This document shows, piece by piece, positions 1 to 60,814 of a stretch of DNA of 60,814 bases; the first letter of the stretch is position 1, and every line of letters starts with the position of its first letter. The DNA is taken from positions 1-60,814 of the IMG/VR virus record IMGVR_UViG_3300033144_004933, one strand, 5' to 3'. The notes under the pieces are model-generated. The model was given only the letters and a program-made list of their open reading frames with translations, ran no database searches and had not been told where the DNA came from. A program made the position numbers and the translations under genes. This DNA comes from a virus.

Positions 1-1
1 T

Positions 2-622
2 ATGAACTCTCTGGCATTAGGATTTACCAATGCTGCTGCAGGAATTGCAATAGGAGCAGCAACTGCAGATGCAAGTGCCATTTTAGATCTTACCTCAACA
101 ACAGAAGGATTTGCTTTACCTAGAATGACCACAACGCAAATGAATGCAATAGGAAGTCCAATAGAGGGATTAATGGTTTGGGATAATACAACTAATGATT
201 TAAAAGCATATGATGGGGATAATTGGATTTATTTAGGAGGAAAGTTAGAGCAGGTATATGGTATTTATACTTTTGATTTAACAGGAGATACAGATAATTT
301 GGGAGATTCAGGATCAAACACAACTCCTACAATTACCAACGCAATTCACAATGTTACTAATGTTTATAGAGTAGATCCTGACGCTACTGGTCATGAAATA
401 TCAGGAATACTTGCTCCACCTACAGGTGTAAATAGAGTAATACATATAAGTAATGTACATGTTACCAACGATATAAAATTCATGGATGATAATTCTGGAA
501 CTGCTGCAAACGGTATTTTGTTAAGAGATTCAGCAGATAAATCAATAAAAGGAAATGAAACAGCATCATTTTGGTATGACCATGTTGTATCAAAATGGAA
601 AGTATTTAATAGAGTAGGTTAA
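2..622 (+). CDS. Tail fibre / appendage protein, C-terminal part (likely 5'-truncated)
   Basis: The first ATG is at the window edge and no upstream stop is visible, so the true start probably lies outside. Residues about 20-80 show the pattern 'ASAILDLTSTTEGFALPRMTT', then 'GLMVWDNTT..LKAYDGDNWIYLGG'. Established knowledge: this module is common in fibre-like proteins of Bacteroidota phages and hosts, where it closes a repetitive fibre just before the receptor-binding or chaperone end. The remainder is Gly/Asn/Thr-rich and probably beta-structured. It is followed after 16 bases by the putative tail tubular gene, consistent with a tail appendage or head-fibre role. The exact structural role is inferred and no catalytic motif is visible. 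Confidence 0.55.
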   Translation: MNSLALGFTNAAAGIAIGAATADASAILDLTSTTEGFALPRMTTTQMNAIGSPIEGLMVWDNTTNDLKAYDGDNWIYLGGKLEQVYGIYTFDLTGDTDNLGDSGSNTTPTITNAIHNVTNVYRVDPDATGHEISGILAPPTGVNRVIHISNVHVTNDIKFMDDNSGTAANGILLRDSADKSIKGNETASFWYDHVVSKWKVFNRVG

Positions 623-638
623 TATTAAAAATTAAACA

Positions 639-1463
639 ATGGCACTAACAGGAAAATATGTAAGCATAGATAGGATTATGGAAGGTATATTCCGTGATTA
701 TGCATGGACTCATGAAATAGACTGGGTAGATGCTATGGAATGGGCAGGAGAAGCTATGGACTTAATAGCAGCTCCTAAGCAATATGTAGAAAAAGTAACT
801 GATGGTAATGAGGCTATTGGCCATCCTTGTCCTATAGAAATAAAGAAATATAGGGGTAAATTACCTTGTGGATTAGTTCAAATTACTCAAATAAGAGAAA
901 AATCTACAAAGATACCCCTTAGGTATTCCCAAGACAATTTCCATAGGGGACTTGAAAAATCAGAAGCTGATGCTCCAGAAACTACTTTATCCTGGTTTGG
1001 AAATATAAATTTTACTTCTCCCTTCATAGTTAATAGTACTCTAGTCAAGGATAATTTTAGTACTGAGCTAAGTTATAATCTATCTGATTGTTACATCTTT
1101 ACTAATTTTGAAGAAGGAGAATTGGAAATGAGCTACAAGTCTCTACCAGTAGATGAGAATGGATATCCTACTATACCAGATAATATAAAGTACATCCAAG
1201 CAGTTAAAGGATATATTGCAGAAAAAATAGGACAGAAATTATATCTATCCAATAAACTAACAACCGATAAGTTTAACTTTTTACAAAGAGAAAGGGATTG
1301 GTACATAGGTGCTGCAACTTCTGCAGGGCTAATGCCGGGCATAGATGAGATGGAGAGTTGGAAAAATCAATTTATACGGCTTATTCCTATCCTACGTTCT
1401 CATAAAACCTCTTTTAAGTATGTAGGGGACCCTGCTAAACAAAATACTCTTAATTCCTTTTAA
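639..1463 (+). CDS. Putative tail tubular / ring (adaptor) protein
   Basis: A 274-aa protein with no signal peptide or membrane segment. The N-terminal region is helical and rich in Trp and Met (residues 10-50), followed by a mixed beta region and a C-terminal helical segment. Size, helical N-terminus and position directly before the nozzle protein match the T7 gp11 / P22 gp4-type adaptor or ring proteins of crAss-like phages. This is inference from gene order and architecture, not from a diagnostic motif. The stop codon directly abuts the ATG of the next gene, so the two are probably co-translated. The start has an A-rich leader and no Shine-Dalgarno sequence, as is usual in Bacteroidota. 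Confidence 0.5.
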   Translation: MALTGKYVSIDRIMEGIFRDYAWTHEIDWVDAMEWAGEAMDLIAAPKQYVEKVTDGNEAIGHPCPIEIKKYRGKLPCGLVQITQIREKSTKIPLRYSQDNFHRGLEKSEADAPETTLSWFGNINFTSPFIVNSTLVKDNFSTELSYNLSDCYIFTNFEEGELEMSYKSLPVDENGYPTIPDNIKYIQAVKGYIAEKIGQKLYLSNKLTTDKFNFLQRERDWYIGAATSAGLMPGIDEMESWKNQFIRLIPILRSHKTSFKYVGDPAKQNTLNSF

Positions 1464-4400
1464 ATGAAGCCACAGGTACATACTAATACTTTTATAAAGG
1501 GTATGGATAAAGATACTTCTAAACAGAAGTATGAAAATACCAAATATGAGAATTTGCGTAATGGCAGGCCTATAACTGATAAAGGACTGTCTACTAGGGC
1601 TCTAGAAAATATTAAAGGAAATGCTGTTGCTTATGATTTTCCCCTTTTAAAATCTTTTATGTACATAAGTGCTACTCCTTTAACAAATGATTCTCCTTTA
1701 GTAGAAAAACAAGAAAATGTAATTATAGATTTTGATGCTAGTTATCCTACATCTGGAAATGCATATTTTTCAGGAGTTGTAACTTTTCACACCGGAGAAG
1801 AGTATCTTACCCAGATTGCAGGACTTGTAGATACTTTTAATACCACTGTAGGAACAGGAGAAGAAATAAAATACTACAAAGTTCCAGGTGGAAATAATTT
1901 AGTACTTTATACTGAATTCGTACATTTTAACGGTATTATACTTCAAAATTATTCTCCTTACGCATCTGTAGAAGTTGCAAATGATTTTTTAAACTTTAAA
2001 GTAATAGGATCTACAGTCTTAAGAGAAAGATTACTTCTATTCACAGTCAATAAGCAAGGTCCTTTAGAATATGGTCAGATTTGGGAAAATACTTATGATT
2101 CAGAAAATCCTCTGGGTACCCAAAAAATAGTATTAAAATATAATCAGAAACTTAATTTATCAGAAAAACATCCTATAGAAGCTCTTTCTTATAGGGAAAA
2201 TGAAGATACAGAGCTTTTATATTGGACTGATAATTTTCATCCTCCCCGTAAAATAAATTTAGCTGATCAAAATGCAATGGCCCTTATTCCGGATGAATTA
2301 CTATTAAGTAGTAAATCTCAATTGTATCCTGCAATGGTAAGTGGGGAAGAACAGTCTGGAGGATTACTTCCTTCCGGAATTTATTATCTAACCTATAAAC
2401 TAGAAAAATTTGGAGGAAATATTACAAATATAGCTCCCTTTAGTAATTATGTACCCCTAATCGCAGATGTAACCTCTACCCAAGGAACAGAAACTAATTA
2501 TGAAAATACTAACTATCCAGAAACTACTATAGGTACCGAAAAATCCTTACGGTATTTAATTCCTAATATACCAAAAGGGTTTGATAAAATATATGTATAT
2601 GTAGTATATCAAGATGCTCCTTCTAATCAACTTGCTTATTTAGTAGAAGAAAAATTAATAGGTAATACCTCTTCCTTAGAACTAACAATATCTTCTCTGG
2701 GAGATAAGCCTAAAGTTACAGTATCTAGCTTATTTTCCTATGATATAGACTTTGAGAAGGTTAAAACTATGGCTACTAAAGATTCCAGACTACTTTTTGG
2801 AAACGTAAAACATGCTGCTTTTGATTTAGATTTTGATGCAAGAGCCTATAGATTTAATGCTAACGGAGACTCTTATACCCCTATTAGTTCTGGAAAATTA
2901 AATTGGGGAATTGATTTAGAAGAAAATGTTATAAATCCAGAAAATGATGATAGGACTGCTAATCTTTCTCCGGATGACTATTCTTATCAGACGGATGGAG
3001 TTACAAGAGGAGGAGAAGGTCCTAATATAAAATATGAATTTACTACCAAAGAAGTTATCTTAGACTCTTGTACTAATGCTGCTCCTACTAATACAAGCCC
3101 CTGGACTGGTTATCAAAATCTGTATAAATTAACTCCTATAAAGACTCCCTTTATAAATCAGCCTATAAAAACTACTGATTTATATGATATAGAAAATAAT
3201 ATTGCCTCCCCTATAGAAATAGACTTAGGTCCTGGATTTAGAAATTTTAAGAATACCCGATGGGAACACTACTACAAAGGCTATATGAGAGATGAAATAT
3301 ATAGATTTGGAATTGTTTTCTATTCTTTAACTGGAAGTCCCTCTGAAGTAAAATGGATAGCAGATATCAGAATGCCTATAGATTCTGAATTATCTGCAAC
3401 AAATCCTGATTCTGTATTGTGTAGATGGTGGGGAAAAGATGGAACTATACCCGAGGGAGTAGGACTGCCCTATGGAATACATGATGTAGGAAGAGATGAA
3501 GGAAATACTCTTCAAGAATATAAACTTAATTATGCTTCAGTAGGAGGAAGTTTAGGAGTAAAATTTACCGTAGATGTATCTTCACTTTCAGGTAAGATAT
3601 CTGGATATTCTATTGTAAGGTCTCCGAGAGAAGAAAAAGATAGAACTATATTAGCAGAAGGGGCAATAGGAGAAGTAAGAAAAGGGGTCTTTGGAGGAGA
3701 TGCCGCAAGTACTAATACTTTAGAAGGAGAGTTATTATACAATCATACTGATGTAAATGAAGGAAATTTTTCAGCATATTCTAGTAGTTTTGATCCTCAA
3801 GAAGTAGAAGATGTAGTCACTTTTGATGCTCCGGATCTTAAATTTATGACAGGAGCTAGGATTAGAGATTATGAAGGAGGAGAAACAGAAGAGAAATCTT
3901 ATTACCTAAAACCTGTTGCAGGATATGTTCATATAGATGAATCAGATACTGGTCTTGATGTAGGGCCTCTACAAGTACCTTTTCAAATTGCTACTCCCAT
4001 AGTAGACGGGGCTCCAGTAATAGGAACTCCTACTGTAATAAAACCTGAGAGTATTCATGAAAGTTTAGGAGGTGCTGGTCCTTCCGCTTATTGTAAATCT
4101 TTATTAAGAATATTTGGAGTAGGTAGGAATTCAAGACTAAATGCAGTAAAAGAAGGACAATCTTTTCCACAAAATGCTTATGGTAAATTAGAAGATATAA
4201 AAAAGGTTGAAAGTAATACTTTAGAAAGTAAAATACAGGGACAGAGATTTTCCAACAGAGGTAATCCATTATTAATATCTGATACTACAGGAGGAGCTCC
4301 AGTCATAAAGGCTATTTTAGCAGGACCAGGAGTTTTTACAGTTCTAGGAGCAGGGAATCCTAGTAAAAAAATGGCATGGAGAATTTTAAATGAATCCTTT

Positions 4401-6767
4401 GGATATACCAACCTAACTACTAAACCCCATGAAGACAATAAAATAGGAAATTTTTCCTGGTCTTCAAATAACTCAGATATTTCCCGGAAAGGACATACAG
4501 CAATAGTAGATCTTTGCAGACTTCCAAATAACCAATATGGGGGCAATACTTATCTGGCACGTCAGAATAGTGAGTACATAACTACAGGAAACTATGTTCC
4601 CGTAAATACTACGGATACAGAACTAAGTACTGTTGTATTTGGCGGAGATATAGCAATAAGTGCTTTTGGAGAGAAAAAGATATATGAACAAGCTTACTTA
4701 GACTTACAAGGCAACCAAACTACACAAGATCCTGAATCCCTTACAATTTCTTATGTATCTCATTTAATGGGTAGAATCTTTCCAGTACAAACTATTGGTA
4801 ATATAGAATTAAGAACCGGGTTTGAGTTCAATAACTACATACAAGGAGGGGGAGGAGATATATCTCTAAGAAGAATAGCTCCTGATGAATACTTATTGCC
4901 AGTAATGTATCATAAAGAGAAGACTTTACAACACTATTTAGTAGAAGGTGCTGGAAATACTATTATAGGGGAGTTTGATACTAGGGTTTATATGTCAGAA
5001 TTAAAGATAAACGGAGAGTTATCTGATTCCTGGAGTTCTTTTAAACCTTTAAATTATATTGATGTAGATGGTCCTTATGGTCCTATAAATAAATTAGAAG
5101 TTTTAAATAGAAAAATTATCTTTTTTCAAGACCATGCTCATGGAACAGTAGACCTTAATCCTCGTTCTCTAATTACTGATTTAGAAGGAGGAGAAATTGA
5201 ACTGGGTACTGGAGCAGGATTAGTAGATTTTACTTATGCTTCTAATACAGTAGGAGCATTTCATCAATGGGGAGTTTTAAAAGGCAATGGAGCTATTTAC
5301 TTTTTTGATGCTTATCATAAGAAGATGTATAAAATAGATGGGCAAGGAGTAAGAGCACTCTCAGACCAAAAATCAATGAGTTCTTATTTCTTTAATAATA
5401 TAGTAGGTTCTGTATTAAATAAAGATAACTCCCTATTATTTGAAGGAATAGCAACTACTTTTGATTATAGATTTAATGAAGCCATATTTACTTTCCACAC
5501 AAAAGTGGGATTATATGTTAAACCTTCTGGAGAAATAAACACTGCATTAAAAGAAGTTGTTAAAACTGAATATTCAGATAGGGTATTAGGAATAGTATCT
5601 ATTCCCCTTGGGGGAGGAATATCTATTCCTTATTATTTAGCTAATTTACCAGTAGTATGTCAAATAGATACCACTGGGGAAATATATGATATTAATCATT
5701 CTTTAGATACTTATCAATTAAATTTTGATAGTACTGCAGATTACAATAAAGTAATCTCTGATCTAAATGCGGGATGTAGATTACAAATTTATGATGGTTC
5801 CTCTACGGACCCTATCCTACTTAATAAATGGGTAAATGCTCAGGTAGTACCTGGATTTCAAAGTGAACAAAATTTTCAGATAGAAGCTCCGGTAGGTTAC
5901 TTTAAATATGTATTTAGCAATAATTTAACAGATACTAATCTAAGATATAGAACTGTTACTGATGATATTAACTTTAACAACATAGTAGAAGAACTAAATT
6001 TAGGGTACAATCTTCAAATAAAAGATCAATATGGTATTTGGAGAGAAGCTACCATAAAATCTTATACTCCAGATTCAATTATTTTAAATCTAGGATTAGA
6101 GTTAGAAAATACTTTTCCTGCTGTTTCCATAACTTCAGAGTGGCCCATAGAGCTGAGAACAATAGCCTATGAGTATGTAAGTCCTGAAGGGGAAGTTATC
6201 ACTACCGGAGATGATGATACTAGGGTAGCACAGTCCATAACTTTGGTATTTAATGAAGCCATAGACGCTTTTAGCTCTTTTTATGACCATTATCCTCCTA
6301 TTTATATGAATGATACCAGGAGGATATTCAGTCAAGTTCCTAAAGGATACCGGATGTATATACATGATGAAGGAAGAAGACAAGAGTTTTATGGAGTACC
6401 TTTTCCTATGACCTTAGATTTAGTAGTAAGTCCTAAGGGAGATTGGACTAAGGTATTCAACAATGTAGAGTTCTTTACAATACTAGAAAATGAATTAGGA
6501 GAAGATATTTTTAATGAAACTTTTCAAGAACTACAGATATACAATGAATATCAGGATACAGGTACAACTACTTTAGTTCCAAATACTAATGTCAAAAGAA
6601 GAATGAGAACTTGGAGATTAGCAATCCCCAGAGATAGTTCTGGTAGCAATGCCCGGATAAGAAATCCTTATGTACAAATGTTTTTAAAATTTCTAAACAC
6701 AACTGGAGTAGATAGAAGATTTGTAGTACATGACATAAATACGCACTATATAGATGTTCCTATGTAA
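1464..6767 (+). CDS. Tail nozzle / stabilization protein (T7 gp12-like)
   Basis: A 1767-aa protein. The N-terminus contains FIKGMDKDTSKQKYENTKYE (residues 11-30), then 'NLRNGR..TDKGLSTRALENIKGN'. This matches the N-terminal signature of phage nozzle/stabilization proteins (a GMxxD segment, then an 'N.R....G.S....NIKGN' strand). The bulk is beta-rich with many short G/N/T turns, consistent with the large beta-propeller tail nozzle of podoviruses. It would form the distal portion of the short tail through which DNA and internal proteins exit. No enzymatic motif is seen. It sits immediately after the putative tubular protein and is followed by about 100 bases with a promoter-like element. The assignment rests on N-terminal pattern, size and position. 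Confidence 0.62.
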   Translation: MKPQVHTNTFIKGMDKDTSKQKYENTKYENLRNGRPITDKGLSTRALENIKGNAVAYDFPLLKSFMYISATPLTNDSPLVEKQENVIIDFDASYPTSGNAYFSGVVTFHTGEEYLTQIAGLVDTFNTTVGTGEEIKYYKVPGGNNLVLYTEFVHFNGIILQNYSPYASVEVANDFLNFKVIGSTVLRERLLLFTVNKQGPLEYGQIWENTYDSENPLGTQKIVLKYNQKLNLSEKHPIEALSYRENEDTELLYWTDNFHPPRKINLADQNAMALIPDELLLSSKSQLYPAMVSGEEQSGGLLPSGIYYLTYKLEKFGGNITNIAPFSNYVPLIADVTSTQGTETNYENTNYPETTIGTEKSLRYLIPNIPKGFDKIYVYVVYQDAPSNQLAYLVEEKLIGNTSSLELTISSLGDKPKVTVSSLFSYDIDFEKVKTMATKDSRLLFGNVKHAAFDLDFDARAYRFNANGDSYTPISSGKLNWGIDLEENVINPENDDRTANLSPDDYSYQTDGVTRGGEGPNIKYEFTTKEVILDSCTNAAPTNTSPWTGYQNLYKLTPIKTPFINQPIKTTDLYDIENNIASPIEIDLGPGFRNFKNTRWEHYYKGYMRDEIYRFGIVFYSLTGSPSEVKWIADIRMPIDSELSATNPDSVLCRWWGKDGTIPEGVGLPYGIHDVGRDEGNTLQEYKLNYASVGGSLGVKFTVDVSSLSGKISGYSIVRSPREEKDRTILAEGAIGEVRKGVFGGDAASTNTLEGELLYNHTDVNEGNFSAYSSSFDPQEVEDVVTFDAPDLKFMTGARIRDYEGGETEEKSYYLKPVAGYVHIDESDTGLDVGPLQVPFQIATPIVDGAPVIGTPTVIKPESIHESLGGAGPSAYCKSLLRIFGVGRNSRLNAVKEGQSFPQNAYGKLEDIKKVESNTLESKIQGQRFSNRGNPLLISDTTGGAPVIKAILAGPGVFTVLGAGNPSKKMAWRILNESFGYTNLTTKPHEDNKIGNFSWSSNNSDISRKGHTAIVDLCRLPNNQYGGNTYLARQNSEYITTGNYVPVNTTDTELSTVVFGGDIAISAFGEKKIYEQAYLDLQGNQTTQDPESLTISYVSHLMGRIFPVQTIGNIELRTGFEFNNYIQGGGGDISLRRIAPDEYLLPVMYHKEKTLQHYLVEGAGNTIIGEFDTRVYMSELKINGELSDSWSSFKPLNYIDVDGPYGPINKLEVLNRKIIFFQDHAHGTVDLNPRSLITDLEGGEIELGTGAGLVDFTYASNTVGAFHQWGVLKGNGAIYFFDAYHKKMYKIDGQGVRALSDQKSMSSYFFNNIVGSVLNKDNSLLFEGIATTFDYRFNEAIFTFHTKVGLYVKPSGEINTALKEVVKTEYSDRVLGIVSIPLGGGISIPYYLANLPVVCQIDTTGEIYDINHSLDTYQLNFDSTADYNKVISDLNAGCRLQIYDGSSTDPILLNKWVNAQVVPGFQSEQNFQIEAPVGYFKYVFSNNLTDTNLRYRTVTDDINFNNIVEELNLGYNLQIKDQYGIWREATIKSYTPDSIILNLGLELENTFPAVSITSEWPIELRTIAYEYVSPEGEVITTGDDDTRVAQSITLVFNEAIDAFSSFYDHYPPIYMNDTRRIFSQVPKGYRMYIHDEGRRQEFYGVPFPMTLDLVVSPKGDWTKVFNNVEFFTILENELGEDIFNETFQELQIYNEYQDTGTTTLVPNTNVKRRMRTWRLAIPRDSSGSNARIRNPYVQMFLKFLNTTGVDRRFVVHDINTHYIDVPM

Positions 6768-6855
6768 CCTAATTTTTAATATTACATATGATAATTTATA
6801 ATATACTGAATTAGATAATAAATTAGAATAACCTTTTATTTTAGGAGTAAAACTT

Positions 6856-6863
6856 TATATTTG
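6856..6863 (+). promoter_or_regulatory. Bacteroidota-type -7 promoter element (TATATTTG)
   Basis: TATATTTG matches the Bacteroidota -7 consensus TAnnTTTG exactly. It lies in the only sizeable gap of the late block, ending 5 bases before the ATG of the next gene. A transcript starting at the usual distance would be leaderless or nearly so. A clear -33 TTTG box is not obvious (an upstream T-rich stretch, TTTTATTTTA, is present), so the call is tentative. Confidence 0.35.
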
Positions 6864-6868
6864 CGATA

Positions 6869-9800
6869 ATGCCACATAATCCAACCCATATAGACCCTAC
6901 TTCTAGTGATGATGAGCCTATTTTTGGAGGCACTATTCCCTCTGTTACTGTCTATTCAGAACCAGGAGATTTAGAAGCATATAAAAATAAGATAAGAAAT
7001 AAAAATCTTTCAAATTTATATGAAAGACCTGCAGAGCTGGGAAGGGAGCTTTTAGGATTAGGAAAAGAATTGTTTGTAGACCCTGGAGTAAGACTCTATG
7101 GTAAAGGGATAGGACCAGTGACAGAAGATATGAGATATAATCTCCAAGATCTTGCAGGATTACAATATGCTCCCTTTATGGATATAAATCCAATCACAGG
7201 ACAGCCCTATGGACGAGGACTTGAAACTGCTTTAGACCTTTCCACTTATATGGGGTTAGGTATAGCTGGAGGAGTGAGGGGAGTAGGGAAAAAAATGCTT
7301 CCAAAAATAGTTAATAAATTAAAAGATATTAAAAATACTCCTACTGTACAAGCTGTGATAGACCATGCTAAAGGAGTTGCTAAAACAGTTAAAACTGGAA
7401 AATATGATAGATATGCAAGGCATGGAACAGACAAAAGTAAAGCATTAAAGAAGGAACAAGAAAAAGCTTTTGAAGAGGGATTGCAGTTTGTAGATGATTA
7501 CTTTTATGGTACTGGGGGAAGCCGTACTTTACATCCAACAATTGTAAAGAGAATAGAAGATATGTATAAAAAAGCGGGTCTTAAACCTGAGCCTTATATG
7601 GTTAAGGGAAAATTACACCAGCCTGATACAAGGATGGGAATAGTAGGAAGTGGGTTGAAGAAACATCCAGATGATTTACAGTTTCTAGGCCATAGAAATA
7701 CAAGTACTGTTGATAACCGTTTGCTAGATTTGCGTGATTCTAAAATTCCTGCTAGATATGGTGATACAAAGAAATTAATGGAGATGAGGTCAGATATATT
7801 AGGATTAAATACAGGTAATTATGCTTATACTCTTGGTACTAAGGGAAATTATCATTTATCTCCTGAAGTTGTTAGAAGCACAGCAATACATGAAGCAGGT
7901 CATAGTGGAGAAGGTATAGGATTGCTTTTAAGTGGGAAAGGGGCCCCGATGACAAGAGGGTATGGAAGTGTTTTAGCAAAGGAAGGAGGAAAAGATTTTG
8001 GTTATAAAATAGCAAATACTGATAATCCTCTTGGAAAGCGTTTTTATGATGCAATGGTAGCTCCTAAAAAATTAAAAAAAGGACAAGATTGGAGAGTTAA
8101 TTGGAAAGCATCTCCAAATGAACTTGCACAAGAAACTTTAGCAGCTAAGGGTATGTTACATTCTAAAGAGGGTACCTCCCTTTCTGCTCTCAGGGAACCT
8201 TCTGATGAGATTGTAGATAAATTAATAAAGATAAATAATTTAAACAGATTTTTTAAAAAATCCACCCCCCTGAAAGAAAAAAGAGAACTTATCAAAATGT
8301 TACTTACAGGATCTGTTCCAGCAGCAACTGTATTAAATGAAAATTACAGATATGGAGGAAATCTTTCTAAATATGCACAAGGAGCAGATGTAACTCCTTG
8401 GGATGGTAAAAAAATGGAGTCTCTTATTCCACCACTTTATTCTCCGTTGCATTTACAACAACCGAATACTCTTGAGTTCTTTACCAGGAGTGCTCAAGAA
8501 GGAGAATCACATATAGAACGAGCTTTAGACGGAAGACCTCTCGGGGCTATTTCTCCCCACATGACTCCTGAACCTTGGCAACTAGGATTTCCTTTTACAG
8601 ATGCCACTCCTGAAGAAAAAAATAGCAAGTACAAAAGTCCTTCCGTAACAAATCCAAAACAAGAAGCATCTCTTATGCCTGGAGGAGGGAGTCTTTCTGG
8701 TTTAATAAGTAAATTAGCAGAGTTTGGATTATCTTATGACGAGTATGAAAAGATGGCAAAGGATATAGCAGATGAAGCTACTAAAGAAGCAGATAGTTGG
8801 ATGGACCAACAAATAGAGGCAGGGATGCCTATAGGAAAAGCAGAAAGAGATGCTGATAGTTATAGACATGCCTTGGCAACAAGTAGGTTAGCTGAAGGGA
8901 TAGGGAAAAAGAGAGGAAATGAAAGTCCTAGCTTTATTGATAAAGCAGCAGCTTTTACAGCAAGTTTAAGACCTGAAGTAGAATCTATCTTTAATATGCA
9001 TAAAAACTATCCGGATGAAGATCTTAAATGGTATGATATTCCTAAAGGACTTCCTTATGATGTTTATAATAATCTTATAGGAGCTACACTTACTCCTGAA
9101 GAAGCTAAAGAAAAAGCCATAGCAGGGGACTTACCAAATGAACCCCTTTATGATGATATAGACGTAGGTCCACCTCCTCATTATAGAGGTGCTCAGAAAG
9201 TAGTCTGGGACCCAACTGAAGAAAATAAAGAAGAAAAAGAACTAAAACCATTTAAACTAGGAGGAAACATTCCTAATAACAACAATGTCATGAATTTACA
9301 ACAAGCAAAAAACGCTGGAAGATTCGGAGACACCGAACTAGTACATGTAAACAAAGAAGAAAAAGAACTTCTTAAACAGTATAGTGGTAAGCATACTCCT
9401 ACCATAAATCCCCATACAGGATTAGAAGAATACTGGGCCCAAGCTCTTATCCCCCTCATTCCCTGGGCAGTTAAAGGAATAGGAAAACTTTTTGGAAAAA
9501 ATAAAAGGAGTAAAGAAACTCCTGAAGTTCAAGCAGGAGGTTCTGGAATGAATCCTTTAGCAGGAGCCCAAATGGCTGACTGGATGTCTGCTATGCAAAA
9601 TAAGACTCCAGATCTTAACAACATATATAGTAGTTATGGAATGACTCCTATGTTAAGTGCTTATGGAGGAGAATTACCACAACATGGATTTGGGTTTGGA
9701 AGAGATAAGTATGGGCTATTTAACTGGGCTAATACTATGGGCAATCAATGGTCAGGAAATCAAGCGTTAGCAAACCATTTTAGTGGTAAAAATATGAGTA

Positions 9801-10465
9801 AACCTGGAGCATCTTACTCAGGTCACTCTCAGGGTCCTTCTTATACCAGCTGGTTACCTTCAAGTATGCATCAAGGAACTACCGGAATGATAGGACATAT
9901 GTTAGGAGGAATGTTCGGAAATAATTCTGGTTCTGGTTCTTCAGGACCTTCTTATGGAGCAGATACTAATTGGGATAATTATTGGAATTCCTATTGGCAA
10001 AGTAATCCCCATGCTTATTCTTTTGCAGGTCCTCAATATAATCCAAAAGGCAGACCCCCTACAGCGGGGTGGAACAGGAGCTATTCAAACTATGGTCCCG
10101 CTCAAGTTTACAACATGCCTTACTCTAAATTCGGGGGAGACTTACTCCCCCGTTTTGGATATGGAACTCCTGATAAAGAATTTGAAAAGGATGAAATGTT
10201 TATGGGAAATTTAAATAAAATAGCAGCTACTCATCCTCCAAATGGAACTTTAGAAGAAATATCTCCCAATATGGCAAAAGTTAAAGGTACTGGTCCATAT
10301 GGAGACCATGATGTACAGAATCCTAAAACTGGACAGACAGGAGTACCTATAGTTGGAGGAGAAGAAGGAACAAGAGAGGGAGAATCAGGATTTGTATTTT
10401 CCCAGAAAACTCCGTTATCTAAATTAATAAAAGATAAGTTAAAAGCTAATAACATCAAGATTTAA
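6869..10465 (+). CDS. Large virion cargo-type protein with zincin motif and GGN/GGD-L-P repeats
   Basis: A 1198-aa protein. Residues about 335-350 hold a zinc-metallopeptidase signature, IHEAGH (HEAGH at 341-345), with a possible third ligand in 'PNELAQE' about 80 residues later. Four copies of a short motif GG-[NDE]-[LI]-x-x occur near residues 495, 797, 932 and 1090; the same motif recurs in the next protein. The C-terminal third is Gly/Ser/Tyr/Pro/Asn-rich and low-complexity. The last about 100 residues ('DEMFMGNLNKIAATHPPNGTLEEI..NMAKVKGTGPYGDHDVQ') look like a compact domain. No membrane segment or signal peptide. By position it corresponds to the cargo/internal virion proteins of crAss-like phages, and a self-processing role for the zincin is conceivable. 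Function otherwise unknown. Confidence 0.5.
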   Translation: MPHNPTHIDPTSSDDEPIFGGTIPSVTVYSEPGDLEAYKNKIRNKNLSNLYERPAELGRELLGLGKELFVDPGVRLYGKGIGPVTEDMRYNLQDLAGLQYAPFMDINPITGQPYGRGLETALDLSTYMGLGIAGGVRGVGKKMLPKIVNKLKDIKNTPTVQAVIDHAKGVAKTVKTGKYDRYARHGTDKSKALKKEQEKAFEEGLQFVDDYFYGTGGSRTLHPTIVKRIEDMYKKAGLKPEPYMVKGKLHQPDTRMGIVGSGLKKHPDDLQFLGHRNTSTVDNRLLDLRDSKIPARYGDTKKLMEMRSDILGLNTGNYAYTLGTKGNYHLSPEVVRSTAIHEAGHSGEGIGLLLSGKGAPMTRGYGSVLAKEGGKDFGYKIANTDNPLGKRFYDAMVAPKKLKKGQDWRVNWKASPNELAQETLAAKGMLHSKEGTSLSALREPSDEIVDKLIKINNLNRFFKKSTPLKEKRELIKMLLTGSVPAATVLNENYRYGGNLSKYAQGADVTPWDGKKMESLIPPLYSPLHLQQPNTLEFFTRSAQEGESHIERALDGRPLGAISPHMTPEPWQLGFPFTDATPEEKNSKYKSPSVTNPKQEASLMPGGGSLSGLISKLAEFGLSYDEYEKMAKDIADEATKEADSWMDQQIEAGMPIGKAERDADSYRHALATSRLAEGIGKKRGNESPSFIDKAAAFTASLRPEVESIFNMHKNYPDEDLKWYDIPKGLPYDVYNNLIGATLTPEEAKEKAIAGDLPNEPLYDDIDVGPPPHYRGAQKVVWDPTEENKEEKELKPFKLGGNIPNNNNVMNLQQAKNAGRFGDTELVHVNKEEKELLKQYSGKHTPTINPHTGLEEYWAQALIPLIPWAVKGIGKLFGKNKRSKETPEVQAGGSGMNPLAGAQMADWMSAMQNKTPDLNNIYSSYGMTPMLSAYGGELPQHGFGFGRDKYGLFNWANTMGNQWSGNQALANHFSGKNMSKPGASYSGHSQGPSYTSWLPSSMHQGTTGMIGHMLGGMFGNNSGSGSSGPSYGADTNWDNYWNSYWQSNPHAYSFAGPQYNPKGRPPTAGWNRSYSNYGPAQVYNMPYSKFGGDLLPRFGYGTPDKEFEKDEMFMGNLNKIAATHPPNGTLEEISPNMAKVKGTGPYGDHDVQNPKTGQTGVPIVGGEEGTREGESGFVFSQKTPLSKLIKDKLKANNIKI

Positions 10466-10476
10466 ATCCTAACAGA

Positions 10477-12903
10477 ATGAAAACTCACGCAGACGCAGCA
10501 GAAGCCATAGCTAGAGAAGAAAAGCGACTATTTGAAGTAATAGAAAATAGTGCTGACTATGATGCAACAGCTGCCAAAACCCGTATAAAAGAATTAGAAG
10601 CTCTTAAAGAGGCTCTTAAACAGGACCAAAGGGAAGTTAGAGAAAATAAGCTAAAGCAGAGGATTAAGGATGTTCACGAAGGAAAAAATGATTCTCCTGA
10701 AGAAGTACATGAACTAGCTAAAGATTTTAACGTTAATCCTTCTCAGATTAATGGAGCACTATCTCATATGGCACAAGGAGGAGATTTAGAAAAATATGAG
10801 TGGGGTGATGGATTTAAGAAATTTATGAATAATGTTGGGGAAGGTATTGGAAATTTTGTAGCAGGAACTCCCGGAGGACAAGCAATGCAACACACAGGGG
10901 CATTAGATGGGTTACAAAATTCAAACATGGCTTCTAATATATTTGGAAATGTTCCAGGAGCTTCCGGACTTTACTCTGGATTAACTGGGGGCAGTTTGGG
11001 GGGAGGAAATGCTCAGGGTCCTGGAGGAACATATTCTAATATGTATGCTACAGCAGCAGCTCCTGGTGGGGGAATGCAAGGTCCTGGAGAATATCAACCT
11101 CCTCCCGGATACAAACTAGTACATGATGCTTATTATGAAGCTGGAGGAGATATTCCAAGATATGAACAAGGAACACAAGAAGAAGGAGAAGATATTTCTT
11201 TAGCTAATAATCCTAATTTTCAACAGGTATCAAAAGATCTTCCTGAAGGAATTTCTATGTATGATTGGATGAATATACAAAAGATTCAAGAACAGGCTGG
11301 GTATAGTGCTTTATGGGGACCAAGAAATCCTATAAAAAATAAAATGTTTAAAGGAGCATGGCAAAGTTTAGAAGGAGATAATACTATATATAAGAACTGG
11401 AAACCAGAATGGAAAAATGAAACAAAATTCTATGAAAATCCTGAAACTGGTGAAAAATTATATGAAACTACAAAATATGATAAACATGGTAATCCTAAAA
11501 GAATAAAACAATCTGAATGGAAAATGCATGATCATACTTATGGTGATGGAGCAGATGATGGATATACTGAAACTCACAGAGTGTTGAATCCAGAATTACA
11601 GCGTAAGTGGAAGAAAAACATTTTTGGCAAAGAAAAGGTAAGAGAATATGAAGAAGGAGGAGATATTCCAGAATATGGATTTGGAAACTTTTTAGGAAAT
11701 ATGTTTGACCCTTTAGGATTTATAAGAAAGGGAGGAATTATTGACCCAGGAGATAAATATAATTTCTGGGGTAAACCTAAAGGATCAAATCCTTTTAGAA
11801 GACCTACTCCTCCTCCTAATTGGGGACAAAACTACGGAGGAGATCCTTATGGAATTGGAGCAAATTTTGGACAAATTACTCCTCCCGCACCTCCTGGATA
11901 CAATACTTTTGAACAAGGGGGAGATTTACCTCAATATGTAGACTGGGGAAATGTCTTGGAGGGAATAAAAGGATTTGGAAACAAAGCAGGAGATTGGATA
12001 GAAGATAACCCAGAGATAATAGAAGGAGCTTTAGAAGCAGCCAGTGCTATGCCTATTTTAAATGCTGGTAATCAACTAACTAATACTCCTAGAACTGACT
12101 ATAACGCTCGGCATAATCCTCTAATAAATAACATGATGGGGGATTTAAGTGCAGTTCCAACTATAATCGGAGAACAAGATACAGAAGTTCCCACTGGATA
12201 TATGCAGAAATTAATAGATGAGGGAATAGATGATGCAATTAAAGGAACAAGGGGTATAAAAGGACCTGAACTTGCTACTCGTCTGAGAGGTATAGATGCA
12301 AAAACAGGTGTAGAAGAGAAAGCTACAGAGATGGAGAAAAAATTAGAAAACGCTAAGCTTCAGAATTTAGTAAATTCAATAACAGGAGGAGTTGCGACTA
12401 AGAAAGGTATAGGGGATTCAATAGCAGCACAGGAACAAGCAGCAGACATGATTAATTTTCAAACAGATGCTGCTTGGCAAGATGCATATAACACTAATCA
12501 AACAAATACAAGTGAGTATTTAAGAGATGTTTTAGATAGTATGAGGGGAAAAAGGACATTAAAAGATTTGTTTGGGACAACAGGAGGGGAAGCGGGAGCA
12601 GATGTTGAAGCAGATTCTGGAATAAATGCAGGAGCGAAGGCGGGGGCCAATCTAAGAACAGATGGTACCGGAGTCACTCCTGGAATAGGGGACAGATTTA
12701 ATCCTCCAGATCCATATGATATGGGACCGTGGGGTAGTAAAGAAAGAAGAATAAAGAAAAGAGGAAGATATTTTAGGAAGTGGATACAAGAAATAGGCCT
12801 ATTTGATAAATTCATAGAAGAAGAAGATTGGAATAATTTATCTCCTGACAAACAAGACGGACTTATAGAATCAATACTTAGAGGTTCTGCAACTTCGTTG
12901 TAA
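10477..12903 (+). CDS. Large virion cargo-type protein with GGD-[LI]-P-x-Y repeats
   Basis: An 808-aa protein. The N-terminal 90 residues are a charged helical, coiled-coil-like segment (Lys/Glu heptads). Four well-conserved copies of a GGD motif follow at about residues 101 (GGDLEKYEWG), 223 (GGDIPRYEQG), 394 (GGDIPEYGFG) and 481 (GGDLPQYVDWG), each separating Gly/Pro-rich low-complexity stretches. The C-terminus (about 735-808) is a basic then acidic helical domain. It follows the preceding cargo-type gene by 11 bases, so the two are surely co-expressed and share the motif. I recognise no enzymatic domain. A structural or cargo role inside the virion is inferred from position and from the shared motif only. 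Confidence 0.48.
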   Translation: MKTHADAAEAIAREEKRLFEVIENSADYDATAAKTRIKELEALKEALKQDQREVRENKLKQRIKDVHEGKNDSPEEVHELAKDFNVNPSQINGALSHMAQGGDLEKYEWGDGFKKFMNNVGEGIGNFVAGTPGGQAMQHTGALDGLQNSNMASNIFGNVPGASGLYSGLTGGSLGGGNAQGPGGTYSNMYATAAAPGGGMQGPGEYQPPPGYKLVHDAYYEAGGDIPRYEQGTQEEGEDISLANNPNFQQVSKDLPEGISMYDWMNIQKIQEQAGYSALWGPRNPIKNKMFKGAWQSLEGDNTIYKNWKPEWKNETKFYENPETGEKLYETTKYDKHGNPKRIKQSEWKMHDHTYGDGADDGYTETHRVLNPELQRKWKKNIFGKEKVREYEEGGDIPEYGFGNFLGNMFDPLGFIRKGGIIDPGDKYNFWGKPKGSNPFRRPTPPPNWGQNYGGDPYGIGANFGQITPPAPPGYNTFEQGGDLPQYVDWGNVLEGIKGFGNKAGDWIEDNPEIIEGALEAASAMPILNAGNQLTNTPRTDYNARHNPLINNMMGDLSAVPTIIGEQDTEVPTGYMQKLIDEGIDDAIKGTRGIKGPELATRLRGIDAKTGVEEKATEMEKKLENAKLQNLVNSITGGVATKKGIGDSIAAQEQAADMINFQTDAAWQDAYNTNQTNTSEYLRDVLDSMRGKRTLKDLFGTTGGEAGADVEADSGINAGAKAGANLRTDGTGVTPGIGDRFNPPDPYDMGPWGSKERRIKKRGRYFRKWIQEIGLFDKFIEEEDWNNLSPDKQDGLIESILRGSATSL

Positions 12904-12938
12904 TAGACGGATTAAATATAACACATAAAAATACTAAA

Positions 12939-15900
12939 ATGCCTCAATTTCCTGCTATTAATCCTTACACTAAGGCTCCTAAATACACTAGGAACCCCTA
13001 CCCTCTTGATGATTTATGGAGAGCTCAGGCTTATAAAGCTATGAAGGATATAAATACAGCTACAGAAGAGTATAATAAATTTGATGAGGAAGTACAAGCC
13101 CTAGCACAAAATATAGCAAATGAGAAAGTAAATCCTGCCCAAGCTGCTTCTAAATTAGCTGCCCTTCAAAGCAAGTATAAAAAAGCTGCTCATTCAGGGA
13201 CTCTTAAACACTTTGCAGAAAACTTACTAAGAGAACAAAACTATGATGCAGCATTAAAAGGTTGGGTATCTTCTGGAAGTAAAGGTCGAATTCCTGATGA
13301 ATTTAAAGATTTTTATAGAAATCAACGAACTACAGATGCATTACAATTTGATGCTGAAGGACAACCAACTACAGGAATGTATTCAAAAGATGCTTCATTT
13401 AGTAGCTACTATAAAGAACCCTGGATTCAAGCGTATTTATCTAAAGGAGCTACAGATGTAAAATCAAGTATAATTCAAAAATACGAAGAAGAATTTAAAG
13501 TTAAATTAGATGAAAATGAAAGAGCTCATTTCTTTACAGAAAAAAAAGGAGTTGGAAGACAGAGATTAGCTAAAAGATTACTATCAATGATTACTCCAGA
13601 TTTTATTGAATCTGCTCAATTTAAAACAGATGTTAAGAATAGAGTATATTCAAACAATCATAATAAAACAGGAGCAATAAAAGAAGATGAATTCTATACT
13701 GAAGATGCAAATGGTAATATAACTTTTGATACAGAAACTGAGATGGGAAGAATATTAGAAGGAGTATTAGAAGGATATACTTATGAACAAGCTACTACAC
13801 AAATAAGGAAATCTAGTGATCCAAAAGAAGGCACCACAGGGCAAACCCCAGGAAATAAGGGAGGAGGAGGAGGAAAAAAAGAGAAGGAAAAAGTAAACAA
13901 AACACTTAAGGGAGGCACAAATACTCTTAATACTGGTTACCTAAATACTACTTATTATGATAAGAGTAAACCTAACCCTGTAGCTACTTTAGAGGGACTA
14001 GAGTCTCAATTAACTAATGTAAATACTAATATATCTAATTATGAAAATGATACTATTCCACCAGATCAAGCTCTTATAAGTGCAGAAGATCATGCAAATA
14101 ATCTAATGCAGAGAAACATATTGGGATCTAGAATAGCTAATATAAAAGCTGAAATAGAAACTTTAAAAGAAGGATCTAATTATTATCCACAGTTAAGTCT
14201 TCTTGTAGAAGATGAAGACAAGTACTTATCCGGAGAAATACAGCATAGCGGTATAGTGTATGAAGAAGGATCTGGATTAGAAGAGGGGGAATATATACCC
14301 TATGAGAAAGTAGATTTAAACAAAGTAAATTTAGAAACTATAGAAAAACATAGAAACTTTGTAGAAGCTCTATCTTTAGAAGCCCCTAACTGGATAGATT
14401 CTGATGGAGCACTTAGAAAGACTCCAAGTGGAGTACCAATAATGTGGTCAACACTAAAAGGAGTAGATGGTAAAATGATAACTGGGGATGAAAAAAAGTA
14501 TCTTGAGAATATTATGAAATTCGCAAAAGAAAAAGATCATTTAGATAAAGCGGTTACTAAGCATGTAGCAGACGAAGTAACATCTCTTCAAGACAAAGGA
14601 AACAGAACTACAGATAAAAGAACAGGCCAGACATATCCCGAAGCACAGGATGCTCTTTTTAATGTTAGAGGATTACCTCTGTATGTAAACACAAAACAAG
14701 GTATTGGGTATACAGTAGATAAACAAATAACAGGCAGTCCTAAAGCATTTGCTTGGTGGGAAATAAAAACAGTGGACGGAAAAAAAGTACTAGCTAAAAA
14801 TCCAGCCTTTGAAAAATTAATATATCATCCAGATGCAACTATAAGTGAGGAAGATTTTAAGAATCTGACTCCAGCAGAACAGCAAACGAAAAAGGACGCA
14901 GCAGAGAAAAAAGGAGGATTATATGTTATGAATACTATAGGAATTACTGAACATCAACTTTCTAGGGACCATAATAATCCTTTAATTGCAGTAAAAGTTA
15001 AAAACAAAAGTACAGGGAAAGATCATATGTACTATGTAGAACCTAATAATGATCAGAATGAGATTTTTCAAGATATATATGATAGCTATGCATTACATGC
15101 AAAAGAGCATGGGGATAAACCTTCTGAGCAGCAAGCAACTAGGATAGCTAATATGCATTATTATGATAAATTTGAAGAGGCACTAGGAATAAATATGGGG
15201 AAAGGAGAAGTATTACCTATCCCCGATGCAGAAGAGCTTTATCCAGACCACGCTTCCCATTTAACTCCTCAAGAACAACAACAACTACAGCAGTCATTAC
15301 CATTTAACATAGGAAGTCGGAGTAACGTTCTTATAGGGGGAGCAAAAGAATATAATATACCTTTAGGAGGGGGAACAAAGCCCTATATGGATGGAACAAA
15401 GCGTAAACTTTTTGGAAACAATATTGACTTTAAAATTATACAATATCCAAATGGAATAGTAAGTATAAGAAGTCCTTTCCTTATTACAGAAACAGAGAAA
15501 ACAGGAGAAAAAGAAATGGGAGGAGGGGCAGATCAGGGACAAAGACTGGCTGCTTTAAATATGGCAAAAGACGAGTATGTAAAGGCTGCCAAAACGTATG
15601 CAAAAGTACATAGATTCGCTAACAAGCATACAATGAATAGTAACAAATTTGGAGCAACAGTTGCTGATGAGAAATTAAAAGATGACCTCATAAAGTATTC
15701 TCTTATAGAAGCGGGTATTAATCTTAATAATCCAGCTACGGCAACTGAGGAGAGAAAAAAAGAAGCCACAAAGAACTATAGAGATATGGCAAAGCATCTA
15801 AATAGGGTACTCTATACTAGAGATGAATCTTTTCCAGAAGATGCAAAAGAAGATGGGGTGCTATCAGATTTATATAACATAAATTTTACTTCTAAAGGAA

Positions 15901-15959
15901 AAGAAGTAACAAACTACCTTGCTACAGAATCTCCTCCTGGGACTCCTGCGGGAAAGTAG
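12939..15959 (+). CDS. Large structural/internal virion protein; upstream partner of a -1 frameshift fusion
   Basis: A 1006-aa, mostly helical, charged protein without a recognised catalytic motif. The N-terminal 100 residues are tyrosine/proline-rich then helical. A Gly/Lys linker (GGGGGKKEKEKV) near residues 310-325 separates two halves. The last zero-frame codons are GCG GGA AAG TAG, containing the canonical slippery heptamer G GGA AAG directly before the stop, with a stem-loop downstream. A -1 shift there would extend the protein by 662 residues (1668 aa in total), adding the M15 peptidase encoded next. The protein may therefore exist in two forms: abundant without, and minor with, a peptidoglycan-cleaving tail. 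In crAss-like phages this position is occupied by large internal virion proteins, so a role in ejection is plausible but inferred. Confidence 0.55.
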   Translation: MPQFPAINPYTKAPKYTRNPYPLDDLWRAQAYKAMKDINTATEEYNKFDEEVQALAQNIANEKVNPAQAASKLAALQSKYKKAAHSGTLKHFAENLLREQNYDAALKGWVSSGSKGRIPDEFKDFYRNQRTTDALQFDAEGQPTTGMYSKDASFSSYYKEPWIQAYLSKGATDVKSSIIQKYEEEFKVKLDENERAHFFTEKKGVGRQRLAKRLLSMITPDFIESAQFKTDVKNRVYSNNHNKTGAIKEDEFYTEDANGNITFDTETEMGRILEGVLEGYTYEQATTQIRKSSDPKEGTTGQTPGNKGGGGGKKEKEKVNKTLKGGTNTLNTGYLNTTYYDKSKPNPVATLEGLESQLTNVNTNISNYENDTIPPDQALISAEDHANNLMQRNILGSRIANIKAEIETLKEGSNYYPQLSLLVEDEDKYLSGEIQHSGIVYEEGSGLEEGEYIPYEKVDLNKVNLETIEKHRNFVEALSLEAPNWIDSDGALRKTPSGVPIMWSTLKGVDGKMITGDEKKYLENIMKFAKEKDHLDKAVTKHVADEVTSLQDKGNRTTDKRTGQTYPEAQDALFNVRGLPLYVNTKQGIGYTVDKQITGSPKAFAWWEIKTVDGKKVLAKNPAFEKLIYHPDATISEEDFKNLTPAEQQTKKDAAEKKGGLYVMNTIGITEHQLSRDHNNPLIAVKVKNKSTGKDHMYYVEPNNDQNEIFQDIYDSYALHAKEHGDKPSEQQATRIANMHYYDKFEEALGINMGKGEVLPIPDAEELYPDHASHLTPQEQQQLQQSLPFNIGSRSNVLIGGAKEYNIPLGGGTKPYMDGTKRKLFGNNIDFKIIQYPNGIVSIRSPFLITETEKTGEKEMGGGADQGQRLAALNMAKDEYVKAAKTYAKVHRFANKHTMNSNKFGATVADEKLKDDLIKYSLIEAGINLNNPATATEERKKEATKNYRDMAKHLNRVLYTRDESFPEDAKEDGVLSDLYNINFTSKGKEVTNYLATESPPGTPAGK

Positions 15960-16006
15960 ACCCCTCTACTAAACAACAATCCCCAGTAGTAGAGGAACCC
16001 CCGGGG
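15950..16006 (+). promoter_or_regulatory. Candidate -1 programmed ribosomal frameshift signal
   Basis: Slippery heptamer G GGA AAG (15950-15956) in the zero frame, immediately followed by TAG (15957-15959). After a 6-base spacer comes a perfect 9-bp stem (CCTCTACTA at 15963-15971 with TAGTAGAGG at 15987-15995). The loop's CCCC (15981-15984) can pair with GGGG (16003-16006) to form an H-type pseudoknot. The -1 frame is open from the slip site through the next gene without a stop. All elements have canonical order and spacing. Confidence 0.75.
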
Positions 16007-16252
16007 AAACAAAATACTCTAGTAACCGAACCAATAGAAGATAATCCTATTAATGCTTATATTGAGGAGGCAAAAGAAAAAATAGTAGAAAAAGGAAAAA
16101 AGATACTTCCTGGTATCAAACTTTCTGATTATAAAGATCAAGCTAAAGATGAGGCAGGAATCAAAGGCATTCCCACAGAGCCTATAAAAGATGAAGATTT
16201 TAAGAATATAAAGGTATCTAAAGGAGCCCATGCTCCGTATGCTCATAATGCT

Positions 16253-17944
16253 ATGAGAACCTTCTTAACAGACCTGGACAATGAAGGTATAAAAGCAACA
16301 ATTACAGGACTATTTAGAACAGAAGGATATAACAAATCTTTAAAAGGATCTTCTCCTAATAGCTACCATTTAGATGGTCTTGGAGTAGATATAGGGGGTA
16401 CTAAGAACAATAAAAGCATTAAGCAGATAAAAGAATATGTTGATGCTGGAAATACAGTAACTGTTGATGGTATAACATATAAACCGGAATATGGATATCA
16501 TGGAGACCATTTTCATTTAGAATTAGAGCCTCAAAAAGCTCCTGCAAGTCCTATAGGCCCTACAGGACCAGAAGGAAGTATTCCTACAGGAATAGAAGGT
16601 CCAAAATATACTCCACAAGCCAAAGAAGATGAGGGTGATCCATGGTACTCTGGCCTTACAAAGGCATCTACTGATTTTATAACAGAAAATATTCCTGAAG
16701 ATGTTGTCAATGTTCTAGAAAATCCGAATGCTACACTAAAGGATAATGCAGAACTAGCTCTACACTGGGTTCAAAAGCAAACTGGAACAGGTCTATATTC
16801 AGAAGAAGCAGTTAAAGCAGAGAAACTTAAAGTATACAAAGCAAAACAGAAGAAATATCAAGAAAAACAAAAGAAACTAAAAGACGAAGCAGCAGAAAGA
16901 GAAAGAAAAGCAATAATAGATGAACAGAATAGGCAGGAGAACTTGATATTTTTAAAAGATATTCAAGTGGGGGAAACTACCAAAACACATCCCTCTGGAC
17001 ACCAAGTAAAATCTGCAGTTGTAGATTTAGGAACAAGTGCGGAAAGACCTGGTGTAAAATTTGGTATTGGTCATAATTATAAAGTAGATGGATATAAACC
17101 CAATTATTATAAGAATCAACCAAATATAGACGTTCAAAACTCACGAGGAATTATAGGAGCTTTCCATCACAAGTTTGTTCCTTATGAGCAAACAGCAAAT
17201 AATAAATTTGAAGTTCCTGTTCAGCTTGCATGGAACCAGGAAACTGGAGTCTTTACAGCTAAAAAAACTGAAGATTTGCTTCCAAATGATTTAGTAGTAC
17301 CTTACCGTGGAGGAAGCAATCCAACAGGTAATATAACAAGACTTAAAGATTTAGATATTAAAAAATTAAAAGATGGCTCCTTTGATATAACCACTGGTGG
17401 TAAACATGGTATGGATACCACTAATGGAACATCAACAATTAAAAAGAAATCAGGAAAACATTTCCATATTGGAATAGATTGGGGAGAAAAAAGGGATAAA
17501 TATGGAAAAGTAGATTATACTACAGCAAAGGGTAAAGAAAGAGTTATAAACTCAAAAGATTTAAATCAGTATAGGTCACTAAGGGGAGGTATGGTTGTAA
17601 TTTTTGATAATGAAGCTGAAGTAAGTGTTATGGTTACAGGTAGTGTAAATAAAATGTTTCAGGTTGTTAATGAGCTTCAAAAGAAATATCCAAACAAGGA
17701 GTGGAATATAGCAAAAGGAGATACAGGTACATATGCAGTATCTGCATTTAATCCAGAAGGAAAAGGCACAACAACTGTAAAGGATTTTGCTTCTTATTCA
17801 AATCAGAACACTTATGGAGAAAGTCAATATTTAGTTCTATTAGAACAAGCTCAAGAGGAAGCTAAAGAAAAGAAAAATGAAATACCTTTTATAATTCCTC
17901 CTGAAAAATTAGAAGAATTAGTAAGTAAAAGTAATAAACATTAA
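16253..17944 (+). CDS. M15-type peptidoglycan peptidase domain protein (probably made as -1 frameshift extension)
   Basis: From the first ATG it is 563 aa. An M15 (VanY/D-Ala-D-Ala carboxypeptidase-like) core is visible: SYHLDGLGVD at residues 37-46 fits S-x-H-x-x-G-x-x-x-D (Zn ligands H39 and D46), an upstream Arg (R22), and GDHFHLEL gives the HxH ligand pair (H86/H88). A charged helical linker follows (about 190-225), then a C-terminal beta-rich domain of unknown function (about 230-563). The reading frame is open upstream to 15956, and the sequence there (SKGAHAPYAHNAM) looks like the first helix of the M15 fold, so translation probably enters from the preceding gene by -1 frameshifting rather than starting at this ATG. 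Likely role: local cell-wall cleavage during DNA ejection. Confidence 0.72.
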   Translation: MRTFLTDLDNEGIKATITGLFRTEGYNKSLKGSSPNSYHLDGLGVDIGGTKNNKSIKQIKEYVDAGNTVTVDGITYKPEYGYHGDHFHLELEPQKAPASPIGPTGPEGSIPTGIEGPKYTPQAKEDEGDPWYSGLTKASTDFITENIPEDVVNVLENPNATLKDNAELALHWVQKQTGTGLYSEEAVKAEKLKVYKAKQKKYQEKQKKLKDEAAERERKAIIDEQNRQENLIFLKDIQVGETTKTHPSGHQVKSAVVDLGTSAERPGVKFGIGHNYKVDGYKPNYYKNQPNIDVQNSRGIIGAFHHKFVPYEQTANNKFEVPVQLAWNQETGVFTAKKTEDLLPNDLVVPYRGGSNPTGNITRLKDLDIKKLKDGSFDITTGGKHGMDTTNGTSTIKKKSGKHFHIGIDWGEKRDKYGKVDYTTAKGKERVINSKDLNQYRSLRGGMVVIFDNEAEVSVMVTGSVNKMFQVVNELQKKYPNKEWNIAKGDTGTYAVSAFNPEGKGTTTVKDFASYSNQNTYGESQYLVLLEQAQEEAKEKKNEIPFIIPPEKLEELVSKSNKH

Positions 17945-17950
17945 AATACT

Positions 17951-20900
17951 ATGGCTATTGATCCTATAACTGGTTTAGAAGAAAATGAAGACGAGATTTC
18001 TTCAAGAATTGATCTAATGACAGGACTTTCTGAAGAAAATGGAGAAGAATATGGAGCAGAAATTCAACCCACTGCTTCTGTAGCTGCTTCTCCCCAGTTA
18101 ATACAATCAAGCTCTACCCCTACAGAACTAGTAAATCTTGCAGGTGAAGACTATATCCCAGAAGAATCAGATAATTTTGCACAACTTATAGAAAGAGAAA
18201 AAGCAAAAGATCAAGGAATATTTGAACTATTGTATAACACTGTTGTGGGAGGAACTCTTACTGGAATACTTGGAACTGCTATAGAAACAGGAGGATGGAT
18301 ATTAGATTTTGACAATCACTTAAAAGGACTTCAAGGCTATGATACATGGGAAAAGGCATGGTATACAGAAATGGCTCATAAAATAAAAGAATCTGTAGGA
18401 AAAGAAGGAGACGAATGGTATTCTGGATGGCTTACTAATCTTCCTATTTATAGAGAAGATAGAGGTGATATGTTTGACTGGGATGATCCAGGATGGTATG
18501 CAGAATCTGCTAAAGGAATACTTGATTCTGTTATAGGATTTGGAATTCCTGGATTAGGAGCCGCTAAAGCAGTAACATTATTTAATAAAGCTACTAGATT
18601 ATCCCAATTAATGAGAGCAGCTTCAAAGTCAGGTAAACTAGAAGGTGTTGTAACATCTCTTGGAGCAGGACTCTTAACTAATTACGGAGAAGGAAAAGTA
18701 ATGGGAATGGAAATCCATGATGATATTATGGAATATGGAAAAGAAGCGGGATGGTCAGAAGAAAAATCTAGAGAATTGGCTGGAGAATCTGCAGACCAAT
18801 TCTTATTTAGTAATAGAATTTTCATGCTTACGGATGCTTTGGGGATTCATGGAATTATGAAAGGAGCTGGATATACCAGAAATGCATATAAAGCAGGGGG
18901 ATTTAAAGCAGGAGCTAAGAATTTCCTTCAAAGTTTTAAAAAATTCGGTATAGAAAATCCTTTACTACAAGGAATTAAGGAAGCCGGAGAAGAAATGGGA
19001 CAGTTTGGATTTCAGGAGGCAGGAAGAGTAGGAGCTAAAGAAAAACTTGGAATGGATGTTTCTGATGAACCTGAAAGCTATCTTGAAAGAGCACTACTTC
19101 ATGCTTTTGATGAACAAGCTAGATATGAAGGAATGCTAGGATTTTTTAGTGGGGGTCCCCAAAGGATTTTTATGTCCCAAATGCAAAAAGCTGGTACTGC
19201 AGCTCTTCCAAAAAAATGGGGAGGAGCAGGTTATAAAACCCAAAAACAAAGGCAAAAACAAAGATATCAACAACAAGAAGCTTTAGTAAAAGAAGCACAA
19301 AAAGTTGTAGGAGACTTTGTAACACGTAAGGGGGAGATGGCGGAAACTTTAGCCTATTTTAAAAGTGTAGGAGATGATGCAATGGTAGAGGCTATAGAAA
19401 ACCATGAATTTGCACAAACTGCAACTGGATTTTTTCAAAATGGAGTAGCTGAGCATCTAGAAAAACAACTGCAAGATATTATAGATTCTACTAATCTAAC
19501 TGAAGAACAAGTAAAGTTATATGGAGAAGAAGGTAAACAAAAAGCAAAAAAGTTTCTTGGTGATTTAAAGACTCTTGAAAAAGAATGGATAAGTTTAAAA
19601 GGGTATGAAAATCAAGGTCGTTTATTTTGGAATCTTCAAAGACAGAAAGCACAAAAAAGATATGAACAAATTCATTCTGAGTCTAATAGTAAGTATAAAA
19701 CATCATTATTAGATCAAGCAAATAGAATTGCAAATTCATATAAATACAAAGATAAAGAGGGAGAAGAAAAAACTCTAGAATTTGATATAGATGATATTGA
19801 TAATACTAAGGGACAGCCTGGTAAAATATATAAGAAATTTGCAGATGAGGTTAAAAAATTACCTGATTATAAAAACTATATCTTCACTAAAGGCCTGATA
19901 AAAAGTGCAAGTGATAATATTCTAGCTCTTACTAGGCAATATAGTGCAATGGAGTCTGATAAAGGACAGGAGAAGCATATAGAAACCCTAAAGGAACAAC
20001 AAGAATTTTGGAGTAACCAGGCTAAACTTTACAGTGAAACTACTCAATCAGAAGAAACCCCCCAAGAAGGGGATTTAGTAGAAATAGATAGAACAATAGG
20101 AGTTTTTAAAGGAAAAAAGGAGAATAAAGATAGGGATACTGTTCTAGAAGTAGAAATTGGAGGTAAAACAAAGTACTTTGTTGATGATGAGGAAAATCCC
20201 ATGATCAAAAGAATAGATACTAAGCAGCAAAAGGAAAATGATGAGGATGCTGAGAAAGGAGAAGCCCCAATAAATGCCCAAAGACCTAGTAATAGTAGGA
20301 CTATGTCTGCAAAAGAACTTCAAGAGCAGGCTTTACAGGAAGAGATAGAAAATTTTATGGCTAAAGTAGAAACAGGGGCTATAGAAATAGATGAAAATGG
20401 GTCTCCTGTAAATCTAACTGCAGAAGAAGCTGAGTTTTATAGGAATAACAAGAAAGCTATTGATGCAAAAATTAATCCTCAAAAAACAGTTGATACCGGA
20501 GGGATAAAACCAGAATTTAAGGGTAAATTTATTTACTCAACACCAGGTTCTGGGAAAAGTACAATAGCTAAAAACATAGATGGAGTTGTAGATATGGATG
20601 ACATTCTACATCATCTTTTAGTACAGGTAGAAGGCTTTGAAAATGTTCCTAATGATAAGTCCTTAAATGAAAATTTATACAACCTATTCAAGATAGATGA
20701 CGGAAAAACTGCTCGTAAACTATACGAGCAAGCAGTACAGGCTGCTAGAGCCCTTACTTCACAGGGACATGTTGTTCTTACTGGCAGTAGTAGATTATTA
20801 GAGGATGTTGATGTAATTGTAGTATCCAGTGATAATGAGGGACTAAAAACTGCAACCAAAGGAAACTGGAAAACTACTAGAGAAAGAGAATCAAAAGTTG

Positions 20901-23900
20901 ATCCTGACCATACTATAGAAGAAGACAAATTTCTGGACTCTGTTCTAATGGAACAAGTAGAAGACGAAGAGGGTGGAGAAGTAGAGAAAAAAATGAGTGA
21001 TGAGGAATGGTATGAGGGAGAAACTATAGCAGATCTCATAGCCAGAGTAGGAAAGAAACAAGCTCTTTCTAATCTTAAAAAGGTTCATAAAGCTTTTACA
21101 GCAGCACTAGAAGAATTAGGGAAGACACATAAGACCATAACAGAAGAGGAAGAAAAACATAAATATAATGCCCGTGCCCTATCTCTTCTCGAACAAATAG
21201 AAGAAATAAGTAAAGCAATAAAAGAACTAGAAAATGCTAGTAAGGCTCCTCAAGATAATAACAAACAAACAGATGAAACTATTAATAAAGGACCAAGAAC
21301 TTTTGGTCCTCAGCCTACAAAGAAATCTACAGATTTACCAACTTCTTTTGAATCTAAACAGGCTTTTCATTTAGCCTATGTGTCTAGCAATGACCCCCTA
21401 CATCCGGGATCTGCAAAGGATGGATTTTATAATGAAGTATTAACTAAGTTATTAGAAGATCCAGATTGGAAGGCTGCAGGAGTAAGGGTAGTATATGAGG
21501 TAGACTTGCCTAAAGAAGATACTCCAACAATGAAGGCCTTTATGGTAAAAAATAAAGAAAAAGTAAAAGGCCTAACAAATAAGGTAATAAATAAAGAAAA
21601 GATTACAGATGAAGAAGCAGGGAGACTAACTATCAGAGTAGTATTTTTAAATGAAGATGGGACAGAAATGAAGAAGGACGGAGAAATAGTCAGAGCTTGG
21701 CTACATGATTCCGAACATCCAATGATAACTAGAAATGAGAGCAAAGAAGAGATACAGGGGTTAAAACAATTTATCTACAATCACTATAGAGAAGGAAATA
21801 AGGTAGGAGGCAGTTTATTAGGATATAGCCATCCTGGGCACTTAAAGGGAGGACCTAATTATAAAACAGATGCGGGGACTAATACAGCATCTGGAAATGT
21901 AAAAATAATACCAAAATATGGGCCTGCGGGAATAGCATATGCTAAAGCAAATAATGCCATATACTCTTTAAGAAGAAAAAATACTCAAAATCATTTTGGA
22001 AATCCTTTTGTTTCACTTACAGATGACCAAGGTAAAAAAAGAAATCAGGAAAATTATGAAAAAACAGCACAAGAGGGAGAGCTAGTGTGGGTAGATTCTG
22101 GTGAAGAATCCGTAAAAAATTACAGGGAGTGGCTTACTACCGATAAATATGATGGGCAGTCTGAAGCATGGGATAAAAGAAAAAAATGGATTTTAGCACA
22201 AATAGCGTCCGGGAAGTTAAAAGGTAAGACTATAATGTATTACAAAGAATTAGGACGACTTTCCCATGCTAATGTCTTAGATGAGCTAATTAATGGAGAA
22301 ATAGATAGAAGACAGTCCCCAGAGTTTATTCCTGTGATAGAAGCCTTAGGAACTACAAACCTGGAACTCGCTATAAGAGATGAGACTGGGGCATTAGTAA
22401 GTGGGTATAAAAAAGATTCAAAGCAGAAAGTAATAATTGAAAAATTAAGACATGCTGCAGACCCTAATAAACTTATAGGAGGAGTATATACCCCTGTGCA
22501 AATGTCAGATGGTAGTTGGTTACCCCATAGGCTACAAGCTTCTACTCTTACAGCAGAGGAGGCAGAGCTAATATATATGCTATATGCTAATCTGTTTAGT
22601 GGAGCAAATTATGGAGATAATATTAGTCCTGGAGTAATTAAGTTCATAACAGAACATAAAAACCCAGTAATAAACGGATTAGCAAAAGTATTTGATTTAA
22701 ATGATACAAACTATGACCAATTGAGAGACTTCTTTTTGTTATCAGGAAGAAAGAGGTTTGATAAAACTAATCCTAAAACAAGTATATTCTTTTCCCCTCA
22801 CGGGAATCAAATTAATTATGCTGGATTTATAAAAGAAGGGAAAGTTGCTTATAACTATATGAATAAACAGAACTTCCAGCAAAAAGATGTAAAAAAGAGA
22901 TTCATAGACAACTTAATGCTTAGAACAAGAAATATAACTTTAAGCACAATAAATAAAAAGGGAACCAATGCCCATCTTTTGGGAAACGGACTCTTATTAA
23001 GTGATTTAAGAGCTCCTGAAGGTCCTTCAACTGTTTCTTATCAGCCTACTGTTGCTTTAAATAGTAATGTATCTGTAGAGGGCTCTAAGACATCTAAGCC
23101 TCCTGTTTCTACAGAAAAAGCTCCTATATTAACTGTATATCAAGGAATAAAAGGGAAAAAAGAAAATAGGGACTTTAATTACTATACTTTAAGTAAGGAG
23201 GAAGCAAAAACTTACGGGGAAGTATCAGAGTATCAAATTAATACTGCTGGATTTTTAACAGGAAATACAGATTTGTATTGGGAGTTAATGAATGAATTTG
23301 AAGAAGATTCAGGAAAAAGATTTGATATTCTTGATTCCACTCCTGGCGGATTAAAACACCAGGCTAAGTTTTTTACTTTTTTAAAAGAAAAAGGATATAA
23401 AGGGTTAAATCTAATACCAGAGGGGGCAAAACCAGGAGTAGGAGAGAATCAATATATAGTTACCTTCTTTCCCGCTTTATCTACTAAGCAAAGAGATAAC
23501 CTAGTTTATTTAACTATGAGCAGTAATTCTTATGAAGATGCTAAAAAAAGACATGAAGCTGGTCAAGACCCCACTAAAAAAGAAATTGATGAAGGGAAAC
23601 AATTATTTGATTTATTAACAGAGGAAGAAAAAAATATTATTGGAAGTGGTGAAGCTTCAATGGAGTTTTGGGAGAAATTAAATGCAGATATAGGTCCTCG
23701 TTTTGAACAACAACCAACAGCTCCGGGAACTCAAACTAAAATAGATTTTGATACTAATCTTCCAGATACACCATCAAATGATGAAAATCCTTTTCAAAAG
23801 CAAATTCCTTATGTTGAAAATATTGCCAATCCCGCCCAGAAAAGAGATTATGAATCTTACATGCCGGATGGAGAAACTGAATCAATAGCAGTAGAAAAAG

Positions 23901-26900
23901 TACTTAAGAAGATAAAAGAACAAAGTACTGACCCCTTCTTGTTAGAAATGATAAAATTTCTAGAGGACAAGCGTTTTGATGTTTTCTCAGAATTTCCTTT
24001 GTTAATGTATACTAGGAATTCTGAAGAAATAGCAGCTATTAATAATTTACTAAAAGCAAATCCAGAAGTTAATGCAAAAACAATTGAAAAGCTTAAAAAA
24101 CATGTTCCGGCTTACTATGATACTGATAGAAATCATATAGTTATTAATAAGGATACTTTGCCTTATATGACTTTGAATGAAATTCATAAAACAATAGTAC
24201 ATGAGGTTTGGCATGCAGTTACTGCAGTTCCATTTACAAAGAAAAGAGCAGATAGAAACGCTGCTGAAAGAGAATTCGTAGATGCCATAGCCGGACTTTA
24301 CAGGATATTTAAAGACAAGAAATTTGATTTTAAAAGAGCTCAGGAGACTTATGGCTTTAAAACTCCTCATGAGTTTATGGCAGAAGTTATGAGCAATCAA
24401 TACTTCAGAGATGAGATAGCTAAAGAGTATCCCCCAAATTTCCTACAAAGAATGTGGAATGCTATAATGAAGTTTTTAAAGCTTCCTAGTAGACAAATAG
24501 GAATGCTTTTTAAGATAGAAAATACAATTAAAAAATTTGTAGATAAATCTCAAAAGTTCCCTCCCCAAGTACAAAGCGAGCTAACAAAAAGAATAATTTT
24601 AAAAAAGATACTTAGTCCTGCAGATAGACCCCTTAATCATTATTCAGATGATGATTTAGAAGAAATTACAGGAGCAATGACTTACATACTTATAGATGCT
24701 GCTAAAATAACAGACCTGGATAGTATTAAAAACATAAAAACACAATTTAAAGAAGATGAAAATGGACATAATAAAATATTCAGGGTACTGAATAATATTA
24801 GAATAGGTCATAACAATTCTGGAAATCAGGACATGGCCCAAAAATTTGCAAATATTCTATCACAAGAAGAGTTTCCTTATTTCATGGAAAGAGTTAAAAA
24901 TAACTTAGCAGAATATGGATTAAGAGAGAGATTAAGCAAACAGGAGGAAGAAGATAAAGCCGCAGGACTAGGAATTACCCCCTCATGGGAAACTAATCTA
25001 AAAGATAACGCTACTTCAAACACCAAATTAAGAGTAGCTTTTAATCCTATAGTAGCTGAAGTAACAGAAGAAGAAGGCAAAAGAACTTACAAATATGAAA
25101 AAGGACAGTATCTAGGCCTCTTCAAATTTGGAGATTTTAATGAGACTTGGAAGATACTACAGAAAGAACTTTCTGGAATAGTATCTACTAATAAGGAAAG
25201 AGATGTAATGAAAAAAATGAGAAACCGCTTAAATTGGTTAGCATTTTATGATAAATCTCTTTATAAATTAGTAGACTTTTTTGATGATCAGTCAATCAGT
25301 AATTTTAAAAAGGTTCAATTCCATAATGCTTTTAGTAAAACAAGATTAGCATATACCTCTACTTTTTTCAGACGGGTAGAAGATGGGACATATTCTTTTA
25401 ATATTGGAAGCTCAGATTCAGCTTCTGCTGAGAATAGATTATTAGCTACTTGGGAAGATAACTTCTTGTTTAAGTACACAAAAGCAGATAATGACCAAAT
25501 ACTGCATTTAAATATACCCAAGCTTCAAAAAGTATATGATAAATACCTTCAAGTTAAAGAGGAGATAAGGCAGATTGGTAAGAAAATGGAAACTAATCCG
25601 GATGCATATACCTATGAAGATTTAACAAAAGAACTAGATAAACTTTCCGAAGTACTACAGGAAACGGGTATGCAGATTTCAACCAAAGCTCTGACTTTAT
25701 TTATACGAGAAAATTTTGATGAGAATTTTGGAACAGGTCTTTTACATCTTATAACAGAGCCTTTAGCTAGAGTGTATGATTCTAATACCGGTAATACAGT
25801 TAAAAGACTATTAAACGGAAGTGCCGTTTTTGCTTATCAGCAGGAAGATAGTGCTTATACTGATTATAATACTCCTATGGCTAAAGAGCCTAAATTTAAT
25901 ACTCTTTTGCCCTCAGTGTTATTCTTTTCTAAAGATAACTATGAGAATATGATTCTAGGACAAAAAGGAAGTAAATATTGGCTCTATTCCCATCATGACT
26001 TTATAACCAAATCTGTTGCAGAATGGTTAGAAGAATCTGATAATCCAGAAAAATTACAACAATTAGCTTCTCTTCCTTTTTACCAGAATTCAAGGCTAGT
26101 ACAAGAGCTTATCAGTAGTCCAGATAAACTAAAAAACTTTAAACTACATCACTATAATAATTTTAAAGATACCGAAGATCCTTCTAAGGATGATGGCTAT
26201 ACAGAAATGAAAAAGCCAGATGATAGGGCAGATAGATATAATCGGACTATGAGAGGAACAGCTCCTTTTATGAATACTGCAGATAAGTCCAGGCATTTAA
26301 ATTTTAGCGGGGTAGGATTTAAAAAGACTAAAATTCTCTTCCAAGAAGATGGTAGTTATGATTTTCAAAGTAACACAACTGCTAAACAATCTGTAGAACA
26401 AGTAATTGGGTATTTAATAGATGAGATAAATGCTACAAGAGTAGCATTTTCTCAGTTATTTTCTGAAGATCCTATTCCTAGATCAGAACATGTAGTATAC
26501 TACCATTACCAATTAGATTCAAATACTGGAGAAAGAATCTACAAGGATAAGAACGGATTTCCGGTAGGAAATGCTTTTAAATTTTATACTTTCCCTGAAC
26601 TTAACTACTATAATGAAAAAGGAGAAGTATCTAATAGTGCAGATATATTCATGGAGGCTACTCCCGGCAAACCATATGTTATAAATGAAGAATATATCAG
26701 GACCGAAATTAATGAAGAAACAAATAAGGAAACGCTTATAGTAGAACCTAGCTTTTTTGATAAAATAAGACCTATTGCAGAGAAAAGTTTATCAGAAAGG
26801 GTAACTAATGCTGTAGATAAAGGTATAGAAGATGGTATAATAACTACCCAAGTGATAGATGGGGGTATGGTAAAGATAGATACAGGTCGTCTTGAAGATA

Positions 26901-29900
26901 TAGTAATAGATTCTAATGAATATAGCAAATTAGAATATGCTAAACTATACCAAGCCAGTGAGCAAGAAGCTCTTAGGAATTTAATGATGGATATCACCTT
27001 CAATTCTATTGTAAATAATATTGAACTTACTAAATTGTTTATAGGAGACCCTAGATTCTATAAAAATTTAGCAGATGTTAAAAAAAGAATTCCTGCAACT
27101 ATAGCTAATGGACAAGATTTAGCCATTTATCGAGATATGAACAATGAATGGGTAGTACCTCCTCATTATACACAGGCCACAGTTGCTAATGTAATCAGGC
27201 CTTCAGAATATTATGGACAAGAGGGATACGCAGACCTTATAGCAGAAGTAACAGGCTCTACTGTAGCAGAAGCTGAACAGCTCATAGAAGCTTATAAAGA
27301 AGTAAATGTTACAGATGCACAAGCCTGGATAACTTTAGATAGGGCAATCCAGATATATAAAGGATTAGGAAAATGGACAGATGCCCATGACGCTGCTCTT
27401 CCTGCAATAATAGATGGCACTGCAGATTTTCAAGAGTTAAGTTTATTCCTACAACCTATTAAAGGAGTTCATTATGAATTAAGAATAGAGAATGGAATGG
27501 CTATCCCCTCTTATTCAAAATACTCTCAAGCTATACTTTTACCTTCTTTGATAAAGGGCACTCATCTGGAAAATCTACTTGAAGCAATGCAAAATGAAGA
27601 CCAGCTCACTGACGAGGTCATAGTATTAGATGGTGTAAAAGTAGGAGCTACTGACATAGCTAATTGGTTTAATAAAGATACTTATGATATCAATGCTGCA
27701 GAAGATATTGTTCTTCATCCTGTAACATTAGATAATAGGTATTGGAAATTACAACAAGATTTATCTCCTCATGGATTAGGTCCTTCTCTAGTAGGATCAC
27801 AGGTTAAGAAGACAATGACTGCTAACATCGCACTAGATGATGATTACGGAGATGGTTGGACAGGTAGGGATGTTATACGAGCAGCTTATGATGTAGATAT
27901 GACTCTTTCAAATAGAGGAAGAGACTTCTTATTAAAAGAACTTGTTTATGATGAGAATACAGGCAAAATAAGTAAAGATAAGATTTATGAATTAATACTA
28001 GAAGAATCAAAAACTGATCCTTTCTTTTATAGAGAGGCTTTAGAAGAAAGAATTGATTTTGATGCCTTACCCCAATATGTTAAGAAAATAGAAAGCAGAC
28101 TATCTGCTCTTGTTACCGCAAGAACAACTAAGCTTAAACAATTAGGAGGAGCTTACGTTCAAGTTTCAAATTTTGGATTTGATATTAAAGAAAGCACTAA
28201 GTTGCCTGATAATATCAAGCAAGGAATAAAATGGTTGAAAGGCAAGGAGCCTTTAAAACCAATGAGAATAGAAAAAGACGAAGTAAAGCCCGGACAGTTT
28301 CTTTTACCTCATAAAATGTTGAAGGAAATAGAGGGATGGGAGAATATGACCGGGGAAGAAATTGCTAAAAAAATAGATCCGGAAGTACTTATAGCAATAG
28401 GATATAGAATTCCTAACCAAGCTAACTCTTCCAATGATGTAGGAGAAATAGTAGGATTTTTACCAGAAGCTGTAGGGGATGCTGTAGTAGTTTATAACGA
28501 GATTACCACTAAAACAGGTTCTGACTTTGACATTGATAAAATGTTCATGATGTTACCTGAATATGAAAAAGATGAAAATGGTAACATTGTTAAAGTTCAA
28601 TACTTAGATGAAAGTAATTCTACTCTAAAGGAAAGAATCAAAGTATTTGCTCCTACTACCCCAGAAGCGGCAATGATTAGAAAATCCTATAGGAAAGAGT
28701 TTGAAGACTTATATGAAAGAAGGAAACAGCATAGGGACAAGCAAACACAAAAGATAAATGCACTAAAAGAAAAGAAGAAACTACAAGAACAAGATATTGA
28801 TGAGTTATGGAGTACTGAACAAGAAGAACGAGATTATATTAAAACCTTAAAAGCAGAACTAAAAGAATTAAGAAAAGAAAAAAAACACTTAGGAACAAGT
28901 GCTTCTGAGTCTAAAGAATACAAAACAGTATCTGGTAACATTACAAATATAGAAGAAGAAATAGCAGAAAGATATGCAATATTAAAAGGATATGAAGATT
29001 TAAGAGCTTCCATAGGAGAAACTAAGCTCAAAAAGACAGACGTTGATAAAGAATATGAAACTAAGTCAGAACAAATTCGCCTATTTAAAGAAGAAAAACA
29101 AGCATTAAAAGACAAGATGCAAGAAGAGATTGAAGCTATTATTGATGAAGAAAAATTTGCAAGATTGCCTATGTTGGAACAGAATACAGATTTAGCTCTT
29201 CATAACAGGAGAATAGATGTGTGGAGAAGAATACTGCTAAACAAAAACAAATACTTAGAAGTAACAGCTCCTTTAGATGGTCCCGGCACTATTACTGAAC
29301 AGGTTAAAAATCAGATAAAGGAACTATTCCCAGAGAAAGCTCTAGGAAACTTAGAATTCTTTTCTTTAGAAAATCAGCTGGAAGACAAACATTCCTTTTT
29401 AGGAGGAAAATTTGGAATAGGAGTAACTGCTAATCAATTAGTAGATCATTCTCTTACTCAATTCTCAAAACAATTTCTAAAATTAAAATTGGGAATAGGA
29501 CACGCAGATGAAGATGGGTACATGGATTTATCTCAGCTATATGACGTAGACCACAGTACCGGAGAAACGAAAAATTTAATAATAGGGGCTATAGCAGCCT
29601 ACCTAAATGCTTACGTAGACATTGCTAAAGACAACTATATTACTCGGGGAAATCATAATCTAATAACTGCTAATACAGTTTTTATGCTCCTAAGGGCTGG
29701 AGTACCTTTTAAATTTGTGAATGCTTTTATAGCCCAACCTATCCTACAAGCTTATGTCCAATTAACAGAAAAAGACCAGGCTACTGTAACAGAAAGAGAA
29801 TTTGATCAGGAGGGAAGAAATGTAAGTGTATTGAGACAGACTCTCAATCTCTTTGGAGGTCAAATGTATAACAGAGATGACTTGCCCACTCTTAATTTAG

Positions 29901-31876
29901 CAGAAACAACAACAGAACAATTAGAAAGGGCTATTAACACTACTGCTGCTTTACCAAAAACTGAAGGAGGATTTGATCCTAAAGGCAAAGGAACTCCTGA
30001 AGGAGATGGTAAGGATAAAGCAATGAGAGAAGTTGCAACTGGTTCCATTGTGGAGCTTTTAACTGATAAAAAGCCTAGCAGTAGCTTAACTACTTTAGAA
30101 ACAGTCGGAAAAGAGAGTTCTCTTTCTTACGAAAAGGATAGATATGTAGGAGAAACCTATGACAGAATGGAGGACATAGAGGGGGAAATAGGACACACAA
30201 TAATACATGGACCTGTTGTTATGTTAGCAAGAAATGGAGAATTAGGAGGACGAGATTTAAATGAAGAAACTAAATGGACGATAGAGAGGGCTCATAAAAG
30301 AGGGTCTTCTTTTGTAGTAGGAGATATGCCAGGGGTTGATACTGCATTTATAGAACACCTACAAAAGATTGGTGCTGATTTCACAGTATATCATACAGGA
30401 GAAACAATAAGACCTGGAGCAATTCCTATGACTACTGCAGGAATTAGCCAGCTCCAAGTACTAGGAACTTTCATAGAGCTTAGAGAAGCTGCTAAAAAAT
30501 TATCAGATTCTGTAATGGCTTCTAAAGCAGATACTAAAGGTGCAGGTAAAAACCTTATAGAGTCTTTTATTATGACCAATAAGCTAGAAAAGATATCTGC
30601 TGATCCTGATAAGTTTATAGGAAATTGGGAAGAAAAACTCAATAACACCCCATTAGGTACTTATGTTAAGAATGGACCAGTATTAGCTCAAGAATTATTT
30701 GAAGATTTCTTTTTAAGCCAAAGCCAAGGAGCTAAAGATATGATGAATGCTATTAATATACGGTTAGAAGGGGAAGTTATTACAGATGATATTTTTGCGG
30801 ATAAAATATCAGCAGAAATTTATGCGGGTATAATGTCAAAAGAATTTAGTCTTACAACTAAAGAAAAAGAAACTCTATTATATGGAGAAAATACAATAGC
30901 TGACCGATTAAGAATACTGCAAGATACAGACCATCCTTCTTCTAAACATGACTTAATTACTTTATTAAAATGGGGAAGGAAATATAAAAGAATACCTGCA
31001 TTTATAGGAATAAATAATTACAAAGATACCGATCTTGCAACTCAAGATAGGGTGAGTAAATCCTGGGAAAAAATGTACTTTCTAGGTACAGAAGAAGAAA
31101 AGAAATTTGCAGAGGATTTAGTATACTATAGTTACCTAACTTCTGGATTTAAAAGAACTCGAAGTTCATTTTATACTTTAATTCCTCCCACTGTACTGTC
31201 TGATATGGGCTTAGTAGATGCTATTATAGAAACAAAAATTGAACTTAAAAGAGGAATAGGGCATATAGGAGCTTTAGAAGATCAAATATTTAAACATAAT
31301 TGGGAGGATACTGATTATGTTCCTAGAGTACCTGACAGACTAGCTACTCAAATTACTTGGGAGGGTACTACCTTACCTACTAATGCTATGTTTGGAGTAA
31401 TGCCGGGGGTAGCAAACCACCTGGTAGTAGGAAGAGATGCAGAAAATAATCATATTATGAAGCCTTATCTACTGAAATCTTTTCATTTTCGTGACCAGCA
31501 ACAAAATGACCGGGTTGTAAGAAATTTATATGAATTTGTAGGAATGGCTCCTCAAACGGCAGAAAGAAAAGATGGATCTACCCACGAATATGATGTAGCA
31601 GTATACATTAGAACTAATAAGTTAGGGTATCAAGATGAAAGAGGAAGAAAAGTCATAGAATACAATCTAGATAAAGATGGTACAGTTTCAGAAATAGAGA
31701 GGAATAATCCTGATTTATCTGACGATCAAAATTTTATTGATAACTTTGTAAGAGATGCAGTAAAAGTACCAGGAGAATTAGTTTCTTTATCTAGTTACCT
31801 AGCCAACAGGGAGTCTGATGTTCATAGAGGACCCACAGATGATGAAATAGACGATAATTTAAATCGCTGTAACTAA
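17951..31876 (+). CDS. Giant virion RNA polymerase polyprotein (crAss-like DFDID RNAP) with accessory enzyme domains
   Basis: A 4641-aa protein. The decisive motif is GSDFDIDKMF, with D3525, D3527 and D3529. This is the DxDxD metal-binding motif of the double-psi beta-barrel RNA polymerase of crAss-like phages (phi14:2 gp66-type), preceded by the typical 'GYRIPNQANSSNDVGEIVGFLPEAVGDAVVV' context. GSQVKKTM near 3280 may belong to the first barrel. A charged coiled coil (about 3570-3780) interrupts the polymerase after the motif. Other visible parts: hydrophobic segments near 90-118 and 185-240 (possible membrane insertion); a P-loop TPGSGKST (864-871); a DUF4326-like region around HFGNPF (about 1345); an ADP-ribosyltransferase-like 'VYQGIKG..YTLSKEEAKTYG' (about 1725); a zincin HEVWH (2084-2088); and a SLOG/YspA-like 'VVMLARNG..VVGDMPGVD..YHTG' (about 4090-4160). 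By analogy it is packaged, injected with the DNA, and transcribes early genes. Confidence 0.85.
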   Translation: MAIDPITGLEENEDEISSRIDLMTGLSEENGEEYGAEIQPTASVAASPQLIQSSSTPTELVNLAGEDYIPEESDNFAQLIEREKAKDQGIFELLYNTVVGGTLTGILGTAIETGGWILDFDNHLKGLQGYDTWEKAWYTEMAHKIKESVGKEGDEWYSGWLTNLPIYREDRGDMFDWDDPGWYAESAKGILDSVIGFGIPGLGAAKAVTLFNKATRLSQLMRAASKSGKLEGVVTSLGAGLLTNYGEGKVMGMEIHDDIMEYGKEAGWSEEKSRELAGESADQFLFSNRIFMLTDALGIHGIMKGAGYTRNAYKAGGFKAGAKNFLQSFKKFGIENPLLQGIKEAGEEMGQFGFQEAGRVGAKEKLGMDVSDEPESYLERALLHAFDEQARYEGMLGFFSGGPQRIFMSQMQKAGTAALPKKWGGAGYKTQKQRQKQRYQQQEALVKEAQKVVGDFVTRKGEMAETLAYFKSVGDDAMVEAIENHEFAQTATGFFQNGVAEHLEKQLQDIIDSTNLTEEQVKLYGEEGKQKAKKFLGDLKTLEKEWISLKGYENQGRLFWNLQRQKAQKRYEQIHSESNSKYKTSLLDQANRIANSYKYKDKEGEEKTLEFDIDDIDNTKGQPGKIYKKFADEVKKLPDYKNYIFTKGLIKSASDNILALTRQYSAMESDKGQEKHIETLKEQQEFWSNQAKLYSETTQSEETPQEGDLVEIDRTIGVFKGKKENKDRDTVLEVEIGGKTKYFVDDEENPMIKRIDTKQQKENDEDAEKGEAPINAQRPSNSRTMSAKELQEQALQEEIENFMAKVETGAIEIDENGSPVNLTAEEAEFYRNNKKAIDAKINPQKTVDTGGIKPEFKGKFIYSTPGSGKSTIAKNIDGVVDMDDILHHLLVQVEGFENVPNDKSLNENLYNLFKIDDGKTARKLYEQAVQAARALTSQGHVVLTGSSRLLEDVDVIVVSSDNEGLKTATKGNWKTTRERESKVDPDHTIEEDKFLDSVLMEQVEDEEGGEVEKKMSDEEWYEGETIADLIARVGKKQALSNLKKVHKAFTAALEELGKTHKTITEEEEKHKYNARALSLLEQIEEISKAIKELENASKAPQDNNKQTDETINKGPRTFGPQPTKKSTDLPTSFESKQAFHLAYVSSNDPLHPGSAKDGFYNEVLTKLLEDPDWKAAGVRVVYEVDLPKEDTPTMKAFMVKNKEKVKGLTNKVINKEKITDEEAGRLTIRVVFLNEDGTEMKKDGEIVRAWLHDSEHPMITRNESKEEIQGLKQFIYNHYREGNKVGGSLLGYSHPGHLKGGPNYKTDAGTNTASGNVKIIPKYGPAGIAYAKANNAIYSLRRKNTQNHFGNPFVSLTDDQGKKRNQENYEKTAQEGELVWVDSGEESVKNYREWLTTDKYDGQSEAWDKRKKWILAQIASGKLKGKTIMYYKELGRLSHANVLDELINGEIDRRQSPEFIPVIEALGTTNLELAIRDETGALVSGYKKDSKQKVIIEKLRHAADPNKLIGGVYTPVQMSDGSWLPHRLQASTLTAEEAELIYMLYANLFSGANYGDNISPGVIKFITEHKNPVINGLAKVFDLNDTNYDQLRDFFLLSGRKRFDKTNPKTSIFFSPHGNQINYAGFIKEGKVAYNYMNKQNFQQKDVKKRFIDNLMLRTRNITLSTINKKGTNAHLLGNGLLLSDLRAPEGPSTVSYQPTVALNSNVSVEGSKTSKPPVSTEKAPILTVYQGIKGKKENRDFNYYTLSKEEAKTYGEVSEYQINTAGFLTGNTDLYWELMNEFEEDSGKRFDILDSTPGGLKHQAKFFTFLKEKGYKGLNLIPEGAKPGVGENQYIVTFFPALSTKQRDNLVYLTMSSNSYEDAKKRHEAGQDPTKKEIDEGKQLFDLLTEEEKNIIGSGEASMEFWEKLNADIGPRFEQQPTAPGTQTKIDFDTNLPDTPSNDENPFQKQIPYVENIANPAQKRDYESYMPDGETESIAVEKVLKKIKEQSTDPFLLEMIKFLEDKRFDVFSEFPLLMYTRNSEEIAAINNLLKANPEVNAKTIEKLKKHVPAYYDTDRNHIVINKDTLPYMTLNEIHKTIVHEVWHAVTAVPFTKKRADRNAAEREFVDAIAGLYRIFKDKKFDFKRAQETYGFKTPHEFMAEVMSNQYFRDEIAKEYPPNFLQRMWNAIMKFLKLPSRQIGMLFKIENTIKKFVDKSQKFPPQVQSELTKRIILKKILSPADRPLNHYSDDDLEEITGAMTYILIDAAKITDLDSIKNIKTQFKEDENGHNKIFRVLNNIRIGHNNSGNQDMAQKFANILSQEEFPYFMERVKNNLAEYGLRERLSKQEEEDKAAGLGITPSWETNLKDNATSNTKLRVAFNPIVAEVTEEEGKRTYKYEKGQYLGLFKFGDFNETWKILQKELSGIVSTNKERDVMKKMRNRLNWLAFYDKSLYKLVDFFDDQSISNFKKVQFHNAFSKTRLAYTSTFFRRVEDGTYSFNIGSSDSASAENRLLATWEDNFLFKYTKADNDQILHLNIPKLQKVYDKYLQVKEEIRQIGKKMETNPDAYTYEDLTKELDKLSEVLQETGMQISTKALTLFIRENFDENFGTGLLHLITEPLARVYDSNTGNTVKRLLNGSAVFAYQQEDSAYTDYNTPMAKEPKFNTLLPSVLFFSKDNYENMILGQKGSKYWLYSHHDFITKSVAEWLEESDNPEKLQQLASLPFYQNSRLVQELISSPDKLKNFKLHHYNNFKDTEDPSKDDGYTEMKKPDDRADRYNRTMRGTAPFMNTADKSRHLNFSGVGFKKTKILFQEDGSYDFQSNTTAKQSVEQVIGYLIDEINATRVAFSQLFSEDPIPRSEHVVYYHYQLDSNTGERIYKDKNGFPVGNAFKFYTFPELNYYNEKGEVSNSADIFMEATPGKPYVINEEYIRTEINEETNKETLIVEPSFFDKIRPIAEKSLSERVTNAVDKGIEDGIITTQVIDGGMVKIDTGRLEDIVIDSNEYSKLEYAKLYQASEQEALRNLMMDITFNSIVNNIELTKLFIGDPRFYKNLADVKKRIPATIANGQDLAIYRDMNNEWVVPPHYTQATVANVIRPSEYYGQEGYADLIAEVTGSTVAEAEQLIEAYKEVNVTDAQAWITLDRAIQIYKGLGKWTDAHDAALPAIIDGTADFQELSLFLQPIKGVHYELRIENGMAIPSYSKYSQAILLPSLIKGTHLENLLEAMQNEDQLTDEVIVLDGVKVGATDIANWFNKDTYDINAAEDIVLHPVTLDNRYWKLQQDLSPHGLGPSLVGSQVKKTMTANIALDDDYGDGWTGRDVIRAAYDVDMTLSNRGRDFLLKELVYDENTGKISKDKIYELILEESKTDPFFYREALEERIDFDALPQYVKKIESRLSALVTARTTKLKQLGGAYVQVSNFGFDIKESTKLPDNIKQGIKWLKGKEPLKPMRIEKDEVKPGQFLLPHKMLKEIEGWENMTGEEIAKKIDPEVLIAIGYRIPNQANSSNDVGEIVGFLPEAVGDAVVVYNEITTKTGSDFDIDKMFMMLPEYEKDENGNIVKVQYLDESNSTLKERIKVFAPTTPEAAMIRKSYRKEFEDLYERRKQHRDKQTQKINALKEKKKLQEQDIDELWSTEQEERDYIKTLKAELKELRKEKKHLGTSASESKEYKTVSGNITNIEEEIAERYAILKGYEDLRASIGETKLKKTDVDKEYETKSEQIRLFKEEKQALKDKMQEEIEAIIDEEKFARLPMLEQNTDLALHNRRIDVWRRILLNKNKYLEVTAPLDGPGTITEQVKNQIKELFPEKALGNLEFFSLENQLEDKHSFLGGKFGIGVTANQLVDHSLTQFSKQFLKLKLGIGHADEDGYMDLSQLYDVDHSTGETKNLIIGAIAAYLNAYVDIAKDNYITRGNHNLITANTVFMLLRAGVPFKFVNAFIAQPILQAYVQLTEKDQATVTEREFDQEGRNVSVLRQTLNLFGGQMYNRDDLPTLNLAETTTEQLERAINTTAALPKTEGGFDPKGKGTPEGDGKDKAMREVATGSIVELLTDKKPSSSLTTLETVGKESSLSYEKDRYVGETYDRMEDIEGEIGHTIIHGPVVMLARNGELGGRDLNEETKWTIERAHKRGSSFVVGDMPGVDTAFIEHLQKIGADFTVYHTGETIRPGAIPMTTAGISQLQVLGTFIELREAAKKLSDSVMASKADTKGAGKNLIESFIMTNKLEKISADPDKFIGNWEEKLNNTPLGTYVKNGPVLAQELFEDFFLSQSQGAKDMMNAINIRLEGEVITDDIFADKISAEIYAGIMSKEFSLTTKEKETLLYGENTIADRLRILQDTDHPSSKHDLITLLKWGRKYKRIPAFIGINNYKDTDLATQDRVSKSWEKMYFLGTEEEKKFAEDLVYYSYLTSGFKRTRSSFYTLIPPTVLSDMGLVDAIIETKIELKRGIGHIGALEDQIFKHNWEDTDYVPRVPDRLATQITWEGTTLPTNAMFGVMPGVANHLVVGRDAENNHIMKPYLLKSFHFRDQQQNDRVVRNLYEFVGMAPQTAERKDGSTHEYDVAVYIRTNKLGYQDERGRKVIEYNLDKDGTVSEIERNNPDLSDDQNFIDNFVRDAVKVPGELVSLSSYLANRESDVHRGPTDDEIDDNLNRCN

Positions 31877-31890
31877 ATAAATTTTAAGCA

Positions 31891-34800
31891 ATGGCATGTC
31901 CTAATAAAAATCTAACGGAGTGGAAAAATTTAGCTAATACAGTAGGTGAATTTGAAGCTATGAGGGTGTTCATGATGAACAACAATGATGTTCCTCCTAT
32001 ATTTGCAGAAAAGTTAGAAAAGAGAACAATAGAACTACTAGCTAAAGAATTTACGAATAGAATAGGAGTTAATGACCAACAGGAATTGAAATCTCTACTA
32101 ACCGTAGAGTCTCTTAAATTATCTCAAAAAGAAAATGATTACTCTAAAGTAGATAGTCTAAACAATGCTTTAATAGAAGGATTTCTCAAAGATTTTAATG
32201 TTACTGTATCTGAATATGAATCTATCAAAGAAGTATTTGGAGTAGATGCTGTAGGAATGTCAGATTTCTTACAGAAATTTATTGCTCTGGAAAAAGGAGA
32301 AAGTATAACTCCTCATGCAGCTTACTTTGCTTATAAATTATTAGGTAGGGCTAATAACAAATTAAGAGGAGAAATTAATTTTAGGATTAGTGCCTGGGAA
32401 GGATACCAGGCTAGTTATCAAAAGCATGCCCAAGAAATACTAAAAGAAAGAGGATGGACGGAAGATACTAAAGAGTTTAAAGCCTTTGTAAAAGAAAAAA
32501 TAGCTGTTGATTTTTTAGAAAAAACTTTAGTTGAGTACTATAATAACCCAGAAGAGTTTGCCATAGAACATGCAGAGAGGCAATTTACAGGAGAAGACTG
32601 GAAAAAGTCTCAGAGATGGTTAAATAAACTCAAAAGATGGATAGAATCATTATTATACAAAATAAATGCAGTAAAGAATAGGGGACTTACAATCAGGTTA
32701 GGGAAAAATACTCTCATAGAAGTCAAGGGCAGGAAACAATCTCAAGAAGTTTTAGATAATATAAGCAAGCAGATAGTCAGTGAAATGCTATCTCAAGAAT
32801 ATGATATATTCGATTATACAAAAAGCGACAAAGAAATCCAGAAACATTATGAGGAAACTATTGAAACAGACCCCGAAGCTGAAGAAATAGTAAAACATGC
32901 TTGGAAGCTGGGATGGATATTAACAGGATCACTTGCTTTAAGAAGAGTGGGGTCTGTATTTAGAACAGTAAAAGAGTCCCTTCATGATTTAGATTTTGTG
33001 GTCCCTCACTCTATTTTAAAATCTCCAAAAATACTTCAGGAACTATTAGATAGTGCAGACATCTATGTTAATATGATGAAAGGAATCACTGATTTTAAAT
33101 CTAAAAAAGCAGCACTAGCACGGACTACCTTAATGGACGCTACTGAAGAGACATTAAAAAAATTGTCCTGGTATCAAGAATTTATAAAAGAATACCCTTC
33201 TTTTACTCCCATAGTTTCTTTCATATCCAAGGATAATTTTGAAACTAAAGACAGCATAACTTTTACAGGAGTAATAGATGGAAGATTTTATACTGAAGAC
33301 GGCTATCATACAGTAGTAGAGAATAAACAAAACATAAGAAAAAAGCACAAAAAAGGAGATTACATTAGAGGGACTGGATATATAATAGATTTATTTTTAA
33401 GACCAAATTCTTCCCTTAAAGACACTCAAACAGATGGATTTAAGTCTTGGATGGAAATCTTTGTGGCTAAATTGACATTCTCCAGAGATAAAGATTTGAA
33501 GGACCACAGGTACTTTATTCCTTTTGCTAAACAAGGACCCAAAGATATGTTCGTATACAAGGACTGGGTTTATAAAAAACACGAAGTTCCTGAAGTTTCT
33601 CCTATTCTGGAAGCATACCTTGAAACCAAAATACCAGCAGAACAAAGAGAAAGTCGTAAAGCATTTAAAAAGAAAAAGTCTATCCTCCAAAAATCTTTAC
33701 ATGCTGATGTAATAGAAGACCCTAATCTATCTGTAGCTGGAGTAGTATTACCTTATGAACCTGGAGAAACTCCTAGGGTAGCAATTAATCCTAACTATCA
33801 TACTGGAGAAACTTTAATCCATGAATTTGGGCATGTACTTATAGATTTTATGGGAGGAATGTCTAGTCCTTTAATACGTCAGGGTAGAAAATACCTAGAA
33901 GGAACTGACTTAGAAGCAGAGGTTCTTGAATTGCATAGTGAAGAGACTAATCAGGAAAAATTGAATAAGGAAGTACTAGCTACTGCTATAGGGAAAGAAG
34001 GAGAAGCTATTTATAATGCTGAGAATGGAAATCTAATATCCAGATTTAAAAGCTGGTTAAAAATATTTACCAACAGACTTAAGAAGTTATTAGGACTAGA
34101 TTATAATGTAGCTATGGAGCTAGCCAATATGCTATTAAACAATGATCTGTCTTCTGTATATATGGACAATACTGGAAATCCGTATGCACAAGAGCAACGA
34201 TTACCTAAAAAAACAACTGAAACTCAACAAGAAGCCAATACAAGATTGGATAGGATAGATGAAAGATTTAGTCTAACAGATGATGTTAAACACTATATTG
34301 ATTCTGTAGATAATACTTTATACAAAAGAAATAGCGATAGAATTGATGAAGTTTTTGGAGCAGATAAATATGATGCTAAGCTCCGGGCTAAATTTGAAAA
34401 TAACAGACAGTGGGGTAATAAGATTGATGATATTTTTACCGGAGTCATAAATGGACAAAGTTTAAGCCAGGTCAGAGAGAGTATAAAAAAGAAAGAAAGT
34501 ATGCCTATCCATGCTGCATACAAAACAGCCAATATATCAGAAGAAGCACTAAGAGACATTTATGCAGCAGCCCAAGAATTTGTAAGCGAAATAGTTGCAG
34601 GAGGTTCTATTGTAAGAACTCAATCTACTGTATATAGTAGAGATACAGGAGTGGCAGGAACTACTGACATTTTAATAATAGAACCCGACGGCAGTTTAAG
34701 AATAGTTGATATTAAATCTTCTTGGTATCCAACTTCTCGTCCCTATAAAGTAAAAAGCGGGAACTTTAAGATTAGTTATAACAATCGGGGAAAACATACC

Positions 34801-37800
34801 TCTACTAGAGAAAAACACACTCGTCAGCAATCTGCTTACCAGAAAATGTATGAAGATCTGGGATTCAATGTAAAGAGCATAAAAATATTCCCTATAAATC
34901 TGGCAAATGTGCAAAGAAATATAGTACAGGGAGTTACTATAGAACCTATAATAACCCTGAGATATAATACTTTAACTGCAAATAGGGTTATAGATAATAA
35001 GAACAAAAGAAAAAGAGAACAATTAGAATTTAATCCTGAAATAGAAGAAAAACTAAAAGAACTTGCTGCTGAGATTAGAAACAGGGTACATTTAGTTTTT
35101 AATGATTATAAAGAGACCAAAAATAAAAAATTTGCGGATGAGCTAGAAGTTCTAGTTATGCAGATGCAGGAAGGAGAAGATTTAACTAATCTTATTACTT
35201 ATATCCAGGAAGCCAATAAAAGATCCTTTAATATTTTAACCCGATTAGATAACATAAAACAAGGAGAAGAAAATCTAACTGGGGAAGTTTTAAAGAATAT
35301 AAAAACTTTTGCAGGAGCCTTTAATTTAATAAACGATGCTTATAGCCTTTTACTGGAAGCAGATAAACTAATTCGGGAAATTCCTAAGGCAAAACGTACT
35401 AAACAACAGAATTTAGTACTAAGATATTTATCAGGAAGCGAAGGAAGGACAGGAACGAAAAAAGACATAGAATCTGTTCTAACTAATTTAAATGAGATTA
35501 AGGAGACCACCCACATACTGTCTAAAGACTATATAGCTAATATGCTTGCTCCCCAGAGTAAAAGAACTGAATATTTTTATAGAAAGCATTTTGAGAAAAA
35601 ATATAGGAGAGAAAATCCTTTTTCTAAAGAGAAAGAGTCTCGGACGGAATATAAAGAGAAAATACAAGAATATGTCAATGAGCAAATAGCAGAAAATCAA
35701 CAACAAATAGAAGAAGCTCATCTACAATCTATAAAAGATTTATTATCTTTTTCTCCTAAAGATACTGGTATAATGGTTTCTCTTTTTGCAGATCCTAAAA
35801 ATATAAATGATCCTGTTTTACAATTAACTATAAAGTTGTTAGAAAGAGCGGATTATAAAGCTCGTCAGGAGTTTATTTTGGAAGTTCATAAAATAGAAAG
35901 AATATATGATAAATTCAAAGAAGCTAAGGGGAACCCTACAAACCAAACAGTTCTATATGAAGATTTATTAGAAAGGGACCCTTCTACAGGCGAACTTACA
36001 GGATTTATGGTGGGAAAATATTTTTCTAAAATGAAAGAAATAACAAATACCTGGTATTCAGAAAATCCTACTCCTAAAGCAAAAGAAATTAAAGATTTTC
36101 ATGCAGAAGCCAAAAAAACTTATGCAAATCCTCAATGGAAGAAGCTCTTAGAAATGAGAAATGGTACTGCAGAAGAAAAAGCTATCTATGAAATGTATGA
36201 GCATTTAGTAGAAAAAGCTGAAGAGAAAGATGAAATGGTCCCTGCAGGGTCCCGATTAGGAGTACGATTTTCTGATTTCTTTGATACAAATACTAGAATA
36301 CATGAGTATGTATATACCTATAGAATTCCTACTATAGAGAAAACTGCATTTGAAAGAGTAACAGAACAAGGAGTAAAAACAGCTATATTCCAAGGAGCTA
36401 AAGATTTAGTAGTAGAAGATGTTGAATTTCTAGAAAAAGGACAGAAAGAAGCAGATACCGAAGAAGATTCTCCCCATGACTTAGAGACTGTAAATGACGA
36501 TTATGTAAAAATAATTACAGATGCGTCTGGGAAAGAAAAACAATTTGTACCTGTGTTTTTTAGAGGAAAACATAGAGACCAAGAATCTATATTTGCTCCT
36601 AGTCCTCTGCAAACTTATGATTTAGTTTCTGCTTCATTAATGGATTTATACACTACTCTTAACTATCATGAAAAGAAACTAATAGAAGCAGATATAATAT
36701 TAATTAAAGACTTAGTACAAGAAAGGGACGTAGGAAGAGTAAGTGGTCTAAAGCAGGTTGTAACATATTTTCAAGGAAAAATGGGAGGTGCTTACAAACT
36801 GAGCGGAGAAAATTCTGAAGCATTTAAAGCTCTAAAATCATTAGTAGATACAAGAATGTATGGAATAACTACTGAAGGAATAATAGCCGGCTGGGAAGGC
36901 AATATAGGGCCTATAAGCGGAGTAAAAGTAGGTAACTTATTAATGGCATGGACAGGTCATGCAATGTTAATGCTCAATCGGATATCTGCCCTTACTAGTA
37001 CTTTACAAGGTAAGACTATGAATGCTCTAGAAGCTTTTGCCGGAATACATATGACTGGAAAATCTTTAAGACAAGCAGAAGTCACATATTGGAAAAATTT
37101 ACCAGGATTTTTAAATGACGCTTTAGGTAAAAAAGTCAATCATAATTTAGTAAATCTTTTAGCAGAAAAATATGATGCATTAAGTGAATATCATGGATTA
37201 TCTGGGTCTCAAAGATTTTCTAACTTAAATAGAGTTTTGCAAAAAGCCAATGCAGGAACAGGACATTTCCTACAAAACACCCAAGAACATTATACTCAAT
37301 TAACTTCAATGTTAGGTATCCTTCATGAAGGCACTATAACTAATAGTAAGGGAGAAGTTTCTACTCTTTTTGATGCTCACTATGAAAAAGATGGGGAGCT
37401 GTTTATAAAAGACGACTTTAAAGAGGCTGTTGACGAACAAGATTATCAGCTATCAATAAAAATCAAAGAGGTTTCTAAACAATCTCACGGAAATTATGAT
37501 TCCAAGAATCTATCCAGAATACAGAGATTTGTTCTTGGAAAAATGATGTTTATGCTTAGAAAGTGGTTAGTACCAGGAACTCAAAGACGTTGGAGAGGGG
37601 GAAGTAAATTACGATCCAATATTTTTAAAGAAAGCGATATATTAACTGATATGGAATCCAGTTTTTATTCAGAAATGACAGAAGAAGAACAAAATGGATT
37701 GTACATAACTGCATTAAGGGTTTTTGGAGCCATAGGATTTGAACTAGATTCCTGGAAAATGGAATTAAATAGGGAAGATATAAACAGTAAATGGAATACT

Positions 37801-38265
37801 CTAACTCATACAGAAAAAGCAGATGTAAGAAGGACTACTGTAGAATTTGCAGCAATAATATTAAGTCTTATGGGAAGTTGGATACTACAACATCTAGCAG
37901 AAGAGGAAGAAGATGAGAAGAAGAAAGAAAAACTATACTACACTCTCTTGTTGACTTATAGATTATATCTAGAACTTCACTTTTATAGTAATCCTATAGA
38001 GGGCTGGAAATTACTAAAATCTCCTGCTGCTACATTAAGTATGATAGAAAGAACTTCTGATTTATTCGAGCAATGGGGGAAAGATATACTTCCTGATGAA
38101 AGTAAGGATAAGGGCTGGTTTACTGCAGAGAGGTATGTCAAAAAATCACATCCTTTATATGGAGAAAGAAAATGGAGAAAGAAATTCAGAAAGATTGTAC
38201 CTATCTTCTCTCAAGTAGATAGAGATGCTGAAAACATATACAAATGGATATCGGGTAATCAGTAA
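31891..38265 (+). CDS. Giant virion protein with nucleotidyltransferase, zincin and PD-(D/E)XK nuclease motifs
   Basis: A 2124-aa protein following the RNA polymerase polyprotein by 14 bases. Three enzyme signatures are readable. First, a pol-beta-type nucleotidyltransferase pattern: GSLALRR beginning at G346, then HDLDF with D366 and D368. Second, a zinc-peptidase motif LIHEFGHVL (HEFGH at 644-648). Third, a RecB/Cas4-like PD-(D/E)XK nuclease: 'GVAGTTDILIIE', D940-I-K942, then 'RQQSAYQKMYE' with the motif-IV Gln and Tyr. Long charged helical regions follow (about 1050-1400), and the C-terminal about 500 residues are helical with an acidic patch (EEEEDEKKKEK). It is the last gene of the + strand late block. 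Probably a co-ejected internal virion protein; its substrates are unknown. Confidence 0.6.
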   Translation: MACPNKNLTEWKNLANTVGEFEAMRVFMMNNNDVPPIFAEKLEKRTIELLAKEFTNRIGVNDQQELKSLLTVESLKLSQKENDYSKVDSLNNALIEGFLKDFNVTVSEYESIKEVFGVDAVGMSDFLQKFIALEKGESITPHAAYFAYKLLGRANNKLRGEINFRISAWEGYQASYQKHAQEILKERGWTEDTKEFKAFVKEKIAVDFLEKTLVEYYNNPEEFAIEHAERQFTGEDWKKSQRWLNKLKRWIESLLYKINAVKNRGLTIRLGKNTLIEVKGRKQSQEVLDNISKQIVSEMLSQEYDIFDYTKSDKEIQKHYEETIETDPEAEEIVKHAWKLGWILTGSLALRRVGSVFRTVKESLHDLDFVVPHSILKSPKILQELLDSADIYVNMMKGITDFKSKKAALARTTLMDATEETLKKLSWYQEFIKEYPSFTPIVSFISKDNFETKDSITFTGVIDGRFYTEDGYHTVVENKQNIRKKHKKGDYIRGTGYIIDLFLRPNSSLKDTQTDGFKSWMEIFVAKLTFSRDKDLKDHRYFIPFAKQGPKDMFVYKDWVYKKHEVPEVSPILEAYLETKIPAEQRESRKAFKKKKSILQKSLHADVIEDPNLSVAGVVLPYEPGETPRVAINPNYHTGETLIHEFGHVLIDFMGGMSSPLIRQGRKYLEGTDLEAEVLELHSEETNQEKLNKEVLATAIGKEGEAIYNAENGNLISRFKSWLKIFTNRLKKLLGLDYNVAMELANMLLNNDLSSVYMDNTGNPYAQEQRLPKKTTETQQEANTRLDRIDERFSLTDDVKHYIDSVDNTLYKRNSDRIDEVFGADKYDAKLRAKFENNRQWGNKIDDIFTGVINGQSLSQVRESIKKKESMPIHAAYKTANISEEALRDIYAAAQEFVSEIVAGGSIVRTQSTVYSRDTGVAGTTDILIIEPDGSLRIVDIKSSWYPTSRPYKVKSGNFKISYNNRGKHTSTREKHTRQQSAYQKMYEDLGFNVKSIKIFPINLANVQRNIVQGVTIEPIITLRYNTLTANRVIDNKNKRKREQLEFNPEIEEKLKELAAEIRNRVHLVFNDYKETKNKKFADELEVLVMQMQEGEDLTNLITYIQEANKRSFNILTRLDNIKQGEENLTGEVLKNIKTFAGAFNLINDAYSLLLEADKLIREIPKAKRTKQQNLVLRYLSGSEGRTGTKKDIESVLTNLNEIKETTHILSKDYIANMLAPQSKRTEYFYRKHFEKKYRRENPFSKEKESRTEYKEKIQEYVNEQIAENQQQIEEAHLQSIKDLLSFSPKDTGIMVSLFADPKNINDPVLQLTIKLLERADYKARQEFILEVHKIERIYDKFKEAKGNPTNQTVLYEDLLERDPSTGELTGFMVGKYFSKMKEITNTWYSENPTPKAKEIKDFHAEAKKTYANPQWKKLLEMRNGTAEEKAIYEMYEHLVEKAEEKDEMVPAGSRLGVRFSDFFDTNTRIHEYVYTYRIPTIEKTAFERVTEQGVKTAIFQGAKDLVVEDVEFLEKGQKEADTEEDSPHDLETVNDDYVKIITDASGKEKQFVPVFFRGKHRDQESIFAPSPLQTYDLVSASLMDLYTTLNYHEKKLIEADIILIKDLVQERDVGRVSGLKQVVTYFQGKMGGAYKLSGENSEAFKALKSLVDTRMYGITTEGIIAGWEGNIGPISGVKVGNLLMAWTGHAMLMLNRISALTSTLQGKTMNALEAFAGIHMTGKSLRQAEVTYWKNLPGFLNDALGKKVNHNLVNLLAEKYDALSEYHGLSGSQRFSNLNRVLQKANAGTGHFLQNTQEHYTQLTSMLGILHEGTITNSKGEVSTLFDAHYEKDGELFIKDDFKEAVDEQDYQLSIKIKEVSKQSHGNYDSKNLSRIQRFVLGKMMFMLRKWLVPGTQRRWRGGSKLRSNIFKESDILTDMESSFYSEMTEEEQNGLYITALRVFGAIGFELDSWKMELNREDINSKWNTLTHTEKADVRRTTVEFAAIILSLMGSWILQHLAEEEEDEKKKEKLYYTLLLTYRLYLELHFYSNPIEGWKLLKSPAATLSMIERTSDLFEQWGKDILPDESKDKGWFTAERYVKKSHPLYGERKWRKKFRKIVPIFSQVDRDAENIYKWISGNQ

Positions 38266-38306
38266 GAGAAAGCAACCACGCTAAAAAAAACTCCTATATT
38301 AAAAAA

Positions 38307-38382
38307 GAGAGGTGTATGAAAGGGAGAAAAAGGCAGATACGCTCAAAACCCTGTCTATACTTCGCAATATAAACCACCTCTC
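38307..38382. other. Structured intergenic element between convergent operons
   Basis: An 8-bp perfect stem (GAGAGGTG 38307-38314 with CACCTCTC 38375-38382) encloses about 60 bases that contain a further GGCAG...CTGTC pairing. It lies between the stop of the last late gene and the bidirectional terminator, with no open reading frame. It could be a small RNA, a 3' end-protecting structure for the late mRNA, or a cis element. Strand is undetermined. Confidence 0.35.
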
Positions 38383-38393
38383 CTTTAGTAAAA

Positions 38394-38419
38394 AGAAAGC
38401 CCCGTTACCAGGGCTTTCT
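38394..38419 (-). terminator. Intrinsic terminator at the convergent junction
   Basis: A 9-bp stem (AGAAAGCCC / GGGCTTTCT) with an 8-base loop. Read on the minus strand the stem is followed by a run of T residues, so it should end the replication-block transcript after the ung gene. In the + direction the downstream tract is weaker, but it may also stop late transcripts. Confidence 0.7.
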
Positions 38420-38488
38420 CATCAATTATTAACCTATTCACTATTACACTAGGCTAATTTAAATAAAAATTAGGATTAAACAAAAATT

Positions 38489-39181
38489 TTACCACTTAAT
38501 TTCATAATTTTCTTTATCTAAAGACTTTCCCACCTCCTTTAAAATCTCATTAGTTTTAGAGAAATGTTTATTTCCACTAAACCCCTTATGAAAAGAAAAG
38601 GGAGAAGGATGAGCAGATGTTAAAATAAAATTACATCTCTTATCTATAAGAGGAACATAGCTTTTAGCATGAGCTCCCCATAATAAATATACTACTGCAG
38701 GTACTTTTTCTGATAAGGTTTTAATTACAAACTCCGTAAAAGGTTTCCATAGCTCACTATGAGAGCCTGGAGCACTTTTTTTCACTGTTAATGCGGTATT
38801 AAGCAATAACACTCCTTGTTCCGCCCATCGTGTTAAATCAGGGTCCTGGTCTATTTTAAGGCTGTCATACATGTCATTTTCTATTTCTTTAAGTATATTC
38901 CTCAAAGAAGGAGAGATATGAAGCAAATTAGTATTACTAAACGCTAATCCTGTTGCACTCCCATCATGATAAGGATCTTGCCCTAGAATTACTACTTTTA
39001 ACTTGTCCGGGGGACACATCCTAAAAGCCCTGAAAATATTTTCTGCTTCTGGATATATTATTCTAGTATCAAACTTATTTTTCTTTTTTAATTCTTTCCC
39101 CAGACTAACAAAATACTTACTTTTAATAATAGGTAATAGTGCTTCATACCATTCTTCTCCAAACTGTTCTTTTAAAATCAT
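38489..39181 (-). CDS. ung: Uracil-DNA glycosylase, family 1
   Basis: A 230-aa full-length family 1 UDG. The water-activating motif GQDPYH is at 67-72 (catalytic D69), the substrate-contacting segment LLLNTALTV at 125-133, and the DNA-intercalating HPSP loop at 191-194 (H191). It removes uracil from DNA to leave an abasic site. UDG is one of the widely conserved genes of the crAss-like replication module. It is the last gene of the minus-strand block, ending about 70 bases before the terminator. The start is an ATG with an A/T-rich leader and no Shine-Dalgarno sequence. I see nothing missing from the catalytic set. Confidence 0.95.
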   Translation of the reverse strand: MILKEQFGEEWYEALLPIIKSKYFVSLGKELKKKNKFDTRIIYPEAENIFRAFRMCPPDKLKVVILGQDPYHDGSATGLAFSNTNLLHISPSLRNILKEIENDMYDSLKIDQDPDLTRWAEQGVLLLNTALTVKKSAPGSHSELWKPFTEFVIKTLSEKVPAVVYLLWGAHAKSYVPLIDKRCNFILTSAHPSPFSFHKGFSGNKHFSKTNEILKEVGKSLDKENYEIKW

Positions 39182-39187
39182 TTGTAT

Positions 39188-39439
39188 TTATTTTAGCATA
39201 TATCGAAAATGTCTCTTTATTTCTTTTTCAGAAGTAAACATATAACTTTTTCCAAGTGAAGGTTTCTTACTCATAAAATAGAGAAGAAAAGAATATCTAC
39301 TATAATCTTCTGTCTTACTCTTCCACCCCTCTATAAGGGACTTAAAACTGTCTTTTGCCCCCTCAATGGGCATATTAGTAAACACTCTAAAATTTTGATC
39401 AGTGTCTTTAAATTGAACCTCTACTTCTAAAAATGTCAT
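39188..39439 (-). CDS. Small hypothetical protein (83 aa)
   Basis: Not recognised. The N-terminal half looks like two beta strands around 'LEVEVQFKDTDQNFRVF', followed by a helical, aromatic- and lysine-rich C-terminus. No Cys pairs, signal or membrane segment. It is separated by 6 bases from ung and belongs to a run of small minus-strand genes. Coding is supported by tight packing and codon use like its neighbours. Confidence 0.55.
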   Translation of the reverse strand: MTFLEVEVQFKDTDQNFRVFTNMPIEGAKDSFKSLIEGWKSKTEDYSRYSFLLYFMSKKPSLGKSYMFTSEKEIKRHFRYMLK

Positions 39440-39452
39440 AATGTGTGTTTTT

Positions 39453-39689
39453 TTAAGTTAATAATTTTAAAAATTTCTGATGAATTGTATACATTTCCCC
39501 ATAGCAGTAGTTTCTTCCCAAATACCATCCCCGAGATGTTTTAATTCCTGTGTATTCTTTGGTTCTTTCATTCCAACCTGGACCTTTATCTATATCCTTC
39601 ACTTCAAATCTAACTCTGCTGTTCTCAGCTTGGCAAATGATTTCATATTTGCCCTTACCATTTATAGTTACTATGTCATTTAGATTCAT
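39453..39689 (-). CDS. Small hypothetical protein (78 aa), SH3-like beta pattern
   Basis: Not recognised by family. The sequence begins 'MNLNDIVTINGKGKYEIICQ' and alternates short strands with Gly turns ('RVRFEVKDIDKGPGW'). This resembles small SH3/KOW-like beta barrels, but that is impression only. The Trp/Tyr/Gly-rich C-terminus contains no metal-binding pattern. Its start lies 2 bases after the stop of the neighbouring small gene, so they are probably co-translated. Confidence 0.5.
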   Translation of the reverse strand: MNLNDIVTINGKGKYEIICQAENSRVRFEVKDIDKGPGWNERTKEYTGIKTSRGWYLGRNYCYGEMYTIHQKFLKLLT

Positions 39690-39691
39690 AT

Positions 39692-39904
39692 TTATTTCTG
39701 TTTTGATGATTCAAATTCTTCACAACTATTGTTCTCTCTACTGTCAATAGTATTCCCATTTGGTCCCATAATACTATTCATTTTGTATTCATATATATGT
39801 GATTTAGAATTGTCACATTTATAATTAGTGATTATCATAACTCCAGCTGGAGATATATCTGTACTATCAAATTTACAATGTTTACAATCTATACAATTAC
39901 TCAT
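39692..39904 (-). CDS. Small Cys-rich protein (70 aa), possible zinc-binding
   Basis: The N-terminal C-x2-C-x2-C arrangement (CIDCKHC, residues 4-10), together with Cys near 30 and Cys near 61, suggests a small metal-binding or disulfide-rich fold. The rest is polar. Function unknown; it sits in the cluster of small genes upstream of ung. No signal peptide or membrane segment is seen. Confidence 0.5.
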   Translation of the reverse strand: MSNCIDCKHCKFDSTDISPAGVMIITNYKCDNSKSHIYEYKMNSIMGPNGNTIDSRENNSCEEFESSKQK

Positions 39905-39932
39905 CTTTGTTTTGATTTTATAATGATTAAAC

Positions 39933-39995
39933 TTACACGATTCTCATATTCCATTGAGGGCTATCATTTTCTCCCACTTTATGTTGTTTAATCAT
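39933..39995 (-). CDS. Possible 20-residue micro-ORF
   Basis: The ATG overlaps the last codons of the upstream membrane-protein gene (its Asp-Asp-stop region contains ATGATTAA) and the frame runs 20 codons to TAA in an otherwise empty gap. Coupling by overlapping stop/start is typical here, but the peptide (MIKQHKVGEN...) is too short to judge. Listed as possible only. Confidence 0.2.
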   Translation of the reverse strand: MIKQHKVGENDSPQWNMRIV

Positions 39996-40233
39996 CTTTG
40001 TTTTGGTTTATTAATGAATCCAATTCTTGTCTTTTAGTTAAAGTTTCTATCTCTGCATTCCTATCTAAAAGATGCCAATGACAATCTTCTAGTCTTTGGT
40101 TACAATCATTGATTTCTATTTGCTGTTCTATGGGTATAGCATACATAGCACACTCCCATACTGCAATAGTATATAATACTAATATACATGTTGTCATAAT
40201 TAATACTACAATAGGTGGTATATTAAATTTCAT
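39988..40233 (-). CDS. Small membrane protein with N-terminal TM and coiled coil (possible i-spanin-like)
   Basis: An 81-aa protein. Residues about 6-30 (PPIVVLIMTTCILVLYTIAV) form one strong transmembrane helix. The remainder is a charged helical segment ('QQIEINDCNQRLEDCHWHLLDRNAEIETLTKRQELDSL') with heptad character. N-terminal anchor plus periplasmic coiled coil is the layout of inner-membrane spanins (Rz-like), but no lipoprotein partner or lysis cassette is visible beside it, so a spanin role is only a suggestion. It could also be a small anchor for another complex. Confidence 0.45.
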   Translation of the reverse strand: MKFNIPPIVVLIMTTCILVLYTIAVWECAMYAIPIEQQIEINDCNQRLEDCHWHLLDRNAEIETLTKRQELDSLINQNKDD

Positions 40234-40236
40234 AGT

Positions 40237-40572
40237 TTATTTTTTTTTATTAGCAATACTGCTAACATAGTTTAACATTTCTTTAATAGTCATATATTCA
40301 AACCTAGAATTCGTAGAAAAGTAGAGAAATATTCTGGTCCAAGCTCTTCCAACAATATAATCTTTCGTAGAATTGATTTTTTTTGAAATATCTACTAAAA
40401 AATCTTCTTCGTTATAATAATTAGGAGCAGTGGGGATTTGTTCTTTAAATATTTCTTCCGGATTTACATCCAGGTTTCTTTCTTTTATTAGTTCTTCTAG
40501 AGTAACTTGAGGAATATACAAATTGGGAAGTTCTTCTTTGGGACACAGTCCTTTTTCGTTTTTTTTTTCCAT
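40237..40572 (-). CDS. Hypothetical protein (111 aa)
   Basis: Not recognised. A polar, Glu/Pro-rich N-terminal half ('LPNLYIPQVTLEELIKERNLDVNPEEIFKEQ') precedes a helical C-terminal half ('RAWTRIFLYFSTNSRFEYMTIKEMLNYVSSI'). No membrane segment or metal-binding pattern. It lies directly upstream of the small membrane-protein gene (3-base spacing) and downstream of a strong hairpin, so it may begin a separate transcript segment. Confidence 0.5.
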   Translation of the reverse strand: MEKKNEKGLCPKEELPNLYIPQVTLEELIKERNLDVNPEEIFKEQIPTAPNYYNEEDFLVDISKKINSTKDYIVGRAWTRIFLYFSTNSRFEYMTIKEMLNYVSSIANKKK

Positions 40573-40597
40573 TATTTTCCATTTTAGTTAGAATTAA

Positions 40598-40625
40598 ATA
40601 AGGGGAATAATTAAATTCCCCTTAT
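40598..40625 (-). terminator. Perfect 11-bp hairpin (intergenic terminator or processing site)
   Basis: ATAAGGGGAAT pairs with ATTCCCCTTAT around an AATTAA loop. The minus-strand continuation is T-rich but lacks a long T run, so it may attenuate or stabilise the transcript end rather than terminate fully. It separates two minus-strand genes. Confidence 0.5.
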
Positions 40626-40647
40626 TGATTAGGTCTGTTAAAGTCCA

Positions 40648-41247
40648 TTACTTATTAAGCTCACCTCTATATCTTAAAGCATCATTTACTTTGAAACCAG
40701 GATTATACATCTCTTTGTCCATATCAAGAACAGAAGATGCCTCTTGATTTCTATCAATAGTAACATGACTTCTATAAGATACTCCATCATTAATTTTATC
40801 TTCCATAGCTTTATAAACAAACTCTTTCTTATATAGAACTCCTGAAAGTTTATGATCTTCTTTTATTCTCCAATGCTTAATTATTACTTTTTTATAATTA
40901 TCAGATAATTTAGAATACATTGACTTTTTAAAAGCATCATAATTAGATTGCATATCTTTAGGAATATCAATCACTTTCATAACATGGTATTTATCAGGAT
41001 CATAGCTTTTTACAAAACTTGGAAAAGTTTCAAACTCATCTTCAAATTCTGTAAATGCTATACTCCCATTAAATCTATACAAGAGAAACAGGTGATTATT
41101 TAATTTTGGATATTCAACATCCCCCAAAAAAACATTTACTAAATGTTCTGTGGATTCTACAGGTATAAGTGTAGATGCCATAGGATACATATAAGAAAAT
41201 GTTTTAGTTTTTTTATAAACTGGGTTGTTTTTTAAATCCAAAATCAT
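40648..41247 (-). CDS. Hypothetical protein (199 aa)
   Basis: Not recognised. It is a soluble alpha/beta-looking protein with a central segment 'NHLFLLYRFNGSIAFTEFEDEFETFPSFVKSYDPDKYHVMKVIDIPKDM' and a charged C-terminus. No enzyme motif found. Its start lies 2 bases after the stop of the RecE-like nuclease gene, so the two are probably translated together and may act in the same process. That is an inference from spacing only. Confidence 0.5.
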   Translation of the reverse strand: MILDLKNNPVYKKTKTFSYMYPMASTLIPVESTEHLVNVFLGDVEYPKLNNHLFLLYRFNGSIAFTEFEDEFETFPSFVKSYDPDKYHVMKVIDIPKDMQSNYDAFKKSMYSKLSDNYKKVIIKHWRIKEDHKLSGVLYKKEFVYKAMEDKINDGVSYRSHVTIDRNQEASSVLDMDKEMYNPGFKVNDALRYRGELNK

Positions 41248-41249
41248 AA

Positions 41250-42269
41250 TTAGTAAGTATTAGTATTTTCACGAGTTATAACAGAAGGAGCAATAAAAGC
41301 ATTCAATTCTACTTCTCCATTATTTTTAATTAATTGTTCCGGATAATTCCAATTAGACTTTTCTGAATGATAATGTAATTCATCTATTAATTGTTTCCAT
41401 CCTCTTATTTGATTTCCAAATCTATCTTCTCCCCCATAAGTACCTACATATAAATCATCTGTAGAAACTTTATAAACTATGGGAAGATTATAATTATCCA
41501 TCTCAGCTACTAAAAACTTAAAAGGCTGGACAGTATATTCTTTTAAAATAGGATCTGAATTTATCCAATAATTCACAGCAGCAGTATAAAAAGCAGCTTG
41601 TAGATAATATTTCCATTTTTTAAAAGAAGCAGGAAAAGAATAAACACTATTCCCAGTTGTTTTAATATCTATGGGAATAATAGATTTCTTATTATGATCT
41701 ATTATAATAAGATCCAAAAGAGACTTACAAGTAAGACCCTTAGTTTTCCAAAAAATAGCTTTTTGAAAAAGTAAATCACAATTATTTCTTTCCTTAAAAT
41801 ACTTCTGAGTATATTCAGAAGTTTGAAAAGAATTAACTACACTTTGAACCTTAGAATAAGTATCGAAAGACAAAATTCTCTTACCATTACTCGCTTTTAA
41901 AGCTTCATAATAAGGCTTTCCCTCTTCTTCCCATTTAGCAGTAGGAAGAGGTCTTTTATATCCAGAAGCTATATTAGCCAGGTCGTGATTCTCAGTTTCT
42001 AAATACTTTTCCACATAGGCCACCATCATTACAGACTCTGGTTTTTTAGCCGTCATAACATAAAATTCATTTTTAAATTCCTCAGGAGTAGTTAATAAAC
42101 AATCCACTGCTCCTCCTCTAATAAAAGCATCCGTATCTACAGGTTCCTTTAATAACATGTCTTGATAGTGCTTGGGACTAACTGCTAGAGCAGAAAGAGA
42201 AGTAAAATTTATACCCTCTGCCTTTCTATAGTCTGTTGGAGAAATTTCAATAATTTGTGTATTTTGCAT
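41250..42269 (-). CDS. RecE/YqaJ-like PD-(D/E)XK exonuclease
   Basis: A 339-aa protein with a readable PD-(D/E)XK core: 'RGGAVDCLLT' near 51-60 (the usual helix before the active site), D186 in 'SLLDLIII', D201-I-K203 in 'IPIDIKTTG', and Q224 in 'KKWKYYLQAAFYT' (motif IV). This arrangement is that of RecE/exonuclease VIII-like phage nucleases (PDDEXK_1/DUF3799-type). They resect double-stranded DNA ends for single-strand annealing. A Sak4-like ATPase and a putative SSB are encoded further upstream in the same block, giving a plausible recombination set. The gene follows an acidic small-protein gene after a hairpin. Confidence 0.75.
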   Translation of the reverse strand: MQNTQIIEISPTDYRKAEGINFTSLSALAVSPKHYQDMLLKEPVDTDAFIRGGAVDCLLTTPEEFKNEFYVMTAKKPESVMMVAYVEKYLETENHDLANIASGYKRPLPTAKWEEEGKPYYEALKASNGKRILSFDTYSKVQSVVNSFQTSEYTQKYFKERNNCDLLFQKAIFWKTKGLTCKSLLDLIIIDHNKKSIIPIDIKTTGNSVYSFPASFKKWKYYLQAAFYTAAVNYWINSDPILKEYTVQPFKFLVAEMDNYNLPIVYKVSTDDLYVGTYGGEDRFGNQIRGWKQLIDELHYHSEKSNWNYPEQLIKNNGEVELNAFIAPSVITRENTNTY

Positions 42270-42294
42270 TTTAAATATATTAAATAAGATTAAT

Positions 42295-42322
42295 AAGGGA
42301 AGAGACAGTAGTCCCTTCCCTT
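42295..42322 (-). terminator. Intergenic hairpin upstream of the RecE-like nuclease gene
   Basis: AAGGGAAG pairs with CTTCCCTT (8 bp), extended inside by GAC/GTC with an AGTA loop. The T-rich stretch after it on the minus strand is interrupted, so termination may be partial. It would lower nuclease expression relative to the upstream genes. Confidence 0.5.
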
Positions 42323-42331
42323 TGAAAATGA

Positions 42332-42778
42332 TTATTCATCTTTTTCCAACCAACTGTCATCCAATGAATCCTCATTCTCTACAATGCCCTTAGATGTCTG
42401 TGAATTGTCTAGGGGAATCTCTGCTTCATCTTCTTTCTCTTCTACTACTTCCTCTGTTTTTATCTCTTCTGCTTTGGTATCTGAAACTAATTCTGTTTCC
42501 CTGATAGTTTTTGCTACTTTTTTCTTCGTTACTTTTGGAGAAATCTCTTCTTCCAAATCATCTTCTAAAATAAAAGCATTTACTTTTTCAAGAATAGTTT
42601 TCTTTCCTTTCAACTTTTCATGTTGAAATAACTTAGAAACATCTTTCTTTCTTAATCCATATTTTTCTTGAATGGATTTTTCATCTCCCTGGTACTGTTT
42701 ATCATCTTTTGTTCGAGTGTACCCATCTTTTAAATCTTGGAGAATTCCTGATACTGTAAGTTTTACTGGTTCTGACAT
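42332..42778 (-). CDS. Hypothetical acidic-tailed protein (148 aa)
   Basis: Not recognised. Residues 1-75 are a compact, Lys-rich helical region ('KSIQEKYGLRKKDVSKLFQHEKLKGKKTILEKVNAFI') that could bind nucleic acid. Residues 76-148 are a low-complexity, very acidic tail ending DDSWLEKDE. The acidic C-terminal tail with an aromatic residue resembles tails of DNA-replication accessory proteins that mediate protein contacts, but no fold can be named. It lies between the Ubl cassette and the RecE-like nuclease. Confidence 0.5.
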   Translation of the reverse strand: MSEPVKLTVSGILQDLKDGYTRTKDDKQYQGDEKSIQEKYGLRKKDVSKLFQHEKLKGKKTILEKVNAFILEDDLEEEISPKVTKKKVAKTIRETELVSDTKAEEIKTEEVVEEKEDEAEIPLDNSQTSKGIVENEDSLDDSWLEKDE

Positions 42779-42795
42779 TTGTTTTAGATTAAAAA

Positions 42796-43830
42796 TTAAT
42801 TATTTATTTCTGCTATAGGATATCCTTTCTCAGTTTTCAAATGAGACATAATCTCTTCTGAAGAACTTGAAAGAAACTCTTTATATTCATTTAAACTCTC
42901 ACATTTAACTCCGTGAAACTTTTTAAATAAAATAGAAAGAGAAGGTACCGTTACCGTCTTTATTCCCAATTCTTCCATAGGCTTTTTAATATGCTTCCTA
43001 TACTGAGGCCTGAGATTTCTGTACGCAGTCCTAGGAACATCAAAATCTTCCTTTACCCATAATTGTAGGTATTTAGAAGACACTGGTTTTTTATCCACCA
43101 TATATGTAGTTAAGAGATGTGCATATTTTGACTGAGTAACTAAACAGACTAAAGGAGTAACCACATTAGTTTGAGTGTTTATATGAGCTATATACCCCCT
43201 ACCTACAAAATACTGTGTATTAGGAAGCCTGGTCCTCATCCCTGCAAAAACCGTCATATCACTATCATGAAAATGAGATATTAAACTTGCCCATTTCCAA
43301 TATGAAAACCAACCCGTTTTATGTGCAGGAGCTATATATTCTGTATGATTAAAATTACCTATTAATTGATTATAAGACTCCTTACAATAATAAATAGCAT
43401 TAGCAAAACATCCTTTTAATTCCCTATCACTCATTGTATCTAGTTCAGTTCGCCCACTATAAGACCCTGATTTTGCTGATACTCTCTGTAGAAATGTTTC
43501 TACAGTTTTTATTATAAACCATTCCGGGAGAGTACTCTGCAAGAGATCATGAAAATAAGGAGACGCATTTACAAAATTTAATACCTTAGACATTCCATAT
43601 CTAAACCTCGTATGTTCTTCACATGTTAAAGAAACCACTTTTTCTCCTGTTATCTTTTCTTGTATCCCTAATTTATATGAACTACGTAAAACAGGAAATT
43701 TCAAAGCAAAAAGAGGAATTACTTTTCGTTTATAATCTCCTATCATACCTCTTTTAACTTCTCCCAAACTAGAATGATAGTTTATTTCTGTAGTATTAAA
43801 TACAAAAGAATTATCATCAAATTTTATCAT
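42796..43830 (-). CDS. Unknown protein coupled to the E1-like gene of the Ubl cassette
   Basis: A 344-aa protein; I do not recognise the family. It is a soluble mixed alpha/beta protein with many aromatics; the middle contains 'GWFSYWKWASLISHFHDSDMTVFAGMRTRLPNTQYFVGRGY'. No RING-like Cys/His set, no HxHx7SxxD and no E2-type His-Cys pair is visible. Its ATG overlaps the stop of the E1-like gene (ATGA type, 4 bases), the tightest coupling in the cassette, so it is likely made stoichiometrically with it. It could be a substrate, an adaptor/ligase-like factor, or the effector of the pathway. In PRTRC-type cassettes, unrelated accessory proteins occupy similar positions. Confidence 0.5.
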   Translation of the reverse strand: MIKFDDNSFVFNTTEINYHSSLGEVKRGMIGDYKRKVIPLFALKFPVLRSSYKLGIQEKITGEKVVSLTCEEHTRFRYGMSKVLNFVNASPYFHDLLQSTLPEWFIIKTVETFLQRVSAKSGSYSGRTELDTMSDRELKGCFANAIYYCKESYNQLIGNFNHTEYIAPAHKTGWFSYWKWASLISHFHDSDMTVFAGMRTRLPNTQYFVGRGYIAHINTQTNVVTPLVCLVTQSKYAHLLTTYMVDKKPVSSKYLQLWVKEDFDVPRTAYRNLRPQYRKHIKKPMEELGIKTVTVPSLSILFKKFHGVKCESLNEYKEFLSSSSEEIMSHLKTEKGYPIAEINN

Positions 43831-44516
43831 AATATTACTTGTTGAGTTATAGTAGGTAATTCAAAAAGTATTTTGAAAGGAACTTCTCTAAAATTACTTT
43901 TCTTAACTGTATTAGCTACCATATTATTAAACACTGCTACCATATAAGAAGCTGTCATTGCTCCACAATGAGAGGTAGCTTTAAGAGAACACTCCAAATC
44001 TTCTACTTCACTATCATCAAACAGCTCTTCTTCATATTGTCCTTCTTTTCCCTTGGTTACCGCCAAAACCTGGGCACTTTCACATAGCATTCTACCATCT
44101 ATGAAAATAGCCCTTCTTGACTGTTTCTTCCAACTGTTGAACATCATTTTTCTAGCTGCCATATTATCAAAACAAGAAAACATTACCGGAGTAGGAAAAG
44201 AATCTTCAGTCCACTTACCCATCTGATGAACTTCTAAATTTCCAGAAAAATTCTGTATTATAGAATTCATAGCATTTTCCTTGGACATACCTATGTAATT
44301 GCTTCCATATAATTGGCCTCCTAAATTAGTTTCATCTACTATATCCATATCCTGTAGATAAATGTCACACTCCTGTCTTGCTAAGAAAAATGCTAACCAA
44401 GACCCAATTCCCCCAATTCCCCCAATAGTTACTGGAATCCCTGGACGAAACCAAGGAGTATCAGAAAACCTGACACTCCCCGCCTTACCTTTAGTTTTTA
44501 ATTTAAGTTTTTTCAT
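43827..44516 (-). CDS. ThiF/E1-like adenylyltransferase
   Basis: A 229-aa protein with the E1/ThiF/MoeB Rossmann core: glycine-rich loop IGGIGGIGSW (31-40), acidic residues D56/D58 in 'YLQDMDIVDETNLGGQ' (the ribose/Mg region, normally followed by NLxRQ), D117 in 'SCFDNMAARK' (second catalytic Asp position), and 'FIDGRM' at 128-133. Candidate catalytic cysteines are C166 and C174. Oddities: the usual Arg of NLxRQ is replaced (NLGGQ), and there is no Zn-binding Cys quartet. Family knowledge: such enzymes adenylate the C-terminus of a ubiquitin-like protein and pass it to Cys/E2. The Ubl, E2-like and JAMM genes lie immediately upstream on the same transcript. Confidence 0.88.
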   Translation of the reverse strand: MKKLKLKTKGKAGSVRFSDTPWFRPGIPVTIGGIGGIGSWLAFFLARQECDIYLQDMDIVDETNLGGQLYGSNYIGMSKENAMNSIIQNFSGNLEVHQMGKWTEDSFPTPVMFSCFDNMAARKMMFNSWKKQSRRAIFIDGRMLCESAQVLAVTKGKEGQYEEELFDDSEVEDLECSLKATSHCGAMTASYMVAVFNNMVANTVKKSNFREVPFKILFELPTITQQVIL

Positions 44517-44526
44517 CTTATTTATT

Positions 44527-45672
44527 TTAAAAATGTCCTTCTGCTTCAGCTATCTTATCTGCTTCCATCCCTATCATAATAGATAAATCATCTGCAAATT
44601 GATGACACAGAGCATTCTCTGCTAATTCTTCTAAACACTGAGCTAGAGCTGTTAAAAGGCCCGTCTGATAATGATCATTAGGAAATACTGTATTATAGAC
44701 TTGAAGAAGATTGTCGTGTATATTTTTTGTATACAACTCCTGTTCTACTTCAGTTGCATCCATCCATTTATGGTCTGACCTAATGATTAAAGATTGAAGA
44801 TGCCCTGATGCTTGGGTATCTAGACAGATTAACTTATATAGAAAATCTTTAATTAAATCTCCATACTCATCCTCTGAAGAATACTCTTGATTATTCAACG
44901 TCTGTACATCCCGCAACTCTATTGTTTCCTCAGGCATCTTTGGAAATATTGTAGTCTGATTACCATAAACAGGACTTATCTTCCTTTTCTCCTTTTCCTT
45001 TCTAGCCTCTAATTTCTCAATTTCCCCATAAAAAGAATCCTCTTCTTTTTCTATCTCCATATCAATACAATACACTACTTCTTTTTTAGAAGAAATTTCT
45101 GTTCGAGAATAAGTATCATCTCCAGACACATTTTTAAAGGAAACATGAGAATTTCCCTCAAGTTTTCTTTCTCCTACTACACACAATCTGGCTACATAGT
45201 TCTTCGCAAAGTTTACTATTAGAGATAAATAATAGGCATGGTTTGGGGTATTATCCGTCAATTCCTCTTCATCAGTCCCCGAGAAGTATGCTTTCATATT
45301 ATGATGAGTATGAATATGTCCTTCCCTCCATTTATCCTTCATTATTTGTGGATAATAATCATGCATATCCAAAATATTATCTTCATTGAAGTTATATTCT
45401 GTATATCCAGGAGTTCCTATATCCATAGGATACATACATAAAGCAGTTATTTCTAAAGAACTTATATCGTCCAGATCTCCTTTATCTATCTTATAAAGTA
45501 GAACTCCTGACCATTCTTTAGCTCCACAATGAGCATGCAAAAAATTTATTTGCTTTTCTAGCTCAGTAGATATTGTAAGCTTTCCTTTTTCACTACTTAA
45601 CAATATTGAGTACTCCGGTTTAACTTCTTTAACCGTTTCCTTCTCTTTTTTATTCTTCTTTTTATTTGCCAT
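44527..45672 (-). CDS. JAB/JAMM metallopeptidase (deubiquitinase-like)
   Basis: A 381-aa protein with a complete JAMM site: E53 in 'AKEWSGVLLY', and H121-T-H123-x7-S131-x-x-D134 in 'HTHHNMKAYFSGTDEE', which fits E...HxHx7SxxD exactly. The catalytic domain spans about residues 20-185. The remainder has a charged coiled-coil-like stretch (about 205-240) and a helical C-terminal domain of unknown function. Family knowledge: JAMM peptidases linked to E1/E2/Ubl genes process Ubl precursors or remove Ubl from targets. Its start overlaps the end of the E2-like gene by 11 bases, and its end is 10 bases from the E1-like gene. Confidence 0.9.
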   Translation of the reverse strand: MANKKKNKKEKETVKEVKPEYSILLSSEKGKLTISTELEKQINFLHAHCGAKEWSGVLLYKIDKGDLDDISSLEITALCMYPMDIGTPGYTEYNFNEDNILDMHDYYPQIMKDKWREGHIHTHHNMKAYFSGTDEEELTDNTPNHAYYLSLIVNFAKNYVARLCVVGERKLEGNSHVSFKNVSGDDTYSRTEISSKKEVVYCIDMEIEKEEDSFYGEIEKLEARKEKEKRKISPVYGNQTTIFPKMPEETIELRDVQTLNNQEYSSEDEYGDLIKDFLYKLICLDTQASGHLQSLIIRSDHKWMDATEVEQELYTKNIHDNLLQVYNTVFPNDHYQTGLLTALAQCLEELAENALCHQFADDLSIMIGMEADKIAEAEGHF

Positions 45673-47041
45673 AATTTTTAGTAAAATAATAATTCATTTC
45701 TGTAGTTAATTCACGTTGTACATAGTTAGTTATGTTTGGATGAGGAACTAATTTTATAGCAGTATCCTCCTTTTGTTCTGATCCAAACTTTTCCACTCTC
45801 AAATCTATATTCTTACCTTTAAATTGGTAACCTAATTTAGTTTGAGAGAGGGTTTTATTCCATGTTTCTATAGACCATCTTATAGAAGCTGGAGTAGCTT
45901 GAGAATATAAATAGTCTCCAGAAGGAAGTTTACGAACTCTCAGTAAATCTGAACTATTAAGTAACTTTTCCAGTTCTTTAAAACTCACTGCAAATTTTCC
46001 ATCTTCTTTATTAAAGTGGCATTTAAAAGAGGATATATTTCTAATAAACCAATCAAATCCTCTCTCTAGTATATTATTGCCTAACCATATGGGAGTTCCT
46101 CCAGCATCTGTGATACTAGACATCCTAATATGAGGACCTCCTCCTAGAGATTCCCATTTTACATAAGCATCTAATTGATAAAGAAATAACTCAAAGGAAA
46201 TAGGAGAAAATTTTTCACGTCGCCATGTATTCATCATCCTAGAAAAGTCCGTATTTCCAGTACAAAAAGGTTCATACCCACTATCAACACAAGTTCTTCC
46301 TGTACTCTTACCAGTTACCAAGAGCTTCATCTTGGTGCTAGAAGGAAGATGAGAATGTCTATATCCAGATAAAGCTTCTCTATAAGAAATAGTCCCTCTC
46401 TTACCTGAGATTCTGTGTTTAAGTTTTCCTTCTACGTCTACAGTAAATTTTACATACAAATCTTTAATAGTATGAGATATTCTTCCATTAGTAATTTCAA
46501 ATTCAGGAAATCTTATGGTAATGTCATAAGTAACTACATATAGTTTTTGCTTAGGACAATTTCTTTGTATTTCCCAATTTCCTGGAAAGACAGCTTCAAG
46601 AGCTATTTCTAGTCTTTTCACAAGATTCATATCCTTCTCTGTCTTGAGAACTATTTGCTTATAATAGTCTAGAACTCTCTTTTCATTCTTTTTAGTTACT
46701 AACCTAATGTTATATCCACTTAATGAAATACACTCTCCTTCAAAATATACTGAATAATACTTTCCAAGTTCATCTTCTATCTGTATAGATGTAGTACAAG
46801 TTCCATAAGGAGCTGCTCTTGAAGTATTTTGCAATACTGGAGGCAACGATCTTATTAATCCTTCCGGAGATGTATAGTCAACAAATTTTAGAATAGATCC
46901 CGCAGGAATATGGAAGTTAGTTTGCATTCTATGAATTACTCTTCTTGAATCTACAGTACATATTCTTGTAGGGTTATAGTCTTTGTTATTTTCATAAGAA
47001 TCTTCTCCTATAGTACTAGATTTTAGCTTCATTGTTGTCAT
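45662..47041 (-). CDS. E2-like (UBC/RWD fold) protein, candidate Ubl-conjugating enzyme
   Basis: A 459-aa protein. Residues about 140-265 follow the order of a UBC fold: a helix (LVKRLEIALEAVFPGN), strands (WEIQ..., VTYDITIRFPEFEI, TIKDLYVKFTVDVE), then YRHSHLP with H229/H231, and a Cys in 'EPFCTGNTDF' (C260), followed by a Trp-containing helix. His-x-His upstream of C-x-G is the layout of prokaryotic E2-like families such as PRTRC protein B. No sequence-level identity is claimed. The N-terminal 130 residues and C-terminal 190 residues are unassigned, so it is much larger than a minimal E2. It lies between the Ubl gene and the JAMM gene. The E2 role is an inference from motif order plus context. 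Confidence 0.6.
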   Translation of the reverse strand: MTTMKLKSSTIGEDSYENNKDYNPTRICTVDSRRVIHRMQTNFHIPAGSILKFVDYTSPEGLIRSLPPVLQNTSRAAPYGTCTTSIQIEDELGKYYSVYFEGECISLSGYNIRLVTKKNEKRVLDYYKQIVLKTEKDMNLVKRLEIALEAVFPGNWEIQRNCPKQKLYVVTYDITIRFPEFEITNGRISHTIKDLYVKFTVDVEGKLKHRISGKRGTISYREALSGYRHSHLPSSTKMKLLVTGKSTGRTCVDSGYEPFCTGNTDFSRMMNTWRREKFSPISFELFLYQLDAYVKWESLGGGPHIRMSSITDAGGTPIWLGNNILERGFDWFIRNISSFKCHFNKEDGKFAVSFKELEKLLNSSDLLRVRKLPSGDYLYSQATPASIRWSIETWNKTLSQTKLGYQFKGKNIDLRVEKFGSEQKEDTAIKLVPHPNITNYVQRELTTEMNYYFTKNYGK

Positions 47042-47055
47042 AATTAAAAAAAAAT

Positions 47056-47083
47056 AAAGGGAGAGACTAATTTCTCCCCCTTT
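47056..47083 (-). terminator. Intrinsic terminator between the Ubl gene and the E2-like gene
   Basis: A stem of AAAGGG-x-GAGA with TCTC-x-CCCTTT (one A-C mismatch), followed on the minus strand by ATTTTTTTTTAA. This is a strong terminator signature. It could make the Ubl transcript much more abundant than the downstream enzyme genes, a sensible ratio for a modifier versus its enzymes. Confidence 0.7.
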
Positions 47084-47096
47084 GAATTAAAATTTA

Positions 47097-47756
47097 CTAT
47101 ATGGTACCATCTTCTACTTCTCTACGAACTGCTTCTGCTTCTTGGTCTAATACAGCCCTAGAAATTCCTCCCTTTTGAATCCTTCTGATAGTCACATTAA
47201 AAGCATTATTAAAATTGTCTTGAAGCTCTTTAATAGCAGTTATAATAGCATCATTTTGATTATTTTCTCTATACTGATCACTACTAGCAGTAGAAACAAC
47301 AGGCTCACTATTAGCTAAACTTTGAGTAGTGTCTGCTTTAAGATCTTCTTTGGACACTATTAACAAAGAATTGTCAACTCCGTGTTTCTTATCATAAGCT
47401 CGAATTTTATACCTTAGAACTGAAGGATCTCTGCTCTCAGTACGCATAGCTTTCCTTTTTCTAATTACTTTTCTAAGCTCTCCTAAAGTCATTCGAGTAT
47501 AGATATCTTCTATATTATTAGCTATTCCTGATTTGACTTGTTTATGATAAAGAAATAAAGTGAATTCTCCCTCCGGCAATAGGGCTTGGTTAGATTCCAG
47601 ACTGTTTCTGGTATCCCTTACCACTGCTCTAATGTTATTGGTTGAAAAATTAGTTATGAGAGGTTTTAGGTCTCCCCAAGTTTGAACATCTGTTTCAATG
47701 TATTGCTCATCTCCCGCACTTTGCGGAGAATGAACGGTAATAGTTCTTATAGACAT
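47097..47756 (-). CDS. Ubiquitin-like (beta-grasp) protein with C-terminal extension
   Basis: A 219-aa protein. Residues 1-77 fit a beta-grasp modifier: strand 'IRTITVHSP', strand 'YIETDVQTW' running into helix 'GDLKPLITNF', then 'IRAVVRDTRNSLESNQALLPEGEFTLFLYHKQVKSG'. This resembles the Ubl of PRTRC-type cassettes. A charged linker (80-165) and a helical C-terminus (168-219) follow. There is no terminal Gly-Gly. An internal KGG (195-197) is followed by a 22-residue tail, and KSG (75-77) ends the presumed Ubl domain. Either could be exposed by the JAMM peptidase encoded two genes downstream. Assignment rests on this pattern and on neighbours E2-like, JAMM and E1-like. Confidence 0.6.
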   Translation of the reverse strand: MSIRTITVHSPQSAGDEQYIETDVQTWGDLKPLITNFSTNNIRAVVRDTRNSLESNQALLPEGEFTLFLYHKQVKSGIANNIEDIYTRMTLGELRKVIRKRKAMRTESRDPSVLRYKIRAYDKKHGVDNSLLIVSKEDLKADTTQSLANSEPVVSTASSDQYRENNQNDAIITAIKELQDNFNNAFNVTIRRIQKGGISRAVLDQEAEAVRREVEDGTI

Positions 47757-47782
47757 GCGTTATAAGTGTTAATAATTAATAA

Positions 47783-48220
47783 TCAGGAGATTTTTACATA
47801 AACTCCCGGTTTGGTTTTATTATAGCTATACCATTGCTTTTTTCTCAGAAAAGGAACGGGTATAAAACAATCCATATCATCATCTGAAATAAAATCATGG
47901 GCTACCATGAGGTCTGCTATAATTTGAACAGCATTGTGAAAATCAAATTTATGTCTACTCCCTCTAACAAAATGAAATTGTACTACATAAGGAGGAGATT
48001 TATCTCCTACCATAGATAGCCATTTAGCTTTTAACTCTTCAAATTGATTGGGCTTGTTGACATACTCTTTGACCTCCTTACTCCTTACAGAGTATCCTTT
48101 AATTCCTAGTCCTCTAAGATATTTAACTACTGTCCTAGAAGGGAATATCCCCCTGCTGGTCTTTATCTTGCTGTTCTTCAGAGAGGGCACATTTCCTGGA
48201 ATAAAAATCATATCCGACAT
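47783..48220 (-). CDS. RusA-like Holliday junction resolvase
   Basis: A 145-aa protein. It starts 'IFIPGNVPSLKNSK' (the usual RusA beta strand and Lys/Asn segment) and carries the acidic active-site pattern D93-x-x-N96...D103...D113-D-D in 'KFDFHNAVQIIADLMVAHDFISDDD'. RusA-type enzymes cleave four-way junctions; in phages they resolve branched DNA before packaging. Its 5' end overlaps the primase gene by 86 bases in another frame. An internal Met (MIFIPG, three residues later) is an alternative start. Length and motif spacing are normal for the family. Confidence 0.8.
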   Translation of the reverse strand: MSDMIFIPGNVPSLKNSKIKTSRGIFPSRTVVKYLRGLGIKGYSVRSKEVKEYVNKPNQFEELKAKWLSMVGDKSPPYVVQFHFVRGSRHKFDFHNAVQIIADLMVAHDFISDDDMDCFIPVPFLRKKQWYSYNKTKPGVYVKIS

Positions 48221-49208
48221 TCTCTAATAGTTTAGCAAGGATTTTAGTAAATACTTCCCTCCCTCTTTCTTTATATAGGTCTGAAGCATCCTTAGGTAAA
48301 TCCTTAGAATTATGAATATACTCCATACCATATAGTAAAGAATGAGATTGGGCAGCCTTAATTCCTGGAGAATCATTGTCATAATAAATAACAGGGAAAG
48401 TATATCTCTGTTTTATTAATTCAATAATTCTTTTAGGGAGCTGGGTATTTTCTGATTGGGGTGCAATAGCATCCACTCCTAAAGAACGGAGTGTCATTAC
48501 ATCCTTTAGGGCTTTTGTAATTACCAACAAATTACCTTTTAAAGGTATAGCTGGTAATCCTTGTACAATTTTAAAAGAAACATTTGATACCCATTTCCTG
48601 TTGATATCCATTATATTTGGCCTAACTATCTTATATCTATAGTTTCCAAAACAATAAGCAAAAGCATATTTTTCTGCTTTAGTTATTTGTACCGGATATC
48701 CTTTTACTCTAAAATGAGCTATCTCTTTTACATTATACAAATCTAATATATCAGAAGTTACTCCATACTGGGCCCAATATTGCTCTCCTTCCGCAGATAG
48801 AGGAACAGATACAATCCCTATTTGGGTTTGAACTTTCTCATTATTACTCTTCACAGACTCTTCCGGAAGTTTAGCCGGAAGATATTTACCATCTGAAAGC
48901 TTCAAAATATCATTAGCTATCTTTCTAAGACAGATATTAAAATCACATCCATACTTAGCCATCACATACTGAAAACAATTCAAAGAATCTCCAGTAGCAA
49001 AATCTTTGTAAATAGCTTTTCCTGAAGCTGTAGTGTAAATAGTGCATGAAGGGGCTTTATCCCGTCTTAATTCAGAACAGAATGCTGCCCCTACACGCTT
49101 GAATGTTGAAATATAATAATGAAAAATATCAAGTTCTGAAACCCTGGACAGAATAGTAGAAGGATTTAAATCTTCTTTAGGTAAACGTCCTTCAGTTTCA
49201 AACAACAT
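48135..49208 (-). CDS. DnaG-type primase (Toprim domain)
   Basis: A 357-aa protein. The N-terminal about 110 residues resemble the DnaG zinc-finger/CHC2 region ('FCSELRRDKAPSCTIYTT..GKAIYKDFATGDSLNCFQYV') but without an intact Cys/His quartet. A Toprim core follows: 'LLVITKALKDVMTLRSLGVDAIAP' and D277-x-D279 in 'IYYDNDSPGIKAA', then 'KDASDLY'. The usual first-motif Glu (vtEGxxD) appears replaced (ITKALKD), which is notable but also seen in divergent phage primases. It would synthesise RNA primers for the replisome with the DnaB-like helicase and Pol A encoded nearby. The C-terminal 29 codons overlap the RusA gene. Confidence 0.75.
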   Translation of the reverse strand: MLFETEGRLPKEDLNPSTILSRVSELDIFHYYISTFKRVGAAFCSELRRDKAPSCTIYTTASGKAIYKDFATGDSLNCFQYVMAKYGCDFNICLRKIANDILKLSDGKYLPAKLPEESVKSNNEKVQTQIGIVSVPLSAEGEQYWAQYGVTSDILDLYNVKEIAHFRVKGYPVQITKAEKYAFAYCFGNYRYKIVRPNIMDINRKWVSNVSFKIVQGLPAIPLKGNLLVITKALKDVMTLRSLGVDAIAPQSENTQLPKRIIELIKQRYTFPVIYYDNDSPGIKAAQSHSLLYGMEYIHNSKDLPKDASDLYKERGREVFTKILAKLLENVGYDFYSRKCALSEEQQDKDQQGDIPF

Positions 49209-49221
49209 TGTAATTTATTTA

Positions 49222-49848
49222 TTAATCCCAAGCAGCATCTGCATCAGTAGCAGAGGCTGTAGCACTACCATTAGAGGAAGTTTCAGTATCCGTAGGTTGT
49301 AATCTTACCATATCTCTGACATTATTTTCGTCAAATTTTAAGGTAGAATCTTCTGAGGGTACTGCTAATTCTTCAACAAATTTATAAAAAGCTAGCTCTG
49401 ATTTAAACCAGTTATTTTTCTTTTCCCCAGTATCAGACATTTTACCTTCAATCTCTACTCCTTTAAATTTCCATCTAGCTGCAGATCCTGAAAAGATACC
49501 AGAAAGGGCTTTTGCAAGTGCTTCGTGGTCTCCATCTGGAAGGTCTTTAGTGCCCATATCTAGCTTATCTCTAAGTCCTAGTTTATCAGAGATAATGATA
49601 AACCTATCTAGAATTGCTTCTTCTGTTTTAGGAGTCATCCAATAAGTATGGTCTGCTGTTTGACCTTTACCATCTAATTCTTTCTGAGGTTTACCTTCAA
49701 AATAGAATTTTACACCTGGAGTCCCTTTAGAAGTTGATTTAACAGATTCCACTTGTGTAATTTTGGCAACATGAATACCTGGTTTAAGATATTGAGAAAC
49801 AAATTCTTTTTCTTCAACCACACGGCCTTTAGTACTAAATCCACTCAT
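49222..49848 (-). CDS. Putative ssDNA-binding protein (DUF669-like), partner of the Sak4-like ATPase
   Basis: A 208-aa protein. The core 'LKPGIHVAKITQVESVKS...GVKFYFEGKPQ...HTYWMTP' looks like an OB-fold beta pattern. The C-terminus is an S/T/A-rich linker ending in acidic DADAAWD with an aromatic, the style of SSB tails. Family knowledge: DUF669/SSB-like genes are recurrent neighbours of Sak4-type annealing ATPases in phages, and here the two genes are 32 bases apart. Function is thus inferred as ssDNA binding in recombination or replication. No catalytic motif is seen. Confidence 0.5.
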   Translation of the reverse strand: MSGFSTKGRVVEEKEFVSQYLKPGIHVAKITQVESVKSTSKGTPGVKFYFEGKPQKELDGKGQTADHTYWMTPKTEEAILDRFIIISDKLGLRDKLDMGTKDLPDGDHEALAKALSGIFSGSAARWKFKGVEIEGKMSDTGEKKNNWFKSELAFYKFVEELAVPSEDSTLKFDENNVRDMVRLQPTDTETSSNGSATASATDADAAWD

Positions 49849-49880
49849 TTTTTTAATTTTTTGAGTTAAACATTAATTAA

Positions 49881-50591
49881 TTATTCCCCAAGTTCATACT
49901 TGTCAATAGCTTGGATGATTGGAAACATATCATTAGGAACCATTATTTCAAAACATCCCATAGGGGTCTTTGCAGGTCTGGAACCATCATCATTAGTGAT
50001 ATATTTATATCTATCCTCCATTAACAAATCCTTTTGAGGAGGTAAAACTTTGGTATACAGTAAATACGTAAAGTAAGAAGGTATATCAATATCTCTGTCC
50101 AGCAACTTTCCTGGAGTTTTAATTTGATATCTTATACCCTCCATAGTATCTACTTCTTCAGGATGAAAATGTAGAATCAAAGTAAAATCATCTCTAAGGT
50201 CATCAATTCTAAATACAGAATTATAAACATCTGCAGCTAAATCTGCCCATTTCTTAAAAGCAGCATTCCCTGATGCAAGACCTCTAAAGGCTTCACTCTG
50301 AGTACGGCTATTAAAGAAATGAGTAAAATCTTCTATGACCATATATTTCACATGGGATATAGATTCCACCTCTTTAATGATAGAAGGAATATGATTCAAA
50401 CTACTTGTTATAATCACATTGCCCTTTTTTGATTCTCTGTCATACTTAACAAAGTTTTTTTTACTACCCGGAAAAGGTAATTGAATTTTCTGGTTAGGCA
50501 GAACCAGCACTGTCTCCTTAGGAGGCATATTTCTCAGGCCTGTGGTTTTTCCACTCCCGGACTTACCTACTACTCCAATTAATCTACCCAT
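49881..50591 (-). CDS. Sak4-like RecA-fold ATPase (AAA_24), single-strand annealing/recombination
   Basis: A 236-aa protein with Walker A GKSGSGKTT (9-17), Walker B 'YMVIEDF' near 85-91 and the family-typical C-terminal 'YKYITNDDGSRPAKTPMGCFE'. This is the compact single-domain RecA-like core of Sak4/AAA_24 phage proteins, which promote annealing of complementary single strands with an SSB partner. The putative SSB gene lies directly downstream and the DnaB-like helicase gene 10 bases upstream. All catalytic motifs appear intact. Confidence 0.75.
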   Translation of the reverse strand: MGRLIGVVGKSGSGKTTGLRNMPPKETVLVLPNQKIQLPFPGSKKNFVKYDRESKKGNVIITSSLNHIPSIIKEVESISHVKYMVIEDFTHFFNSRTQSEAFRGLASGNAAFKKWADLAADVYNSVFRIDDLRDDFTLILHFHPEEVDTMEGIRYQIKTPGKLLDRDIDIPSYFTYLLYTKVLPPQKDLLMEDRYKYITNDDGSRPAKTPMGCFEIMVPNDMFPIIQAIDKYELGE

Positions 50592-50601
50592 ATTATATGT
50601 T

Positions 50602-51675
50602 TTAAGGGTGATACTTTAAGTTAATTATTTGCTCATAAAGAGCGGGATTTTCTTTCAACTCAGATACTTTTGGTATCTCTTGAAAATGTCCTACTTCGCC
50701 AACAAACTGAAGTCCTATTCTGATATCTGAAGCTCCATCTCTATTTTTCAAGACTGATAGGCTTCTAAATCTATCCTTCAATTTTTGAACGTCATATCCT
50801 CTAAAATTTGGTATTTCGTATTTTCTAGGTGAAAACAAAGCCATTATAATATTAGCATCTTGTTGAGTATTTCCAGTGTCTTTGAAATCAGACAGCTGGG
50901 GCTCTACTCTATCAAGTTTAAATCTGTCAGTAGTACTAATACTTCTACTAAGTTGTTGTACTACTACTGGAATAAATTTAAAATTATTCCGGAGAGGTAT
51001 GAGATATTCACTCATTTTATCTATATTATCTTTAGTACCAAATCCCCTTTCTTTTTTCATTAGGGCTATATGGTCTATTATAATTAAAATATACTGGTCT
51101 GGATTGTGAGGAATATACTTATCAAAGATGTTCAGGATTTCTTTGCCTGACCTTTCTCTTTTGTAAATAATATCTCCATTGTCCTTTGCAAACTGAAACA
51201 TATACTTATTTATCCCTGTAGGATTTTGAGCCCCATCAAAGACTGTTAGTACATCTTCCATTTCACAAAAATATTGTTTGGTAGATTTGACAAGTTCATA
51301 TACCTCTTGGCTAATTCTATGTTTCCCTCTGGAAAGAACAAAATTAACATCTGTCAAAAATCCATACTCCATATATATCTTTCTACAAATTGCCTTGGTT
51401 ATTTTTATATTTTTATCTATTTCCAACGACCAATAAAAGATTCTCAAATCTATCCCTGAATTTGGATTGGATTTATACCAATCATAGGGATTAAATAAGA
51501 AAGCATCATCTGTAAAAGCTGTTTTTCCACTGCCTGTTTCACCTCCTATTAAATAGTAGGTTCCCTGTTGTATTCCTGGAATATAAGACACTAAACGGTC
51601 AAATCCCATGGGGAGTCCTTTATTAAGGCCCAACATCCCCCTATCTATATCGGCAATTACATCATTAAATATCAT
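50602..51675 (-). CDS. DnaB-like replicative helicase (RecA-type SF4 domain)
   Basis: A 357-aa protein. Walker A GGETGSGKT (44-52), a Walker B-like 'YILIIIDHIALM', 'PVVVQQLSR' (the sensor/DNA-loop region), 'DFKDTGNTQQDANIIMAL' and 'LKNRDGASDIRIGLQF' reproduce the order of DnaB C-terminal motifs H1-H4. The N-terminal DnaB domain is absent, so it is a short phage form. It would unwind DNA ahead of Pol A and recruit the primase. Its start overlaps the end of the upstream DnaT-like gene by 11 bases, suggesting translational coupling with a possible loader. Confidence 0.85.
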   Translation of the reverse strand: MIFNDVIADIDRGMLGLNKGLPMGFDRLVSYIPGIQQGTYYLIGGETGSGKTAFTDDAFLFNPYDWYKSNPNSGIDLRIFYWSLEIDKNIKITKAICRKIYMEYGFLTDVNFVLSRGKHRISQEVYELVKSTKQYFCEMEDVLTVFDGAQNPTGINKYMFQFAKDNGDIIYKRERSGKEILNIFDKYIPHNPDQYILIIIDHIALMKKERGFGTKDNIDKMSEYLIPLRNNFKFIPVVVQQLSRSISTTDRFKLDRVEPQLSDFKDTGNTQQDANIIMALFSPRKYEIPNFRGYDVQKLKDRFRSLSVLKNRDGASDIRIGLQFVGEVGHFQEIPKVSELKENPALYEQIINLKYHP

Positions 51676-52342
51676 CTGTTAAATCTCCAGTATTAAGTTG
51701 TACATTAGGAAAAATTAAATCTTGTTGAGAAGGAGATTTCAATCCTTCTACATATTCCTCCAACAAAGAGCCTCCTTCTTTTTCTATGAAATAGTCTGCT
51801 ATTTTCATATATGCAAAATTGGCTATTTGTTTTTCTGAAATATATTTCCTTGTAGCTTCAAAGATTTGTTCTTTGGTAACTTTAGGATGTTTTCTAATAA
51901 AAGATTTCATTTTCTTAATACAACCTCCCCTAGTACCTCTTACAGAATATCCTCCTGTCTTTACTCCCAGTGGAAATAAAGTCCTCCAATCTGGTATCCA
52001 ATCACGAACAGAATCTATAAGATTATCATTTCTAACAGGCTGTTCTTTTGGGGTATCTGGTTTTTGGTCCTTACTTATCCTTTCCTCTACGGATACTAAA
52101 TTAATAGCAGCCTTACGAGAATAATATGTCTCATCTGGACCTATTTTAATGAGTGCTTTCTTTTCTAGCTTATCATAATCAACTACTAACATCCCTAAGA
52201 CTGAAGTAGTTGAAGGATAAACTAAAAAATGTAGGAAAACAAACTCATCCGGAGTGAGCTTATGCTCCTCCAATTTACGAATATCTAACTCCATTTTTCT
52301 GTGTTGCTGGCCCTTAGAGGGAAGGGAAAACGAATATAACAA
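51665..52342 (-). CDS. Putative replication-initiation/helicase-loader protein (225 aa)
   Basis: No catalytic motif. The C-terminal part 'DWRTLFPLGVKTGGYSVRGTRGGCIKKMKSFIRKHPKVTKEQIFEATRKYI' is a basic helical region of a type frequent in replication genes of Bacteroidota phages and reminiscent of DnaT/DnaD-like loaders. The N-terminal half (MELDIRKLEEHKLTPDEFVFLHFLVYPS...) resembles a winged-helix-type opening. Position directly upstream of, and overlapping, the helicase gene supports a helicase-loading or origin-binding role. The family assignment is inferred, not recognised outright. Confidence 0.45.
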   Translation of the reverse strand: MLYSFSLPSKGQQHRKMELDIRKLEEHKLTPDEFVFLHFLVYPSTTSVLGMLVVDYDKLEKKALIKIGPDETYYSRKAAINLVSVEERISKDQKPDTPKEQPVRNDNLIDSVRDWIPDWRTLFPLGVKTGGYSVRGTRGGCIKKMKSFIRKHPKVTKEQIFEATRKYISEKQIANFAYMKIADYFIEKEGGSLLEEYVEGLKSPSQQDLIFPNVQLNTGDLTDDI

Positions 52343-52350
52343 ATTAAACC

Positions 52351-52551
52351 TTAAGAACCAAAAGAATTCTTCAACATCAAGCCTATTTCTCCATCCAGAG
52401 ATTGCTCTTCAAATTCTTTAATTTGTTGGTCTATTTGTTCTTCTTTTTCCCTCCCCTTTAATTGCCTATTTACATTAAATTTCTCACCAGAAATTAGCGT
52501 AACTTTCGCTACAGTCTTTTTCTGATTCTTCTTTGAGTTTTTTTTCTCCAT
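52351..52551 (-). CDS. Small hypothetical basic protein (66 aa)
   Basis: Not recognised. A very Lys-rich N-terminus (KKNSKKNQKKTVAKV) precedes a charged helical stretch (GREKEEQIDQQIKEFEEQ). The first 23 codons overlap the end of the upstream gene in another frame. Because no later Met is available, either the overlap is real or the gene is spurious. Codon use is like its neighbours. Its place between replication genes suggests a small accessory factor. Confidence 0.45.
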   Translation of the reverse strand: MEKKNSKKNQKKTVAKVTLISGEKFNVNRQLKGREKEEQIDQQIKEFEEQSLDGEIGLMLKNSFGS

Positions 52552-52978
52552 CTCTTTTGAATTTAGTTATTTTCTTATCTAAACTTTTTACTTTAGAAAG
52601 CATTTCCTGCTTACCTTGCTGAAGATATTTTACAGCAGGAAAACTATCATCCGTTAATAAATTGCTAAGGATAATCCATTTTTCCTCTAGTTCAGGATAA
52701 TGATTTAAAAAGTAATTGAAATTGAAAAGAAAATGATTTATAGATACATAACTATCGTATCCCATATAAAAAGCAAGTTGGGGTCTATTAACTAATTTCT
52801 CCCTAGAAGATTTATCAATCCCATATTTAAGATCAATAAGATTAATAAATAATCTTTGGGCCATCATTAGTTTAGGATGTCTTTCCTTGCCTCTTACAGT
52901 ATATCCTAACTCAAATTCTACTAGCTCCCGTATAAAATCAAGGTCTTTAAGTACTTTCCTTGATAAGGGTTCTATCAT
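52484..52978 (-). CDS. Hypothetical protein (164 aa), helical
   Basis: Not recognised. It is predominantly helical with leucine/phenylalanine-rich amphipathic segments ('QRLFINLIDLKYGIDKSSREKLVNRPQLAFYMGYDSYVSINHFLFNFNYFLNHYPEL') and a basic C-terminus ('SKVKSLDKKITKFKRDGEKKLKEE'). No enzyme motif or membrane segment. Its start overlaps the stop of the SF2 helicase gene by 4 bases, so it is probably translated together with the helicase. Confidence 0.5.
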   Translation of the reverse strand: MIEPLSRKVLKDLDFIRELVEFELGYTVRGKERHPKLMMAQRLFINLIDLKYGIDKSSREKLVNRPQLAFYMGYDSYVSINHFLFNFNYFLNHYPELEEKWIILSNLLTDDSFPAVKYLQQGKQEMLSKVKSLDKKITKFKRDGEKKLKEESEKDCSESYANFW

Positions 52979-54162
52979 TGAGAAAGTTTATCAAGACAAT
53001 CCGCAACCCCATTGCAATTGATGATATTTAAACTTTCTACGTTCTCAAACATAGAGTCAAACCACTTTACTTCCTGAGTACCAAAAGTCACCAGGATAAA
53101 GATTCTTCCCACTTCTCCATTATCTCTTAATCTCCCTATTCTCTGGATTAAATCTTTTTCCTTTGAATAATAGGACATTATGATACAATTATCCAGGTCT
53201 GTGAGATTAGCTCCTTGCTTTAATTTTTTAAAAGCAGCAATGATATTAGTCTCTTTAGCTTCAAACGAATCTCTAATAGCTTCATTTTGCTTAGCTGTAT
53301 TATGAGAACTGATAACATTAGGAGTAACTTGACTAAGAGCATCAAGACTATTGCCAAAAATAATAGTCCTTCCTTTAATTCCTTTTATTAACTCCTTAGT
53401 AGTTATTACTTTACTAGGTAAGTTGTATAAAAGTTTTGCTCTTGCTGCAGAGGTAACTCTAATTCTGAATGACCTTATAGCTTCTGGAGCAAAGAGAGCT
53501 TTCTTAAACTGACTGTCTTTATAATTATAAGCTCCCCACTCTGTTTGGTAAAATACTTTAGTCTTATTACCCGCCTGAATGTTTTTCTTATGCATATCCA
53601 ATTTATGAGATATGACATAAATATCTAATTTCCTAGAAGTACCATCTTTTTGGCCTTTATCTAGTCCATAAGTAAAACAAACAGGAGCTATATCCTTAAG
53701 AATTTCACCTTTAGTAAGGAAATCTAATTCATCTTCAGTTTCCACCTCTGCATTTTCATCAATAGTAGCAGATAATCCTATGATATGTTTAATAGTATTG
53801 TTTTTATAAAACTTACTATATTCTTTAGTTAAACTATCATGTATTTCATCTGCAATTACTAAGTCAAATGTTTTTCCAAACCATTTGTAAACGGTCTGGT
53901 AGCAAGCAAACTCAATCTCTACATTTAAGTCCTTTGCCCATTTTTCTTGCTCTATTCTAAGCTCTCGCTCTCTATCTGTAACTTCAGCCAGAAACAATAT
54001 CTTTGCACTTTTGCTTTCTAATTTTGCAGCCTCTAATGCAATTCTATTCTTACCTAATCCGGTAATAATTTCTATTGTTCCCCTCTTACCAGCATTTATC
54101 CATGCAGTAAGGGCTTTTTTCTGTACCTCAGTTTTTTTCTTATCTATCACTTGTGTTTTCAT
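52975..54162 (-). CDS. SF2 helicase (DExH-type)
   Basis: A 395-aa protein with helicase motifs in order: motif I TGLGKNR (34-40; Lys present, the usual Thr/Ser replaced by Asn), motif II ADEIHD (D105-E-I-H108), motif III LSAT (130-133), and motif VI QRIGRLR near 345. The two RecA-like lobes are compact with no extra nuclease or zinc domain. crAss-like phages carry SNF2/SF2 helicases in the replication block, used in DNA remodelling or recombination; the precise role here is unknown. It overlaps the downstream gene by 4 bases. Confidence 0.8.
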   Translation of the reverse strand: MKTQVIDKKKTEVQKKALTAWINAGKRGTIEIITGLGKNRIALEAAKLESKSAKILFLAEVTDRERELRIEQEKWAKDLNVEIEFACYQTVYKWFGKTFDLVIADEIHDSLTKEYSKFYKNNTIKHIIGLSATIDENAEVETEDELDFLTKGEILKDIAPVCFTYGLDKGQKDGTSRKLDIYVISHKLDMHKKNIQAGNKTKVFYQTEWGAYNYKDSQFKKALFAPEAIRSFRIRVTSAARAKLLYNLPSKVITTKELIKGIKGRTIIFGNSLDALSQVTPNVISSHNTAKQNEAIRDSFEAKETNIIAAFKKLKQGANLTDLDNCIIMSYYSKEKDLIQRIGRLRDNGEVGRIFILVTFGTQEVKWFDSMFENVESLNIINCNGVADCLDKLSQ

Positions 54163-54197
54163 AGTATAAGTTTTTAAGGGAATTGTTAATAATTTAT

Positions 54198-54494
54198 TTA
54201 ATTTCTCATCTGCGAATCTCCAAGTTCATCTTGTTCTATTGCAGATATTACTCCCTGTAAATCTTCTGCAGTTGAATTCTTTATAGTATTCAATATCCTG
54301 CTTATTTTACCTTGGTGAGTATGAGTGGTCATCAGGAACTTTTCCTGATACTGTCCTGTTGCTTTTTTAGCATTTAGCTCATTCATATCTTCTAAAGCAT
54401 CTGCAATTCTTTTCAGTGAGGATGCCATACTAGGAATATCGCCTTCTAAAAGCTTTTTCCCGTACATTGTTTCATGTAATTCCGCCATTTTCAA
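54198..54494 (-). CDS. Hypothetical protein (98 aa)
   Basis: Not recognised. Helical and polar; 'MASSLKRIADALEDMNELNAKKATGQYQEKF' is coiled-coil-like and the C-terminus is acidic (EDLQGVISAIEQDELGDSQM). A second Met two codons in (MAELHETM) is an equally good start. It is preceded by a small overlapping reading frame and followed by the SF2 helicase gene after 35 bases. It could be a small regulator or helicase partner; nothing in the sequence decides. Confidence 0.5.
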   Translation of the reverse strand: MKMAELHETMYGKKLLEGDIPSMASSLKRIADALEDMNELNAKKATGQYQEKFLMTTHTHQGKISRILNTIKNSTAEDLQGVISAIEQDELGDSQMRN

Positions 54495-54603
54495 TTTGAT
54501 TTATAGACATGAAATACCTAACCTCATCAACCTTAAAACTATATCCTAATAGCTCTAGGGTGTCAGGATTACGTACTTCATTGTCTTCTATTAATACATA
54601 CAT
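54472..54603 (-). CDS. Small ORF (43 aa) between the Mom-like gene and the 98-aa gene
   Basis: An ATG-to-TGA frame of 43 codons beginning MYVLIEDNEVRNPDTLELLG. It fills the 83-base gap between neighbours, overlapping each by 22-26 bases. The peptide looks like a small beta-hairpin protein ('YVLIEDNEV' then 'YSFKVDEVRYF'), and the codons resemble those of neighbouring genes. No family recognised. Confidence 0.35.
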   Translation of the reverse strand: MYVLIEDNEVRNPDTLELLGYSFKVDEVRYFMSINQIENGGIT

Positions 54604-55240
54604 TATTAATTACTATTTTACCTTTCTCAGTAAAGTTTAATTCTAATTGCTGTGCTGCAGACTGGCTAAATAATCCTCTTCTCTTTAAAGGGTATATGAA
54701 TTTATGTTTAGCAAAATTGCCTTTAAACTCATATCCCTTCTCAATCATTTGGGTCTTGTTATAATTATTAGGTCCTTGTTTCTTAGAAACCATCTTATTA
54801 TTAACAGGGTCCCAATACCTGGGATTCTTTTTAGTTAATCCTTGATAGGTCCAATTTGAAGCTCTATACAGTCCTCCATTATGGTTCTCTGCTGTATCTG
54901 CATAAGTAAGTAATGTTTGCCATCTTCTCTTATCAAGAACCTTAATACTTCGTGCAATCAAAAAAGATCCTGCATTCTCTGGTCTACCTTCTACCAGACA
55001 AAACCTACTTAATCCTAAGACCGCTTGATGAACTTCATTAACTGACTTAGCAGCTCCTAATGCCGGAGCATTCCATACTGCTACTCCATGAAGAGTTTTT
55101 GGGTCTCCTTTATAAAATAACCCAAAGCATTTATGGGCAAGCTTACCTGCTCCATTAGCATAGTGCCATCTTTCTGTAAATTCAGCAGCAGTGGGTAAAG
55201 ATATTTCTCTTATCCCCCATTCATTTTTAAGAAGCTTCAT
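54578..55240 (-). CDS. Mom-like GNAT-fold protein (putative DNA base modification)
   Basis: A 220-aa protein. The pattern 'FTERWHYANGAGKLAHKCFGLFYKG....GVAVWNAPAL' near residues 22-63, then 'LSRFCLVEGRPENAGSFLIARSIKVL' and 'LLTYADTAENHNGGLYRASNWTYQGLT', corresponds to the GNAT-like Mom family ('HYSG..P', 'L.R....', 'D...gH.G.iY.A.NW.Y.G'). Mom converts adenine to a bulky carbamoylmethyl derivative that blocks restriction enzymes. Whether this protein modifies DNA is inferred. It lies between Pol A-side small genes and the helicase, and its start overlaps the stop of the neighbouring membrane-protein gene by 4 bases. Confidence 0.6.
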   Translation of the reverse strand: MKLLKNEWGIREISLPTAAEFTERWHYANGAGKLAHKCFGLFYKGDPKTLHGVAVWNAPALGAAKSVNEVHQAVLGLSRFCLVEGRPENAGSFLIARSIKVLDKRRWQTLLTYADTAENHNGGLYRASNWTYQGLTKKNPRYWDPVNNKMVSKKQGPNNYNKTQMIEKGYEFKGNFAKHKFIYPLKRRGLFSQSAAQQLELNFTEKGKIVINNVCINRRQ

Positions 55241-55479
55241 ATTTTGATATCCTTATACGGAAATTCTGATGCCTTTTTTTCTTTTTTAAATAAGTCAGAA
55301 GTTTCACTCCTAATTAAAGAAATTATAGTTAAATATAATCCAAAGGACATTGCTCCTAGAGTTATTCTACCAAATGTATTCAAAGCAGGATCAGAATATG
55401 TAATTAAAAATCCTACCAAAGATATCATAGATACTGTCAGGGTAATATACCCTACTATTGTTAAAATTTTACTTATCAT
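55237..55479 (-). CDS. Small integral membrane protein (80 aa)
   Basis: Two hydrophobic helices (about 5-27 'ILTIVGYITLTVSMISLVGFL' and about 38-56 'ITLGAMSFGLYLTIISL') are followed by a basic, cytoplasmic-looking tail (KKEKKASEFPYKDIKI). No known family. It is coupled by a 4-base overlap to the Mom-like gene. It could be a superinfection-exclusion or anchoring protein, but the sequence gives no specific pointer. Confidence 0.5.
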   Translation of the reverse strand: MISKILTIVGYITLTVSMISLVGFLITYSDPALNTFGRITLGAMSFGLYLTIISLIRSETSDLFKKEKKASEFPYKDIKI

Positions 55480-55483
55480 TTTT

Positions 55484-55669
55484 TTAAGTTTTATTGATTT
55501 TTATTTCTGTTATGTTGAGGTGCACTATTTGTATGGCATTCCCATTATTCAAATTTATTTTAAAAGCTCCCTCTGTAGGCTCTACAGATTTTATTTCATC
55601 CATCTTAAGCCCTGTTAATTTATTTGTATGCCAAGCAGTTAATTGCCCTATTATTTCGTAAATATTCAT
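55484..55669 (-). CDS. Small hypothetical protein (61 aa)
   Basis: Not recognised. It has a short helix (YEIIGQLTAWHTNKL) followed by beta-hairpin-like 'IKSVEPTEGAFKINLNNGNAIQIVHLNITEIKI'. It is polar, without Cys or membrane segment. It sits 11 bases after Pol A and 4 bases before the membrane-protein gene, so it is likely co-transcribed. Coding status is supported by packing only. Confidence 0.45.
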   Translation of the reverse strand: MNIYEIIGQLTAWHTNKLTGLKMDEIKSVEPTEGAFKINLNNGNAIQIVHLNITEIKINKT

Positions 55670-55680
55670 CTTCTTTCATT

Positions 55681-57690
55681 TTAATGTTCCCAATGGTCTG
55701 TGATACAAGGTTCTGCTTTTAAAGGAACTATCTCACAAAAAGGTTTTCCAGCCTTTTCCATACACTCTTTTAATGTCTGTGCCAGATCCTCTGCAAGTGC
55801 CTTATGGCATTCAATAACAATTTCATCGTGAACGATATTACATATCTTTACATCTGGTATCAAATTTTCCTCTAATAAATAATCAAAGAATAAAGAAGCT
55901 CCGTACTTAGTTATCTCTGCTGAACTACCCTGGATAGGATAATTAAGAGATTTTCTTTCTATGTTACCTCTTAACTTAAAATAATCCCTTACAAGAGGTC
56001 CATAAACATATGTAAATTGAGAATCTCTGTTCTGCTTATGTTCCCTATATTTATCCCAAAATCCCTTTTCTTTCACTCTTTTTTCAACCTCTTTATATTT
56101 ATCAAAAAAAGATATGAATGATTTCCGATAGGATACTTTATTAAGCTCTATGTATCCTTTAGAAAGAGCATTGTTTTTACAAATAGCAAAGTATTTCTTT
56201 ACTCCTGGAAAAGCTTTGAAGTAACTTTCATATATCTGTTCTCCTTCCTTATCTGTTAGCCCCAAATTAGTAGCAATAGTTTTACCTACACCTCCATACT
56301 GAATTGCAAATCCAGCAGCTTTAGCATTCTGTCTTTTGTCTTTATGTCTTCCTTTTATTTGAACTAAATCCAAATCCTTTAACTCTGGGTATATCTTCTG
56401 AGCCACAAAGCTGTGCATATCTGCTAATCCTTTCTGATAAAAAGATATAATATCTGGGTCCTTACTGAAATTTGCAAATACAACTGATTCCTGACCACTA
56501 TAGTCAGCAACAATCATTTTATTCCCTTTTTCAGGTATAAAACAATCTCTATGACTTTTATCTGCAGGGATTTGTTGTAAATTAACAAAGTGAAGGTTAT
56601 TTATTTTATCTCTACCCCCACAGGACATTCTTCCTGTATCTAAAAGCTGTCTATACTGAGTATGTACTCTGTGTGTATTTGGACGTGCTTGTTTAAGAAC
56701 ACTCTCTCCAAAAGCAGTGACTACCTTAACCCATTTCTTGTAATTCATATACTCTTTTACAAGATAGTGTTTGCTTATTTGTCCTAATAGTACAGTAGCA
56801 TCTACACTTTCTTTAAGTTTACCAGTATGCTTATCTTTAATAGTGGTATTTACTCCCAGTTCTTTCATTAATGGAATAACTTGTTTTTCACTATTCCAAT
56901 TAATAGCACATTTCTGACCAGTATCAAATAAATCTAATTGAGATTCAATATATTTACTCATCTTCTCAGGATTATCCAATATAAAATTATCAAGAGCCTG
57001 TTTAGAATCTTCCAATGTATCCAAATCCCATTGCATTTTAGATTTCCACTTTTCAATATCTAATTTAAATCCACAAAATTCTACATAGGCTAATGCCCTC
57101 ACAAATTTATTATCTAAAGAGAGAGCAAGATGCAAATTATACTTATCTAACTTTTCCTTTTGTTTTTCTTTTATGATTTCTAGAAATTTGATATCATCTG
57201 CAGAATACTTTACTACCCTTTCAGATAATCTTTCCCTTTTAATGTCTTTTCTTATGTCTTTATTTAATACAACATTACAATATACAAAGGCAAGGGTATC
57301 TAACCCTTTCTTAATATTTACTTTACCCATATTTAATACACATTCTGCTAAATATGTATCATATATCTTGGTAGGAAATATCCCCTGCTTGTAAAAAAAC
57401 TTTAAATCAAATTTTGCATTCTGCATTATTAAAATCTTGGATTCCAAATCCTCCTGGAACAATTTAATTTTAACTTTTTGGCAGTCTACTATGTATTGGT
57501 TCTCATAATCCCCTATTTGTAAACAGATTAAACTATCTGTATGGCAATCTAACCCTGTAGTTTCAGTATCTACAGAGAGCTGTGCCTTATCTGATATGTA
57601 ATCTAACAAATCCTGGGGTTCTGCAAATTTGATATCGGAACTCTCATCAAACTGATAATGTTCCTTATCTGTAGTAACCAAATATATCAT
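55681..57690 (-). CDS. DNA polymerase I family (family A) with 3'-5' exonuclease domain
   Basis: A 669-aa protein. The N-terminal exonuclease has 'SVDTETTGL' (D41, E43) and further DnaQ-like motifs ('ILIMQNAKFDLKFF', 'YSADDIKFL'). The polymerase has motif A 'MIVADYSGQES' (D396), motif B 'LNYPIQGSSAEITKYG', and motif C 'IVHDEIVIE' (D622). No 5'-3' exonuclease domain is present, as expected for a phage replicative Pol A. It is the main replicase candidate; Pol A is a marker of many crAss-like genomes. It is preceded by a 140-base gap holding the terminator of the upstream gene. Confidence 0.95.
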   Translation of the reverse strand: MIYLVTTDKEHYQFDESSDIKFAEPQDLLDYISDKAQLSVDTETTGLDCHTDSLICLQIGDYENQYIVDCQKVKIKLFQEDLESKILIMQNAKFDLKFFYKQGIFPTKIYDTYLAECVLNMGKVNIKKGLDTLAFVYCNVVLNKDIRKDIKRERLSERVVKYSADDIKFLEIIKEKQKEKLDKYNLHLALSLDNKFVRALAYVEFCGFKLDIEKWKSKMQWDLDTLEDSKQALDNFILDNPEKMSKYIESQLDLFDTGQKCAINWNSEKQVIPLMKELGVNTTIKDKHTGKLKESVDATVLLGQISKHYLVKEYMNYKKWVKVVTAFGESVLKQARPNTHRVHTQYRQLLDTGRMSCGGRDKINNLHFVNLQQIPADKSHRDCFIPEKGNKMIVADYSGQESVVFANFSKDPDIISFYQKGLADMHSFVAQKIYPELKDLDLVQIKGRHKDKRQNAKAAGFAIQYGGVGKTIATNLGLTDKEGEQIYESYFKAFPGVKKYFAICKNNALSKGYIELNKVSYRKSFISFFDKYKEVEKRVKEKGFWDKYREHKQNRDSQFTYVYGPLVRDYFKLRGNIERKSLNYPIQGSSAEITKYGASLFFDYLLEENLIPDVKICNIVHDEIVIECHKALAEDLAQTLKECMEKAGKPFCEIVPLKAEPCITDHWEH

Positions 57691-57783
57691 CTAAAAGAAA
57701 TTATAGTTATCATCCACTATTGCCCTTTATAAATACGTAACCACTCTAAAAAAAATTTAAATACTCTATGTATAATAATAAAG

Positions 57784-57807
57784 GGGTAGGGAAATTAATC
57801 CCTACCC
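57784..57807 (-). terminator. Terminator-like hairpin downstream of the putative DNA-binding protein gene
   Basis: A perfect 9-bp stem GGGTAGGGA / TCCCTACCC with AATTAA loop, followed on the minus strand by CCTTTATTATTATA. It would separate the abundant upstream transcript from that of Pol A. Confidence 0.6.
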
Positions 57808-57831
57808 ACTTTATAAAGTATCAAACTGTGA

Positions 57832-58425
57832 TTACGCAGGTAGTTCGTCTTCAACTACTTGTGCAGTTTCCACTGCAGGCTCACTAGGAACATCATCAGA
57901 GTCACTTTCAAGGAATGTATGTCTTACATCCTCTCCAACAATATCTATGTTAGTATAGATATGTTTTCCGCCACAAAAGATAAAATCCCCATCAGCACCA
58001 CGTCTTTTGGCAGCTTTATCCTTATTGTCCTTCTGCCACTCATCAGGCTTGATGGTTTCCGTGATTTCAATGTGACACCTTTCATTATTCTCTGTTGCAT
58101 CAGTAGGATTGAGAACGTTTAGTTCTACAATCTGGTCTTTTGCAAGAGGTTTTCCAGTTTCACTTGTGAAATCACACTTTTCCCCAAGATGACCGAACAT
58201 ATCCTTCAGGTCTTGAGGTTCTCCAGTTAACCATCCCCTTCGTGGAGATGCTCCGGCAAATCTTTTATCACTTTTATTTGCCTTCGAGGTTTTACTACGG
58301 CTTTGTTTAGCTGTAGGATTGTTGATGAATTCTGCAAATTCTAATTGCACTTTTCCATCTTTAACACCACGAGCCTGGACTAATAGTGTTTCCCCTTTAC
58401 TTAATGTCTTTACTGTCTTTTCCAT
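57832..58425 (-). CDS. Probable abundant single-strand DNA-binding-type protein
   Basis: A 197-aa protein. The N-terminus 'LSKGETLLVQARGVKDGKVQLEFAEFI' is beta-rich, the middle is basic (KTSKANKSDKRFAG..RRGW) and the C-terminus is acidic with low complexity (ESDSDDVPSEPAVETAQVVEDELPA). Basic core plus acidic tail beside the replicase is the usual layout of phage SSBs, and I recall similar conserved proteins next to Pol in crAss-like genomes. No catalytic residues are seen. GC content is visibly higher and codon choice different from neighbours, as expected of a highly expressed gene. It has its own long structured leader and a terminator, which also suggests strong, separate expression. Confidence 0.45.
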   Translation of the reverse strand: MEKTVKTLSKGETLLVQARGVKDGKVQLEFAEFINNPTAKQSRSKTSKANKSDKRFAGASPRRGWLTGEPQDLKDMFGHLGEKCDFTSETGKPLAKDQIVELNVLNPTDATENNERCHIEITETIKPDEWQKDNKDKAAKRRGADGDFIFCGGKHIYTNIDIVGEDVRHTFLESDSDDVPSEPAVETAQVVEDELPA

Positions 58426-58464
58426 GACTGTAATAGTTTTAAGATTATTAATTAATTGATTTAG

Positions 58465-58634
58465 GTTGCTCTGTATTTACACGGGCTTGCAACACGTTTA
58501 CGATATTTACACTACCTGATGGTAATTATTTAATTACTTAATTAGTGCGTCATATGGTAAGCTACATTAACCAGGGAGAACTTGGCCAAAGTCCCCCCTT
58601 TGTTTCCCAACTGATAATTAAGAAACACCATATC
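58465..58634 (-). promoter_or_regulatory. Structured 5' leader of the putative DNA-binding protein gene
   Basis: The 231-base gap has no reading frame. ATATGGT (58553-58559) pairs with ACCATAT (58628-58634), enclosing a hairpin built on ACTT/AAGT with GGG/CCC below it (58574-58596). A second hairpin GTTGC/GCAAC lies at 58465-58493, closer to the start codon. It could be a cis-regulatory leader or an mRNA-stabilising element. No known riboswitch core is recognised. Confidence 0.4.
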
Positions 58635-58656
58635 TAATTTTCTATTAACAGAAACA

Positions 58657-59097
58657 TTAGATACAATTTGGAAATATATTAGATAGTCTCCTTTTTAGAA
58701 TTTGTTTACGAGACTCAAGAGCATTTACATAAGCATCTATCATAGCCATAAATTGTCTTAAAGGAAGCTTACTACCTAATTCAATAGTATGTTTTTCTGT
58801 AATTCTATCTATCAACATTGGAGGTATTCCTGGTGTTAATACGTGTCCATCTATATCATGGTCCTCTCCAAGCTCTTGTTTAATTTTATTTACAGTAAAA
58901 GTTTTTTCCTTTTCTAATGATTTAGAATCTACTATGTGAAAAAAACATTCAAGAGTATAGGATTTTATATCCTTTTTATTACAAAGTTCTTTGCCTATTC
59001 TATTTATTTCTTTTAGTTGTAAATCTATGTCATTAAGTTCTTTACTGATTTCCATCAAATTTCTGTAATTCACTCTTTTTTTAGTAGTCATAGTCAA
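58657..59097 (-). CDS. Hypothetical coiled-coil protein (146 aa)
   Basis: Not recognised. Residues about 10-45 form an amphipathic helix ('LMEISKELNDIDLQLKEINRIGKEL'). A central beta-like region containing 'DIDGHVLTPGIPPMLIDRITEKH' and a C-terminal helix ('FMAMIDAYVNALESRKQILKRRLSNIF') follow. A start two codons downstream (MTTKKRV) is equally possible. No membrane segment or enzyme signature. It lies between the two structured noncoding stretches of the right end and shows normal codon use. Confidence 0.5.
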   Translation of the reverse strand: MTMTTKKRVNYRNLMEISKELNDIDLQLKEINRIGKELCNKKDIKSYTLECFFHIVDSKSLEKEKTFTVNKIKQELGEDHDIDGHVLTPGIPPMLIDRITEKHTIELGSKLPLRQFMAMIDAYVNALESRKQILKRRLSNIFPNCI

Positions 59098-59166
59098 TGA
59101 TTATTATAGAGATTAGTTCTCTGATTTCTAATATAAGATTCTTTATCTGTATTTGCAAAGAATCCT

Positions 59167-59388
59167 TTATTTATCTATAACACAAAAAACTGAAAACATA
59201 ATAAATCCTAAGTATAATCTATAGATAAAGGTACGTCCTTTTCCTTTTTCCAGATTTATATTAAATTTTTCGTGTTTAAATCTAAACCCCATAAAGATTT
59301 TAGACCAGTACCCCTTAAAGAAAACAAGAGGAGATACAGAAGGATTAAAGAAAAACAACTTTCTAGCAACAGGATAATGTTTATTCAT
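59167..59388 (-). CDS. Small hypothetical protein (73 aa), basic/hydrophobic
   Basis: Not recognised. Rich in Phe, Lys and Arg, with a C-terminal hydrophobic stretch (YRLYLGFIMFSVFCVI) that could be a membrane anchor. It is the first reading frame downstream of the candidate terminator/antiterminator, so its expression may be attenuated. Coding status is moderately supported by a clean ATG and position; it could still be spurious. Confidence 0.4.
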   Translation of the reverse strand: MNKHYPVARKLFFFNPSVSPLVFFKGYWSKIFMGFRFKHEKFNINLEKGKGRTFIYRLYLGFIMFSVFCVIDK

Positions 59389-59411
59389 ATTTAAATGTAT
59401 TAGTTAGTATT

Positions 59412-59500
59412 AAAAAAGGTAGTTTAATTTGCATAGCAGAGGGAAAACTACCAAACCTTCCCATAATCGCCTAAAGAATTAACTTTAGGACTTGGTAGTT
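59412..59500 (-). promoter_or_regulatory. Candidate transcription attenuator (terminator/antiterminator switch)
   Basis: On the minus strand, GGTAGTTT pairs with AAACTACC (59418-59425 / 59445-59452, long loop) immediately before six T residues, an intrinsic terminator. The same arm (59446-59454) can instead pair perfectly over 9 bp with 59492-59500 further upstream in the RNA, enclosing a 7-bp hairpin (59470-59489, loop AATTAA). The two structures are mutually exclusive, the hallmark of attenuation. Confidence 0.5.
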
Positions 59501-59502
59501 AT

Positions 59503-59567
59503 AAGCATAGAATCTATACCCACCATCCCACGTGACGTATCAGGTGAATATAGATTGAACTATGCTT
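59503..59567 (-). ncRNA. Long imperfect hairpin RNA downstream of tRNA
   Basis: AAGCATAG+AATCTATA (59503-59518) pairs with TATAGATT+CTATGCTT (59549-59556, 59560-59567), a 16-bp stem with a 3-base bulge, capped by CACC/GGTG. No reading frame. It lies between the tRNA-proximal element and the attenuator, and may be part of the attenuator's sensor or a separate small RNA. Confidence 0.4.
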
Positions 59568-59575
59568 GTGCTTGT

Positions 59576-59642
59576 AAAAGGGAGTACTAAACCTGATCCT
59601 CGTAAGATAAGCTATGCGTCCATAGCAGCGTTCCTCCCTTTT
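59576..59642 (-). ncRNA. Structured small RNA adjacent to tRNA (possibly tRNA-like)
   Basis: A 9-bp closing stem AAAAGGGAG / CTCCCTTTT encloses a 6-bp hairpin (59611-59626). A second arm has a 7-base loop reading UUACGAG, which resembles an anticodon arm with ACG. No T-arm is recognisable. It begins 2 bases after the tRNA CCA end, so it may be a degenerate tRNA or a processing partner. Confidence 0.35.
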
Positions 59643-59644
59643 AT

Positions 59645-59721
<77 letters not shown>

Positions 59722-59728
59722 ATAAGAT

Positions 59729-59765
59729 AAGTAACTCCCTCCCCTTTGGAGCTCAGGAGTTACTT
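59729..59765 (-). other. Perfect 10-bp hairpin upstream of the tRNA
   Basis: AAGTAACTCC (59729-59738) pairs with GGAGTTACTT (59756-59765) over a 17-base loop. It may guide processing of the tRNA 5' end or terminate the upstream transcript weakly. A second hairpin GTGGAAT/ATTCCAC (59769-59792) follows directly, ending at the stop codon of the upstream gene. Confidence 0.5.
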
Positions 59766-59793
59766 GTAGTGGAATGATGCATCAAATTCCACT

Positions 59794-60372
59794 TTATGCA
59801 TGTACATAATACTTATCTACTTTGTCCTCCCACGCACCTCTCTTTTTATGGTAAATATACTTATTAAAATCTTCCGGATTTTGAAATACCATATATATTG
59901 CATCCTCTGGAGCTCCCTCATAAGGACATAAACGACAATGCAATTGTACTTTCCTAGGAAACCTCTTATTAAATAGTATACGACCATTCCTTGACCATCT
60001 ATCATTACAAGTGATTTCTACTACCACACTTAAGTTTTCCTCTGTTTTAGGAAAATGAATAAATTTCTGGTCTCTGTCTTTATATAGACCAAAACGTTGG
60101 ATTACACCCTCAAATTTATTTTCAGTTTTCCTAAAATAGTCTAATAAAGCATCATAAGCTGCATTATAAGTTTTCCCCCTTGTAAAATCCTGGAGTCCCC
60201 ATATTTTGCTATATGCTTTAAATCTCTCAGTATCAGTGTTCCATTTTTTATTCTTAATACAGTACTCTTCAAACTCATCAAATTCCATGTGTTGAGAGCA
60301 CTCATCTTTTATAAATAGTTCATAGAGAATATCCTCTACTTGTATTCTTAAATCAACATTTTTTAGTATCAT
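59794..60372 (-). CDS. Hypothetical protein (192 aa)
   Basis: Not recognised. The open frame extends upstream to 60471, but those 33 codons overlap a strongly structured noncoding element, so the ATG at 60372 (MILKNVDLRIQVEDILYELF), with an AT-rich leader (TGATAATT), is chosen. The N-terminal half is helical with acidic patches ('CSQHMEFDEFEEYCIKNKKW'), the C-terminal half beta-rich with one CxxC (LHCRLCPYEG). No enzyme motif or membrane segment. It is the first gene of the minus-strand block visible here. Confidence 0.5.
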   Translation of the reverse strand: MILKNVDLRIQVEDILYELFIKDECSQHMEFDEFEEYCIKNKKWNTDTERFKAYSKIWGLQDFTRGKTYNAAYDALLDYFRKTENKFEGVIQRFGLYKDRDQKFIHFPKTEENLSVVVEITCNDRWSRNGRILFNKRFPRKVQLHCRLCPYEGAPEDAIYMVFQNPEDFNKYIYHKKRGAWEDKVDKYYVHA

Positions 60373-60388
60373 AATTATCAGTTTAATA

Positions 60389-60512
60389 AAGGAGCGTAGT
60401 ACATCTTGCCAGATATTGCTCTTGGGTACAGTTGCCCGCCCTCTGGAGTTATTCCGGTTAGCTTTGGACACTAGGTGGAATAGATGTACTCAAACCGCAA
60501 ATTCTGCTCCTT
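60389..60512 (-). ncRNA. Structured RNA (multi-stem junction) upstream of the first minus-strand gene
   Basis: Nested perfect stems: AAGGAGC/GCTCCTT (60389-60395 / 60506-60512), AGTACATCT/AGATGTACT (60398-60406 / 60482-60490), and two inner arms CCAGA/TCTGG (60409-60446) and TATTCC/GGAATA (60450-60482). This is a three-way junction of about 124 bases. It may be a 5' leader element or an independent small RNA. No known family recognised. Confidence 0.5.
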
Positions 60513-60537
60513 ATAGTATTTAGATTAGAATTAAAAT

Positions 60538-60814
60538 AAAAGGTTGAGATTATACCTTTTGTAACAGACCTTTGAAGACATTATCCCTTTCGGGTTCTTC
60601 TCTTATCCACATCTTAGTGCTTGTCTCGCACCTTAATGTAATCTGTCAATGCCGATTAGTATAGCTAATCACTCTTTACGGTTATAACTACTCTGCAAGA
60701 ATAGGAATCTCGCTAATAGATGACTGCCTAGGTCATCGCTTTTAGCTGAATGGGTTGGCTCCCAAAAGAAACATACTTACAATAGAGAGAGATTTGAGGT
60801 CCCTCCCTAACTGG
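60538..60814 (-). ncRNA. Hairpin-dense noncoding region at the window edge (candidate large RNA, partial)
   Basis: No reading frame of useful length. Perfect hairpins include GATGAC/GTCATC (60719-60737), GATTAG/CTAATC (60654-60670), GTGC/GCAC (60617-60631), a nested GAAGA/TCTTC with inner CCC-GAAA-GGG on the minus strand (GNRA loop, 60574-60600), and AAAAGGT/ACCTTTT (60538-60560). The density of stems and the GNRA loop suggest one large structured RNA continuing past the window. Strand is inferred from the GNRA loop and neighbouring genes. Confidence 0.4.

Follow-up and report, generated by a model that had tools for sequence, protein, structure and literature searches.

Gene order and the probable cargo protein

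The window, which here means the whole stretch of 60,814 nucleotides analysed (IMG/VR virus record IMGVR_UViG_3300033144_004933), encodes in order a muzzle protein, proteins of 1198, 808 and 1006 amino acids, an open frame with a peptidase domain of family M15, and proteins of 4641 and 2124 amino acids. The muzzle protein (1464–6767, plus strand) was recognized by the Crassvirus muzzle profile PF25731 with an E value of 1e-136, and a second Crassvirales profile, PF25729, was also matched. The 4641-amino-acid protein (17951–31876, plus strand) includes a catalytic RNA polymerase subunit homologous to g066 of Cellulophaga phage phi14:2, to which the virion RNA polymerase shows 29 %. Because of this muzzle protein and this virion RNA polymerase, the phage is placed by sequence as a deep-branching member of the Crassvirales, distantly related to crAssphage of the gut. 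About 2,300 residues precede the catalytic subunit in the 4641-amino-acid open reading frame, which, judged from its sequence, is probably a fusion of two phi14:2 genes; a comparable protein of 4491 amino acids is found in phage cr4_1. Elsewhere in the window a primase-like gene (47783–48220) and its neighbour (48135–49208, minus strand) overlap by 86 nucleotides, and the homologues of this pair overlap by about the same length in a related fragment (L021).

The 1006-amino-acid protein is encoded by the open reading frame at 12939–15959 on the plus strand. Between the muzzle and RNA polymerase genes phi14:2 has three genes, g070 to g068, whose annotation comes from virion mass spectrometry, and crAss001 has its cargo proteins gp45 and gp46 there. 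The latter two are ejected cargo in the published model (PMC10172136). The 1006-amino-acid protein occupies the position of phi14:2 g068 and crAss001 gp46, and since it lies between muzzle and RNA polymerase as in these two phages, it is probably a cargo protein stored in the virion, an assignment by gene order and not by homology. It thus shares its gene position with the cargo proteins C1 and C2 of Crassvirales (gp45 and gp46; g068–g070) but differs from them in having no detected sequence similarity. The profile search gave no match to PF25712 (Crassvirus cargo protein 2), and alignment with hhalign to crassvirus C2 sequences was not significant. An M15 extension was seen only in the phage of the window among those compared.

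Candidate slip site, RNA structure and coding signal at the junction

The 1006-amino-acid frame ends in CCT GCG GGA AAG TAG. Within this end lies the heptamer G_GGA_AAG (15950–15956, plus strand), a sequence of the -1 slippery type in the phase of the 0 frame, followed directly on its 3' side by the 0-frame stop TAG (15957–15959). The 0 and -1 frames overlap over 21 codons (15896–15959) and the heptamer falls inside this overlap. G_GGA_AAG was reported to be highly shift-prone in Escherichia coli, and it is the shift site between the g and t genes of a tailed haloarchaeal virus (PMC5009743). After a spacer of 6 nucleotides (TAGACC) a candidate stimulatory stem-loop is predicted at 15963–15995, with stem arms CCTCTACTA (15963–15971) and TAGTAGAGG (15987–15995) that form 9 perfect pairs around a loop of 15 nucleotides. 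The distance lies within the ~5–9 nucleotides expected for a structure predicted to stimulate slippage. The stem has a minimum free energy of -14 kcal/mol, moderately unusual in comparison with shuffled sequences (z ~-2.2; range -1.7 to -2.2). The loop may furthermore pair with downstream sequence, TCCCC (15980–15984) with GGGGA (16003–16007), giving a potential H-type pseudoknot over 15980–16007 with helices S1 of 9 bp and S2 of 5 bp and loops L1, L2 and L3 of 8, 2 and 7 nucleotides. The sequence-only reading had pointed to the heptamer before the TAG, a perfect 9-bp stem after 6 bases and a possible CCCC–GGGG pseudoknot; the first two were found as described, and the third proved to be one pair longer than proposed.

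The rarity of this arrangement was assessed over all genes of the window (18,031 codons), taking X_XXA_AAA/G in frame as a strong heptamer and a stem of 8 bp or more, 4–9 nucleotides downstream, as a potential stimulator. There are 59 such heptamers, and 60 codons have such a stem. Heptamer and stem occur together at one of the 59 only, G_GGA_AAG at 15950–15956, which is also the one that precedes a stop with an open -1 frame. The product of the two rates gives an expectation of ~2e-4 coincidences in the 21-codon overlap, with S2 left uncounted. GC-rich 5-bp pairing between a loop and downstream sequence occurs at 0.0037 (0.37 %) of random positions, and in the plus strand genes between 1 and 38265 a perfect 9-bp stem with 4 or more G/C starts at only 3 places.

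The -1 frame is open from after the TAA at 15893 up to the TAA at 17942. Its first ATG, GTG or TTG is the ATG at 16253 and no CTG occurs earlier, which leaves a coding stretch (15960–16252, plus strand) that is reached only if ribosomes shift. Coding potential was evaluated with a codon-usage score trained on the other large plus strand genes of the window, in which wrong frames come out at -0.97 ± 0.24 and true frames at 0.47 ± 0.10. From 0.67 in 15896–15956 the 0 frame falls to -0.97 beyond the heptamer, where it contains 9 stops, while the -1 frame scores 0.50 over 15960–16252 and 0.46 in the first third of this stretch. By these scores of both frames on either side, the change of coding frame lies at the heptamer and not as far downstream as ATG 16253. 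The -1 frame had been claimed to run uninterrupted into the M15 gene, and it is indeed open to 17944, its coding signal at full strength as soon as the heptamer is passed.

The whole -1-frame extension (15956–17944, plus strand) comprises 662 codons with an M15 domain, a coiled region and an unassigned C-terminal part. A profile search of the genome matched Peptidase_M15_3 (PF08291) at 16208–16450 on the plus strand with 24.1 bits, against a cut-off of 23.2; the score was 22.7 bits, just below the cut-off, for a protein of 202 amino acids and 20.4 for the 662-amino-acid protein. The translation contains YHLDGLGVD and GDHFH, which fit HxxxxxxD and HxH and which we take to be the Zn-ligand motifs of peptidase family M15. 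The match begins ~14 residues upstream of ATG 16253 and its score drops when the protein is truncated there, which bears out the earlier impression that the residues before this ATG resemble the start of the M15 fold. A single-sequence structure model of the domain, of low confidence (pLDDT 55), has a first helix that spans ATG 16253; with a model of this quality no confident PDB match was obtained. The C-terminal part of the frame holds a second histidine-rich stretch, GKHFHIGIDWG (within 17370–17500), without a family match. Since the -1 frame is coding without a start of its own, and the M15 match begins before the ATG, ribosomes must be carried from one frame to the other.

Proposed frameshifting and its alternatives

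The heptamer phase, adjacent stop, spacer, stem, S2, codon-score switch and start of the M15 domain agree, and for this reason programmed -1 ribosomal frameshifting that yields a minor cargo–peptidase fusion of 1668 amino acids is the preferred reading of the sequence, with a probability of roughly 0.8. Most ribosomes would terminate at TAG 15957 and produce the 1006-amino-acid protein. A minority would pause at the stem-loop or pseudoknot, slip back by one base on G_GGA_AAG (to GGG AAA) and read on to 17944, which would give a 1668-amino-acid protein that ends in an M15-type peptidase. The lengths proposed in the sequence-only reading, a 1668-residue fusion beside a 1006-residue protein, agree with the frames as read (1006 + 662). 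Because the 1006-amino-acid protein is by gene position probably a cargo (ejection) protein, the fusion would bring a restricted number of peptidase domains into the virion as part of the cargo. The peptidase, if active, may then cut cell-wall peptides during entry of the genome and the RNA polymerase.

A serious rival is an indel, either an error of assembly or sequencing or a recent real one, since a broken single gene gives an equal coding pattern; there would then be one frame of 1668 amino acids and the TAG would be an artefact or mark a disrupted allele. Coding signal is normal in both frames up to the junction, as for such a broken gene, and the homopolymer pairs of GGG AAA are indel-prone places. 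Neither a relative spanning the junction nor a second copy of it was found in IMG/VR, annotated phages and the sampled Bacteroidota genomes. An indel leaves unexplained, however, that the heptamer is in phase and abuts the stop, and that a 9-bp stem follows 6 nucleotides on (joint chance ~2e-4 or less), and the other large plus strand genes of the window are all unbroken. Furthermore, L022 (IMG contig 3300033153), which comes from the same virus and is an independent contig, aligned with the window over 8,382 bases outside the junction with 2 mismatches and no gap (99.98 %), and because of this the assembly looks accurate. In view of this evidence an indel is considered unlikely.

Contigs of this clade were found through other genes. 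Besides L022 these are the fragments L021 and L002, of which L002 (IMG contig 3300033148) belongs to a related virus with 47 % in the RNA polymerase-associated protein; all end short of the junction. Samples 3300033153 and 3300033148 thus exist in which the junction might be read. For the 1006-amino-acid and M15 proteins themselves no usable relatives were found in IMG/VR or among annotated phages. A search of the M15 part against 396 Bacteroidota genomes gave nothing usable, with two weak matches (E 3e-4 to 4e-4) that fall on query residues 277–429, in the coiled region outside the M15 domain. One Bacteroidota genome (G242, contig C1, 957721–958719) has an open frame of 5145 amino acids with 25 % to the RNA polymerase-associated protein; from its sequence this is possibly an integrated crAss-like element.

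Less probable than an indel is the production of two separate proteins, the M15 open reading frame having its own start at ATG 16253 or being translated by ribosomes that reinitiate past the TAG. This ATG is present and leaves an open reading frame of 563 amino acids, and a separate M15_3 open frame has precedent in distant Crassvirales. Three distant Crassvirales contigs were found, two of which (G002 and G003) were read at the cargo region; the M15_3 profile had no match in the cargo region of phi14:2, crAss001, cr85_1, cr4_1, G002 or G003, and G003 and cr4_1 carry M15_3 in a separate place of the genome, in a small separate open frame. Against separate synthesis in the window stand the 293 bases between TAG and ATG, which have full -1-frame coding signal and contain no stop and no ATG, GTG, TTG or CTG, and the fact that a start at 16253 costs the M15 domain its first residues and part of its score.

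More improbable still is a function of the hairpin in ending transcription, or as some other RNA element without a role in frameshifting. A 9-bp stem near a gene end would suit a terminator, but on the plus strand the hairpin is followed by AACCCCCGGGGAAAC and not by T, no terminator was called, no Rfam match was obtained and the hairpin lies inside a coding stretch. The weakest alternative is reassignment or readthrough of TAG. Recoding of TAG does occur in Crassvirales (genes in the cargo region of cr4_1 have in-frame stops, and the M15_3 match in this phage extends across 3 TAG), but as a route to the M15 frame it is refuted by the sequence: with TAG as sense the 0 frame is closed by a TAA within ~22 codons and the M15 frame is never reached, and the other large plus strand open reading frames of the window end in TAA and are open without TAG as sense.

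Comparison with known systems and significance

The gpG and gpGT products of phage lambda are assembly chaperones that are absent from the virion. The junction described here resembles lambda gpG/gpGT and other tail-chaperone shifts in that a -1 frameshift close to the end of a late gene would yield a minor, C-terminally extended product, and its heptamer is itself a g–t shift site in the haloarchaeal virus (PMC5009743). Unlike in lambda, the first open reading frame here belongs to a crAss-like phage and encodes a probable cargo protein, which the shift would extend by an enzyme domain. Gene 10 of T3 and T7 and genes of Lactobacillus phage A2 and Listeria phages A118, A500 and PSA likewise give a minor longer form of a virion protein by frameshifting (PMC5009743). 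In those phages it is mostly an Ig-like decoration domain that is added, and the protein that carries it belongs to the shell or tube, whereas here a peptidase would be added to a probable internal protein. With retroviral Gag-Pol the logic is shared, a structural protein bringing an enzyme into the particle by frameshifting (PMC5009743), although the proteins and viruses are unrelated and the design alone is similar.

In published work phages use frameshifting to make tail chaperones and to extend capsid and tail proteins, by Ig-like domains among others (PMC5009743). The suggestion that an ejection-type protein is an unusual target for -1 frameshifting is supported by this distribution, the phage cases being mainly tail-chaperone and capsid- or tail-decoration proteins. 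Frameshifting on a phage ejection protein was not found described in the literature searched, nor was frameshifting in Crassvirales genes in the part of the literature on both subjects that was covered. The mechanism is known and its proposed use would be new.

The wider reading, in which a crAss-like phage follows Gag-Pol logic and controls, by -1 frameshifting on an internal, ejected cargo protein, how many cell-wall peptidase domains a virion carries and delivers with the RNA polymerase at entry, is held with even odds. If true, it would suggest that such cargo fusions are divided by gene callers into two open reading frames, with the peptidase truncated. It would also point to a way for a deep-branching crAss-like phage to get through the cell wall, and DNA phages would then ration an entry enzyme by the Gag-Pol solution, a fixed minority of the copies of a probable ejection protein carrying the enzyme.

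Follow-up and report, generated by a model that had tools for sequence, protein, structure and literature searches.

We analysed a window of 60,814 nt (the whole stretch of viral DNA, IMG/VR record IMGVR_UViG_3300033144_004933). ORF analysis of the window placed five co-oriented genes on the minus strand at positions 42796–47756, with the coordinates and strand claimed in the initial annotation. In 5′ to 3′ order, these genes encode a ubiquitin-like (Ubl) precursor (219 aa; 47097–47756), an E2-like protein (459 aa; 45662–47041), a JAMM/MPN+ metallopeptidase (381 aa; 44527–45672), an E1-like/ThiF adenylyltransferase (229 aa; 43827–44516), and a fast-evolving fifth component, p5, whose ORF is coupled to E1 (344 aa; 42796–43830). 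The Ubl and E2 genes are separated by 55 nt. The last four genes overlap or nearly abut, again as annotated, with overlaps of 11 nt between E2 and JAMM and 4 nt between E1 and p5, and a gap of 10 nt between JAMM and E1. The cassette is flanked by RusA on one side (PHROG match, 5.6e-8) and RecE/exonuclease VIII on the other (PHROG match, 2e-30), with a gene for a 148-aa protein (42332–42778, minus strand), positioned 3′ of the p5 gene, intervening between p5 and RecE. Both flanks, and the placement of a conjugation-type gene set within a crAss-like replication/recombination block, agree with the initial annotation; the cassette lies on the strand opposite to the large late genes.

An intrinsic-terminator-like hairpin with a T run (47056–47083, minus strand) lies at the junction between the Ubl gene and the enzyme genes, and consists of an 11-bp stem, then ATTTTTTTTT (-16.2 kcal/mol). 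Terminator-like hairpins were present at the Ubl/E2 junction in 56/68 loci, compared with 0.8 expected, and at the enzyme junctions in 1/70 and 2/71. Other gaps carried a hairpin in 47/295 cases (p 5e-19 versus the Ubl junction), corresponding to shares of 80% at the Ubl junction and 16% of other gaps. The hairpin is a possible attenuator, and its position directly 3′ of the Ubl gene suggests that the modifier is perhaps produced in excess of the enzymes. A second terminator-like hairpin (42322–42295) lies 3′ of the 148-aa gene, which is probably part of the cassette's transcription unit. Family scans with the 148-aa protein yielded no convincing match.

Predicted proteins of the cassette

We computed residue conservation over 57–61 diverse members of each protein family; the five JAMM ligands, the E1 and E2 cysteines, and the Ubl Gly never vary. 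In the AF2 model of the Ubl precursor, residues 1–73 form a beta-grasp domain (bb-a-b-b; block pLDDT 93–98), and this confident domain stops just before a flexible K-S-G motif that is followed by a helical tail. The beta-grasp call made earlier for the 219-aa protein stands on this predicted fold. Of the 50 Foldseek PDB matches listed, almost all have a fold of the ubiquitin superfamily, including SUMO, ISG15, UBX and ubiquitin variants, with TMt up to 0.70; the best E among the matches listed is 3e-3, with none at or below 0.001. The protein matches PHROG 15560 at 5e-8, family scans run singly and member by member gave nothing beyond uncharacterised PHROGs, and a PDB sequence search with the Ubl profile gave no relevant match. 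Within K75-S76-G77 (47526–47534, minus strand), the predicted mature C-terminus, G77 is the sole invariant residue of the family (57/57), preceded by S in 51/57 members and by K or R at the first position in 51/57. At least one residue lies beyond the motif Gly in every Ubl (exactly one in six of the 57), such that none ends at the Gly and the protein looks like a precursor; the fold ends in a conserved C-terminal Gly, as in a beta-grasp modifier, with cleavage needed to expose it.

The AF2 model of the E2-like protein contains a UBC-like core at about residues 112–300, in which a helix, four strands, HSH (residues 229–231), Cys and helices follow in UBC order, with HSH upstream of C260, the predicted catalytic cysteine (46262–46264, minus strand). 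S230, H231, C260, G262, N185, E297, S298, G301 and P303 are invariant in 60/60 members. The motif and the AF2 topology fit the UBC assignment proposed initially, but a significant Foldseek match is absent, with the weak, non-significant PDB match to TSG101 UEV having a TMt of 0.42–0.43 and an E of about 2. Searching BFVD with the model returned crAss-like homologues and two weaker matches to unnamed proteins; family scans, singly and member by member, found only uncharacterised PHROGs, and a PDB sequence search with the E2 profile gave no relevant match.

The JAMM ligands E53, H121, H123, S131 and D134, listed exactly in the initial annotation, are invariant in 61/61 diverse homologues, all of which carry the pattern E-x(n)-H-x-H-x(7)-S-x(2)-D. 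Prok-JAB was matched at E<0.1 by 52/61 members, and group I introns occur inserted in JAMM HxH codons. A Pfam scan of the protein gave no NlpC/P60 match, and a PDB sequence search with the JAMM profile gave no relevant match.

The E1-like protein matches Pfam ThiF (PF00899) above the cut-off (2.9e-13), confirming its earlier ThiF/E1 assignment. Its top NCBIfam scores are to ThiF models, and it scores 25 bits against TIGR03736, below the cut-off of 145. G33, G35, G36, S39, D56, D58, N64, Q68, K79, D117 and C176 are invariant in 59/59 members, and the GxGGxG, D, K, D and Cys positions are likewise occupied in 59/59, except for G38 (54 G, 5 S). C176, the predicted thioester cysteine (43989–43991, minus strand), falls in the same alignment column as the conserved Cys in PRTRC ThiF and E. 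coli MoeB/ThiF/TcdA. At the Arg position of the NxxRQ ATP motif, 59/59 E1s carry Gly67, suggesting that the ATP chemistry may differ. In a small tree, E1 grouped with PRTRC ThiF, apart from E. coli MoeB/ThiF.

Distribution of the cassette and its slot

The order Ubl>E2>JAMM>E1 was invariant in all sufficiently long loci (80 IMG/VR loci), and this recurrence excludes chance. Co-occurrence had been proposed as a check in the initial annotation, and it held for the fifth gene too: an ORF of the p5 family is coupled to E1, following it in 78/82 loci having enough sequence. Recognised and unrecognised ORFs in this position form one family (hhalign P 95.8, E 7e-9; the reversed decoy gave nothing), and we dropped the reading of p5 as an optional component (HMM in 40 loci) after hhalign united them. 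Dozens of relatives share the cassette, and its order is present in the cultured gut phage crAss001 (gp79–gp75), DAC15 and Flavobacterium phage Fpv3. It is conserved in Steigviridae and Fipvunavirus phages, rather than being peculiar to the phage of the window. A genome scan gave just two MAG contigs, in one of which the ORFs are similar in size to those of the phage cassette, indicating that this is probably not a bacterial chromosomal system.

Among 85 E1 loci, a primase gene lies upstream in 74, RecE lies downstream in 59, and UDG is present in 55. Relatives sharing the same replication genes without the cassette exist, and in relatives rIIA/rIIB or an amidoligase cassette occupies the same primase-linked slot. 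rIIA/B or amidoligase genes occurred alongside the Ubl cassette in 0/85 E1 loci, and 10 records show complementary slot contents, in a comparison that draws on related, non-independent genomes. A primase-anchored scan agreed, in that slot alternatives were never combined; the scan reaches many unrelated phages, only about 17/80 loci are informative, and alone its roughly 11 rII and 5 Ubl loci are insufficient for significance. Our best explanation is that the primase-linked slot of Steigviridae-type phages takes exchangeable modules, of which the cassette is one. The presence of rIIA/rIIB or amidoligase in the slot favours an exchangeable role in host interaction or protein modification over an essential role in replication.

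Comparison with known ubiquitin-like systems

Ubl/E2/JAB/ThiF sets occur in PRTRC cassettes and in the bacterial Bil and CBASS antiviral systems, with Bil comprising Ubl, E1, E2 and JAB. PRTRC cassettes (operon type 6d; Iyer et al., 2006) resemble the phage cassette in keeping Ubl, E2-like, JAMM and ThiF as individual genes, in relative gene order (C>(F)>B>A>ThiF), and in a Ubl with a conserved C-terminal Gly. However, PRTRC C often ends exactly at Gly, whereas the phage Ubls never do; 6d E2s are reported with His downstream of Cys (PMC1779556), unlike the upstream His of the phage E2 (HSH..C); and the phage cassette has p5 added and NxxRQ changed to NxxGQ. Homology is clear between the phage E1 and PRTRC ThiF (hhalign P 99.2, E 6e-20, 187 columns) and plausible between the phage JAMM protein and PRTRC A (P 76). 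By contrast, hhalign comparisons of E2 with PRTRC B and of Ubl with PRTRC C were not above reversed decoys, also after the PRTRC set was enlarged and the cores were trimmed, and scanning E2 and Ubl members one by one (57–60) gave no PRTRC match. By hhalign, p5 is unrelated to PRTRC E/F, and Pfam and NCBIfam scans of 10 proteins around this locus found no ParB, PRTRC E or PRTRC F. The PRTRC likeness drawn in the initial annotation thus extends to E1, plausibly to JAMM, and not to E2 or Ubl. On the best reading of the sequences, E1 appears closest to plasmid PRTRC, and E2 and Ubl too diverged for PRTRC assignment.

CBASS Cap2/Cap3 and 6A-MBL E1-E2 systems likewise combine E1/E2 chemistry with JAMM, and the phage E1 core matches PADLOC E1-E2 models (3e-8). 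The phage cassette differs in having separate genes, a dedicated Ubl, and no cGAS-like or MBL gene; it therefore has neither the Cap2 E1-E2 fusion nor the cGAS-like enzyme by which type II CBASS is recognised. The BilA–D models assigned no cassette protein, with a weak BilD match of E1 only (0.0047), and Ubl, E2 and p5 had no match to Bil or CBASS models. The resemblance to Bil/CBASS suggested earlier is therefore confined to the E1 core. The lambda TAPI/TAPK genes are, like the cassette, a phage Ubl-JAMM pair (Iyer et al., 2006, PMC1779556); unlike it, they are tail genes without E1/E2, in another location.

Proposed pathway and rival explanations

From the genes and models, we predict that the cassette probably encodes a reversible ubiquitin-like conjugation pathway. 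Leaky termination at the hairpin would make the Ubl precursor in excess of the enzymes. JAMM, with its catalytic residues in place, would expose the Ubl C-terminus by cleaving behind the invariant Gly of the K-S-G motif, and may remove the Ubl tag too. E1 would then adenylate the motif Gly and form a thioester on C176, Ubl would be handed on to C260 of the E2-like protein, and E2, perhaps guided by p5, would attach it to target lysines. We infer, rather than observe, the target, for which the initial annotation suggested phage replication proteins or host proteins, and any counter-defence role of the cassette. Because relatives have rIIA/rIIB or an amidoligase set in this slot, the likeliest role, weakly suggested, is the protection of infection by tagging a host or phage protein, ahead of a core replication step.

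Regulation of the phage's own replication/recombination proteins, analogous to PRTRC on plasmids, departs from our preferred explanation in the target. The primase, RecE and UDG genes of the E1 loci and the kinship of E1 with PRTRC ThiF are consistent with it, but relatives have the same replication genes without the cassette and nothing corresponding to ParB, PRTRC E or PRTRC F was recognised, and we consider it rather doubtful. T4 rIIA/rIIB counter RexAB exclusion. Slot exchange with these genes, and the resemblance of the E1 core to CBASS E1-E2, could mean that JAMM and Ubl mainly disturb host Bil/CBASS-type conjugation, with E1 and E2 as decoys; this is unlikely, since the invariance of the E1 and E2 catalytic residues speaks against a decoy function, and Ubl, E2 and p5 match no Bil or CBASS models.

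It is very unlikely that E1 instead adenylates the Ubl Gly to give a thiocarboxylate for sulfur transfer, without protein tagging, as in sulfur carriers of the ThiS/ThiF or MoaD/MoeB type. Sulfur carriers are typically beta-grasp and ThiF pairs (Iyer et al., 2006, PMC1779556), and the ThiF models among the best E1 scores point the same way; however, the cassette also contains an intact JAMM and an E2-like protein whose Cys never varies, thiamin or molybdopterin genes were not seen nearby, and the tree separates E1 from E. coli MoeB/ThiF. A role in virion assembly, for which the lambda pair of phage Ubl and JAMM is the precedent (Iyer et al., 2006), is highly improbable given the replication-block location opposite to the large late genes, the presence of E1 and E2, and the lack of an NlpC/P60 match in the JAMM protein.

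Returning to conjugation, it is possible, if somewhat short of an even chance, that this is a complete, self-contained, virus-owned Ubl pathway tagging host or phage proteins during infection, for which rIIA/rIIB or peptide-ligase modules can be substituted as other answers to one and the same problem of infection. We found no description of a phage Ubl cassette in the open-access literature searched. In crAss001, the cassette genes are annotated as thiamine biosynthesis protein, metalloprotease or hypothetical. After trypsin, target lysines would carry a diagnostic SG remnant of the predicted K-S-G C-terminus (+144.05 Da), making infection proteomes, existing or new, directly searchable by mass spectrometry. 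Bacterial Ubl pathways are known as anti-phage defence; here, phages themselves would possess one, including crAss001, a cultured member of a phage group that is abundant in the human gut.

Conserved genes and predicted folds of the cassette

All five co-oriented ORFs that the initial annotation placed at 42796–47756 were confirmed, on the minus strand. Sequence searches recognised only the E1 (PF00899, 2.9e-13) and, weakly, the JAMM protein; PHROGs families exist for Ubl, E2, JAMM and E1, each labelled "unknown function". The order Ubl>E2>JAMM>E1, on a single strand, recurred in every locus that extended far enough among the 80 IMG/VR loci from an E1-anchored scan. The JAMM residues named initially (E53, H121, H123, S131 and D134) were present as claimed and invariant in 61/61 members, and C176, K79 and D117 of the E1 were constant in 59/59. 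Elsewhere in the window, 54578–55240 encodes a Mom-like DNA modification protein (PHROG 1384, 1.4e-32), suggesting that the phage DNA is modified.

An ORF begins at the E1 stop codon (within about 35 nt) in 78/82 loci. About half of these ORFs go unrecognised by an HMM of p5, the 344-aa fifth protein. Profile comparison joined the recognised and unrecognised halves (P 95.8, E 7e-9, 189 columns), with nothing from a reversed decoy, and a [YF]-[IV]-P-[LI]-like motif lies near the N-terminus in 22/36 and 25/37 of them, against about 2.5 expected in each. We therefore regard p5 as a regular fifth member. It is the fastest evolving of the five, with a mean pairwise identity of 18%, compared with 24% for E2, 29% for JAMM, 29% for Ubl and 43% for E1.

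The proposal that the 219-aa protein is a Ubl was upheld by its predicted structure, in which residues 1–73 form a confident beta-grasp, followed by a flexible stretch with K75-S76-G77 and a helical tail. Foldseek matches were overwhelmingly ubiquitin, SUMO, ISG15 and UBX domains (best E 3e-3), and included Caldiarchaeum ubiquitin in complex with its Rpn11-type peptidase. G77 is invariant (57/57) and is followed by 1 to 252 residues, never by none; the tail is one residue long in six members and 3–5 residues in four. Precursors of ubiquitin and SUMO, which require a protease, show the same pattern; by contrast, the C protein of plasmid PRTRC cassettes often terminates at the Gly itself. The JAMM gene lies two genes downstream of Ubl. 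The tail of one homologue (L067, 3325–4263) holds a domain resembling that at the C-terminus of ribosomal protein L7/L12 (one member matches Pfam at 3.1e-10; positioned by phmmer, 9e-8).

For the 459-aa protein, an E2-like identity is probable rather than proven. The N-terminal 111 residues are poorly predicted. The confidently predicted core consists of a helix (120–151), strands (156–161, 171–184, 189–202 and 212–218), HSH at 229–231, Cys260, and helices at 265–275 and 280–295, which is the element order of a UBC domain; however, the model had no significant Foldseek match in the PDB, the TSG101 UEV having the top TMt among the 50 matches listed (0.42–0.43). S230, H231, C260 and G262 are constant in 60/60 members.

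A hairpin between Ubl and E2, introns in JAMM and a split E1

Ubl and E2 are separated in the window by a hairpin (11-bp stem, -16.2 kcal/mol) with a T run behind it. Such an element occurs at this junction in 56 of the 68 loci that could be tested, where dinucleotide shuffles predict 0.8, and at E2/JAMM and JAMM/E1 in 1/70 and 2/71. Among gaps of 20–400 nt in the same loci, its frequency was 40/50 between Ubl and E2, 2/30 in gaps preceding Ubl and 47/295 in all others (Fisher p 5e-19, an optimistic value because the loci are related). The element persists across loci while its sequence changes. Its simplest reading is that partial termination would leave the modifier in excess of the enzymes.

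The JAMM gene is interrupted within or just after the HxH-motif codons in loci L068 (4499–5679), L075 (4523–5707), L076 (5145–5437) and L054/L058 (L054, 3637–4744). The L075 and L076 inserts match group I introns (Rfam 1.6e-17 and 1.5e-15), and those of L054, L068 and L075 contain ORFs assigned by eye as LAGLIDADG-like. The E1 gene of L054 is likewise split, at its NLxxQ motif (5774–6998). Group I introns of this sort favour invariant codons in important genes.

Relationship to PRTRC cassettes

The likeness to PRTRC raised initially held for the E1, which is close to PRTRC ThiF by hhalign (P 99.2, 187 aligned columns), and for gene order, which agrees with C-(F)-B-A-ThiF, but not for E2, Ubl or p5, for which no link to PRTRC could be demonstrated. 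TIGR03736 matched all 59 E1 members at E<0.01, with the window E1 far under the curated cut-off, and phage E1s grouped with PRTRC ThiF (support 0.93) apart from a small outgroup of three E. coli E1s. Among the 10 proteins scanned around the phage cassette, none corresponded to ParB, E or F of PRTRC. Type 6d E2s are reported to have no upstream His and to use a downstream His instead (Iyer et al., PMC1779556), whereas the phage E2 has the upstream His. For these reasons we do not file the cassette as PRTRC; it would work like the PRTRC kind, of which it is probably a distant relative. The Arg of NxxRQ is Gly in all phage E1s, and the invariant R142 may compensate for its loss. An unannotated E-C-F-B-ThiF set that resembles PRTRC but has no JAMM is present on a plasmid of Phocaeicola massiliensis (Bacteroidota; L098, 2287–6220).

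Distribution, genomic slot and possible role

Named carriers comprise crAss-like phages of Steigviridae/Asinivirinae and beyond (crAss001 and relatives, DAC15/17, cr85, cr106, cr111, cr112, cr126, cr128 and Kolpuevirus), together with Fipvunavirus of Flavobacterium psychrophilum, Dulem virus 41 and bajarodcaudo virus 1. A scan of 85,462 prokaryote genomes gave two matches only, both on MAG contigs, and in one of these the ORFs follow the pattern of the cassette; the system therefore looks phage-borne. E1s of the cassette family also occur in a 228-kb phage lineage, in Xanthomonas phage PhiXhv-12 (L103, 4262–7636; HMM 1.5e-30) and in Erwinia phage Ep032. The PhiXhv-12 E1 lies directly behind an 892-aa protein with Cys-rich ends and the E2-like motif HPHM..LCLG, and no Ubl or JAMM of the cassette families was found near it.

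The cassette lies beside primase, which is present in 78/85 E1 loci (upstream in 74), and RecE lies downstream of the cassette in 59 of the 85. In members of the same subfamily this primase-linked slot is filled differently: by rIIA/rIIB, followed by UDG, in cr116_1, and by an ATP-grasp/COOH-NH2-ligase/amidotransferase set in phi14:2 and cr108_1. Cassettes of these two alternative kinds span 17614–20261, 16260–20876 and 14306–21089 in the related-phage loci L105, L106 and L107. Ten records show full complementarity between the Ubl cassette and the alternatives, the flanks of E1 loci contain rIIA/rIIB or amidoligase-set genes in 0/85, and a primase-anchored scan recovered about 11 loci with rII, 5 with Ubl and 1 with amidoligase, none of them carrying more than one kind. 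These numbers, modest and from related genomes, point to an exchangeable accessory module.

The anatomy of the cassette is confirmed: the analysis shows which genes it contains and how they are ordered, the residues that never vary, the predicted folds, the hairpin, the introns and the alternatives that fill its slot. We consider it likely that the cassette works by Ubl conjugation. The Ubl would be matured and passed along a thioester cascade before conjugation, p5 may act as a specificity factor, and the role of the system in these phages may be counter-defence.
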